Source: a virus. Taken from it: a stretch of 38,649 nucleotides of DNA. Numbering within the stretch: position 1 is the stretch's first letter; the number at the start of each line of letters is the position of its first letter. The translations under genes were made by a program, and so were the position numbers. Shown here piece by piece: positions 1 through 38,649 of the stretch. The stretch is taken from the IMG/VR virus record IMGVR_UViG_3300008267_000129, positions 1 to 38,649 of that record; one strand, given 5' to 3'. The notes beneath the pieces were generated by a model, which searched no databases, had not been told where the DNA came from, and saw only the letters and a list, made by a program, of their open reading frames with translations.

Positions 1-114
1 CCGCGCCCATGAGGCTTGACACCTTGGACAAGAAAAGCACGTCCAAGGGATGCACGGAAGAGGCGGGAACGCTTCCGGCGGCGCGGCGTGCTTCCCGCCA
101 CGCGGAAAGGATGG
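1..114. repeat. Terminal direct repeat, left copy
   Basis: These 114 bases are identical to 38536-38649. The repeat lies wholly inside a minus-strand reading frame that continues without a break across the join, so the ends most likely represent a circular assembly (circularly permuted or circularised DNA) and not two ends with separate functions. A true short terminal repeat, as in T7-like phages, cannot be excluded from sequence alone. Confidence 0.9.
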
Positions 115-187
115 CCGTTAGATTGACGGCATCCTGGATTAACAAAGCGGTTTCGGCGGCTTTCTGCAACGTGGGGGCGGTTTCCAT
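1..187 (-). CDS. Unknown 95-residue early protein, N-terminal part (gene continues at 38435-38649)
   Basis: This is the 5' part of a gene that crosses the join of the circular genome. The ATG is at 187 on the minus strand, preceded by GAAAGGAAG about eight bases upstream, a strong ribosome binding site. Joined with the 3' part at 38435-38535, the protein is 95 residues, starts METAPTLQKAAETALLIQDA and ends RDGKEG. It looks like a small soluble, mostly helical protein rich in Ala, with no recognisable domain. It lies between the 30-residue membrane peptide gene (19 bases upstream) and the DUF7447-like gene (three bases downstream of its stop), so it is one of the first genes of the early operon. 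Function unknown. Confidence 0.7.
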   Translation of the reverse strand, partial: METAPTLQKAAETALLIQDAVNLTAILSAWREARRAAGSVPASSVHPLDVLFLSKVSSLMGA

Positions 188-206
188 AGGTGCGGCTTCC
201 TTTCGG

Positions 207-299
207 TTAGCGGTTCGACTGCAAGAATCCAGCAAGGGACAGAAGCATTGCGACGGCGAGAATCATCATTAGGGAGTCAGGGATTGAATCAGGCCACAA
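207..299 (-). CDS. 30-residue single-pass membrane peptide, first gene of the early arm
   Basis: A TTG at 299 opens a 30-codon frame ending in TAA at 207. It has the same ribosome binding site context as the next gene (GAAAGGAAGCCGC, eight bases before the start), which supports TTG over the internal ATGs at 269 and 266. The peptide begins MWPDSIPDSL, then has a hydrophobic stretch from about residue 11 to 26 (MMILAVAMLLSLAGFL), and ends QSNR, so one membrane span is likely. It is the first gene after the minus-strand promoter and too short for ordinary gene callers. A role in early host takeover or superinfection exclusion is plausible from position but is only inference. Confidence 0.5.
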   Translation of the reverse strand: MWPDSIPDSLMMILAVAMLLSLAGFLQSNR

Positions 300-329
300 G
301 GGAGCGGCTTCCTTTCGTTTGCGCCTTTC

Positions 330-351
330 CCCTTCGGCCGATTCCGAAGGG
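330..351 (-). promoter_or_regulatory. Leader hairpin before the early operon
   Basis: A perfect 8-bp inverted repeat, CCCTTCGG at 330-337 and CCGAAGGG at 344-351 with a 6-base loop, lies between the early promoter and the first gene start at 299. No U-run follows, so it is more likely an mRNA-stabilising 5' stem than a terminator. Confidence 0.45.
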
Positions 352-381
352 AGCGGGCGGTTAGTCGCACGGTTCAACGTC

Positions 382-423
382 CCGTGTCAAGCGGGTTAAT
401 AATCATCCCGCAAGCCGTGTCAA
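382..423 (-). promoter_or_regulatory. Early leftward promoter with repeated TTGACACGG
   Basis: On the minus strand a consensus -35 TTGACA (423-418) is followed after 16 bases by TATTAA (401-396), four of six matches to the sigma-70 -10 box. A second copy of TTGACACGG lies 33 bases downstream (390-382) without a good -10, so the pair may be tandem promoters or a promoter plus operator. This is the best promoter-like sequence seen and is correctly placed to drive the whole minus-strand early arm. Confidence 0.55.
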
Positions 424-968
424 GTTTTCCGCCGGAATCCATTGAAGGCTTCCGCCTGATATGGTGCGGAAACCTACAGGACAGGGGAGGGAGCAAGCTT
501 GCAAGCGCCTGGAATTGCTACAGCTGGAAGGGAAGAGGGAAGCGAAGGGAAGGGAGGGGGTCAATCCATCCCATTATCAGGGGGGCGGATTGAATCCCCC
601 GGCCTGGAACCGCGAACCGTCACGCTATCCTCCGCCGGCCGGCCCTACCTAGGACGGAGGAGGGGACGGCGGAAGGCGCACGGCCTAGCCTTGCTTGCGT
701 GCCGCTGTCCCGTCACCGCTCCCGCCTGGCCCGCTTGCTGTCTCTTCCTTTCGGACGCGGACCATGCGTTAGCGTGCGCCGTCGCGTGGGGAGGGACGGA
801 AGAGGGGAGGGAGGGTAGGGGGATGCCGGAGGGAGGGAGGGGGGAGGCGACGACCGAGGCGGTGGGGTGGGGGTGCCCCTCCCCTGGGGTGGGGGTGTGA
901 TACCACCCCCGGTATCGTCAGAGGTTGCCACCCCCTCTCTAATATTCGACCCCAAATCCTGAGTAGGT
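424..968. other. Non-coding divergent region; G-rich from 783
   Basis: About 545 bases lie between the early promoter and the small terminase gene with no convincing gene; the open frames here are low-complexity (Pro- or Gly-rich) and lack ribosome binding sites. The plus strand is purine-rich at about 526-563, and between 788 and 895 it has thirteen runs of three or more guanines. The 13-base sequence TGGGGTGGGGGTG occurs twice (863-875 and 885-897). Two overlapping inverted repeats follow: GGGGGTG/CACCCCC at 891-897/904-910 and GATACC/GGTATC at 899-904/911-916. Candidate roles are replication origin, packaging (pac/cos) site next to the terminase genes, or late-promoter control region. Confidence 0.6.
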
Positions 969-1361
969 GTGTCAAAACCTAGTCATGCGGCTCAAAACAA
1001 AGGTACAACCTCAACCATGCCTAACGATGCCCCTTCAAAACCCGTCCTGAAGGCCCTGGCAGCCCCTAGGAGCGTCGAAAAACCCAAAGACCACCTCACC
1101 CACGTCCGGCTTGACGCGAAGCTACAAGCGGCCCGCTACGTTGACGAGGCCGTGCGAGTGCTTGTTGACACGATGCGTAACGCCGACAACGAGAAGCTAC
1201 GCAAGGAAGCCGCCCTGGACATTATCCAGATGGTACTTGGCAAGCCCTCCAAGCCCGCCGACGAGCCTAAAGACGCGAAACCACAGGTCATTGACGTGGA
1301 TGACGCTACCCTTGAGGCCATTTTGGATGGTGAAAACATCAAAAAGTTTTCTGACGAGTGA
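969..1361 (+). CDS. Probable small terminase subunit
   Basis: The protein (130 residues from GTG at 969; 114 from the ATG at 1017) is placed directly before the large terminase. Its central helix-rich stretch, with AALDIIQMVLGKPSKP, resembles the 'R.AAA.ILDR..GKP' signature of many phage small terminase-like DNA-binding proteins. The C-terminal tail is acidic (VIDVDDATLEAILDGEN). Small terminases bind the packaging site and hand DNA to the large subunit. The start is uncertain: neither site has an ideal ribosome binding site, although AAAGG lies 13 bases before 1017. The 3' end lies in an A/T-rich inverted-repeat structure unlike the rest of the arm. The assignment rests mostly on position and this short motif. 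Confidence 0.6.
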   Translation: MSKPSHAAQNKGTTSTMPNDAPSKPVLKALAAPRSVEKPKDHLTHVRLDAKLQAARYVDEAVRVLVDTMRNADNEKLRKEAALDIIQMVLGKPSKPADEPKDAKPQVIDVDDATLEAILDGENIKKFSDE

Positions 1362-1443
1362 CTTTTTTTTCTGCGTTTCAGAAAAAAAGTGAAAAACGAG
1401 AAAACTTTTTTTCGTTTTGACGTGGTGTGGAGTGGTGTGGAGT
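1341..1443. repeat. Nested inverted repeats plus 10-bp tandem repeat
   Basis: An outer 12-bp perfect inverted repeat (AAAAAGTTTTCT at 1341-1352, AGAAAACTTTTT at 1399-1410) encloses a second hairpin (1361-1373 with 1379-1390, one bulged T). GTGGTGTGGA follows twice in tandem at 1422-1441. The block is strongly A/T-rich in a GC-rich genome and separates small and large terminase. It could act as a terminator, a transcript-processing site or a protein-binding cruciform. Confidence 0.55.
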
Positions 1444-1454
1444 AAAATACTTAG

Positions 1455-2915
1455 ATGAAAAATCTCACAAGAAAACAGGCGGCGGAGGCCATGTGGCGGA
1501 AGGGCAACCTCCGCTACAAGCTGGACAACGGCCAGCCTAGCCCCACGGACTGCACCATCTGTGGGCAGCTGCACACCGGCCAAAAGGGCATCTACGACTC
1601 CATCAAGGCTGCCCCAGGACACAAGTGGTTTTTGGGTATGAGCCGCCGCCGGGGCAAGACGTACCTCCTGTGCGTGCTGGCGACGGAATGGGCCATAAGC
1701 CACCCCAACAGCCAGATTCACTACGCCGCTTCCACCGCCAAGGCGGTGAAGAAGATGGTCCGGCCCAACTTCCGCAAGATTTTCGAGGACTGTCCGGCGG
1801 ACTTGAGGCCCAAGTGGAACGCGGTGGACTCCGAGTACCGCTTCCCCAACGGCGCAATTATCACGGTGGCCGGTTGCGACAACGAAAACTACGAAAACCT
1901 GCGTGGAACCGAGTCCCACCTGGTCATTGTGGATGAGGCCGGCTTCATTGACCAGCTACAGTCGGTGCTGGACGATGTTCTGCTGCCAATGACGCTGGAA
2001 ACCAACGCCAGCATCGTCATTTCCAGCACTCCCCCCAGAAGCCTTGACCATTACGCAGCCGTAGTGGCCCAAGAGTGCCAATCCAACGGCCGGTACTTCC
2101 ATCAAACGATGTACGACAACCCCCGGCTCACCGGGGAGCACCTGGAAAAGTTCCTTCGCAAGCTGGCTGGCAGCCGGGACGTGGAAGCCTTCCGGAAAAC
2201 GGCCACTTTCCGCCGCGAAATGATGGGGGAATTCATTGCGGACTCCGAAGCGGCCGTCATTCCGGAGTGGCTGGAGCAAAGTGCCCATTTGGTGACGGAT
2301 GTGGCCCGTCCGCCGTATTTTGACACCTACATTTCGTCCGACATTGGTTATCGGGACGGATGGGGAATCCTTTTTGCCTGGTGGGACTTCAAGAACGCTC
2401 GCCTTGTTGTTGAGGACGAACTTCTGTACTTCAAGACGCGAACGGAAGTGGTTGCCAACGGCATCAAGCGCAAAAGAGAGGAGCTATGGGGCGAAAAGAA
2501 GGTTTACCGCCTTATTTCGGACAATGACCCGCTCACGATTGCTGACCTGGCTACGCACGGCCTGTACTTCTCTTCTACAGCCAAGGACGACAAGGAAAAC
2601 CAAGTCAACCGAGTCCGGGAATGGGTCCAATCCGGCAAGCTGGTGGTTTCACCCCGCTGTCAGAAGCTACTCTTTCAGCTACGAAACACTGTATGGAACG
2701 AGAAGCGCGACGAGTTTGTGCGGACCAAAGAAGGGCACGGAGACTTGCTCGATGCCCTTATTTACCTCTGCCGAAACATTGACCGCCAGCGCAACCCCTA
2801 TCCCGCCGACTCAGAGCCTCTGCGAGACAACTACTTCCTTGCCCCGTGGCGCAAGAAGCAAGGAAACGATGTAGTGTTCGCCATGCTTGGCCTACAGAAG
2901 AAAGGTTCCGCCTAA
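1455..2915 (+). CDS. terL: Large terminase subunit (packaging ATPase/nuclease)
   Basis: This is the DNA-packaging motor, 486 residues, a usual length. The N-terminal ATPase has a terminase-type Walker A, GMSRRRGKT (61-69), and Walker B VIVDE (157-161), followed by a probable coupling motif ISSTPP (189-194). The C-terminal RNase H-like nuclease domain begins near residue 290, with acidic residues at D296 (SSDIGY), E320/E322 and D430/D433 (HGDLLDALIY) as likely metal ligands. It docks on the portal and pumps DNA into the prohead, cutting concatemers. The ATG at 1455 has only a distant GGAG upstream. The stop overlaps the portal start by one base (TAATG), so the two are translationally coupled. 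Confident from the motifs. Confidence 0.93.
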   Translation: MKNLTRKQAAEAMWRKGNLRYKLDNGQPSPTDCTICGQLHTGQKGIYDSIKAAPGHKWFLGMSRRRGKTYLLCVLATEWAISHPNSQIHYAASTAKAVKKMVRPNFRKIFEDCPADLRPKWNAVDSEYRFPNGAIITVAGCDNENYENLRGTESHLVIVDEAGFIDQLQSVLDDVLLPMTLETNASIVISSTPPRSLDHYAAVVAQECQSNGRYFHQTMYDNPRLTGEHLEKFLRKLAGSRDVEAFRKTATFRREMMGEFIADSEAAVIPEWLEQSAHLVTDVARPPYFDTYISSDIGYRDGWGILFAWWDFKNARLVVEDELLYFKTRTEVVANGIKRKREELWGEKKVYRLISDNDPLTIADLATHGLYFSSTAKDDKENQVNRVREWVQSGKLVVSPRCQKLLFQLRNTVWNEKRDEFVRTKEGHGDLLDALIYLCRNIDRQRNPYPADSEPLRDNYFLAPWRKKQGNDVVFAMLGLQKKGSA

Positions 2916-5071
2916 TGCCCTCTGACCCGACGAAGTATTTTGCCGCGCAGCCCACTGACCGCATCGGCCAGGAGGTAATGGCCCGCGTCAACGACTTCTA
3001 CACCTTTGTCCGCACGACCGGCTGGTTTTCCAAGATGTACCGCAGCTGGCGGGCCTATTACGGCCTCAATGCGCGGACGGGCGGGGCTCGCAGCGACCAG
3101 ATTACTTTTGCGGGCGACGAAGGCGAGCTTTCGATGATGAAAGTGAACCACTACCGCAACATTGCACAGCACCTTCTCACCCTTACCACCGCACAGCGTC
3201 CAGCGCCCATTCCGGTGTCTACCAACACCGACAACAAGAGCCACGCGCAGACGACCCTGGCCTCCGGCCTGCTGGACTACTACTCCCGCGAGAAGCGCGT
3301 GGAGCGCGTACTGCGGACTGCCGCCGAGTACGCCATTGTTTTCTCCGAGGGCTACGTCAAGGCTGAGTGGGACACTTCGCTTGGGCAGGAGTATGCCCGC
3401 GAGGAAGTCCTGGTTAACCCGGACAAGCCGGACGAGGGCACCGAGATTCGCAGCGTGCGCGAGGGGGACTTGAAGTTTTCCGTCCTGACGCCGCTGGACG
3501 TGGTGAAAGACCCGTACCTGGAGTCCTATTCGGACTGCAATTGGGTCATCCTGCGTAGCTTTGTCAACCGTTACGAGTTGGCGGCTCGCTACCCTGCCTA
3601 CAAGGACGCCATCCTCTCCAAGCAGCAGCAGCAGTTTGACGCCATGCGGTTCATGGTGAAACCCGTCATTTCCAGTGACGAGAACGTGGCCGTCTACGAG
3701 TTGTGGCACCGAAAGACTTCGGCGGTGCCCGAGGGGCGCTACGTCATTGCGGTAGACGAGTCGGCCGTCCTGTATGACGGCGAGTTGCCCTACGAGGACA
3801 TTCCTCTGCGGCGCATCTGCCCTGGCGACCTTATTGGCTCGCCTTCCGGCTACACGCCCATGTTCGACCTCCTGGCGCTCCAGGAAGCGTTGGATGCGCT
3901 GTATTCGGCGGTTGTCACCAACCAGACTACTTTTGGCGTCCAAAACATTTGGGTGCCGGAGTCGGCCAACCTGTCCTATGACCAGCTGGCAAACGGCCTC
4001 AATCTCATCAAGACGAGCGGAGACAAGAAGCCTGAGTCGCTGAATCTGACGCACACAGCCCCGGAGGTTTTCAACTTCATCCGGCAGATTGAGGAAAGCA
4101 TGGAAACGCTTTCCGGGGTCAACAGTACGGTGCGCGGAAACCCCGAGGCCAGCCTTAAGTCCGGCTCCGCCCTGGCCCTGGTGCAGTCGCAGGCCATTCA
4201 GTTTTCTTCCGGCCTCCAGGCTTCTTACGCACAGCTTGTTGAGGACGTTTTCACAGACGCGCTGAACATCCTTAAGGAATACGCCAAAACGAAGCGCGTG
4301 GCGCTCATTGTGGGCAAGTACAACCAGCACTTGCTCAAGGAGTTTACCGGCGACGACCTCTCCACCATCAGCCGCGTGGTTGTGGAATCGGCGGGAAGCC
4401 TTGCCAAGACGACTTCGGGCCGAATGCAGATTGCTCAGGACTTGCTCCAAAACCAGCTGATTCGGACGCCGGAGGAGTATCTGTCCGTCATCAACACGGG
4501 CAAGCTGGAGCCCATGACGGAGGCGCAGACGCGCCAGCTGTACCTCATTCGGCAGGAGAACGAGCGCCTGGCTAACGGCATCACCTGTCGCGCTCTCCCT
4601 ACGGACAACCACATTCTCCACATCAAGGAGAACAGCACCGTCCTGGACGACCCGGAGTTGCGCTCCGCGTCAGAGCAGGGCGACCCGGAAGCTTCGGCGG
4701 TGTTGGATGCCGCCTACCAGCACTTGCTGGAGCATGTCGGGTTTGCGGCTGACCCCGCCCTGGCAAACCTCATTTCCAGCCTTGGCTACCAGCCGATTGC
4801 CGCCCCTATCCCGCCCGAGCAGGCCGCTGGCGGTACTCCGCCGGCAGATGCGGGTGGACCCATGCCGCCTCCGGCAGACCCCAACGCACCCATTGGCCCC
4901 ACGCTCCCGGTAAAGCCGGACCCCATGACGCTGCCTGATATGGGCGGCAAGGGCGTGTCGCCGGACTTTCCTACTAATCCCGCCACCGGCCAGCCGTGGA
5001 ATCCAGCTAACGGCGGTGACGTGCTTGCGGGCGCTGTGGCCGCCGATGTAGCCGCTGCGCCCGCTCGCTAA
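2915..5071 (+). CDS. Portal protein
   Basis: The 718-residue product follows the large terminase and precedes the scaffold, the standard portal position, and its size matches the large P22-like podovirus portals. The start chosen is the ATG of TAATG at 2915 with AAAGG nine bases upstream; the frame is open further upstream, but that part is shadow of the terminase gene. The segment around residues 390-440 (SGVNSTVRGNPEASLKSGSALALVQSQ) is typical of portal stem/wing regions. The last 80 or so residues are rich in Pro, Gly and Ala and probably disordered. The portal forms the dodecameric channel at one capsid vertex. Confidence 0.85.
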   Translation: MPSDPTKYFAAQPTDRIGQEVMARVNDFYTFVRTTGWFSKMYRSWRAYYGLNARTGGARSDQITFAGDEGELSMMKVNHYRNIAQHLLTLTTAQRPAPIPVSTNTDNKSHAQTTLASGLLDYYSREKRVERVLRTAAEYAIVFSEGYVKAEWDTSLGQEYAREEVLVNPDKPDEGTEIRSVREGDLKFSVLTPLDVVKDPYLESYSDCNWVILRSFVNRYELAARYPAYKDAILSKQQQQFDAMRFMVKPVISSDENVAVYELWHRKTSAVPEGRYVIAVDESAVLYDGELPYEDIPLRRICPGDLIGSPSGYTPMFDLLALQEALDALYSAVVTNQTTFGVQNIWVPESANLSYDQLANGLNLIKTSGDKKPESLNLTHTAPEVFNFIRQIEESMETLSGVNSTVRGNPEASLKSGSALALVQSQAIQFSSGLQASYAQLVEDVFTDALNILKEYAKTKRVALIVGKYNQHLLKEFTGDDLSTISRVVVESAGSLAKTTSGRMQIAQDLLQNQLIRTPEEYLSVINTGKLEPMTEAQTRQLYLIRQENERLANGITCRALPTDNHILHIKENSTVLDDPELRSASEQGDPEASAVLDAAYQHLLEHVGFAADPALANLISSLGYQPIAAPIPPEQAAGGTPPADAGGPMPPPADPNAPIGPTLPVKPDPMTLPDMGGKGVSPDFPTNPATGQPWNPANGGDVLAGAVAADVAAAPAR

Positions 5072-5084
5072 GGAAAAAGTTTTT

Positions 5085-5105
5085 GCCTTAGCGCTTTCGC
5101 TAGGC
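5085..5105. other. Hairpin after the portal gene
   Basis: GCCTTAGCG (5085-5093) and CGCTAGGC (5098-5105) form an 8-bp stem with one bulged T and a CTTT loop, 14 bases after the portal stop. The T-run lies before the stem, not after, so it is not a classical terminator in the plus direction. It may stop 3' decay of the terminase-portal mRNA. Confidence 0.4.
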
Positions 5106-5108
5106 AGA

Positions 5109-5153
5109 TTTGTAGGGTTACAGTGAGATTCGTAGGGTTCCGAACCCTACGAA
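5109..5153. promoter_or_regulatory. 25-bp palindrome with an upstream half-site copy
   Basis: TTCGTAGGGTTC (5129-5140) and GAACCCTACGAA (5142-5153) form a 12-bp perfect inverted repeat about a single C. A direct copy of the half site, TTTGTAGGGTTA, lies 20 bases upstream at 5109-5120. No U-tract follows. Three TAGGGTT half-sites at regular spacing ahead of the scaffold/capsid genes look like binding sites for a dimeric regulator, or a strong mRNA stem. Confidence 0.5.
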
Positions 5154-5204
5154 AGTCCTACCCACCAGGGCGGACTGTCAATCGTTCAACGAAAGGAACG
5201 TCTT

Positions 5205-6083
5205 GTGTCTGAGAACGCTGCCCCCGCTGCTGCTCCTGCTGCTCCTGCTGACGTTGCGCCCGCTGAATCCAAGGCTGCTGGCGAAGCTAAGGCTGCTCCG
5301 AAGCCCGAAACCCCGGCGGAGCGGAAGTACCGGCTCAAGGTGAATGGACAGGAGAGGGAATTCTCCGAGGCCGAAGTCCTTAAGCGCGCACAGATGGCGG
5401 AGGCCGCTCAAGAGAAGTTCCAGAAAGCGGCTCACCTGGAAAAGCTGGAGCAGGCACTCCAGAAGGGCGACCGCCGCACCGTTCAGAAGCTTTTGGGTGA
5501 CGAAAAGTTCCACAATTTTGCCGTGGAGTATCTGTCCGAGCGCCTGGAGGAAGAGGAGTTGTCCCCCAAAGAGCGCGAATTGCGACAGCGTGAGCGCCAG
5601 CTGCAAGAGCATGAGGAGCGCGTCAGGACGGAGCAGCAGGAGCGACAGGCCGCTGCCATGCAACAGCTGGAAGACCACTTTGCCAAAAAGTTCGACACGG
5701 AGTTTACGTCTGCCATGAAGCAGATGAAGCTTCCGCCCACTCCTAAAGCGGTTGCTCGCATGGCCGAGTTGATGAAGCAGAACCTCGAAATGGGGCTCGA
5801 CCTTCCGGCTACGTCTATTGCACAGCTTGTAAAGGACGAATTCACCGTTAGCGTCAAGTCTCTTATGGATGGGTTAGATGACGACAGCCTTGCCGCTCTT
5901 TTGGGTGAGCAGGTCGAAGAGAAGCTTCGGAAGCGAAGCATGTCCAGGTTGAAGAACCCAATGGGAAGCAATCGAGCCCAACCGCAGCCCAAGTCCGAGG
6001 GGAAGAAGCCTGAGTCCACAAAGAGGCTGTCCAAGGAGGAGTTCCGCGAGCGCATGGAGCGCATTAAGCGGGGCGACCTCTAG
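5205..6083 (+). CDS. Capsid scaffolding protein
   Basis: The start is GTG at 5205, with GAAAGGA seven bases upstream. The 292-residue protein has an Ala/Pro-rich disordered N terminus, then a KYRLKVNGQEREFSEAEVLKRAQ segment of the kind seen in phage scaffolds, followed by a long highly charged helical region (residues 60-170, rich in Glu, Gln, Arg) likely to form coiled coils, and a basic C-terminal tail (KRLSKEEFRERMERIKRGDL) suited to bind the coat protein. It lies between portal and major capsid genes, the usual site. Scaffolds direct procapsid assembly and leave or are digested before packaging. Confidence 0.8.
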   Translation: MSENAAPAAAPAAPADVAPAESKAAGEAKAAPKPETPAERKYRLKVNGQEREFSEAEVLKRAQMAEAAQEKFQKAAHLEKLEQALQKGDRRTVQKLLGDEKFHNFAVEYLSERLEEEELSPKERELRQRERQLQEHEERVRTEQQERQAAAMQQLEDHFAKKFDTEFTSAMKQMKLPPTPKAVARMAELMKQNLEMGLDLPATSIAQLVKDEFTVSVKSLMDGLDDDSLAALLGEQVEEKLRKRSMSRLKNPMGSNRAQPQPKSEGKKPESTKRLSKEEFRERMERIKRGDL

Positions 6084-6105
6084 CGCATATCTGCTGCATA
6101 AGTTT

Positions 6106-6137
6106 TGAGCGCCGCGCATAACTATGAGCGCCGCGCA
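6106..6137. repeat. 13-bp direct repeat after the scaffold gene
   Basis: TGAGCGCCGCGCA occurs at 6106-6118 and 6125-6137 (period 19), just before the terminator at 6142. The role is unknown. Confidence 0.5.
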
Positions 6138-6141
6138 CAAG

Positions 6142-6170
6142 GCCCCGGTTGACCGCCGGGGCTTTGTTTT
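6142..6170 (+). terminator. Rho-independent terminator between scaffold and capsid genes
   Basis: GCCCCGG (6142-6148) pairs perfectly with CCGGGGC (6156-6162) around a 7-base loop and is followed by TTTGTTTT. It ends the terminase-portal-scaffold transcript, at least partly, implying a separate promoter or read-through for the capsid gene. Confidence 0.75.
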
Positions 6171-6192
6171 GTGTAGTCTTTGCGTGTCTTTG

Positions 6193-6274
6193 CAGCGGGA
6201 CGCGAAAGCCACCCTGCTGTCAGGACAACGAAGCAAGCCTCGTCCCAAGGCTTCGGAGGGCGCGAAAGCTACCC
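6193..6274 (+). promoter_or_regulatory. Twin GNRA-loop hairpins in the capsid mRNA leader
   Basis: Two similar hairpins lie exactly 60 bases apart in the untranslated stretch before the capsid gene. Both have GGG...CCC outer stems and the identical 8-base core GCGAAAGC (6202-6209 and 6262-6269), whose GAAA forms a GNRA tetraloop. The first is extended by CAGC/GCTG (6193-6219). The core recalls pieces of known riboswitches, but the rest does not match any class I can name. It is likely a structured 5' leader affecting stability or translation of the capsid mRNA. Confidence 0.5.
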
Positions 6275-6357
6275 GAGGAAGAACAGGAAGGCATCAGTAG
6301 TCCTGGTGAACAATTCTCTTTCTTTCTCGCAGCACAACCTCTCAAGGAGTCTGAATC

Positions 6358-7782
6358 ATGGCTGAGTCCGTTTCGTCGTTTGATACTGCGGCATCCCTCG
6401 CCGCGCTGTTCAAGGAGGTCTACGCCCCTGAGCTTCTGAACCACGTCCCCGATGCGGCGATGCTGGTGAAGGAGTTGAAGTTCTCCGGCGTGGAGGCCAC
6501 CCTGGGCGGTCAGTTTGTGCAGCCCGTTGTGCTCTCCCGCGAGCACGGCTTCACCTACGCTTCGTCCGGCGACGATGCGTTTGAGTTGGCCGGCTCCATC
6601 CCCATGACGGTGAAGCGTGCGACCCTGCTTGGCAGCCAGCTGGTCGGCCAGGGCCGGCTTGGGTACGAGGCGGCGGCTCGCGCTTCCAAGGGCAAGGCGG
6701 CGTTTGCGGAGGCCACTGAGTTGCTGGTGGAGAACATGATTGAGTCGGCTGCGTACCGGCTTGAGCAGATGTTCCTCTACGGGCAGACCGGCCTTGGGCT
6801 CTGCGAGGTTGCTGGCGCTGGCGCGACGGACCCCGGCAAGGCGGGTCAGCCTACTTTCAAGGTGGCTGCGGCCGGATGGGCTCCGACGACCTGGGCGGGC
6901 ATCGAGGGTGCGAAGATCACCATTGTTGCCAACTCCTTCACGTCTGCTGGCGGCGTCCGCACCTACACGGGCGTCAAGACGGTGGCTAACACCATCGTTT
7001 CCGTCAACATGGACGAGTCGAGCGCGGACTACCGCCTGGTGACGCTGGCAAGCAATCTTGCTGTCAACCTGGCGGCCAACGATGTCATTTTCTTCTCTGC
7101 GGCTACCTCCGCCACCGCCACTGGCGCGGGCGCGACGGCCACGGTGAAGGAGTGCCTGGGCCTTGACGGCATCCTGACGACCTCCACGGGCGACCTGTTT
7201 GGCATCCCGGTGGCGTCGGCGGGCGCTGGCACCTACCCCGGCTCGCCGCTGTGGAAGGGCAACCTGTACAACGTGGGCGGGGTGCTGACGCTCACGCACA
7301 TCATGGCTGCCGCGAAGCGGGCGCGTGACAAGGGGCTGAAGGAGTCCGCGAAGCTGCTGGTGTCTCCGAAGGCGTGGATGGGGCTGGTCAACCCGACGAT
7401 GGACCCCACGGCGGTGTCCGTTGTTGATTCGGGCGGCACCAAGCTGTCCAACGCCGGAAGCCGGAAGGTGGACTCTTCCTACAGTTCCAAGCGGCTTGAG
7501 CTTGGCACGGAGAGCATCCTCATTCACGGGCCGCAGGGCGCGAACATCGAGGTTGTTCCGCACCCCTACGTTCGTGAGGGTGACGCCTTCCTGGTGCCCT
7601 TCCGCGTGATGAAGCGTGTTGGCGCGTCCGACATTGACTTCAAGACGCCTGGGATGCCTGCGGAGGAGATGTTTATCCACCTCCAGAACCAGGCCGGCTA
7701 CGAGTTCCGCTGCTACGCCAACCAGGCCCTCTTCGTGGACGCCCCCGCGAAGTGCGTGAAGCTGTACGGCATCACCGGCTAA
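6358..7782 (+). CDS. Major capsid protein
   Basis: The 474-residue product follows the scaffold gene and is translated from an ATG with a near-perfect AAGGAG eight bases upstream, the strongest ribosome binding site of the arm, as expected for the most abundant virion protein. It is flanked by terminators (6142 upstream, 7806 downstream), so it can form its own strongly expressed unit. The sequence is Ala/Gly/Val-rich with mixed helices and strands, including YRLEQMFLYGQTGLG and IDFKTPGMPAEEMF. HK97-type fold is expected for such proteins, but the residues do not let me name a subfamily (P22-like or N4 gp56-like). Confidence 0.85.
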   Translation: MAESVSSFDTAASLAALFKEVYAPELLNHVPDAAMLVKELKFSGVEATLGGQFVQPVVLSREHGFTYASSGDDAFELAGSIPMTVKRATLLGSQLVGQGRLGYEAAARASKGKAAFAEATELLVENMIESAAYRLEQMFLYGQTGLGLCEVAGAGATDPGKAGQPTFKVAAAGWAPTTWAGIEGAKITIVANSFTSAGGVRTYTGVKTVANTIVSVNMDESSADYRLVTLASNLAVNLAANDVIFFSAATSATATGAGATATVKECLGLDGILTTSTGDLFGIPVASAGAGTYPGSPLWKGNLYNVGGVLTLTHIMAAAKRARDKGLKESAKLLVSPKAWMGLVNPTMDPTAVSVVDSGGTKLSNAGSRKVDSSYSSKRLELGTESILIHGPQGANIEVVPHPYVREGDAFLVPFRVMKRVGASDIDFKTPGMPAEEMFIHLQNQAGYEFRCYANQALFVDAPAKCVKLYGITG

Positions 7783-7805
7783 TCTTTAAGCTGGTGAGAA
7801 TAACG

Positions 7806-7848
7806 GCGGGTGGTTGGGGTATACTTCCCGGCCACCCGCTTCTTTTTT
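7806..7848 (+). terminator. Rho-independent terminator after the capsid gene
   Basis: GCGGGTGG (7806-7813) and CCACCCGC (7832-7839) form a perfect 8-bp stem, extended inside by GGG/CCC, and are followed by TTCTTTTTT. It ends 14 bases before the next start codon, whose ribosome binding site (GGGAGA) follows the U-run, so downstream fibre genes depend on read-through or another promoter. Confidence 0.8.
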
Positions 7849-7861
7849 GGGAGACACTTCA

Positions 7862-8194
7862 ATGCGAAAGCTTGCTACGCAGCAGATTCTTGAGGAGCAG
7901 TACGGGAGGCCTACCTTCCTGGGCACGATTGCCGCTGGCACCGCTGCGAAAAGCAATGCCGATACTACGGTCCCGTTTACCATTGCTCCAGGAAGTCGCC
8001 TGCTGATTCAGGTGATTGGAGCGACCGGCGTGTTTGTCAAGATTGGACCCACCGGCACTACGGCTACGCTGGCCGGCTGTGTGTCACTGTCTCCTTCTGA
8101 GAAGTTTTACACCTGTTTGACGCTGAACGACTCGGTGGTGTCGGCGCTTACGGCGACCAGCACGGCGACTGTCAACGTCTTTCTGATGGAGTAG
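7862..8194 (+). CDS. Small beta-rich virion protein, function unknown
   Basis: A 110-residue protein from the ATG at 7862 (GGGAGA nine bases upstream). It is rich in Thr, Val, Ala and Gly, with alternating strands such as LLIQVIGATGVFVKIGPTG and a C-terminal ATSTATVNVFLME, suggesting a small beta-barrel. Between major capsid and tail fibre genes, products of this kind are often capsid decoration or head-fibre proteins; that role is inferred from position and fold impression only. It sits after a terminator, so it may be made in smaller amounts than the coat protein. Confidence 0.6.
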   Translation: MRKLATQQILEEQYGRPTFLGTIAAGTAAKSNADTTVPFTIAPGSRLLIQVIGATGVFVKIGPTGTTATLAGCVSLSPSEKFYTCLTLNDSVVSALTATSTATVNVFLME

Positions 8195-8198
8195 CGGC

Positions 8199-11100
8199 GT
8201 GGCAAACATTGGCCTGCCTTGGAGTGTCCCTACCACCGGCTACACTATCCAGCCGGTCAATGGGGAGTTTGCTGCCTGGAGCCAGGGCATAAACGTCCCG
8301 CCTGATGGCTGGACCGTCCAAAGCGGCCAATGGGTTACGGATATGTCTCAGTGTCAGGGGACACTTGGGCCATACGCTGTGGACTTTGGGGCTGTGTCCG
8401 GCGTGGGTTCGCTCACGTCTGACGACATTGTTGTGCTGCCGGCAACCAAGTACCTGCTTTCGGCGTACTACCGGATTGTCACTGGCAGCGGTTCATCCAA
8501 GAGTCAGGGCGTTCGCGTTGATTGGTACGACGACTCCCGCGTACTGCTGGAGTCCACCAATCTCGACTGCATCGGCAATACGTCCGGCACTTGGACCGCC
8601 GCTGGCCTGGAAGTTACTAGCCCTAACGCGGCCGTGTATGCCCGTGTTGTTGTGGGGCGCTTCAACATCCAGGGCAGCACCGACTTCCAGCTGGATTCGG
8701 TGAAGTTTGACCGCAAGGTGTACATCCCCTCCGGCACCGTCAGCATGGATGACGTGGCCGATGGGCCGACAACCTATGCGCGCCCAAAGCTGGAATTCAT
8801 GGAGAACGGCGTCATCAAAGCCGTTCTTCGCGGCGCTGGAACGGTTGCCACCGACTTTCTGTTCAAGAAGACGAACATTGCGGACCCCGACACGCTTGAC
8901 GGCGTTCCAAACGGGACGACCTATGGACGCCCCAAGCTTGATGCCCTGACGGCCGGCGGATACCCGGACATGGATAAGGTGGTGGATGGCACCACTTACG
9001 CTCGCATCAAAGGGACCATGCTTACTAACGGAGAGGTTACATCCCTCTCCCGAGGCGGCTCTGTTTACGCCACCAGCACTTTCTTTCAGAAGGCGCTAGA
9101 CAGCCTGGATAACGTCCTGGATGGGGCCACCTATGGTCGCCCAAAACTGGACGGGCTGAACGCCTCCGGCTATCCGCTGCTCGACAAGGTTGTTGACGGA
9201 ACGCTGTTCCGCAAGGTTGGCGTCAACTACGTCAACGCAAGCAACCAGATTACCGCAATCCGCAACACTACGACCAACGTTGACGTTCCAGGCACGGCGG
9301 TCTTTGACAAGACCAACAACAACTTGGGAGACATTGCCAATGGCGGCGGGTTTTCCAAGGTAAACGCAACCTCCGTGACGGGTGGCGAGATTACCTCGCT
9401 CTCTCGCGGTGGAACCGTTTACGCCACGTCCACCTTCTTTCAGAAGGCGCTCGACAATCTCGACAACGTGACGGACGGGACAACCTATGGGCGTCCCAAG
9501 CTGGACGGCCTCAATGCCTCCGGCTATCCCCTGCTGGACAAGGTGGTGGATGGCACCCTGTTTCGCAAGGTGGGGGTCGGCTACGTCAACGCCAGCGGGC
9601 AAATTACCGCCATTCGCAACACCACTACCAACGCTGACATTTCCGGTCCCAACGTCTTCAACAAGGCGGCTGACACGCTGGATAACGTCACGGATGGAGC
9701 CAGCTATAGAAGGGTTGGCGCGTCTTACGTTGACTCTAGCAACAGGGTGACTGGTGTTTTTGACGGCGTTTCTGCCGCTATTGCAGGCTCTAACATCTTC
9801 CGCAAGTCGGGAGATACGCTTGATAACGTAGCTGATGGTTCAAGTTTTCGCAGGGTTTCCACGTCTTATGTGGACGCCTCAAACAGAATCTCCAGCGTTT
9901 TCAACGGCACTTCGGCGGTTGCCGGCAGCAACCTGTTCAACAAGTCAGCAGACACCTTGGACAACGTATCCAACGGGACCAGCTTTGCTCGCGTCAGCGC
10001 CAGCACCGTTGACTCCGGAGTGGTTTCGTCCATTCGGTACGGCGCTGGAGTGACGGTCAGCACCGTCAACTTGTTTCGTAAGGGGACGGACACCCTGGAC
10101 TCGGTTGTGGACAGCGCCAGCTTCCGCAAGGTCAGCGCCACCTACGTCAACGCCAGCAACCAGATTACCACCGTCCGCCGATCCGGGGCCGACGAGTCGG
10201 TAGACAACCTGTTCAAGAAGTCTAGCGACACCTTTGCTTCGGTTGCCGGCACGCTCTCGGACGGCCAGTTGGGCAGCAACGTTGTCAACACCTCAAACAT
10301 CAAAACAGCGGCAGTTACCTACTCCAAGCTGGATGATGGATCGCCGTTCATGGCGTGGGATGAAGGTCGCGGTCATTTCTTTTCAGACCGCGTTACTTAC
10401 GTTAACGGCGGAACAAAAAACACGCCGGAAGTCAACCAAGGGTACACGCAGTTTACGCCTACTGCCGGAACTACCGATTTCTACATTGAGACTGACGTTC
10501 AGTTTAGGACAGGCAAAGAGCGGCACGTTGCGATTTCGTATCGAACGGTAGGAACAACGGGATGGTCGTCTTCGAGCACGATGGTTGTGCTGAATATGTC
10601 CAACACCGCGCAAAGCGCCACTGCAACCATGTTTGCGGACGGCGACTGGCATACTGCTATTTTTGACATTTCGGCCTGGACCGGAACAAGCACAATTCGG
10701 TTTGACATGCAGGACGGCGGCGCTGCGATTACTGCGGGCGCTTCCATTTTGATTTCCAGTGTTGCAACCGGAGTGATTGGTGTTGGGGCCGGGAATGGGT
10801 ACACGGCAATAAACTACCGGGGAGGGTTTGGAGTTAACGTAGCAAAGCCCCTTTCCAGGCTGTCAATCGTGGGGTCAAGCGCTGCGGAAGTTGGCGACGG
10901 CATTACCGGAATCGCTCAGTTTTCTACGGGCACCGGAATTAATACCGACGAAAAAATACAGATTGGCGTTGTAAATGGGTCATATTCTTGGATTCAGGCT
11001 ATTAAGCCAGGAACCGCCTACCGGAATCTTGTTCTCAATCCAAATGGTGGAAACGTTGGATTTGGCGCGACTTCTCTTGCTGCGCGGCTTCATGTTGCAA

Positions 11101-12209
11101 GTTCGGCAACTGCTGGAACTGGAGCGGCAATTGCGGATTTCCGTGACATTAGCAATGGTCAGCGCATTACTATTGTTGACGAAACCACCACCGGTTCCAA
11201 GCCGCCTGGTATCAAGAGTCCTGTAGCCGCATTTGGTCTTGGACTGTATTCCGTCAACGGCCCAATGATTCTGCATGTTGGAGGCTCTGACCAGGAGCGC
11301 CTGCGTCTTGATTCGGCTGGAGCAGTCTACACGCCCAACACAGGGAGCCTTGGCGTAGGGAGCGGCCGTTGGACTTCCAACGGAAACGACATTTTTCTCA
11401 ACACTAACGGATCCAGCGCCGTCTATTTGCGTCCAGGTGGAAGCGGAAGCACCAACTGGCAGTACGAGCTTACCGCCGCCAGCAGCTATCACCGCTGGCT
11501 TGGCGCAAGCGGAGCCGAACTTGCGCGCCTTAATGGCACAGGCCTGTCAATTGGAACTGGCGGTGCGGCAGGATGGAAGCTGGATTTGGGTCATGGGTCG
11601 CTTGGAACCACCCTTGGCAGCACCATCTACGCAATCAGCAACTACGCCACCACGTCCAATGCCGACTATCTGCGTACCTTCCTCTATAGGAGCGTTGGCG
11701 GAGGATCCAGCTGGACAAGTGCGGATTGGTACGTTGAGCGGTCGGTGGATACGACCACTATGGGCTCTGTCAAATATGCAGGCGACGGCAGTATCGCGCT
11801 TGCGTACAACAGGGTTGCCAAGGTTCGGGTGTTTAATGACGGGTGGGTTTACTTTGACGGCTTCAACGGAGGAGGCACCACCACGGCCTCTCTTGATAAC
11901 GCCGGAAAGCTGATTCGCACGGCATCTGACGCCAGACTAAAAGAATCGCTTGAGCCCGTGGAGAATGGCTTGGAGTCGGTTTCGCTGATGGAGCCGGTTT
12001 TTTTCATGTGGAAAGACCGGAAAGCCAGCGGAGAAAGGCGCGACATTGGCCTTTTGGCCCAGGACGTTCGGATGCTGGTGCCGGAAGCTGTTTCCATGAA
12101 CCCGGACAATACCTTGGCTCTTGACTACACCAAGCTGGTGCCTGTCCTGGTTTCTGCCATCAAAGAACTTGAAAGTCGCATCAAGCGCCTTGAAGCGGCG
12201 CAAGCGTAG
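8199..12209 (+). CDS. Tail fibre/spike with repeats and C-terminal S74 self-cleaving chaperone
   Basis: GTG start at 8199 with GGAG seven bases upstream; 1336 residues. Residues 1-180 look like a jelly-roll, carbohydrate-binding-type domain (WTVQSGQW ... FQLDSVKF). Residues about 182-690 hold some twelve imperfect repeats of the form LDNVxDGxxFxRV followed by YVNASNQI-like strands, likely a repetitive fibre shaft. After a second beta-rich domain (about 750-900) and further strands comes a C-terminal Peptidase_S74 intramolecular chaperone from about residue 1240: SDARLKE, with likely cleavage at Ser1243, then GLLAQDV, PEAV, LDYTKLVPVL, and a closing coiled coil. S74 domains trimerise the fibre and cleave themselves off. 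This is the probable receptor-binding protein. Confidence 0.88.
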   Translation: MANIGLPWSVPTTGYTIQPVNGEFAAWSQGINVPPDGWTVQSGQWVTDMSQCQGTLGPYAVDFGAVSGVGSLTSDDIVVLPATKYLLSAYYRIVTGSGSSKSQGVRVDWYDDSRVLLESTNLDCIGNTSGTWTAAGLEVTSPNAAVYARVVVGRFNIQGSTDFQLDSVKFDRKVYIPSGTVSMDDVADGPTTYARPKLEFMENGVIKAVLRGAGTVATDFLFKKTNIADPDTLDGVPNGTTYGRPKLDALTAGGYPDMDKVVDGTTYARIKGTMLTNGEVTSLSRGGSVYATSTFFQKALDSLDNVLDGATYGRPKLDGLNASGYPLLDKVVDGTLFRKVGVNYVNASNQITAIRNTTTNVDVPGTAVFDKTNNNLGDIANGGGFSKVNATSVTGGEITSLSRGGTVYATSTFFQKALDNLDNVTDGTTYGRPKLDGLNASGYPLLDKVVDGTLFRKVGVGYVNASGQITAIRNTTTNADISGPNVFNKAADTLDNVTDGASYRRVGASYVDSSNRVTGVFDGVSAAIAGSNIFRKSGDTLDNVADGSSFRRVSTSYVDASNRISSVFNGTSAVAGSNLFNKSADTLDNVSNGTSFARVSASTVDSGVVSSIRYGAGVTVSTVNLFRKGTDTLDSVVDSASFRKVSATYVNASNQITTVRRSGADESVDNLFKKSSDTFASVAGTLSDGQLGSNVVNTSNIKTAAVTYSKLDDGSPFMAWDEGRGHFFSDRVTYVNGGTKNTPEVNQGYTQFTPTAGTTDFYIETDVQFRTGKERHVAISYRTVGTTGWSSSSTMVVLNMSNTAQSATATMFADGDWHTAIFDISAWTGTSTIRFDMQDGGAAITAGASILISSVATGVIGVGAGNGYTAINYRGGFGVNVAKPLSRLSIVGSSAAEVGDGITGIAQFSTGTGINTDEKIQIGVVNGSYSWIQAIKPGTAYRNLVLNPNGGNVGFGATSLAARLHVASSATAGTGAAIADFRDISNGQRITIVDETTTGSKPPGIKSPVAAFGLGLYSVNGPMILHVGGSDQERLRLDSAGAVYTPNTGSLGVGSGRWTSNGNDIFLNTNGSSAVYLRPGGSGSTNWQYELTAASSYHRWLGASGAELARLNGTGLSIGTGGAAGWKLDLGHGSLGTTLGSTIYAISNYATTSNADYLRTFLYRSVGGGSSWTSADWYVERSVDTTTMGSVKYAGDGSIALAYNRVAKVRVFNDGWVYFDGFNGGGTTTASLDNAGKLIRTASDARLKESLEPVENGLESVSLMEPVFFMWKDRKASGERRDIGLLAQDVRMLVPEAVSMNPDNTLALDYTKLVPVLVSAIKELESRIKRLEAAQA

Positions 12210-12241
12210 CTGTGGTACAACCCCCTTACCCGGAGGAAGCA

Positions 12242-12541
12242 ATGGACAAGAGCATGAAGCATGAGGCCATGTTGAACGTGTTGCAGGAGATTGCTGACAT
12301 GGCTCATGAGGCTATGGGGCACAAAATGTCCGGCCTTAAGGCCAGGCCCTACGCTGGAGAGGAATCCGAGGCGGAGGAGGAGGCGGAGGCGCAGCTGGTG
12401 GCTGACGGCAAGGTGTCTCCCAAGCAGCACGCCGCCAAGGAGGCAGAGGAGCATGGCAGCGAGGAGGAGTACGAGTCCGAAGAGGGCGAAGACTCTGACG
12501 CTGCGAAGCTTCTCAAGATGAAGGCCAAGCTGGGCAAGTAG
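12242..12541 (+). CDS. Small acidic protein after the tail fibre
   Basis: 99 residues from the ATG at 12242, which has GGAGG five bases upstream; an upstream GTG in frame (12212) lacks such a site. The N-terminal 30 residues are helical (MLNVLQEIADMAHEAMGHKM), the middle is very acidic (EESEAEEEAEAQ, GSEEEYESEEGEDSD), and the C terminus is basic (LKMKAKLGK). It has no recognisable domain. Position between fibre and tail genes suggests an assembly factor or minor virion component, but this is inference. Confidence 0.65.
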   Translation: MDKSMKHEAMLNVLQEIADMAHEAMGHKMSGLKARPYAGEESEAEEEAEAQLVADGKVSPKQHAAKEAEEHGSEEEYESEEGEDSDAAKLLKMKAKLGK

Positions 12542-12553
12542 CCGGAGGCGTCC

Positions 12554-13471
12554 ATGACCGCCGAACAACTGATTGCCGAAGTGCGTCAGCTGGCGCAGCT
12601 GGCGGACGTGGATTCCAACGACCTGTCCAACGCCTCTATTGAGCCGGACAGCGACGAGGGCATCCTGGCTATTGCAAACCGGGAAATGCGGGGCAAGCTG
12701 CTGTCGGACGTGATGGCCTTGCGCGAGGAATTCTTCGTCCTCAAGCAAGACTTCCCCATTACGTCCGCCGGGGCCAGCTATCGCATCCCCTCGCGGGCCA
12801 TTGGGGCCAAACTGCGGGATGTCGTCTACCTGGACGGCACCGGCAATGCCAGGGGCCTTCCCCGTCTTCGCCCCGAGCAGGTAGAGGAGCAGTACCGTTT
12901 CGGCTTCTACCTCCAGGGCAACAACATTGTCCTGCGGAGCGAGGACGCCGAGGGGACGCTGCGAGTGTCCTACTTTGCCCGTCCCGGCAAGCTGGTGAAG
13001 TCGCCGTACTCCGGAACCATTGAGTCGGTCAGCCCGTCAACCAATGCCGTCACGCTGACTACTGACAAGTCCGCCGTCTTTTCTCTTGGCCTGCTGGCGG
13101 ACGTTCAGAACAGTGGAAGCCCGTTTGACTACTCCGGCGTATCGCTGGCCTATACGCACTCGCTGGACGGCGGCAAATCAGTCCTGACGTTTGCCACCTA
13201 CCCCGTAGGCGCTGCCGTTGGTGATGTTGTCTACCTCCAGGAGACAACCAGCTATGTGCAGCTGCCCGAGGAGGCGGCAAATGTCCTGACGTACCGGACG
13301 GCGGCGAAAACGATGGAGGCCATCGGTGATGATGGTGGCTTCAAGCGGCTGGCGGAATCTGCCTCCGAAATGGAAGATGCCATGCGGATTCTCCTGACGC
13401 CTCGCGTGGACGGCAAGGCTCAGAAGCTTTCCAATAAGAAGCTGTTTGGGACCGGATGGTGGAGGCGCTAA
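12554..13471 (+). CDS. Head-tail adaptor/tail tube protein (gp4- or tubular A-like)
   Basis: 305 residues; GGAGG lies six bases before the ATG. The N-terminal helical part (MTAEQLIAEVRQLAQLADVD ... ILAIANREMRGKLLSDVMALREEFFV) followed by beta-rich segments (YRIPSRAIGAKLRDVVYLD) recalls podovirus proteins that attach below the portal, such as P22 gp4 or T7-type tail tubular protein A. It is directly followed, with no gap, by the large tail protein gene. It is longer than the usual 160-200 residues; the extra middle part is beta-rich. Family placement is by context and general layout. Confidence 0.55.
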   Translation: MTAEQLIAEVRQLAQLADVDSNDLSNASIEPDSDEGILAIANREMRGKLLSDVMALREEFFVLKQDFPITSAGASYRIPSRAIGAKLRDVVYLDGTGNARGLPRLRPEQVEEQYRFGFYLQGNNIVLRSEDAEGTLRVSYFARPGKLVKSPYSGTIESVSPSTNAVTLTTDKSAVFSLGLLADVQNSGSPFDYSGVSLAYTHSLDGGKSVLTFATYPVGAAVGDVVYLQETTSYVQLPEEAANVLTYRTAAKTMEAIGDDGGFKRLAESASEMEDAMRILLTPRVDGKAQKLSNKKLFGTGWWRR

Positions 13472-16400
13472 ATGGCCCAAGTGGTGTCGCTCAAGGCTGC
13501 GGGGCTTTCGCTCACCGACAACGAACTTACCGCTGACGGCGGTAGTCTCAAGGTGGCGCAGAACCTCATCATGGACCGTGGCAACATCTACCGCTCCCGT
13601 CGCGGTATGCCTGTGTCCAGCTATGGCTATGGCTCCGCCCTGACGGTAGATACCATCGTCAACTATGCCACGGCCCTGTATGCCGGAGGCGTCACCGGCA
13701 CCAACCTCAATGCTCCGCTGCTGACGTATCAATCCGCCCTTAACGCCAGCTACACTTCCGTTTCCGCGTCCAGCCCGTTTACTTCCGCCACCTACTCTTT
13801 TGGGCCTGCCACTCCTGGCACGCCTATGAGAATGGCGGAGGCGAATAAGAACCTCTACGTTTCTACCTGGCAGGGCGTACAGCGGATTGATAAGGCTGGC
13901 GCGGGTGCCATGCTTGCCGGCATGGCGCGAGCGTGGGACGCAAACCCCGTCATTCGCGTTCGCAATGAGGCTGGCAACGCCGGCACCTACAATACGGGCT
14001 TCCTCCAGGCTGATTCCGCCTGTGCCTACCGCGTGGTGTGGGGATATAAGGACCGCAATGGGGCCATTGTGCTTGGCCCTCCGTCCGGTCGCGCCACGGT
14101 GCGGAACCCGAAGTACAAGACGGCTCAAATTAAGAAGGACACCGGCCTTGGCGTGTCCGTGGTTGACATCAACAACCCGAACGTCACCGCGCTTCCTGAT
14201 GTCTTCCCGAGTAATGGGAATCAGTCGTTCATTGCCAACGACTACATTGACATCAGCCCGTCCAACGCGAAGAACTCCGCCCCCACCCTTAAGACGATTG
14301 CGGCAACGGCGGCCAACAACACCAGCAACGTTACGGCCGGCGGCGGAAGCCAGCTGTACTACACCACCGACGCCAACAACGACACCACCTTCACCACTGG
14401 CTACACGCTGTCCCTTGGGATGCGGCCGGTGCGAGTGTCGTTCACCGTGCCCGCTCGCTTTACCAATCCGGACTACGCGGGTCAGTTTTTTGTTCGCGTG
14501 TACCGCAGCAAGCTGGCCGCTTCGGCAGACTCCGAGCCTTCGGAGGAAATGTACCTCTGCTACGAAACCAGCATCTTTGGTTCTCCTAGCGGCTCTCCGG
14601 TGTCACTCAGCTTCACAGACCTGACTCCCGATGCCTTGCTTGGGGAGGCGCTGTATACCAGCCCCACGCAGGAGGGTGCGCTCCAGGCCAATTACATGCC
14701 TCCGGTGTGCGAGGACGTGGCCCTCTTTGCGGGTAGCCTGTTCTTCGGCAATACTCGCCAGATTCACCGTTTTGCCCTGCAAATTCTCTCTGCCGGCGGA
14801 ACGGGCATCATTGCCGGCGAGTCGTTTACCATTGGTAGCGAAACGTACACGGCGGTTGCCAGCACGGCTACGCCTACCTCCACTCAGTTTCGCGTCTTCA
14901 CGGACGCCAGCCTCTCGCAGCAGCAGCAGTTGAGGCTTACCTGTCAGTCGTTGGTGCAGACCATTAACAGCTACAGCAGCGTGGTGCGCGCCTACTACAT
15001 CAGCGGACCTGGCGAGGCTGCCGGCAAGGTGATGTTTGAGGCCATCAATCCGGGGCATGTCTATGCCGGAAACACTCTGTCTAATGGCTTTTCGGTCAAG
15101 TACAGCGCCACCAAGACGTGCTTTATCCCGGCCCTTCCGTCCACCGCCAATTCCAACATCACTGGCTCGCTGGCGCGTGATGGCTCTACCGGCCTTCAAG
15201 TCCTGACGGTGGCATCGGGGCACGGGGTTAGCGCGGGCGAGTACATTCAAGTCGTCACCACCAGCGCAGCGGCCAATCTTACCTTGGGCCTCAAGCGAGT
15301 CGTTGCGACCACGGCCACCACGCTGACCATCTACGACCCGTACATTGGGGCAGGCAGCGCAGGGGCCGCCGGCACCTACTACAAGGCCACCGTCTATTCG
15401 GACGACGAGGCTCGCCCTCACCGCTTGTACTTCTCCAAGACGGGTATTCCCGAGGCAGTTCCCCTTCTCAACTACCTGGACATTGGTAGTTCCAACTACG
15501 CCATCCGGCGCATTGCGTCGGTAGGAACAAGCCTTTTCGTTTTCAAGGATGACGGCATCTTCCGCGTCACTGGATACGATACCAGTAGCCTCCAGGTGGA
15601 GGCGTTCGACCCAACGGTGAAGCTGCTGGCCTACAACAGCCTTGCCAAGCTTGCCAACTTCATCTACTGCTGGAGCAACCAGGGCGTTGTGGCCGTTAAC
15701 GAGTCCGGGGTGCAGGTCTTGTCCCGGTCTATTGACGCAGCCTTGCTACCGGTCGTCCCGGCCCTGGTTCCTGCAAACAGTCTTGCTGCGGGCATAGGCT
15801 ATGAGTCCGAGCGCCTGTACCTGCTCTGCCTGTCTTCCGGCATCTACGTTTACAATCTGCTGGCTCAGGCGTGGACGGAGTGGACGTTTGCTGACGTTCG
15901 TGGCGGCGCGGTGGATGTGGACTCTGACCAACTTCTGCTGTGGGGCTCTAACAGCGCGGCACCGCGCCTGGAAAACAAGGCTCGCACCAGCGCAGACTTC
16001 CATGATGGCGGCGGGACGGTGGGGCTGTCTTCCTGCTCAGACCTGACGCTCTCCACCTACGGCTACTACACCTTTACGGTGGTTGTTTCGACTCAGGTGC
16101 TTCGCGGGGCCAAGCTGACGCTCAACAACGGCACTTATGCGGGCAAGTCGTTCTACGCAACGGCCGATTCTGTAGGCGTTGTGAAGATGATGATTCCCAA
16201 GGCCGATTACAACGCCGGCATCAAGGGAAGCATCAATGGTGGCGGCATCACGGCCGCTTTTACCAATCCTGTCCCGGTAAGGCTGGATTGGACGGCGCAG
16301 ACGCTTGAGAACCCACAGCTTTCTAAGCATTGGCGGGAACTCTCGCTTTTCGTCAACAACGACTCCTTCGGAGTCATTCGTGGTCAGTTTGACTCCGACC

Positions 16401-16636
16401 TCTCCAAGACAACGACCGATACCAAGCTTATCGTGTCAACTTCCATGTACAGCACGTCCGGCGTTCAGCCCAATAAAGGCAGCGCCCGTACCGTGTTGAT
16501 TCCAAGGGCGTCACAGCGAGCCTCGCAGCTGACCTGCCGAGTCCTGCACAACTTCTCAGGTCAGGAATTCTTCACTCAGGGCATGTCGTTGTCAGTGGCA
16601 CCCTACGGCAGCGAATCCAAGGTGCGCCGTGGCTAA
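13472..16636 (+). CDS. Tail hub/DNA-stabilisation protein (gp10- or tubular B-like)
   Basis: 1054 residues from an ATG immediately after the previous stop, with GGAGG eight bases upstream. The N terminus (LTADGGSLKVAQNLIMDRGNIYRSRRG) matches the 'loaded with minor/major gene names, source-described' opening of podovirus packaged-DNA-stabilisation/tail tubular B proteins. The C-terminal half has repeated beta-propeller-like segments, e.g. LYFSKTGIPEAVP, NYAIRRIASVGTSLFVFKDDG, and SLAKLANFIYCWSNQGVV. Such proteins form the hexameric nozzle that closes the tail and keeps packaged DNA inside. Its large size suggests inserted domains. Family call is moderately sure. Confidence 0.65.
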   Translation: MAQVVSLKAAGLSLTDNELTADGGSLKVAQNLIMDRGNIYRSRRGMPVSSYGYGSALTVDTIVNYATALYAGGVTGTNLNAPLLTYQSALNASYTSVSASSPFTSATYSFGPATPGTPMRMAEANKNLYVSTWQGVQRIDKAGAGAMLAGMARAWDANPVIRVRNEAGNAGTYNTGFLQADSACAYRVVWGYKDRNGAIVLGPPSGRATVRNPKYKTAQIKKDTGLGVSVVDINNPNVTALPDVFPSNGNQSFIANDYIDISPSNAKNSAPTLKTIAATAANNTSNVTAGGGSQLYYTTDANNDTTFTTGYTLSLGMRPVRVSFTVPARFTNPDYAGQFFVRVYRSKLAASADSEPSEEMYLCYETSIFGSPSGSPVSLSFTDLTPDALLGEALYTSPTQEGALQANYMPPVCEDVALFAGSLFFGNTRQIHRFALQILSAGGTGIIAGESFTIGSETYTAVASTATPTSTQFRVFTDASLSQQQQLRLTCQSLVQTINSYSSVVRAYYISGPGEAAGKVMFEAINPGHVYAGNTLSNGFSVKYSATKTCFIPALPSTANSNITGSLARDGSTGLQVLTVASGHGVSAGEYIQVVTTSAAANLTLGLKRVVATTATTLTIYDPYIGAGSAGAAGTYYKATVYSDDEARPHRLYFSKTGIPEAVPLLNYLDIGSSNYAIRRIASVGTSLFVFKDDGIFRVTGYDTSSLQVEAFDPTVKLLAYNSLAKLANFIYCWSNQGVVAVNESGVQVLSRSIDAALLPVVPALVPANSLAAGIGYESERLYLLCLSSGIYVYNLLAQAWTEWTFADVRGGAVDVDSDQLLLWGSNSAAPRLENKARTSADFHDGGGTVGLSSCSDLTLSTYGYYTFTVVVSTQVLRGAKLTLNNGTYAGKSFYATADSVGVVKMMIPKADYNAGIKGSINGGGITAAFTNPVPVRLDWTAQTLENPQLSKHWRELSLFVNNDSFGVIRGQFDSDLSKTTTDTKLIVSTSMYSTSGVQPNKGSARTVLIPRASQRASQLTCRVLHNFSGQEFFTQGMSLSVAPYGSESKVRRG

Positions 16637-17033
16637 GGCTCCCAACATTCGGCGGCTCTTGGTTGAGGACTTTCCCGACCAGGCCGATTGGATTGAGAAG
16701 CTGCTCCAGCCTCTCAATCAGCTGTCCATTACGGTGCAAACGGCGCTCAACAAGGGCATTTCGCTTCGGGACAATGCCGGGGTTGGATACTTGGAGGTCA
16801 CGCTCAATACGGCCGAGAAGTCCGCCTTCCCGTTGGTGATGCGCCACGGGCTGTCTTCCGCATGGGGCCTGCAATTGGTGTATGTTGCAGACACCGGCAA
16901 CGATCCTCCCGAGCTACCGGCCCTGACGGCGCTGTGGGAGGATTTGGGCGACGGACGAGTGCAGGTCAACAACATTCCAGGGCTTGTCACTGGCCGTACC
17001 TACAACCTTCGTTTCCTGGTAATCCCGAGGTAA
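16629..17033 (+). CDS. Small tail-associated protein, unknown function
   Basis: 134 residues from GTG at 16629, overlapping the preceding gene by eight bases, with AAGG upstream. The first 50 residues are helical (FPDQADWIEKLLQPLNQLSITVQTALNKG), the rest beta-rich (GYLEVTLN, WGLQLVYVAD, VTGRTYNLRFLVIPR). The overlap with the tail protein gene and position before the ejection proteins point to a tail structural or attachment role. I cannot name a family with confidence. Confidence 0.6.
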   Translation: MAKAPNIRRLLVEDFPDQADWIEKLLQPLNQLSITVQTALNKGISLRDNAGVGYLEVTLNTAEKSAFPLVMRHGLSSAWGLQLVYVADTGNDPPELPALTALWEDLGDGRVQVNNIPGLVTGRTYNLRFLVIPR

Positions 17034-17036
17034 GCA

Positions 17037-17942
17037 ATGGCCTTCATTCGTCCCGACAGAAAAGGCAACGAGAAGGAAGAGCAGCGGCTTGACGCCAAAG
17101 ATGCTGGCTCAGTCCGGCGGTTTTCCGTTCCGGCCGCCAACGCACGTTTTTCTGCCGGCATGGGTCGCGGACAGCAGGCTCCCAACATGCAGGGCGGTGA
17201 TGGGCAGATGGCCGGCGGCGGAGACTTTGGCCGATACGTCAGCCTTGGTGAATACCTGGGGCAGAACCAGCAGCAGGCGCAGGGGATGGCTAACACGGTT
17301 GGCAACAGCGCCAAGAACGCTGGAGCCAGCGCAGAAAACCAAATCAAGGGCCTGGAGACTACCTACAACCGGAATTCGCGCCTTTCCGACAAGAGCATCT
17401 ACGGCGAAAACGCACGCTCTTCGCCGGGAGCAAGCATTGAGGAGGCAAACGCTGATGGGTATGCCAGCGCCTCCCGTGCGGCGCAGTCGGCCTCCACTCA
17501 GAACGCCAACCTTGGAAGCATGGAGGGCGTCGGAACCAACATGAAGGACGCCTATTCCGCCAAGGGCCACTCTCAGGGCGAGGCCCTGTGGGACGGTGCC
17601 CTGACTCAGCAAGCCGGCGGCGGGCGCTTTGCTCAGCTTTCTAGCAGGTACAACAACATTGGAAACCTGCTCAACGCTGCCAACGAGCGCTCTAAGCAAG
17701 CCTACGCTGGCGTGCAGGCTCGAAATGCAGCCTGGGATGCCGAGCAGGAGAAGAAGAGGAAAGACGCGGAAGATGCGGCTCGCGCAGCCATGGAAAATGA
17801 CCAGCGCAAGGTTGGCATTGACATGCCGGAAGAGCCTGCTCCCTCCACTCCGACTCCGGCAGACCCGCTTCCTGACGACTGGATTCAGAGATTTATTGAC
17901 TCTATCTCTCCAGACAAAAACAAGCCGTACAAGAACTACTAG
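17037..17942 (+). CDS. Putative internal virion/ejection protein A
   Basis: 301 residues; GAGG lies six bases before the ATG. It is rich in Ala, Asn, Gln, Ser and Gly, with a disordered N terminus (MGRGQQAPNMQGGDGQMAGGG) and a charged helical stretch at about residues 215-260 (NERSKQAYAGVQARNAAWDA, EQEKKRKDAEDAARAAME), then a Pro-rich tail. It is the first of four adjacent genes with such composition between tail and lysis genes, where podoviruses encode proteins that leave the capsid with the DNA. The exact role is not shown by any motif. Confidence 0.5.
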   Translation: MAFIRPDRKGNEKEEQRLDAKDAGSVRRFSVPAANARFSAGMGRGQQAPNMQGGDGQMAGGGDFGRYVSLGEYLGQNQQQAQGMANTVGNSAKNAGASAENQIKGLETTYNRNSRLSDKSIYGENARSSPGASIEEANADGYASASRAAQSASTQNANLGSMEGVGTNMKDAYSAKGHSQGEALWDGALTQQAGGGRFAQLSSRYNNIGNLLNAANERSKQAYAGVQARNAAWDAEQEKKRKDAEDAARAAMENDQRKVGIDMPEEPAPSTPTPADPLPDDWIQRFIDSISPDKNKPYKNY

Positions 17943-17957
17943 AAAGGATCGCAAGTC

Positions 17958-18857
17958 ATGGGACTTCAAGACCTTGGCGCAGGCGTTGGAAGCTGGATTG
18001 GCGGGATGCTTGTTGAGGGCGATGCCCGCGAGCTTGAGGATAAGGTACTCCAGTTTCTCCAGCAAAACATGGACGAATACGGGAACATTGACCCAAATGT
18101 TCTCAAAGAAGTTGAGGCCATCACTCAGGGTGGCACGGAATTCGACAAAATTAAGCAAGATCCGTCGCTGCGTGCCGCGCAGATGCAGGCTCTCCAGCAG
18201 ATGCAGCAGGTCGCCAACGAAGGAGGCATGACGGCCATTGACCGTGCTCGCCTCCAGGGAATCAACAACGACATCAACCAGCAGCAGCAGGCTCGCCGTC
18301 AGGCCATGATGACGCAAGCCGCGCAGCGGGGTCAGATGGGCAGCGGCCTTATGTATGCCAACATGCTTGGCTCAGAGCAGGCGGCGGCCGAGGCGGCGGC
18401 ACAGCAGGGATACCAGGTGCAGGCCGAGGCACAGAAGCGGGCGCTCGATGCTATGCAGCGGGCCGGACAGCTTGGCGGCGACATTCGCGGTCAGGACTAC
18501 GGCATTGCCCGCGACCGCGCTGGCGCACAGGACCGCATCAATCAGTACAATGCGGACCTGCGGAACAAGATGAACCAGTACAACATGGACAACCGGCAGC
18601 GGAACTACCAGAACGACATTAGCCTTCGGGACCGCCGCGCTGACGTTCGGGACAAGCAGGGCGCTGTCTACCAGGGACGGGCCGACAACACGCGCCAACA
18701 GGGCCGTGCTGCCGGTTCCGCAATTGGCGGTGGCCTTGGTGCGGCTGGCGACTTTGCGGTTGGAGTTACAACCGGCGTGAATCCCGGAGGTCTTGGCGGC
18801 TTCGGGAAGGGCCTGTACGACAAGGAAGAGGAAAAGAAGAAGAACGGAGGGAAGTAG
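17958..18857 (+). CDS. Putative internal virion/ejection protein B
   Basis: 299 residues; GAAAGGA precedes the ATG. It has Gln/Ala/Arg-rich helices (QQQQARRQAMMTQAAQRGQM, AEAQKRALDAMQRAGQ) resembling ejection proteins of other podoviruses, and a Gly-rich, weakly hydrophobic segment near the C terminus (SAIGGGLGAAGDFAVGVTTG) that could contact membrane. A basic/acidic tail (KEEEKKKNGGK) ends it. It follows protein A by 15 bases and precedes protein C by three, so the genes are coexpressed. Confidence 0.5.
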   Translation: MGLQDLGAGVGSWIGGMLVEGDARELEDKVLQFLQQNMDEYGNIDPNVLKEVEAITQGGTEFDKIKQDPSLRAAQMQALQQMQQVANEGGMTAIDRARLQGINNDINQQQQARRQAMMTQAAQRGQMGSGLMYANMLGSEQAAAEAAAQQGYQVQAEAQKRALDAMQRAGQLGGDIRGQDYGIARDRAGAQDRINQYNADLRNKMNQYNMDNRQRNYQNDISLRDRRADVRDKQGAVYQGRADNTRQQGRAAGSAIGGGLGAAGDFAVGVTTGVNPGGLGGFGKGLYDKEEEKKKNGGK

Positions 18858-18860
18858 GAC

Positions 18861-20630
18861 ATGGCAAAGCGATACGAAACCCTCCAAGACCTCTTGGGGC
18901 TAAACGACGATTATTCCAAGCCGGACTACACGCGCTCTCCAATGGAGGGCGACTTGTACATTCCGGAGGAGCCGTTTACCCGCTCGCAGAACTACATCAT
19001 GGCCCCTCCCGGAACGGAGGAGTCCATGTCCGAGCAGGCCGCCGTGCCTAGCGGACTCAAGACAAAGACCAGGAGCAAGCCTCCTTCGGGGCAGGCCGTG
19101 TTTCGCCAGGGCGCTTTGACGGACCCGGAGGGGACTCTTGGCAAGTACCAAGGAGCCCTGCTCTATGGTCAGTCAGACCCCAACAAGTTTGACATCCTGC
19201 CTCGCGCTGGTTCTCCTGATGTTCCGCAGCAGAAAAGCAAGGCCGAGGTGGTGCCCGTCCCTTCCGTCCGCTCCACCGAGAAGCCGAAACAGGGCGGACC
19301 TCCGCCGCTTCCCGAGGATTTGCTGGAGCGATTGCGTGCAGCACGAAGGGACGACTCCATTAACTTTGGCACTTCCTCATTGGGACGGCTGCTGATGGCT
19401 ACGTCCGCTCAATTTGGGAAGGATAAATCCGCGCCACAGCTGATGCAAAACTACCTGGACTACCAGGCCAAGGGCGACAACGCCAGCGTTGGCACGATGA
19501 AGCTGGAAGAGGAGTTGAAGGAAAACGAGCGCAAGAACGCACGGGATGATGCCGAGGCCACGCTTAAGCGGGTGGAAACCCTCAAGAAGCAAATGGCTGC
19601 GGACGAGGAGCTTTCCACTACGTCCCCCAAGGCCAAGCTGACTCAGCGCCTTGCCACGGAACTTGGCCTGTCTTCGGAGGAAGTCGCCAACATGCCGGCC
19701 GGCATGTACGACGAGGTTGCCAAGCTGCACTCGTCCATCAGCGACCGCACCAACAAGCGGGAAATGGCGGACGCCGCCAATGCCGTTCGGCAGAGCATGG
19801 CCGCTGCCCAGCGGGCAATGACCGTTGCGATTGCCTCTATGAACGAGGCCGGCCGCAACAACAGGGCGGAGCGCGGCAGCGAAGAGCAGATGCTTCGCCT
19901 TAAATTCCAGGCCGAGGAAATGGCGAAGCGCCTCAACATCACCAATGAGGAGGCCATGAAGCGGCTGATGCTCCAGCTTGAGGGCAAGTCCGAATCTGAC
20001 GACAAGAGGATTGCGGCGCAGAAGGAGATTGCCGACAAGCGGATTACCGCACAGCAGGCGACTGCCAAGAAGAAAGAGGAGGCCAAGGCCGCACAGCGCA
20101 TCGAGTCGCAGCGCAAGCGCCTGTCCGACAAGGTGCCAGGCAGCGTGAAGACCGTCACCAGCGCTATCAACGAACTGCGCGCCATCAAGAAGAAGTACGG
20201 CGGCTACCCTGGCGTTGGCTCGCTGCGTGGCGCTTTCCCCGCAATGTCCAAGGAGGCCAAGCATGTCCGCCAGCTTTCAGAGCAGATTGCGACCAAGTGG
20301 AGGCATGACATTTACGGAGCCAGCCTTACTGGCTACGAGTTGCCTCGCGCCAAGGCCGCGCTTGGGTCCGTGGGGCTTGGAAGCAGCGAGGGCGAGTTTG
20401 AAGACGGTCTGACGTACCTCGAAAACACCAACACGGACCATCTCAACACTACCTTTGCTGGTATTGGCGACGACGTAGTGCTGGGCAAGTGGCAGCATGA
20501 CACCGGCATCTACCTCCCCGGCCACCCGCGCTTTGGAGCATCCGGCGCGGCAACTGAGGCATACTTGCAGTCTCTCAAGGGCGAAAAGAAGGAAGAAGAC
20601 GACCTTGAGGTTGCTCCGCTGGTTCCGTAA
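18861..20630 (+). CDS. Putative internal virion/ejection protein C (coiled coil)
   Basis: 589 residues from an ATG with a strong GGAGGG upstream. The N-terminal 200 residues are Pro/Lys-rich and probably flexible. Residues about 215-430 are a long, highly charged helical region with heptad character (ELKENERKNARDDAEATLKR, IAAQKEIADKRITAQQATAK). The C-terminal 150 residues look globular (KTVTSAINELRAIKKKYGGY ... GSLRGAFP). The layout suits an internal core or ejection-channel protein. No enzymatic motif was seen. Confidence 0.5.
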   Translation: MAKRYETLQDLLGLNDDYSKPDYTRSPMEGDLYIPEEPFTRSQNYIMAPPGTEESMSEQAAVPSGLKTKTRSKPPSGQAVFRQGALTDPEGTLGKYQGALLYGQSDPNKFDILPRAGSPDVPQQKSKAEVVPVPSVRSTEKPKQGGPPPLPEDLLERLRAARRDDSINFGTSSLGRLLMATSAQFGKDKSAPQLMQNYLDYQAKGDNASVGTMKLEEELKENERKNARDDAEATLKRVETLKKQMAADEELSTTSPKAKLTQRLATELGLSSEEVANMPAGMYDEVAKLHSSISDRTNKREMADAANAVRQSMAAAQRAMTVAIASMNEAGRNNRAERGSEEQMLRLKFQAEEMAKRLNITNEEAMKRLMLQLEGKSESDDKRIAAQKEIADKRITAQQATAKKKEEAKAAQRIESQRKRLSDKVPGSVKTVTSAINELRAIKKKYGGYPGVGSLRGAFPAMSKEAKHVRQLSEQIATKWRHDIYGASLTGYELPRAKAALGSVGLGSSEGEFEDGLTYLENTNTDHLNTTFAGIGDDVVLGKWQHDTGIYLPGHPRFGASGAATEAYLQSLKGEKKEEDDLEVAPLVP

Positions 20631-20642
20631 CTGGAGAACGCA

Positions 20643-23600
20643 ATGGCCGACTTTACCGAAGAAGATATTGCCGAGATGCCGCCTGAGAAGCAGGCCATTG
20701 CTCGCTCCATCCTTGAGGCGCGCAAAAGGGAATCGGCGGGAGACTTCCGTGCGCGTCCCGGCGTTGCCCTTAAGCCGTTTAGCGTGGCCGAAGAGCAGGC
20801 TGCGGCAGAAGCCAAGCGTCCTGGCTTTTTCGACAAGAATGGGGCCCTAGACGCTTTCTCCAAGGGCCTTGCGGAGGGCGGATCATTCAATTTTGCCAAT
20901 GAAATTTCAGGCGTTCTTGGCGCGGCTGACGAGGTTGTTCGCTCAATTGGCAGCAAAGACACCGGACAATTCCCCGGAGAGTCTTTCGCTGACCGAATTT
21001 CCAAGCGATACAACATGGAGTCTAACGCCTGGAAGAAAGAGTCGAAGGACGCGCAGGAGGAAAACCCCGAAGCGTTTTTGGTGGGTGACGTTACTGGAAC
21101 CTTTGCGGCACCTATCCCTGGCGCTGGCGCTGCGGCAAACCTTGGAAGCAGGGCCGCCGTTAAGGCCGTTGGAAAGCTTCCAAAAGCGGCCAACTTTAGC
21201 GCCAAGACGCTTGGCAAGACGATGCAGTATGGCGGCATTGCCGGCGAGGGCGCTGCGGCAGGCGCTCTTGGCGGATTTGGCGCTGGCGAGGGGCTGGAAG
21301 GAAGCATTGAAACCGGCTTTTATGGCTTGGGTCTTGGCGGGACCGCCGCACCCTTGCTCCATGCCGGCGGAAGTAAGGCGTGGGATGGCACTAAGAAGCT
21401 GATTGGAGAGACTGGCGACTTTCTCCAGGGAGAGGCGGAGCGGGAGGTGCTTCGCGCTGGCATGGCCAAGGCTGCCCTGCTGAAAATCCCCCGTGAGGAG
21501 CGCCAGCGCATTGCCCGCGACATGCTGAATCTGCGGACGCCAGACGGCAAGTACGTCATTCGCTCGTTCGACAGCGCGGACAACATGATTGACCGGCTGG
21601 AGCCGTTGCTGGAAAGCCTGGGCATTGACGGCGAGAAGCTGCTCAAGATGGGCGACGATGCTATCGCCAAGGAACTTGGCCTCCCCAACAGCGAACTGGA
21701 GACTATTCGCCAGCTTCGGGGGCTCTTCCGGGATGCGGACAATTTCCGCCTTGGCCGAGCCAGGTCCGCATTCGACGAAACCGCTCACGCTGCCGCTGCG
21801 GGAGAAAAGCAGCGCCTCAACAACTGGAACGAGCAGACTAAGCGCGGCAAGGATGCGGAGGTCAGCACCTACAGCGCCATGGACCGCTCCGCCCGCGAGA
21901 AGGATGTAGTCGAGCAGGACGCCTACCGGAAGAGCCTCCAGGCGCTTCACCAGAAGCCTGAGAGCGCCAAGGTGCAGCTGGCAACCCCCGGCGTAGAGTC
22001 CGTGGACAATCGCCTGCGGCGACTCAAGGTTGGTCGGAAATCGCTGATGCAGAAGCTTCGCAACACCATGAAGGGCGCTTGGGCGGAGGCCGACGCCGCC
22101 GCTGCCGGCAAGGAAGCTGCCGAGGGCGCTGCTGGCAAGGCGGAGGCGGCTGCGGCAAAGGCGGAAGGCGAGGCCAAGCCGCTGTCAAAGGCCGAGCAAA
22201 AGAGGCAGCAGGCGGCGCAGGAGGCCGAGGCGGACCTTGCCGACCTTGGCGACGAGGCTGACGAGGTTGTGGATGTGGCTTCGGGCCGACCTCGCGGTGT
22301 CCGCTCCGCGTTTGAGGGCGACCAGGCTCAGAGCATTGTTGAGGCGCTAAAAAACGTTCCGAAAGAGGAGCGCGCAGCCGCCATTCGTGCTCTTGCCAAC
22401 AGGTTTATCAAGACCAACGACCCGATGGTGCGCGACATCCCCTTTAGGTCCGGCAACATCGGAGGGTATGACGAAGAGATACGGCGCATGGTCGAATTGG
22501 GCAGCGGTGACGCAAGGGACGCCACCCGCGACTATGTTTCCACTCGCCGTCAGTGGGGTGATGCCGTTGGCGACCCAAGCTACACCGGCCGTGCGTTGGA
22601 AGAGAACGGAATGCGCCCGATGGTTTGGCCGAACGAGGTCAAGGCCGGCCTTGAAGGTAAGCCGCCCACGCCCCGTGGCGAGCCGGGGGACTTCCCGATT
22701 GAGTACAACATGCCGGACCTTGGCAACAACAGCCAATGGGACGCCGCCTGGACCGAAAACGATAGAATCACCCGTCCCATGAGGGAGGCGGCAAAGGACG
22801 CACCGCGCACTCCCGTTCCTGAACAGCCCAAGTTTGACAGGTATCAGGACCGATACCCGAATGTGCAGGGGCCGGAGGTTGTCACTCCCAAGCAGCCGCT
22901 CCCCATCACCACCGAAGCCAACCTGCTGACTCCGAAGCAGATTGAGGCTCAGTCCGGGGCGTTTGGCGAGCGAAGCGTCCCCAACGTCCAGGTGGAGCCT
23001 GACGCAAGGCTGCTCGACGGCATCGGCCTCGACATCAGGCCTATGCTGTCCGACCTGCGTGGTCGCCTGCAAAACATGACTCGCGCTCCCAACCTCGACT
23101 TGCAGAAGGGCGGCCAGGTTGATGCCCTGCTGTCCAAGTGGGACGACATTGCCGAGAGCGGAGTCACGCTGCGGGAACTGCGGGAGTTGAAGACTGCGGC
23201 AGACAAGGACCTGGGGCCTCTCGCCAAGACCGACATTGACCAAGAGGTTGTCCTTGCCATTCGCGGGGCGATTGACGACTTTGTGGAGAAGGAACTTGGC
23301 AAGGCCACAAATCCAACGGTTCTGTCCAAGTACGGCAACAACAAGCGCAACTACGGCACCATTGCGGAATACCTCAAGGGGCTGGACAACCGCTCTGCCG
23401 GTGACGCCGGCAACAGCCGTTTCTCGCTGACGGACCAGATTCACGGCGGGACAATGGCGGAGGCCGGCCTGACTGGCCTTACGGTTGGTCTTCCCGCAAA
23501 GGACTTGCTGGAGGACGGGCGACCTGGAGCCATGACCGCGCTTGCCGCTGCTCCGGCCGTCATGCTCGCCAACCGCGCCGCTCGCCAGCGCCTCGCCACC

Positions 23601-24008
23601 GGACTTGCGCGTGGCTACGACTCTGCCGGGATGGGGCTCGAAACGCTTTCCGGGAGAATGACTCCGGAGTTCAAGCAAAAGTTTTCGGACTTCTTCCTCA
23701 AGTCTCCAGGTAACACTGTGAGGGCTCCCGGCACCACTCCGCTCAACCTGCACTTGCAGAACGTGGAGGAGCAAAACCGGCGGGAGAAGGAGATTGCGTC
23801 TGCAACACGCAGCAGCAAGGTGCAGGCGGTCCTCTCCAAGAACCCTGGAGCCCTTGGTCCCGTTGGCACGTCTTTGCTGGAGGCCATAAAGCGTGACGCT
23901 GCCGCCGGGAACGAGAACAACGAGGAATTGAAGGCTGCTATCTTCCTCAACAAAGGCAAGCTGCCAAGCGACCAGGAACTCGACAAGCTGCTTGAGGAAT
24001 CCCCGTGA
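20643..24008 (+). CDS. Large internal virion/ejection protein D
   Basis: 1121 residues, GGAGA six bases before the ATG. Residues about 150-250 are Gly/Ala-rich and of glycine-zipper type (GTFAAPIPGAGAAANLG, GGIAGEGAAAGALGGFGAGE), a composition found in membrane-active ejection proteins. Residues about 475-540 are Ala/Glu/Lys-rich coiled coil (DAAAAGKEAAEGAAGKAEAA). The remainder is mixed alpha with no catalytic signature seen; in particular I see no lytic transglycosylase motif. It is probably the main component of the DNA-translocating conduit. The stop overlaps the next start (GTGA). Confidence 0.55.
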   Translation: MADFTEEDIAEMPPEKQAIARSILEARKRESAGDFRARPGVALKPFSVAEEQAAAEAKRPGFFDKNGALDAFSKGLAEGGSFNFANEISGVLGAADEVVRSIGSKDTGQFPGESFADRISKRYNMESNAWKKESKDAQEENPEAFLVGDVTGTFAAPIPGAGAAANLGSRAAVKAVGKLPKAANFSAKTLGKTMQYGGIAGEGAAAGALGGFGAGEGLEGSIETGFYGLGLGGTAAPLLHAGGSKAWDGTKKLIGETGDFLQGEAEREVLRAGMAKAALLKIPREERQRIARDMLNLRTPDGKYVIRSFDSADNMIDRLEPLLESLGIDGEKLLKMGDDAIAKELGLPNSELETIRQLRGLFRDADNFRLGRARSAFDETAHAAAAGEKQRLNNWNEQTKRGKDAEVSTYSAMDRSAREKDVVEQDAYRKSLQALHQKPESAKVQLATPGVESVDNRLRRLKVGRKSLMQKLRNTMKGAWAEADAAAAGKEAAEGAAGKAEAAAAKAEGEAKPLSKAEQKRQQAAQEAEADLADLGDEADEVVDVASGRPRGVRSAFEGDQAQSIVEALKNVPKEERAAAIRALANRFIKTNDPMVRDIPFRSGNIGGYDEEIRRMVELGSGDARDATRDYVSTRRQWGDAVGDPSYTGRALEENGMRPMVWPNEVKAGLEGKPPTPRGEPGDFPIEYNMPDLGNNSQWDAAWTENDRITRPMREAAKDAPRTPVPEQPKFDRYQDRYPNVQGPEVVTPKQPLPITTEANLLTPKQIEAQSGAFGERSVPNVQVEPDARLLDGIGLDIRPMLSDLRGRLQNMTRAPNLDLQKGGQVDALLSKWDDIAESGVTLRELRELKTAADKDLGPLAKTDIDQEVVLAIRGAIDDFVEKELGKATNPTVLSKYGNNKRNYGTIAEYLKGLDNRSAGDAGNSRFSLTDQIHGGTMAEAGLTGLTVGLPAKDLLEDGRPGAMTALAAAPAVMLANRAARQRLATGLARGYDSAGMGLETLSGRMTPEFKQKFSDFFLKSPGNTVRAPGTTPLNLHLQNVEEQNRREKEIASATRSSKVQAVLSKNPGALGPVGTSLLEAIKRDAAAGNENNEELKAAIFLNKGKLPSDQELDKLLEESP

Positions 24009-24283
24009 ACGACATTCTCAGCGACTCTTCTCCCGTGAAGCTTGGCTTTGCACTTACCTTGGCGGCTATGGCCGTTGGGGCGGTGATGACATTCACCAGG
24101 ATGCAGGCACAGGTGGACCGCCACCACGAAGAGATTGAGGCGCTGAACAAGGCGCGGGAAGAGGGCAGGGCTCTCTCGACGCAGCACGAAATCCGCCTCC
24201 GTCGCCTGGAGGATAACTACTCCGCCATCATGCAGTCATTGGGCAAGCTGGAGGCCGGCGTAGACCGGCTTGCCAAGCCCTAG
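24005..24283 (+). CDS. Membrane-anchored coiled-coil protein (holin- or spanin-like)
   Basis: 92 residues from GTG at 24005, overlapping the ejection gene stop by four bases (GTGA). A single membrane span at about 12-31 (KLGFALTLAAMAVGAVMTF) is followed by a charged coiled coil (VDRHHEEIEALNKAREEGRA ... LRRLEDNYSAIMQSLGKLEAG). An N-terminal anchor plus periplasmic coiled coil is the layout of inner-membrane spanins, though this is shorter than lambda Rz (153 residues). It opens the lysis cassette. Its stop (24281-24283) overlaps the stop of the antisense gene that follows. Confidence 0.6.
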   Translation: MNDILSDSSPVKLGFALTLAAMAVGAVMTFTRMQAQVDRHHEEIEALNKAREEGRALSTQHEIRLRRLEDNYSAIMQSLGKLEAGVDRLAKP

Positions 24284-24543
24284 CGGGGGCGGGTTTCGTA
24301 CCGCAACATTCGCTCATTCAGCTGCGCCACCTTGCTGTCGAGGGCCTGCAATTGTTCGGTTTTGGATGCCAGTACATCTGCTGCCTTCGCCGCATCTTTG
24401 GCCGCTGCCGACATGGCCTCTGAATACTCCTTGGCGGCAACCACAACGCCAAAAGCCAAAAAGACGATAGCCTGCGGCCATGCCCTTTCCGGCAAATAAG
24501 CAAGTCCAGCAACGACAAGACAGGCGTGAAGGAGGTTGTTCAT
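24280..24543 (-). CDS. Antisense membrane coiled-coil protein within the lysis cassette
   Basis: An 87-residue minus-strand gene lying exactly between two plus-strand genes. Its ATG (24543-24541) shares CATG with the lysin start, and its stop shares CTAG with the upstream gene's stop. The protein has one or two hydrophobic segments (about 4-17 and 22-37: LLHACLVVAGLAYL, AWPQAIVFLAFGVVVAA), then a coiled coil (SAAAKDAAKAADVLASKTEQ, LQALDSKVAQLNERML), a layout typical of phage holin/spanin-type proteins. No good Shine-Dalgarno lies upstream (only CGGGGC), and no plus-strand alternative in the region looks coding. It could delay lysis, acting as protein or as antisense RNA. Confidence 0.6.
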   Translation of the reverse strand: MNNLLHACLVVAGLAYLPERAWPQAIVFLAFGVVVAAKEYSEAMSAAAKDAAKAADVLASKTEQLQALDSKVAQLNERMLRYETRPR

Positions 24544-25057
24544 GGGAGCCCCGGAAGAAAAGTCCGCTACCGTTAACGAACTTGCAGACTTCGTAACATG
24601 GGTCTTGTCGAAAGAGAACCTTCCGTACTGCTGGCCTACGGCAGAAAACGGGTATTCCGGCAAAGACTTGAAGAGCGCCAAGTATAAGGACTGCTACGAC
24701 TGTAGCGGCCTCATTACCTCCGGCCTCTACGCTGCCACCAACAAGCGGGTGGACTGGCGGGCCAATACGAACGCTCAGAAGATGTGCAACTTCCTGCCGA
24801 AACTCACCGAAAAGGAAGCCAAGGGACAGGCCTGCCTCGCTTTTTACGGTCCAGGCGTCAACGCCATCAACCACGTCATGCTGGTGCTTCCGGATGGGCG
24901 CGCATTCGGGGCCTGCGGCGGCAATTCCAGCGTCACGTCACCCGAAATCGCCATCAAGAAGGGAGCAAGAGTACGCTACCGCCCTACCCACGCATACCGT
25001 CCCGACTTCCGCTGTTTCCGCGCTATCCCTTTGGAGGGGAAATGGCCGGCGAAGTGA
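24542..25057 (+). CDS. Endolysin, NlpC/P60-like peptidase
   Basis: 171 residues from an ATG with GGAGG six bases upstream (that ribosome binding site lies inside the antisense gene). The motif KDCYDCSGLI places a probable catalytic Cys at residue 54, and NHVMLVLPDGR a probable His at 111, the Cys-His order of NlpC/P60 peptidoglycan peptidases; H150 may be the third polar residue. There is no signal peptide, so export would need the holin. The neighbouring holin and spanin-like genes support a lysis role. The family match is by motif order; substrate bond cannot be told. Confidence 0.7.
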   Translation: MGAPEEKSATVNELADFVTWVLSKENLPYCWPTAENGYSGKDLKSAKYKDCYDCSGLITSGLYAATNKRVDWRANTNAQKMCNFLPKLTEKEAKGQACLAFYGPGVNAINHVMLVLPDGRAFGACGGNSSVTSPEIAIKKGARVRYRPTHAYRPDFRCFRAIPLEGKWPAK

Positions 25058-25416
25058 GAAAGCCGCTGCCCAACCTCTCTCCGGAAGAGCGCAAGCGCCG
25101 GCTGGCAGAGCGAGGCCTGGACGAGAACATGATACCTTTCAACGCAACACCCGAAGAGAGGATGGCCGCCATGACGAATCTCAATCAGACGCAGACCGTT
25201 GAAGTCCCCGTGCCCGTTCCCGCGCAGCCCGCACAGGGCGCAATCCTGAATCAGACCACCGTGAAGGTTCTGACCGGCGTGGCCGTTGTCGCCGCAGCGA
25301 CCCTGGCTGCCTCTGAGGCGGGGATTCTTCCGGGGTGGGTAGGCGCGGTGGCTCAGGGCGTTATCGGCCTCTTGGCGGCGTTTGGAATCGCCAGCCCTGG
25401 CGTGCGAAAGCTGTAG
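25042..25416 (+). CDS. Class II-type holin
   Basis: 124 residues from the ATG at 25042, overlapping the lysin end by 16 bases with GGAGGGG as ribosome binding site. The N-terminal 70 residues are soluble and charged (LSPEERKRRLAERGLDENM), followed by two hydrophobic segments, about 73-92 (TVKVLTGVAVVAAATLAA) and 97-117 (GWVGAVAQGVIGLLAAFG), and a short basic C terminus (VRKL). Two spans with a short turn and a basic tail fit a pore-forming holin that releases the lysin. The long N-terminal extension is unusual for holins. Confidence 0.7.
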   Translation: MAGEVRKPLPNLSPEERKRRLAERGLDENMIPFNATPEERMAAMTNLNQTQTVEVPVPVPAQPAQGAILNQTTVKVLTGVAVVAAATLAASEAGILPGWVGAVAQGVIGLLAAFGIASPGVRKL

Positions 25417-25419
25417 GGC

Positions 25420-26148
25420 TTGGAGCGCGTACTCTTCATCCCTGACACACACCGTCCGTACCACGACAAGAAGCTGTGGAGGCTGGTGCTGCGGGCCGGT
25501 AAGGCGTTCCGGCCCGATGTCGTTGTCACGCTTGGAGATTTTGCGGACTTTTACTCCGTCAGCAGCCACGACAAGAACCCTAACCGCGCCGCAGACCTCC
25601 AGTATGAGGTTGAGGACGTAAAACAGGGCCTCAAGGAACTGAAAAGCCTTGGGGCCTCTCGCCATATCTACGTCAGCGGCAACCATGAGGACCGACTGGA
25701 GCGTTACCTCATGCAGAAAGCCCCTGCCCTCTTCAATGCCGTGAAAATTGACGAGGTTTTGGACTTGAAGCGTTCCGGATGGGAGTACGTCCCGTACAAG
25801 AAACACGTCCTGTTCGGGAAATTGCACATCACCCACGACACGGGGCAGGCAGGCCAGTACGCCCACTACAGGGCGCAGGAAACCTTCCAGGGCAATGTCG
25901 TGATTGGGCACACTCACCGACTTGGCTATGCGGTGGTGGGCAATGCCGCTGGACTTCCTCACGTTGCCGCCATGTTTGGTTGGCTTGGCGACTTGTCCCA
26001 AGTGGACTACATGCACCGCGTCAGCGCCATGAGGCATTGGGCGCATGGGTTTGGAATCGGATACCGCCAAAGCAACGGCAATGTCCTGCTGCAACCCGTC
26101 CCCATTGTCGAGGGGTCGTGCGTTATCGAGGGCCGGCTGATCCGCTAA
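25420..26148 (+). CDS. Calcineurin-like metallophosphoesterase
   Basis: 242 residues with the full metal-binding set of the family: PDTH (D9, H11), GDFAD (D40), GNHE (N88-H89), H139 and GHTH (H164, H166). Members hydrolyse phosphate esters in nucleotides, nucleic acids or proteins using two metal ions. The start is TTG at 25420; there is no other in-frame start before the PDTH motif, and the ribosome binding site is weak (AGGG), so expression is probably low. It is the last gene of the late arm, after lysis genes and before the terminator region. Substrate is unknown; nucleic-acid processing or defence-related nucleotide cleavage are options. Confidence 0.85.
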   Translation: MERVLFIPDTHRPYHDKKLWRLVLRAGKAFRPDVVVTLGDFADFYSVSSHDKNPNRAADLQYEVEDVKQGLKELKSLGASRHIYVSGNHEDRLERYLMQKAPALFNAVKIDEVLDLKRSGWEYVPYKKHVLFGKLHITHDTGQAGQYAHYRAQETFQGNVVIGHTHRLGYAVVGNAAGLPHVAAMFGWLGDLSQVDYMHRVSAMRHWAHGFGIGYRQSNGNVLLQPVPIVEGSCVIEGRLIR

Positions 26149-26150
26149 CG

Positions 26151-26214
26151 TACCTGCACCTATGGGCGAGGAACGCTTCCCAAGTGGGAAACTCCCCGCC
26201 GCATAGACATAGGT
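26151..26214. terminator. Convergent intergenic hairpin between late and early arms
   Basis: The 71-base gap between the two converging arms folds as a long imperfect hairpin: TACCT (26151-26155)/AGGTA (26210-26214), CTATG/CATAG, GGCG-GG/CC-CGCC and a TTCCC-AAGT-GGGAA tip. It lacks strong U-tracts on either strand, so it may be a weak or factor-dependent bidirectional terminator, allowing some read-through into the opposite arm. Confidence 0.55.
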
Positions 26215-26219
26215 AACGG

Positions 26220-26612
26220 TTAGATGAATCCGTGCAGGGCTTCGTAGAGGCCACAGTCGCAGTCTGCGTCACCGTCAGCCACAATGGAGCAGCTGGTGGC
26301 GTGCTGGCCTAGCTTGCGGAGAGCCTGGAGCACCCGGAGGTTTTGCGCCGCAAGGTACTGGCACATATCCAGCGCCTCCTCCAAGGCCATGACGTTCCAG
26401 TTGTACTTGTCCGTGTGGTCAAGGCCCTGGCCGTAGGTCTTTCGCCCCAACTGCCGGCGAGCGGCAATAAGGGTGTCGAAATGGGCCTCTGCTTGCGTCT
26501 TGGGCGTGTAATTGAGGTAGAGGTCGGCGTGCTTCACTTCCGGCGGGTACAATTCCCGCAGGGTGTCGGTGACGCTCTTGCCGGTCAGCTTGTCAGTCTT
26601 GTCAGCGGCCAT
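26220..26612 (-). CDS. Possible MazG-like nucleotide pyrophosphohydrolase
   Basis: 130 residues from the ATG at 26612 (GAGGA eight bases upstream), overlapping the gene before it by 11 bases. The segment RRQLGRKTYGQG ... NWNVMALEEALDMCQYLAAQ resembles the helix with conserved acidic residues (E-E-x-x-D) of the all-alpha NTP pyrophosphohydrolase (MazG/DUF1599-like) group; the match is short. The C terminus is unusual, with a Cys-rich run (SCSIVADGDADCDCGLYEA). Last gene of the early arm, two genes after ThyX, so a nucleotide-pool role fits the context. Assignment tentative. Confidence 0.4.
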   Translation of the reverse strand: MAADKTDKLTGKSVTDTLRELYPPEVKHADLYLNYTPKTQAEAHFDTLIAARRQLGRKTYGQGLDHTDKYNWNVMALEEALDMCQYLAAQNLRVLQALRKLGQHATSCSIVADGDADCDCGLYEALHGFI

Positions 26613-26889
26613 TGATGGCGTCCTCAATCTCCGTCACCGTCTGCTGTGCATTTTGGACGGCATCCATTGTGTTGTGCGTCAGCAAAAACTTAAGCGCCTC
26701 CAAGGAGTCAATCAGCGCTTCCTTGAGGTCACAAATACGCTGGTGCATAGCTAGGTTTTCGTCCTTCAACTCGTCGTAGGACTTGGGCGGAGGCGTCTTG
26801 TTGAGGTTTTCTGCCGAGTAGACCTCCTTGAACATTTCCACCAAAGTCTGCGGGGCCGGAGCGACCACTTCATTCTTACGCTTGCTCAT
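26602..26889 (-). CDS. Small unknown protein between ThyX and the MazG-like gene
   Basis: 95 residues from the ATG at 26889, overlapping the end of ThyX by 14 bases, with AAGG ten bases upstream. After a basic start (MSKRKNEVVAP) the protein is mostly helical, with a probable coiled coil (YDELKDENLAMHQRICDLKE, ALIDSLEALKFLLTH). No family recognised. The tight overlaps on both sides place it in the nucleotide-metabolism end of the operon. Confidence 0.65.
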   Translation of the reverse strand: MSKRKNEVVAPAPQTLVEMFKEVYSAENLNKTPPPKSYDELKDENLAMHQRICDLKEALIDSLEALKFLLTHNTMDAVQNAQQTVTEIEDAINGR

Positions 26890-27580
26890 TGAATGCAGCC
26901 TTATAGGTGAGGGGAAACTGCTCCGCGAACAGGAAGGCAATGCGGTCGGCAATCTCGCCGTGTTCCGGCTGGACGCCTTCCGCTCCGCAGGCGGGGCTTC
27001 GTTGCTTGAGGTAGTGAATCCAGGAACGCACGCTGCCCTTCATGTAGAAGGTGGTGGCGGCGGACATCGGCAGCAGAAAGCGGGCGCACTCTTTGGCAAT
27101 GCCCAACTCCAGCGCCTCTAGGTACAGCGAATTGCAGATGGTCTGAACATGCTCTTGCTGCTGCTGAAACCGCACCTTGGCGCTCTCGGAAAGGGTGTCT
27201 ACCGATAGCTGGCGATTCTTGGGGTGTGGAGCGCGGGCTTCGTATGTCTCGAAACCCGCCACCGGAGCATACCGCTGGCTAAACTCCTGGAAGCGAAAGT
27301 CCCCTGACACTTCCAGGCCGTCGAAACTCCAGTGGCGAACCACTTGGGCGGAAATGGCGCGGGAGGTCTGAACCTCCACCGTCATGTCTGCCATGTCGAA
27401 CACGCTCCAGTGTCCGTGCTTGATGCAATAGCGAAGCAGGCGCTCCCCGGTGGCGGTGTCGTGCTGGTTCTGCGGAGAAGACACCCTGGCGGCATAAACC
27501 ATCAGGTCTTCGCCCGAATACACGCCGTAGTCCTTCAAGTCGCGGGACGGCAGGGTAGTGGATACCAACTTGACGCTCAC
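26876..27580 (-). CDS. thyX: FAD-dependent thymidylate synthase
   Basis: 234 residues from GTG at 27580, which overlaps the upstream stop as GTGA. ThyX makes dTMP from dUMP using FAD, NADPH and methylene-tetrahydrofolate. The flavin/substrate signature is recognisable but altered: RHWSFDGLEVS (82-92), where most members have RHR followed by T/S, and QEFSQRY (98-104) in place of NExSxRY. The C-terminal part has ARFLLP (166-171), RSWIHYLKQR (185-194) and a QPEHGEI (204-210) segment as in other ThyX enzymes. It supplies thymidine for phage DNA synthesis. Assignment confident; the RHW change deserves note. Confidence 0.88.
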   Translation of the reverse strand: MSVKLVSTTLPSRDLKDYGVYSGEDLMVYAARVSSPQNQHDTATGERLLRYCIKHGHWSVFDMADMTVEVQTSRAISAQVVRHWSFDGLEVSGDFRFQEFSQRYAPVAGFETYEARAPHPKNRQLSVDTLSESAKVRFQQQQEHVQTICNSLYLEALELGIAKECARFLLPMSAATTFYMKGSVRSWIHYLKQRSPACGAEGVQPEHGEIADRIAFLFAEQFPLTYKAAFNEQA

Positions 27581-27753
27581 GACAGGCCGCCTTCCACCAG
27601 GCGCAGCTTCAACTTCCGCATCCGGCGACGGACTTCTTTCTGCTTCTCCGTTTTGCACTCGGCCGTCAGCTGCTCTTCGTACATTTCATTGAAGAGGGCT
27701 TCCAGCTGCGTGTGTGCGGTCAGGTACGGTGCCGCATCGTCCCGGTCCTTCAT
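27577..27753 (-). CDS. 58-residue basic protein upstream of thyX
   Basis: A short gene not apparent in simple gene calls: ATG at 27753 overlaps the preceding stop (ATGA) and its own TGA overlaps the thyX start (GTGA), strong evidence of coupled translation. The protein begins MKDRDDAAPYL and has a helical, very basic C-terminal half (KTEKQKEVRRRMRKLKLRLV) that could bind nucleic acid. No family recognised. Confidence 0.65.
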   Translation of the reverse strand: MKDRDDAAPYLTAHTQLEALFNEMYEEQLTAECKTEKQKEVRRRMRKLKLRLVEGGLS

Positions 27754-27893
27754 GGAGCCTTCTCCTGCGGCTTGGCCTCCAGCTTCTCCTGCAACTCCTT
27801 GATGGCCTTGGCCTGAGACTCGATGGTGAGGCCCATGCGGCGCACTTCGTTGGTCAGCACGTCAATGAGGAAAAGGGCGTTCTCGGGATTCAT
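27750..27893 (-). CDS. 47-residue coiled-coil peptide
   Basis: ATG at 27893, five bases after the stop of the previous gene; the TGA overlaps the next ATG by four bases (ATGA). The product is a single predicted helix, with heptads in IESQAKAIKELQEKLEAK. It is likely to bind a partner such as the neighbouring coiled-coil peptide. Function unknown. Confidence 0.6.
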   Translation of the reverse strand: MNPENALFLIDVLTNEVRRMGLTIESQAKAIKELQEKLEAKPQEKAP

Positions 27894-27897
27894 GTTG

Positions 27898-28083
27898 TCA
27901 CCAAAGCAAACGGTCAATCTGACGGGTTAGAGATTTCACCTTCTCCCAATGTTCTTGGGCGAGGGCTTCCTGCTCTTTCAGCTGCTTCTCAAGGCTTTCT
28001 TTCTCGGCCTCAAGGCGAGCAACGTCTTCGGTCAACTCGCGGACCTGCTCCAGCAGCCCGTGCAACTCGGAGGGTGATGGCAT
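27898..28083 (-). CDS. 61-residue leucine-zipper-like peptide
   Basis: ATG at 28083 with AAGGGGG nine bases upstream. An upstream in-frame GTG (28137) has no ribosome binding site. The protein is almost wholly a charged coiled coil (LLEQVRELTEDVARLEAEKE, SLEKQLKEQEALAQEHWEKV) and ends DRLLW. The ribosome binding site is part of a perfect 8-bp inverted repeat, suggesting translational control. No family recognised. Confidence 0.6.
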   Translation of the reverse strand: MPSPSELHGLLEQVRELTEDVARLEAEKESLEKQLKEQEALAQEHWEKVKSLTRQIDRLLW

Positions 28084-28091
28084 GGGAAAGT

Positions 28092-28127
28092 GCCCCCTTA
28101 TGAGCGCAGGAAGGGGGCGACCTGCTC
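28092..28127 (-). promoter_or_regulatory. Hairpin masking a ribosome binding site
   Basis: GCCCCCTT (28092-28099) and AAGGGGGC (28111-28118) form a perfect 8-bp inverted repeat with an 11-base loop. On the minus strand the downstream arm reads AAGGGGGC, the Shine-Dalgarno of the gene starting at 28083. An alternative stem (GAGC..AGG at 28102-28110 with CCTGCTC at 28121-28127) uses part of the same bases, so two exclusive folds are possible. Confidence 0.5.
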
Positions 28128-28193
28128 GGTACGCCACGGGAGGGGAGAAAGGTGAACCCTCAACCCAGGCGCTTGCTCCAGCCTAGTGTAACG

Positions 28194-28559
28194 TCAGAAC
28201 GGCTCGTCCGCCTCGGGCTTGCTGTCTTTGCCTGCTCCGCTACCAAGGAAGGTGATGCCGGTGGCGACGACCTCGGTGGAGTACCGCTTCTGGCCGTCCT
28301 TCTCGTACTCGCGGGTCTGCAACTTGCCCTCAACGTAAACCTGGCGACCCTTCTTGAGATACTGGCCGGCCAACTCCGCCAGCTTCCCCCAAGCCACAAT
28401 CTTGTGCCACTCGGTCTTCTCCTGCTTCGTGCCGGACTTGTCCGTGTAGGACTCGGACGTGGCGAGGGAGAAATTCGCAACCGTGGACTGCCCGACAGCC
28501 TTGACCTCGGGATCCTTCCCCAAATTGCCAACGATGATGACCTTGTTCACGCCGCTCAT
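28194..28559 (-). CDS. ssb: Single-stranded DNA-binding protein
   Basis: 121 residues, an OB-fold SSB. It opens [19 protein letters not shown], has [20 protein letters not shown] and [20 protein letters not shown], all typical of bacterial/phage SSBs, and ends with the acidic tip ADEPF that in host SSB recruits partner proteins. The linker is much shorter than in host SSB. It coats single-stranded DNA in replication and recombination; Sak4-type recombinases, as encoded upstream in this operon, are known to work with the phage SSB. The ATG overlaps the previous stop (ATGA). Confidence 0.95.
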
Positions 28560-28849
28560 GGATTCTGCTCCTTGGTGAATGCTTCTGCCTTGTCGTTGTA
28601 CTGCTTCCTCAACTGCCGAACCTTCTCATTCTGCGTCTTGTGGAGGGGATGCTCTTGCGCCTTCTCAAAAGCCTGCTCCCACGTCTGTCCCATACCCAAG
28701 ATGTAGAGGCGGGACTGTCCCTCATGGTTGGAGGCAAATCCAACGCGATACCGCAGGTTACGTTGGTTGTCCTTGGCTCTAACGGCAAAGGCGTTTGGAC
28801 CCCAAAGCGCCAGCGCCAACACCAGCGCGTCACTCTTCGTCATGCCCAT
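28556..28849 (-). CDS. Unknown protein upstream of ssb
   Basis: 97 residues from the ATG at 28849 (AAGGAG seven bases upstream), overlapping the nuclease gene before it by 20 bases and the SSB gene after it by four. The protein begins [20 protein letters not shown], then has a beta-rich stretch ([20 protein letters not shown]) and a helical end ([14 protein letters not shown] ... [16 protein letters not shown]). No family recognised; its place in the recombination block suggests an accessory role there. Confidence 0.65.
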
Positions 28850-29981
28850 CCTTGTACTCCTTCGTAACGACTCGCTGAGACACGGTGACGCCGCCGTTGG
28901 CGGCAATGGTGTCCACCAGGGCTCGGACAGCGCCAGCCTTGGTCCCCTTGGCACAATGGGGCGCAATGGCCTTCTCGATGGCCGTCTTGGACGTGGTGAA
29001 GCCAACGGCGGACTTGGCAGCATCGGCCCCGTAGAGCCCCATGACAGCCTCAAACGCCGTCTTGCCGTCAATCTCTTCCCGCGTCTGCTTCACCGGCCCG
29101 TAGAAAAACCCGTCCCCAAGGTCAATCGGCTCCCGCTCGGTAAGCATCCTCAACTCGGCCTCGACCTTTTGGAGCGCCGTCTTGATGGTGCGGTAGCGCC
29201 GGTACGCAGCCTTGGCGTCACCCGCCTTCAAGTCGTCCACAATCTTGTCCGCCGTGACGTTGGGGGCAGCAGCCAACTCCCGAAGCATCGTCACCTTGGC
29301 AGGACAGGACTTGTAGGCAGGGCACCAGTCGCACCACTTTCCCTCTTTCGGGGCCTGCAACTTTTGCAGCTTTCCGTGGAGGATGCGGAGGTCTTCGGCA
29401 ATCACCGCCAAGTCCAGGGAGTCGAAGCGGTGAGAGAGCAGCTGGCCCTCTCCCTCCGTCTTGACGATGGCAACCTCAACCTCGTTCTCCCCGTGCAGCT
29501 GAGAGAGGATGTAGGCCAGCGTCTTCAACTGCCAATTGCTGCGCGGGTGACTGACGTTTGCGAGGCCCGTCTTGAAATCGCCAACCACCAGGATGCCGTC
29601 CTGCGTCCGCCCAATGTAGTCGGCGGTTCCGTAGAACTCGTCCGGGGTGACGGTGGCGTAATTCCGGTTGCTCCCCAAGATGCGAGCCTCCCCGGTGTGA
29701 ACGTTGACGGCCATTGAAACCTCGGCCTTCAAGTCCCGGTACTGCTGGCCCCAAAACTTGTCCAGGCTTACGTCCTGACAGTCTTCCCGGTACTTTTCCG
29801 GGACAACCGCCAGCGCCTCCTCCAGCGCCTTTCCGGAGACAATCTGTTCCAGGTAGGCATGGATGGCCGTTCCTCGCTCTGCGGCCTCAGACGTGCCGTA
29901 AACGTGCGGCAACTGAAGGGAAGCAGGGCACTCCATCGTCCGTTCAACGGAACTACCCGAAGGCATCATCACGGAAGGCAT
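28830..29981 (-). CDS. Cas4/RecB-like PD-(D/E)XK exonuclease
   Basis: 383 residues from the ATG at 29981 (AAGGAGG seven bases upstream; start overlaps the prior stop as TGATG). Motifs in order: C18 (MECPAS), GTAIH (H41), GTADYIG with D121, VVGDFKTG with D135 and K137, QLKTLAYI (Q151), then WCDWCPAYKSC with C217, C220 and C226. One early and three late cysteines are the iron-sulphur layout of Cas4/AddB-type nucleases. The C-terminal 150 residues carry a helical domain as in phage DUF2800 proteins. It probably resects DNA ends to feed the Sak4 recombinase encoded just upstream. Confidence 0.85.
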   Translation of the reverse strand: MPSVMMPSGSSVERTMECPASLQLPHVYGTSEAAERGTAIHAYLEQIVSGKALEEALAVVPEKYREDCQDVSLDKFWGQQYRDLKAEVSMAVNVHTGEARILGSNRNYATVTPDEFYGTADYIGRTQDGILVVGDFKTGLANVSHPRSNWQLKTLAYILSQLHGENEVEVAIVKTEGEGQLLSHRFDSLDLAVIAEDLRILHGKLQKLQAPKEGKWCDWCPAYKSCPAKVTMLRELAAAPNVTADKIVDDLKAGDAKAAYRRYRTIKTALQKVEAELRMLTEREPIDLGDGFFYGPVKQTREEIDGKTAFEAVMGLYGADAAKSAVGFTTSKTAIEKAIAPHCAKGTKAGAVRALVDTIAANGGVTVSQRVVTKEYKDGHDEE

Positions 29982-30247
29982 CAGACAACCTCCTTCGACG
30001 CCACCTGGACGGCCATGCCGGTGAACTTGTTGTCCAACTCGGCACCCACAGTCACCATCAGCTTGAGCGACATGCCGTACATGGTGCGCGCCTTCTCCAG
30101 CGTGGCCGCATCCAAAAACCCCGGCCGGCGAGCCTCGACAGCAAGCCCGTCCCACAGCATGACGGTGTTGCGGGCCAACTCCATGTACTCCTGCAACTGC
30201 CGCAAATCCTCGCCCTGTACCTGGAACTCCGCGTAGTGCGTCTTCAT
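29981..30247 (-). CDS. Small unknown protein between recombinase and nuclease
   Basis: 88 residues; the ATG overlaps the recombinase stop (TAATG) and the stop overlaps the nuclease start (TGATG), so all three are coupled. Mixed helical protein (EDLRQLQEYMELARNTVML ... ATLEKARTMYGMSLKLMVTV) with no motif I recognise. Such constant placement between two recombination enzymes suggests a subunit or regulator, by context only. Confidence 0.65.
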   Translation of the reverse strand: MKTHYAEFQVQGEDLRQLQEYMELARNTVMLWDGLAVEARRPGFLDAATLEKARTMYGMSLKLMVTVGAELDNKFTGMAVQVASKEVV

Positions 30248-31152
30248 TAGCGAACCACCGACTTGCGAGCCTTAAACGCCGCCAGCACGGCCGGCTTCTT
30301 CGCCTCCTCCGGCGGAAGGCTGCGGTACAGCGTCCGCAACTCCTCGTCGGTTTCGCAATTGGCAATGCGGTCAAACGTGGTCAGCGGCTCTTCGGGAATC
30401 TGGTACATTTCTCCCGGAGCAGACGCCAGCTTCTCCAGCCCCTGCGGCTCGGCCTTCGCCTCCGACTTGGCAAACACCGTGGGAGCCGCCACAACGCCGT
30501 CATTCAGCCAAGCGTTGAGAATCTTCGCCATCTGCGGCACGTCCCGCCGGGTAAACAGCTTGTCGGAGAGGTCGCTGCACCGCGTCTTCGACACGTTGAC
30601 GTTGCCCTCCAAGGACAGGTCAATCACCACGTCGAACTCGTACTCCATTCCCTCGCGCTGCACCGGGGCCATGCCAACCTTCCGGATGGTGACGCGACCA
30701 TTGCTGTCCTTCTCGCTCTCATAGGCCATCTTGGAGCGCATGGTGCAGATAACATGGCCGGGGTAGCCAAGGATGGCCTCGACCAGTTTGGCGTGCATGG
30801 GCGTCACCTTGCGCCACCCGCTGCCAAACTTGTCCTTCTCCCGGTCCACAATCTCCAAGGATGCCATCCAGGCGTGGGAGAGGGAGTCAATGATGAGGAC
30901 TTCGTAGCCGGCCTCGCCAGCCGCCTTGATGGCCTCGACGTAGGACAACGGGCTGTGGTCGGTGAGGCTCGCGGTGTCGAACGCGAATTTGTCCGCGTAC
31001 TTGCTGGCGCTGCCATGCTCGGTGTCCAGCAGAGCCACCTTCTTGCCCAACGTGGTGCCTAACTGGAGGCTGGAGAACGTCTTGCCGCTGCCGGCAGGGC
31101 CATCAAACGTGATGCGAAGCTTGCTCTTGGACTTCTGTGCCTTCTGGAACAT
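30247..31152 (-). CDS. Sak4-type RecA-like single-strand annealing recombinase
   Basis: 301 residues with a RecA-fold ATPase core: Walker A GPAGSGKT (18-25), LLDTEHGSA (41-49) and Walker B VLIIDSLSHAW (85-95), as in the phage AAA_24/Sak4 group, which keep the RecA core without its flanking domains. The C-terminal 90 residues are probably disordered then helical (LRTLYRSLPPEEAKKPAVLA). Sak4 proteins promote annealing or strand exchange with the help of SSB. GGGAG lies seven bases upstream of the start. First gene of the coupled recombinase-nuclease-SSB block. Confidence 0.85.
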   Translation of the reverse strand: MFQKAQKSKSKLRITFDGPAGSGKTFSSLQLGTTLGKKVALLDTEHGSASKYADKFAFDTASLTDHSPLSYVEAIKAAGEAGYEVLIIDSLSHAWMASLEIVDREKDKFGSGWRKVTPMHAKLVEAILGYPGHVICTMRSKMAYESEKDSNGRVTIRKVGMAPVQREGMEYEFDVVIDLSLEGNVNVSKTRCSDLSDKLFTRRDVPQMAKILNAWLNDGVVAAPTVFAKSEAKAEPQGLEKLASAPGEMYQIPEEPLTTFDRIANCETDEELRTLYRSLPPEEAKKPAVLAAFKARKSVVR

Positions 31153-31198
31153 GGACTACTCCCTTGGTTGTGCTTCGTGGTTTGCGCTGCTTAGGGAT

Positions 31199-31251
31199 GC
31201 GCCTTGGCGCTGCCCTTTCTCTTGCGACCGGCCCCACCGCTGGAGCCGGTC
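31199..31251 (-). other. Two intergenic hairpins ahead of the recombinase gene
   Basis: The 105-base gap between the zinc-ribbon gene and the recombinase contains GCGCCTTGGCGC (31199-31210, 5-bp stem) and GACCGGC/GCCGGTC (31226-31232 with 31245-31251, 12-base loop). No U-tract follows; they may process or stabilise the recombination mRNA. Confidence 0.4.
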
Positions 31252-31257
31252 CTGCTT

Positions 31258-31479
31258 CTACTGCTGTACTTCGGGCTGTGTCAACTGCTTCTTCGGCTTC
31301 ACTCGCTTTTTGTCGTACTTGTTCGCCTGGCGGCATCGGTTGGAGCAGAACTTTGCGGACTTTTTCCGGCCTGGCATGTGCGTCCCACAGATGGAGCAAT
31401 GCTTGTCTTCCGGGAGGCTGCCGTTCACTCGGCGCATGTATTCCCGGTGCTTGAAGCGCTTAATCTCCAGGTCAGTCAT
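31258..31479 (-). CDS. Small zinc-ribbon protein
   Basis: 73 residues from the ATG at 31479, overlapping the resolvase-like gene by eight bases. Four cysteines, CSIC (28, 31) and FCSNRC (45, 49), form a CxxC...CxxxC zinc ribbon followed by basic residues (RQANKYDKKRVKPKKQ), typical of small nucleic-acid-binding proteins. Exact function unknown. Confidence 0.7.
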   Translation of the reverse strand: MTDLEIKRFKHREYMRRVNGSLPEDKHCSICGTHMPGRKKSAKFCSNRCRQANKYDKKRVKPKKQLTQPEVQQ

Positions 31480-31921
31480 TGCGTCCCCCCTTGTCCTGAT
31501 TGCGGCTGCGGACCCATCCAATGCCGGCCATCAACTCTTCGCCGTCCGCTGAAACCTCCCTGGCAATATCAAGCGCCATGTACGGGTCCGCCAGCTGCAA
31601 CCTGTCCACAACGCGGTAACAGTCGAGCAGCAGGGAAAAGTAGCCGCCGTCAATGGTGACGTTGCATCCAGGCTGACGGTGATGCTTCGTCACCAGCACG
31701 GGCTTATCCTGTAACTCACGGCAATACTTCTTCTTGATGCCGTCCAGGAGTGCGTGGTGGGCGTGAGACTGTCGGTACTTGCAGTCAATCTTCAAGTGCG
31801 GGAATTCGGTCTTTACGTCCGTATCCGAAGCGCCGTAGTCGCCACGAACAACCCGCTTCCCGCGCAGGAGTGCAGCCGCCTCGCGCTCCAGCGCCTTCCA
31901 GGCATTGCTACGCTTTGCCAT
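31472..31921 (-). CDS. PD-(D/E)XK nuclease, possibly Holliday junction resolvase
   Basis: 149 residues from the ATG at 31921. The N-terminal helix KALEREAAALLRGKRVVRGD has the conserved Glu (E12), followed by SDTDV (D33/D35) and IDCKYR (D46, K48), the E...D...D/E-x-K order of archaeal Hjc-like and related phage resolvases. A later segment (LVTKHHRQPGCNVTIDG) would complete the beta-sheet core. A resolvase would trim branched replicated DNA before packaging. Family call by motif order; a role as another endonuclease is possible. Confidence 0.6.
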   Translation of the reverse strand: MAKRSNAWKALEREAAALLRGKRVVRGDYGASDTDVKTEFPHLKIDCKYRQSHAHHALLDGIKKKYCRELQDKPVLVTKHHRQPGCNVTIDGGYFSLLLDCYRVVDRLQLADPYMALDIAREVSADGEELMAGIGWVRSRNQDKGGRND

Positions 31922-32219
31922 TGTCGTCGTCCTTTCCGTAAGGGGAAATCTCGTTCTCCAGCCGCACCGCCCATGACTCGGCGGACTCGCTGATGCCGTG
32001 CAGAACGTACTTCCTGCCGTTGGCCTCAAAGCCGGCGGAGCCAAGGTGCTTCAAGTCATTCTGGATTCTCGGCCACTCCGCCATCACCGCCTCCGGAACC
32101 GCCCTCTGCCTCGCGCACCAATCCGTCCGGATACAAGCTCCGTCGCTCAACTGTGGGTCCGGCTGCATCGTCCCGCACTTGCCGCACTTGCTCCAACCCT
32201 TTGCGTCCCAAAGCCCCAT
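31908..32219 (-). CDS. Small protein with N-terminal zinc-ribbon
   Basis: 103 residues, ATG at 32219 with GGGAG about seven bases upstream. Residues 12-35 hold CGKC...C...WC (C12, C15, C29, C35), a probable zinc site; the rest is mixed (AEWPRIQNDLKHLGSAGFEA). It overlaps the resolvase-like gene by 14 bases downstream and, on its 5' side, shares 164 bases in another frame with the 32056-32430 gene. No family recognised. Confidence 0.65.
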   Translation of the reverse strand: MGLWDAKGWSKCGKCGTMQPDPQLSDGACIRTDWCARQRAVPEAVMAEWPRIQNDLKHLGSAGFEANGRKYVLHGISESAESWAVRLENEISPYGKDDDNGKA

Positions 32220-32430
32220 TGTCTGCTCCCATCATCACAACCGGCACTTGGCGCGAAGCGGCAAGTTTCCGGGTTAGTTGTTCAAGGTCTTGATGCAGGC
32301 GATTCAACGCCGGCTCGTCGTCCGCAATTTCCGCAAGTCTGGCCAGCAGCTTCTCCGGGTTATCCCGCCGAAGATTGTTGAGGATGCGGTCAGCGGCATT
32401 CATCAGTCCCACCACGTTTCCCAGCGTCAT
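32056..32430 (-). CDS. Unknown helical protein with long 3' overlap
   Basis: 124 residues; the ATG at 32430 overlaps the previous stop (ATGA), supporting the start. The first 70 residues are a convincing helical protein (NAADRILNNLRRDNPEKLLA, LNRLHQDLEQLTRKLAASRQ). The last 54 residues are encoded in a region shared with the next gene in another frame and are low-complexity at the end (GGSGGGDGGVAENPE). The tail may be dispensable, or a stop was lost, since overlaps elsewhere in this operon are only 1-20 bases, apart from one of 53. Confidence 0.5.
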   Translation of the reverse strand: MTLGNVVGLMNAADRILNNLRRDNPEKLLARLAEIADDEPALNRLHQDLEQLTRKLAASRQVPVVMMGADNGALGRKGLEQVRQVRDDAAGPTVERRSLYPDGLVREAEGGSGGGDGGVAENPE

Positions 32431-32621
32431 AGCCGCCCCTGGTAGGTTTCAATGCACCGCTGGCCTCGTAGCGGCTTCGGCGGCTTGGCTCTTTGCGCCA
32501 GCCTGTCCCGACAAGCGCGGCAAGCGTCAAAGCCGGAGGCGTGGCTGACAAAGGTGCCGTCGCAAGCAACCTGCGAAGCGCAAACCTTGGACTTCTTGCC
32601 GACCTTCTTGGGGGGCGTCAC
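32427..32621 (-). CDS. Small Cys-rich protein
   Basis: 64 residues from GTG at 32621 (GTGA overlap with the upstream stop); its TGA overlaps the next ATG. Cysteines at 14, 20, 34 and 37 (KVCASQVACDG, DACRACRD) suggest one zinc site. Basic at both ends (PPKKVGKKSK, AKPPKPLRGQR). Function unknown, nucleic-acid binding possible. Confidence 0.6.
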   Translation of the reverse strand: MTPPKKVGKKSKVCASQVACDGTFVSHASGFDACRACRDRLAQRAKPPKPLRGQRCIETYQGRL

Positions 32622-32989
32622 TTCTCCACCTCCGTCACTAGCGGAGTGTGCCGCACAGTGACCGCGAACATGAAGCCGCTGAGCGTTTCCACACGCTTCG
32701 CGCACGCCTCCCGCTGGCGCTCGGCCACATCTTGAAGCGCCTGTCTAGCGCCGAATCCCGCAGCGTCGAGCGTTGCCAGCAGGTCGGACACCTCGGCGCG
32801 GGCTTCGTCTAGTTCTTCGCGGCACGTCTGCAACAGCGACCAGTCGGGATGAAACTGGGAACCCTGATGTTTTGCCAACTCAGCCCGCGCCTCGTCGCGC
32901 TCGCTCAGTGTTTCTTTGTAGCGCTCCTGCCAATACTTGGCGATGCGCTCCCAATCGTCCCGCTGCTGCTTCATGGTTTCGTGACTCAT
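32618..32989 (-). CDS. Coiled-coil protein downstream of the helicase
   Basis: 123 residues, ATG at 32989 overlapping the helicase stop by four bases. Residues 1-85 are charged heptad-rich helix (YWQERYKETLSERDEARAEL, LQTCREELDEARAEVSDLLA), then a second helix (ALQDVAERQREACAKRVETL). No catalytic motif. Coupled expression with the helicase makes a replication accessory role possible. Confidence 0.6.
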   Translation of the reverse strand: MSHETMKQQRDDWERIAKYWQERYKETLSERDEARAELAKHQGSQFHPDWSLLQTCREELDEARAEVSDLLATLDAAGFGARQALQDVAERQREACAKRVETLSGFMFAVTVRHTPLVTEVEK

Positions 32990-34293
32990 GGCATCCCCTC
33001 CGTGGCCTTGAGCATGGCCGCAGCGCCGTGGAACTGAACCTCGACGCTCTTCCCGGCCTTGCCATTGGTGTTCTTGAGGACGTGAATCACCATCTTGTCG
33101 CTGTCAGGTTCGCGTGAAAGTCCAAGCGCAATCCTAGCCTTTCTCTCAGCGCCACTAGAATTTGCGAAGTCTGACAGCTTGGGCATGTCACCTGGCCCAA
33201 GACCGTCACGCCTTCGAAGGTGGGCAGCGACGACAACGGGTATTCCGTATCGGTTAGCCACTCCCCGCAGCTTGGACAAATGCCTTGAAACTTCCAGGTC
33301 ATAGCGGGCTTCGTCGCCATTGCCGGCAATCTCCCCCAGGTGGTCAACGATGATGGCCTCAACGCCGTGCATCACCACCATTGCATTGCAAGCCGCAACC
33401 ACTTGGTCAATCGTCATGGCGCTGTCCGCCCCGTCCACAAGGAATACCTTGTCCCCGTACTCATGCATCCGGGTGAATCCGTCCGCCGTCTGCTGATAGT
33501 GGAAGTCCGAAAGCCGCTTGTGGCGTAGTACGAACTGGTCAACCTTCGACTCGTCCGAAAGCAACCGCCACGCAAGCCAAGAGGCCGCGTCTTCCAGGGA
33601 GACAAGCCCCACCCGCTTACCTCGCTTGGCTAGTGACTGAGTGACGGTCGCCAAGAAGGCGCTCTTGCCAACCCCAGGGAGCGCTCCCACCAGTACCAGC
33701 GTGGGCTGCAAGCCGCCAATCACGGCATCCAGCACCCTGATGCCGGTAGGAAGTACGGCGTCCTCCGTGCCGTTGTTCACCTTGTCCAAATGCGCCAACA
33801 ACTCCGAAGAGGCTTCCCGCAGGGTAACGATGTTGGACTCAACGGCCGCTATGTTCGCCAGCTTGCCGGCCACCGCTGCCGCAGCCTCCAGGGGGGACGC
33901 CTTGCCGTCCGTCAGCTGCGTCCTCAAATCTGCCAGGTGAGCAAGCACCGTCCTCCGTGCCGCCAAATCCCGCAGCGTCCTGGAGTGAGGGACTACATGG
34001 TGCCCGTCCGCCACGGGGTCCATCAGGACGGCTGCCGCGTACTCCCAACCTACCGCCGCGAGGGCTTCGTCGCGCTCCAGCTGAGACTTGACCGCGAGCG
34101 GGGTGACGGGCTCGCTCCTGTCCAGCACCGCCTTCATGGCCGTGAAAAGGGCTTGGTGCTTGGGGTGATGGAAGTCTTGCTCCACCAGCTTGCTTTGGCG
34201 GAGAAGCAAAAGAGCCTTGGATGAATCCAAGGTGGCTTCATTGGAGAGGGCCGATAGGACGGCCCGCTCAACCTCATGGTTGTGTAGCTGCAT
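32986..34293 (-). CDS. Replicative DnaB-family helicase
   Basis: 435 residues from the ATG at 34293, which has GGAGG five bases upstream. The N-terminal domain (LHNHEVERAVLSALS ... FHHPKHQALFTAM) is the usual DnaB protein-interaction region; the RecA-like motor has Walker A GALPGVGKS (203-211), VGLVSLED (228-235), Walker B AIIVDH (313-318) and VVVAAHLRR (353-361). It unwinds DNA at the fork as a hexamer. The gene for its probable loader (34773-35564) lies upstream on the same transcript with one gene between. Confident. Confidence 0.9.
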   Translation of the reverse strand: MQLHNHEVERAVLSALSNEATLDSSKALLLLRQSKLVEQDFHHPKHQALFTAMKAVLDRSEPVTPLAVKSQLERDEALAAVGWEYAAAVLMDPVADGHHVVPHSRTLRDLAARRTVLAHLADLRTQLTDGKASPLEAAAAVAGKLANIAAVESNIVTLREASSELLAHLDKVNNGTEDAVLPTGIRVLDAVIGGLQPTLVLVGALPGVGKSAFLATVTQSLAKRGKRVGLVSLEDAASWLAWRLLSDESKVDQFVLRHKRLSDFHYQQTADGFTRMHEYGDKVFLVDGADSAMTIDQVVAACNAMVVMHGVEAIIVDHLGEIAGNGDEARYDLEVSRHLSKLRGVANRYGIPVVVAAHLRRRDGLGPGDMPKLSDFANSSGAERKARIALGLSREPDSDKMVIHVLKNTNGKAGKSVEVQFHGAAAMLKATEGMP

Positions 34294-34322
34294 ACCTTCC
34301 TCCCGTCCCACCGCTGGGACGC

Positions 34323-34772
34323 TTACTCTCTACGCCGCCATTTCTCCGTAGTCAATTGTTCCGTGTCGTCTGTCTGCTCGTTCAATCTCGTCTGCGCGTA
34401 CTCTTCCAAGAGGAAGGTGGCGAGGGCGTTCAACGTCATGCCCATCCCTTCGGAGAGCGCCAGGTAGAAATCGGCGTACTTGCGCCGGACTCGCACCCTG
34501 CCCATTGCGAGCGAGCCGTTGCTGGCCCGCATCACCAGCGGCGCGTGCCAGTTTTCCAGTCCCTCACAGCGCCGCCTGTAGTGACGCTTGCACAGCCCGT
34601 CCACATGGGCCGGACGGTCGCATACCAGCCGGCAAAGGTGGCCCTTGTTCCGGGTGTAGTGCTTGACGGGTCCAGCCAACTCCCCGGTGGCCCTTCGGTA
34701 ATGCGCCTTGCACAGCCCCCTAGACCAGCTGCCGGAGGGACAGCCCTTGTAAACGCAAGAGCCCTTCCGCAC
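34323..34772 (-). CDS. Protein with two Cys/His zinc motifs and C-terminal helices
   Basis: 149 residues from GTG at 34772, directly after the loader stop, with GAGG seven bases upstream. Two matching modules, C6-C11-C21-H24 and C47-C51-C61-H64, each end GLCKxHYRR, a small zinc-binding motif seen in phage DNA-binding proteins. The C-terminal part (KYADFYLALSEGMGMTLNAL ... FLLEEYAQTRLNEQ) might be a ribbon-helix-helix-like segment. Sitting between helicase loader and helicase, it may act in origin recognition or regulation; inference only. Confidence 0.6.
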   Translation of the reverse strand: MRKGSCVYKGCPSGSWSRGLCKAHYRRATGELAGPVKHYTRNKGHLCRLVCDRPAHVDGLCKRHYRRRCEGLENWHAPLVMRASNGSLAMGRVRVRRKYADFYLALSEGMGMTLNALATFLLEEYAQTRLNEQTDDTEQLTTEKWRRRE

Positions 34773-35564
34773 CTACGCCTCGCCGTAAAGGGAGTCCGCC
34801 TCGGACTCGGAAAGGACGTTGGCGGACTCGCCTGTGGCCTTGCCCCAACGGTCGTACTTCCCCTCTAGCACCATTGCCGCCGACATGGGCCGGAGCAGCC
34901 AGTCAAAGGTGACGGTCCACTGGCGGTCGTTCTTACCCAAGAGTCCAGGCGACTTGCCCATGCGCTCCAGCACTTCCGTCCAGTATTCCGGCCCGTTCTC
35001 CCTGGCGCGAGCGTCCGCCAGCTGAGCCCGCTTTCCGCCCACCTTCGTTACCTGAGGAACCTTGTGCTTCGCGGCCCAAGCGTTCCACAGGGAGGCCAAG
35101 TCTTTCCCCCGGAAACTGCCCTTATCAGTAGTGGGTGTAGTGGTGTGGTGTGGTGTAGATTCAAAAAGTTTTTCCTCACCCAAAAAACTTTTTGCGTTTT
35201 CGGTGGGCTTGGATTTCGGGACACGTTCCGTCCCGGCCTTCCTAAACCCGTAGAATTCCTCCCAACCGACAACCACCAGGCATCCCGCTTCAACGGAAAG
35301 CATCCCGGAAGAAACCAACTTGTCCAGGGAGAGGCCGATGCTGGCGGTCAAGTATTCCATGTTGTCCAGGCCCCAATCCTCCGGCCGGAGCGCCACGGCC
35401 CCGGCAATAAACGCCGGATCCGCATAGTCCGCAGGAAGCACGCCACGCAGGTCGTACATGGCGGAAATGTCCACCAGCGCCTCGTAAACACGCATGGCAC
35501 GCCAACCCACCTTCAACGCCTTCGGTTTGGTGTGCCGCCTCGGGTCCAGCCGGATGAAGTCCAT
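34773..35564 (-). CDS. Replication initiator/helicase loader
   Basis: 263 residues, ATG at 35564, GGGAG upstream. Residues 1-110 resemble the winged-helix N-terminal region of phage replisome organisers (KVGWRAMRVYEALVDISAMY, LTASIGLSLDKLVSSGMLSV). A Thr/His-rich linker (136-148) follows. The C-terminal domain (LWNAWAAKHKVPQVTKVGGKRA, W195, GLLGKNDRQWTVTFDWLLRP, VLEGKYDRW) matches the well-known ending of phage replication proteins that load DnaB. The linker is encoded by an A/T-rich palindrome and GTGGTGTGG-type repeats on the plus strand, which may be an origin embedded in the gene. Confidence 0.75.
   Translation of the reverse strand: MDFIRLDPRRHTKPKALKVGWRAMRVYEALVDISAMYDLRGVLPADYADPAFIAGAVALRPEDWGLDNMEYLTASIGLSLDKLVSSGMLSVEAGCLVVVGWEEFYGFRKAGTERVPKSKPTENAKSFLGEEKLFESTPHHTTTPTTDKGSFRGKDLASLWNAWAAKHKVPQVTKVGGKRAQLADARARENGPEYWTEVLERMGKSPGLLGKNDRQWTVTFDWLLRPMSAAMVLEGKYDRWGKATGESANVLSESEADSLYGEA
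35131..35193. repeat. Repeats and 11-bp palindrome within the initiator gene (possible origin)
   Basis: The plus strand has GTGGTGTGGTGTGGTGTAG at 35140-35158, then AAAAAGTTTTT (35163-35173) and AAAAACTTTTT (35183-35193), an 11-bp perfect inverted repeat with a 9-base spacer. Similar elements (GTGGTGTGGA tandem and AAAAAGTTTT inverted repeat) flank the terminase genes at 1341-1443. Repeats plus A/T-rich DNA inside an initiator gene is the arrangement of lambdoid-type origins. Confidence 0.5.
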
Positions 35565-35819
35565 TCACTCAACTCCCATTGCTTCGCGTTCGCTGCATTC
35601 CTCAAAAAGCACGTCCCCGCTTTCGCGTAAGACACGCCGCCAATAGGACACGCTCATGCGCTCCAGCTTGAAACTCCACAGGCCGGAGGCATCGGAGCGA
35701 AGGGGGACATACATCGGCCTCCCGTCGCTCCAGGTGCAATGCTTCTTAAGCCACCGCCTCGCCCGCCTATGCAGCGGGGCCGAAGCCGGATTCCCTAGCT
35801 TCTCGTTCCAGTCTGACAA
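35565..35819 (-). CDS. Small unknown protein before the initiator gene
   Basis: 84 residues if started at TTG 35819, which has GAGG six bases upstream; longer in-frame starts would overlap the upstream gene more deeply. Basic and aromatic-rich: RRARRWLKKHCTWSDG, LWSFKLERMSVSYWRRVLRE. It overlaps the preceding zinc-ribbon gene by 53 bases. No family recognised. The start is not certain. Confidence 0.45.
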   Translation of the reverse strand: MSDWNEKLGNPASAPLHRRARRWLKKHCTWSDGRPMYVPLRSDASGLWSFKLERMSVSYWRRVLRESGDVLFEECSEREAMGVE

Positions 35820-35991
35820 GGCACGCCTCGGAGCAGGCCCACCCGCAGGAATCGGCAGAGTACCGCCACCCCGCCTCCCGCAAATGGTTCTTCGCACGCG
35901 GCATGGACAGGCCCGCAGGAAGTACGGTTGTCTTCTGACACGCCACGCAAGCGGCCGTCAACGTCAAAGTCCATCCTCTCGGCACGTCCAT
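35767..35991 (-). CDS. Small zinc-ribbon protein
   Basis: 74 residues, ATG at 35991 overlapping the upstream stop (TGATG). CVAC (15, 18) and ACSEAC (53, 57) form a probable four-Cys zinc site around a helical middle (SMPRAKNHLREAGW), a layout common in small phage zinc-ribbon proteins of unknown role. It is placed three genes before the helicase. Confidence 0.6.
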   Translation of the reverse strand: MDVPRGWTLTLTAACVACQKTTVLPAGLSMPRAKNHLREAGWRYSADSCGWACSEACLVRLEREARESGFGPAA

Positions 35992-36242
35992 CAGTCCTCC
36001 CTCCCTGCGGCACGCTCGCGTGCATCCTCTTCCCGGTGGAAGTCGTAGTCGTCGCCCTGGACACGCGACTGAGCCGCCTTCCGGTGGGCACCGGCAAGTC
36101 TCGCCAGGGCCACCACGCAGGCGGACAGCGTTGCGCCCTTGGTATGGTCCCTCTCATGCGCCATGAGCGATAGCAGGTTCGCGGACACGGACTCCAGCAC
36201 GCGGGCCGTTGCAATGAGGCTTTCAGATACTTCTCTATCCAT
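35991..36242 (-). CDS. Unknown helical protein
   Basis: 83 residues from the ATG at 36242, with AAAGGAG five to six bases upstream. Almost all helical (SESLIATARVLESVSANLLS, SACVVALARLAGAHRKAAQS) with a charged C terminus (DDYDFHREEDARERAAGRED). No motif. The strong ribosome binding site and the hairpin-bearing gap upstream suggest independent translation. Confidence 0.65.
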   Translation of the reverse strand: MDREVSESLIATARVLESVSANLLSLMAHERDHTKGATLSACVVALARLAGAHRKAAQSRVQGDDYDFHREEDARERAAGRED

Positions 36243-36256
36243 GATGTCTCCTTTCA

Positions 36257-36313
36257 ATGGGGACACGCGCTAAGCGCATCCGAACACGCGGGCACGCCTA
36301 GCGCGGTTGTCTA
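36257..36313 (-). other. Intergenic hairpin in the early operon
   Basis: In the 75-base gap, CGCGCTAAGCG (36266-36276) pairs with CGCCTAGCGCG (about 36295-36305) with one mismatch, around a GC-rich loop. No U-tract is present. It is one of several long stems found in the gaps of this operon. Confidence 0.4.
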
Positions 36314-36317
36314 CGGG

Positions 36318-36566
36318 TTACAGTTCGGGACACGTCCAGGCAAAGCCGCCGTTTGCCGGCAAGGCTCCGCCCTGCCACGGGCCGGTCCAGTCAAACTTCG
36401 CGGCAAGCGCGAGCGCTGCGGCACGGTGATTCTCGGAAGGGTCCAGGTCGTAATTCCAGGAAAGCGTGACGCTTCCTGCTTGCGCCGTCGCCTTAATTCG
36501 GGAGGGCTTAGTGTTCGTGGGGCCAAAGTAGCGGGTCAGGATGGCTTGCTTCGGATGCGTTTTCAT
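36318..36566 (-). CDS. Conserved phage protein of the TRYxGPTN type, unknown function
   Basis: 82 residues, ATG at 36566 with AAAGG eight bases upstream. It has TRYFGPTNTKPSRIKATAQA, then LDPSENHRAAALALAAKF, then a W-T-G/GGAL ending, the recurrent pattern (GPTN...SRI.A...NH..AA..LA) of a small protein found in many unrelated phages. Its function is not established. It is early-expressed by position. Confidence 0.7.
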   Translation of the reverse strand: MKTHPKQAILTRYFGPTNTKPSRIKATAQAGSVTLSWNYDLDPSENHRAAALALAAKFDWTGPWQGGALPANGGFAWTCPEL

Positions 36567-36608
36567 GGCTTGCCTTTCGTTGTGAGGGGGCTTGCGTGCT
36601 TCCAAGGG

Positions 36609-36635
36609 CGGTTCACCCGTGTTCCAGGTGAACCG
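36609..36635 (-). other. Intergenic hairpin 1 of the conserved family
   Basis: CGGTTCACC (36609-36617) and GGTGAACCG (36627-36635) form a perfect 9-bp stem with a 9-base loop. The surroundings share TCCAAG and CCTAAGCGG with the two related hairpins at 37316 and 38004. Confidence 0.55.
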
Positions 36636-36658
36636 ACCTAAGCGGCACACAAGCGGCT

Positions 36659-36850
36659 TCAATCTCCAAAGGGGGCCACGCGATACAGGCTTGCAGCGGC
36701 CATAGCGTCATCCTCGCATTCCACGGCCTCTTCCTCTTCCATGCACTCGCATCCGAACACGTCACGGTGCGAATTCACGAAAGAGGCTTCCGCGTAATCT
36801 GCGGCAAGGTTTCTAGGCGTAGCTTCCAGGCGTTCCGTTTTCGCTTTCAC
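36659..36850 (-). CDS. Small acidic unknown protein
   Basis: 63 residues from GTG at 36850 (GTGA overlap with the upstream stop and GGAGG seven bases upstream), preferred over the ATG at 36865. Basic N terminus, then an acidic Cys-containing stretch (GCECMEEEEAVECEDDAMAA). No family recognised. Confidence 0.6.
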   Translation of the reverse strand: MKAKTERLEATPRNLAADYAEASFVNSHRDVFGCECMEEEEAVECEDDAMAAASLYRVAPFGD

Positions 36851-37269
36851 TGGCCTTCCTCCCATGCAACCGCGCCACGTCGAACACGCCCAATTCGGAT
36901 TCCGGGAACACGCCTCAGAAGCGCCTCGAAAACGTCAAGGGAAACGTAATCAAAGCCGCCCAATTCCTGGCCGTTCCACGGTTCCGCAAACAAGCGCCTA
37001 TCTTCTACCCAATTGCCGCACGTTTGCGGTTGCGCGAACCTATAGACGTGGCCCGCCGGAACATCCCACGAAAGCATGGGGCCGCTGATAACGTGCCGCG
37101 TGAAAGCGTCCGCGTCCGCGCCTTCCGCGTCATAAACCAAAGCGCCTTCCGCATCCGGAATCATCCGTTCCAAAGCCGCGCCGTTGACGGAATGACCAGG
37201 CGCGGAACCGTGCCAGTCTGCAAAGCCACGGCCTAGAACCTTCCAAACCTCTTTCCCTTTTCTTCCCAT
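36847..37269 (-). CDS. Unknown early protein
   Basis: 140 residues from the ATG at 37269 with GGAAGGG upstream. A globular protein with aromatic residues (FADWHGSAPGHSVNGA, MLSWDVPAGHVYRFAQPQTC, FAEPWNGQELGGFDYVSLDV). I recognise no domain. It follows the clamp-like gene and an intergenic hairpin, in a block of early genes likely concerned with host takeover. Confidence 0.65.
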   Translation of the reverse strand: MGRKGKEVWKVLGRGFADWHGSAPGHSVNGAALERMIPDAEGALVYDAEGADADAFTRHVISGPMLSWDVPAGHVYRFAQPQTCGNWVEDRRLFAEPWNGQELGGFDYVSLDVFEALLRRVPGIRIGRVRRGAVAWEEGQ

Positions 37270-37291
37270 TGCTGGCCCTTCCCTTGTGAGA

Positions 37292-37353
37292 GCCTGGAAC
37301 CGTTCCAGGCGTCCAAAGCGGTTCAACCGCCATCCCGCACGGTTGAACCGCTT
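37292..37353 (-). other. Intergenic hairpins 2 of the conserved family
   Basis: AAGCGGTTCAACCG (37316-37329) and CGGTTGAACCGCTT (37340-37353) form a 14-bp perfect stem with a 10-base loop. GCCTGGAAC-C-GTTCCAGGC (37292-37310) forms a second stem. The 17-base flanks CCGTTCCAGGCGTCCAA (37300-37316) and TAAGCCGCCGGCAACGG (37353-37369) are identical to those around hairpin 3, while the stem bases differ. Confidence 0.65.
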
Positions 37354-37371
37354 AAGCCGCCGGCAACGGCT

Positions 37372-37944
37372 CTAGGCAACCGCGCAAGCCTGATAGTCCG
37401 CCTCTTCCGCCCGCATAGGCATGACAACGGCCGTCACCTTGAATTCCCCCGCGAGCGCCATATCCAAGCGCGTAGGATCGTGAGAGTCCGCGATTGACTG
37501 AATCCGAACGGGGATGGGAGTGCGCTGAAAGGCCTTGCTGATAGAGGCGAAAGCTTCCAGGCAACGGGACAACAAAGCGGGATTAATGGCGCGCAAGGTG
37601 GCGCTTGCAGCGTCACCGCTAGGCCGGAATTCAGGAATGACCCGTGCGAATTGCGGGAATTCGTAATCATCCTGAATTGCGGGGATGTCTTTCGGTTCAA
37701 TCCCCGCTTTCAGTTTCGCAACGGTTCCCTTCACGTCATACAGGCCGGAGAATTCCCGATCTTTATCAACGGGCCGAAAGCCGTGCGGCTTGTCCAGGAT
37801 CAAACGGATCAGCGCGTGTCCGTCCGTTGCGACTAGGACGTTAGGCGACGGCGCGAAAACGTATTGCAGCGCCAGCCGTGTCTTATCGGTTGAAACGTAA
37901 GAGGCGACGGCGGAAAACACCTTGACAGCGGTTTTCAATTCCAT
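37372..37944 (-). CDS. Compact DnaN-like sliding clamp
   Basis: 190 residues, ATG at 37944 with AAAGGG upstream. Segments match the bacterial beta clamp in order: VATDGHAL (38-45; clamp ATDGHRL), EFPQFARVIPE (95-105; clamp FPDYRRVLP), INPALLSRCLEAF (120-132; clamp FNxxYLxDVLxA) and, near the end, VVMPMR (173-178; the host clamp's own C terminus is VVMPMRL). Beta clamps are about 366 residues in three domains; this has about half. Clamps encircle DNA and tether polymerase. The phage has no polymerase of its own, so it may redirect the host replicase, or compete with the host clamp. Homology is inferred from motifs only. Confidence 0.6.
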   Translation of the reverse strand: MELKTAVKVFSAVASYVSTDKTRLALQYVFAPSPNVLVATDGHALIRLILDKPHGFRPVDKDREFSGLYDVKGTVAKLKAGIEPKDIPAIQDDYEFPQFARVIPEFRPSGDAASATLRAINPALLSRCLEAFASISKAFQRTPIPVRIQSIADSHDPTRLDMALAGEFKVTAVVMPMRAEEADYQACAVA

Positions 37945-38003
37945 GGGGATTCCCTTTCGTTGTGTGAGTGAGTGACGCTAGGACCGTTCCAGGCGTCCAA
38001 GGG

Positions 38004-38027
38004 GGATTCACGGTTGCCCGTGAATCC
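38004..38027 (-). other. Intergenic hairpin 3 of the conserved family
   Basis: GGATTCACGG (38004-38013) and CCGTGAATCC (38018-38027) form a 10-bp perfect stem with a TTGC loop. It is flanked by the same two 17-base sequences as hairpin 2 (37984-38000 and 38031-38047), the second ending one base before the stop codon at 38048-38050. Confidence 0.65.
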
Positions 38028-38047
38028 GCCTAAGCCGCCGGCAACGG

Positions 38048-38431
38048 TTACAAGGTGACAGCGGGAAGCGCTTTGACGGCTTCCGGGACACCTTCGGCCG
38101 CATAGCGCCTTGCGGCATTGTGCGCGGCTTTCGCGGTTGCGAATTGCTGGAAGGTTCCAGCTGTCTCAATTCCCCCCGTTGAGGGGATGAATTCCCGGAC
38201 GCTGTAGCGCCTAGAATCGTCGGAACGTGGCCGCTTTTCAGACGTTACGAAAAACGTTCCGCCCTTCCCGCTGTATGCAGGCTCCAGGATGCGCGAACCG
38301 AAAAACCGCAAGGTTCCAGGCTCGAACCAATGTCCGCCCGCATCCCCGTTTGCGCGGACAATCTCCGGAATCGAATAGTGGCGCGTCCCCTTTTCGTCCG
38401 TCCAACCGTAGCGGCTTGCGAGATAGGCCAT
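38048..38431 (-). CDS. DUF7447-like conserved phage protein
   Basis: 127 residues from the ATG at 38431 with GGAAGGAAGG upstream. The sequence GGHWFEPGTLRFFGSRIL, then FFVTSEKRPRSDDSRRYSVR and IETAGTFQQFATAKAA, follows the pattern (W/F-F.P.T.RFF.SR ... F.TSE ... RRY.VR ... FQ.YAT...A) of a small protein common in phages and plasmids, which I recall as DUF7447. Biochemical function is unknown. Early-expressed by position. Confidence 0.65.
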   Translation of the reverse strand: MAYLASRYGWTDEKGTRHYSIPEIVRANGDAGGHWFEPGTLRFFGSRILEPAYSGKGGTFFVTSEKRPRSDDSRRYSVREFIPSTGGIETAGTFQQFATAKAAHNAARRYAAEGVPEAVKALPAVTL

Positions 38432-38434
38432 GAC

Positions 38435-38649
38435 CTAGCCTTCCTTCCCGTCACGGGCCACGGTTTCCGCCCATTCATAGGCCACGGCGAAAGCGTCCGC
38501 GCCGTCAACCGTCACGGAACCAAGGGCGGAAGAGTCCGCGCCCATGAGGCTTGACACCTTGGACAAGAAAAGCACGTCCAAGGGATGCACGGAAGAGGCG
38601 GGAACGCTTCCGGCGGCGCGGCGTGCTTCCCGCCACGCGGAAAGGATGG
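38435..38649 (-). CDS. Unknown 95-residue early protein, C-terminal part
   Basis: The remainder of the gene whose start is at 187. Bases 38536-38649 duplicate 1-114, so the unique part is 38435-38535. It ends AYEWAETVARDGKEG and stops (TAG) three bases before the start of the DUF7447-like gene. The reading frame is intact across the join, supporting circularity. Function unknown. Confidence 0.7.
   Translation of the reverse strand, partial: ILSAWREARRAAGSVPASSVHPLDVLFLSKVSSLMGADSSALGSVTVDGADAFAVAYEWAETVARDGKEG
38536..38649. repeat. Terminal direct repeat, right copy
   Basis: Identical over 114 bases to the start of the window; see 1-114. Confidence 0.9.

Follow-up and report, generated by a model that had tools for sequence, protein, structure and literature searches.

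A reduced half-size DnaN-like clamp protein encoded by a phage in which no DNA polymerase was found

Introduction

Half-size relatives of the bacterial sliding clamp DnaN are scattered among many phages, where they are already known as annotations that name them "beta subunit" or, wrongly, "RusA." Bcep781 gp15 (193 aa), for example, is annotated as a "DNA Pol III b subunit fragment," and Escherichia phage rolling gp39 (170 aa) and Vibrio phage 1.046.O gp51 (192 aa) belong to the same group of proteins (phrog_3007/POG3659). A literature search that most subscription journals lay outside of found no functional study of a half-size phage clamp. The ORF2 product of Erythrobacter phage R6L, published as a "beta clamp" (PMC5463345), was set aside as a further example; it has 151 aa, and clamp motifs are absent by eye. 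In Bcep781 and rolling the clamp gene (5986-6567 and 5956-6468, respectively) is surrounded by opposite-strand genes for the head and packaging, with capsid-side genes to one side and head-morphogenesis, portal, and terminase genes to the other, an odd position that both genomes share.

Other clamps differ from this group in domain content. Full-length phage DnaN proteins, such as Rhizobium phage 16-3 p081 and Caulobacter phage Sansa gp102, have three domains and 369 to 461 aa, whereas a subunit of PCNA or T4 gp45 consists of two complete domains. The consensus of the clamp-binding motif (CBM) is QLxLF. The residues of the CBM pocket of DnaN have been defined, as have the dimer-interface residues I78, F106, I272, and L273 (PMC11139829), and the DNA contacts of loop II have been listed (PMC5042465). 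The host clamp network is also touched by Gp168 of phage Twort, an inhibitor that binds the clamp itself (structure solved with the S. aureus clamp, 7evp).

Here we examine a 190-aa protein encoded in a 38,649-nt stretch of viral DNA (IMG/VR record IMGVR_UViG_3300008267_000129; the whole stretch is referred to below as the window). An earlier note on this DNA had proposed a half-size sliding clamp in a phage without a DNA polymerase. New here are the reduced form of this protein, an analysis of its pocket, an association of its relatives with PolA, and a correction of the RusA label.

Results and Discussion

Gene organization

The ORF begins with ATG and occupies the coordinates given in the earlier note, but on the minus strand, since the plus-strand frame over the same interval is interrupted by stops. 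A ribosome-binding-like sequence, AAAGGGA, precedes the start codon, and a promoter scan found no promoter near the gene. The four segments that had been read as DnaN hallmarks (TDGHAL, EFPQFARVIPE, INPALL [previously written as fNP-x-L], and VVMPMR) are all present and in DnaN order. The gene and its parts are as follows:

37372-37944, minus strand: half-size DnaN-like clamp protein, 190 aa (ORF, phrog_3007, half-clamp profile, AlphaFold2 model, VIA)
37945-37975, minus strand: upstream region with the ribosome-binding-like sequence (sequence read directly)
37795-37944, minus strand: motif 2a, residues 1-50, approximately E. coli DnaN 130-185 (alignment; model)
37630-37794, minus strand: motif 2b remnant and domain 2-3 linker, residues 51-105 (alignment; DSSP of the model compared with the Bcep43 relative)
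37405-37629, minus strand: motif 3b, residues 106-180, with N121 and VVMPMR (alignment; model)

Three long, imperfect inverted repeats (36583-36661, 37292-37377, and 37983-38048; arms of 31 to 38 nt, 74 to 82% complementary) each mark the 3' end of consecutive minus-strand genes around the clamp gene. Two of the three have the near-identical flanks CCGTTCCAGGCGTCCAA ... TAAGCCGCCGGCAACGG in common; the stems of this pair differ yet remain self-complementary, and a T-run is absent. These repeats are a possible RNA or terminator-like element.

Homology and family membership

The similarity to DnaN proposed earlier was recovered with family profiles. The phrog_3007 profile in PHROGs matches residues 7 to 180 of the window protein over positions 7 to 187 of 190 (E = 1.7e-6), and a profile of 66 half-size clamps from which the window protein was left out scores it at 38 bits (E = 1.1e-9 among 20,001 sequences) while reporting none of 20,000 shuffled copies. 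Pfam was silent: no direct match was found in Pfam, in NCBIfam, or in a single-sequence search of the PDB, and the curated DnaN models of Pfam and NCBIfam gave zero matches. BLAST and pattern searches with the window protein likewise returned nothing from phage records or from viral and genome contig collections; when BLAST was confined to candidate stretches, two relatives were matched at 26 to 30% identity.

The first relatives were instead found with a hand-written, artificial, consensus-like half-clamp sequence, used as a BLAST query only, which recovered Bcep781 gp15, Escherichia phage rolling gp39, phiHSIC ORF2, and Vibrio phage 1.046.O gp51; further relatives were found by alignments. 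An alignment of these named proteins with the window protein yielded 190 matching viral loci, of which 80 were taken. All but two of the retrieved proteins (78/80) are 170 to 265 aa long, a range that includes the window protein, and the remaining two have 299 and 353 aa. The 66 sequences of the half-clamp profile come from this set. The relatives match PF02767 (DNA_pol3_beta_2) in Pfam, most of them above the cutoff, and all 55 matches of the family profile to PDB sequences at E <= 0.001 are DnaN. Phage Sansa's annotated DnaN is also recognized by the phrog_3007 profile, at approximately residues 222 to 369 of 461, and the profile was positive in 9 of 14 control genomes, where we infer that dnaN is the match.

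On these profile matches, the window protein is best regarded as a divergent member of the large phage family phrog_3007, which it resembles in size, motif order, and full-length profile match while being only 16 to 26% identical to its relatives. It retains 11 of the 15 near-invariant positions of the family, including all 10 that belong to the pocket; the four lost columns (D21, Y25, G28, and G94) lie outside the pocket. The earlier note had implied that such a protein is singular, whereas half-size clamps are common in phages and already annotated in databases.

PHROGs names phrog_3007 "RusA-like Holliday junction resolvase," and the RefSeq phage records NC_004333.2, NC_016566.1, NC_013600.1, and NC_006953.1 have a "RusA-like" name on DnaN-like proteins. 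If the label were correct, the window protein would be a resolvase rather than a clamp relative, but phrog_3007 members match PF02767 and not RusA, neither the window protein nor seven relatives gave a RusA match in Pfam, the family profile recognizes DnaN in Sansa and throughout its PDB matches, and the fold described below is that of DnaN. We therefore reject the label and give a resolvase almost no credence.

Predicted structure

The AlphaFold2 monomer model (pLDDT 78.4, pTM 0.79) has the clamp fold of DnaN domains 2 and 3, as the earlier note would lead one to expect. Its top PDB matches in Foldseek are DnaN, with weaker matches to PCNA; among viral structures, the top matches are for the most part proteins of about 160 to 270 aa. 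VIA aligns the model with DnaN structures over about 155 residues (Z 12.8 to 14.0, rmsd 2.7 to 3.2), the best match being A. baumannii DnaN (Z 14.0). With E. coli DnaN, model residues 1 to 178 align with 130 to 365, the match stopping near residue 365 (about 154 residues, rmsd 2.7 to 3.0, Z 12.8). The likeness thus takes in domain 2 and, of domain 3, the second half. By both alignment and structure match, the window protein lacks domain 1 and motif 3a. Profile and fold agree in identifying a half-size DnaN homolog, with 190 aa compared to 366 aa in E. coli.

A relative, Bcep43 gp15, gave a better model (pLDDT 90, Z of about 15 to 17 to DnaN) with three beta-alpha-beta3 motifs, which we assign to 2a, 2b, and 3b. 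The models thus put the half-size family at about 1.5 clamp domains rather than the two complete domains of a PCNA or T4 gp45 subunit, and the window protein has fewer still. Its motif 2a is modeled as one helix and three strands, but of motif 2b only a strand and a helix are retained, and the next three strands are gone. The 2b strand segment comprises 13 aa, compared to 28 in E. coli and a family median of 28; it is the shortest among 67 half-size clamps, the next shortest having 19 aa. Because the 2b strands are missing here and complete in the Bcep43 relative, the window protein is a reduced variant and untypical for phrog_3007.

Peptide pocket, ring interface, and DNA contacts

The part that remains is the part that forms the peptide pocket. 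Identity with E. coli DnaN is 15/18 at pocket positions and 18/134 elsewhere (Fisher p = 3e-9), although DnaN is recognized most strongly by the pocket motifs, which also fix the alignment, so that detection in part presupposes that they are retained. For the family as a whole, identity averages 0.76 in the pocket and 0.19 elsewhere. Motif 2a contributes R23, L26, T40, G42, H43, and L45 (E. coli R152, L155, T172, G174, H175, and L177), the FPQFARVIP segment contributes P97, R101, and V102 (P242, R246, and V247), and VVMPMR contributes V173, M175, P176, M177, and R178 (V360, M362, P363, M364, and R365). The three replacements are V344 to D, Y323 to L, and R176 to A.

This pattern bears on whether the gene is what is left of a clamp gene in decay, now without a function. 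Such decay would fit the exceptionally short 2b segment, the changes at V344 and Y323, and the lack of a close homolog in the searched collections. Set against it, the ORF is intact and preceded by a ribosome-binding-like sequence, pocket residues are selectively retained, and the family match spans the full length; we consider a functionless remnant very unlikely.

The elements that close and thread the DnaN ring have fared differently from the pocket. The interface residues I78, F106, I272, and L273 belong to domain 1 and motif 3a, so that the window protein is without the known dimer interface. Among the loop II contacts, Q149 is replaced by D, Y153 by L, and Y154 by A, with R152 unchanged. 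The column of K198, a pore residue, holds an acidic residue (D or E) in 50 of the 66 half-size clamps, in contrast to K in 6 of 9 full-length phage clamps. The trimerization that the earlier note named as one option consequently found no support, given subunits of about 1.5 rather than two domains, the missing parts of the dimer interface, and the acidic K198 column, and on the models we regard a trimeric ring as disfavored.

Genome content and PolA in relatives

We searched the window for PolA, PolB, and Pol III alpha and found none of them, consistent with the earlier description of a phage without a DNA polymerase. The contig ends in an exact direct repeat, and an ORF cut off at the right end resumes at the left end when the two ends are joined; for these reasons the genome is probably complete, at about 38,535 bp. 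An incomplete contig as the cause of the missing polymerase was rejected, since the terminal repeat closes the contig. In the absence of a polymerase of its own, the phage is presumably replicated by host Pol III. The terminal repeat and genes of the early minus-strand region, to which the clamp gene also belongs, are as follows:

38536-38649, no strand: exact 114-bp direct repeat, copy of 1-114 (script)
32986-34311, minus strand: DnaB-like replicative helicase (phrog_19, E = 7e-56)
34773-35564, minus strand: DnaD-like helicase loader/replication initiator (phrog_10469, E = 4.3e-14)
30247-31152, minus strand: Sak4-like/phrog_1366 ATPase (phrog_1366, E = 1.2e-69; phrog_124, E = 4e-11)
28194-28559, minus strand: single-stranded DNA-binding protein (phrog_44, E = 2.7e-50)
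26876-27658, early minus-strand region: thymidylate synthase (phrog_85, E = 5e-60)

An exonuclease is also present in the early minus-strand region. Elsewhere, 20643-24008 encodes a 1,121-aa protein whose sole similarity is to phrog_5880 (unknown function), and 13472-16636, also a large gene, has similarity to an internal virion protein. No canonical CBM was found in the replication proteins of this phage; a CBM pattern scan of 35 window genes gave a single match, compared to a mean of 4 in shuffled sequences, and CBMs among its own proteins were accordingly rejected as not above chance.

In its lack of PolA the window phage resembles the phages with full-length DnaN named above and differs from many of its half-size relatives. 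Among 45 records with half-size clamps, 29 contain a PolA-type polymerase (15/26 when counted by 50%-identity clusters), compared to none of 23 comparison records, but the comparison set is non-random, with eight records chosen for full-length DnaN, and many of the tested records are fragments, so that the association is suggestive. The PolA polymerases of the relatives contain no conserved CBM; the candidates QLELF and QNELF, found at the N terminus of 2 of 20, are unconserved, abut the exonuclease motif, and were dismissed as chance matches. The co-occurrence could mean that the family serves phage polymerases.

It is from this association that a true processivity clamp draws part of its appeal. 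Subunits of 1.5 domains would assemble into a ring, for example a tetramer with 12 motifs or a trimer, which would be loaded onto DNA and would tether phage PolA in the relatives and host Pol III in the window phage. The DnaN fold and the complete motif 2b of other half-size clamps also speak for such a ring. Nevertheless, the protein lacks domain 1 and motif 3a, from which the two faces of the DnaN ring interface are built, the 2b strands are absent in the window protein, the pore lysine column is mostly acidic in the relatives, and the window phage itself encodes no polymerase; a DNA-encircling clamp appears unlikely.

Proposed role

The reading we prefer, to which we assign a probability of roughly 0.5, is that the window protein is a beta clamp derivative reduced to the pocket, without a ring, that binds the CBMs of host proteins. 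The parts that make up the CBM pocket have been kept, namely motifs 2a and 3b and the linker between domains 2 and 3, whereas domain 1 and motif 3a have gone, as has most of motif 2b. The product would be monomeric, or at least would form no ring around DNA, and would bind the CBM peptides of replication proteins. Its partners should be host proteins because the phage has no polymerase and its own replication proteins yielded no CBM-like peptide. The protein might act as an adaptor that recruits host Pol III, or another client of the clamp, to the DnaB/DnaD-type replisome of the phage, or as a soluble competitor that takes selected clients (clamp-loader delta, Hda, or repair polymerases) off the host clamp. 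Competition by a monomeric pocket is conceivable because E. coli beta has an about 50-fold tighter hold on clamp-loader delta as a monomer than as a dimer (PMC11139829).

The tight binding of delta by monomeric beta, together with the retained pocket and the lost ring, would also suit an inhibitor of host replication that draws either the clamp loader or Pol III alpha away from the host clamp by titration and halts chromosome replication, similar in effect to Gp168, although Gp168 binds the clamp and the window protein is itself clamp-like. Relatives that carry PolA could afford such a host shutoff. General inhibition would, however, harm a phage that presumably depends on host Pol III, and for the window protein we judge it distinctly unlikely. 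An adaptor or a selective competitor is likelier than a general shutoff, since the window phage must spare host Pol III. The earlier proposal of a takeover of host Pol III or an inhibition of host clamp traffic is thus plausible insofar as the protein may act on replication proteins of the host.

Conclusions

We tentatively extend the pocket-only reading to the family, at somewhat less than even confidence: this widespread group of phage proteins may consist of soluble clamp mimics, pared down to the client-docking pocket, that direct or sequester clamp-binding proteins of the host and do not encircle DNA, with the window protein as its most reduced member, acting on host Pol III clients. A pocket retained without the parts of the ring predicts binding of QLxLF peptides without encirclement of DNA. 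If this is true, phages would possess a mimic of the hub that organizes bacterial replication and repair, which would be of use to phage biology and could provide a lead for clamp-directed antibacterials.
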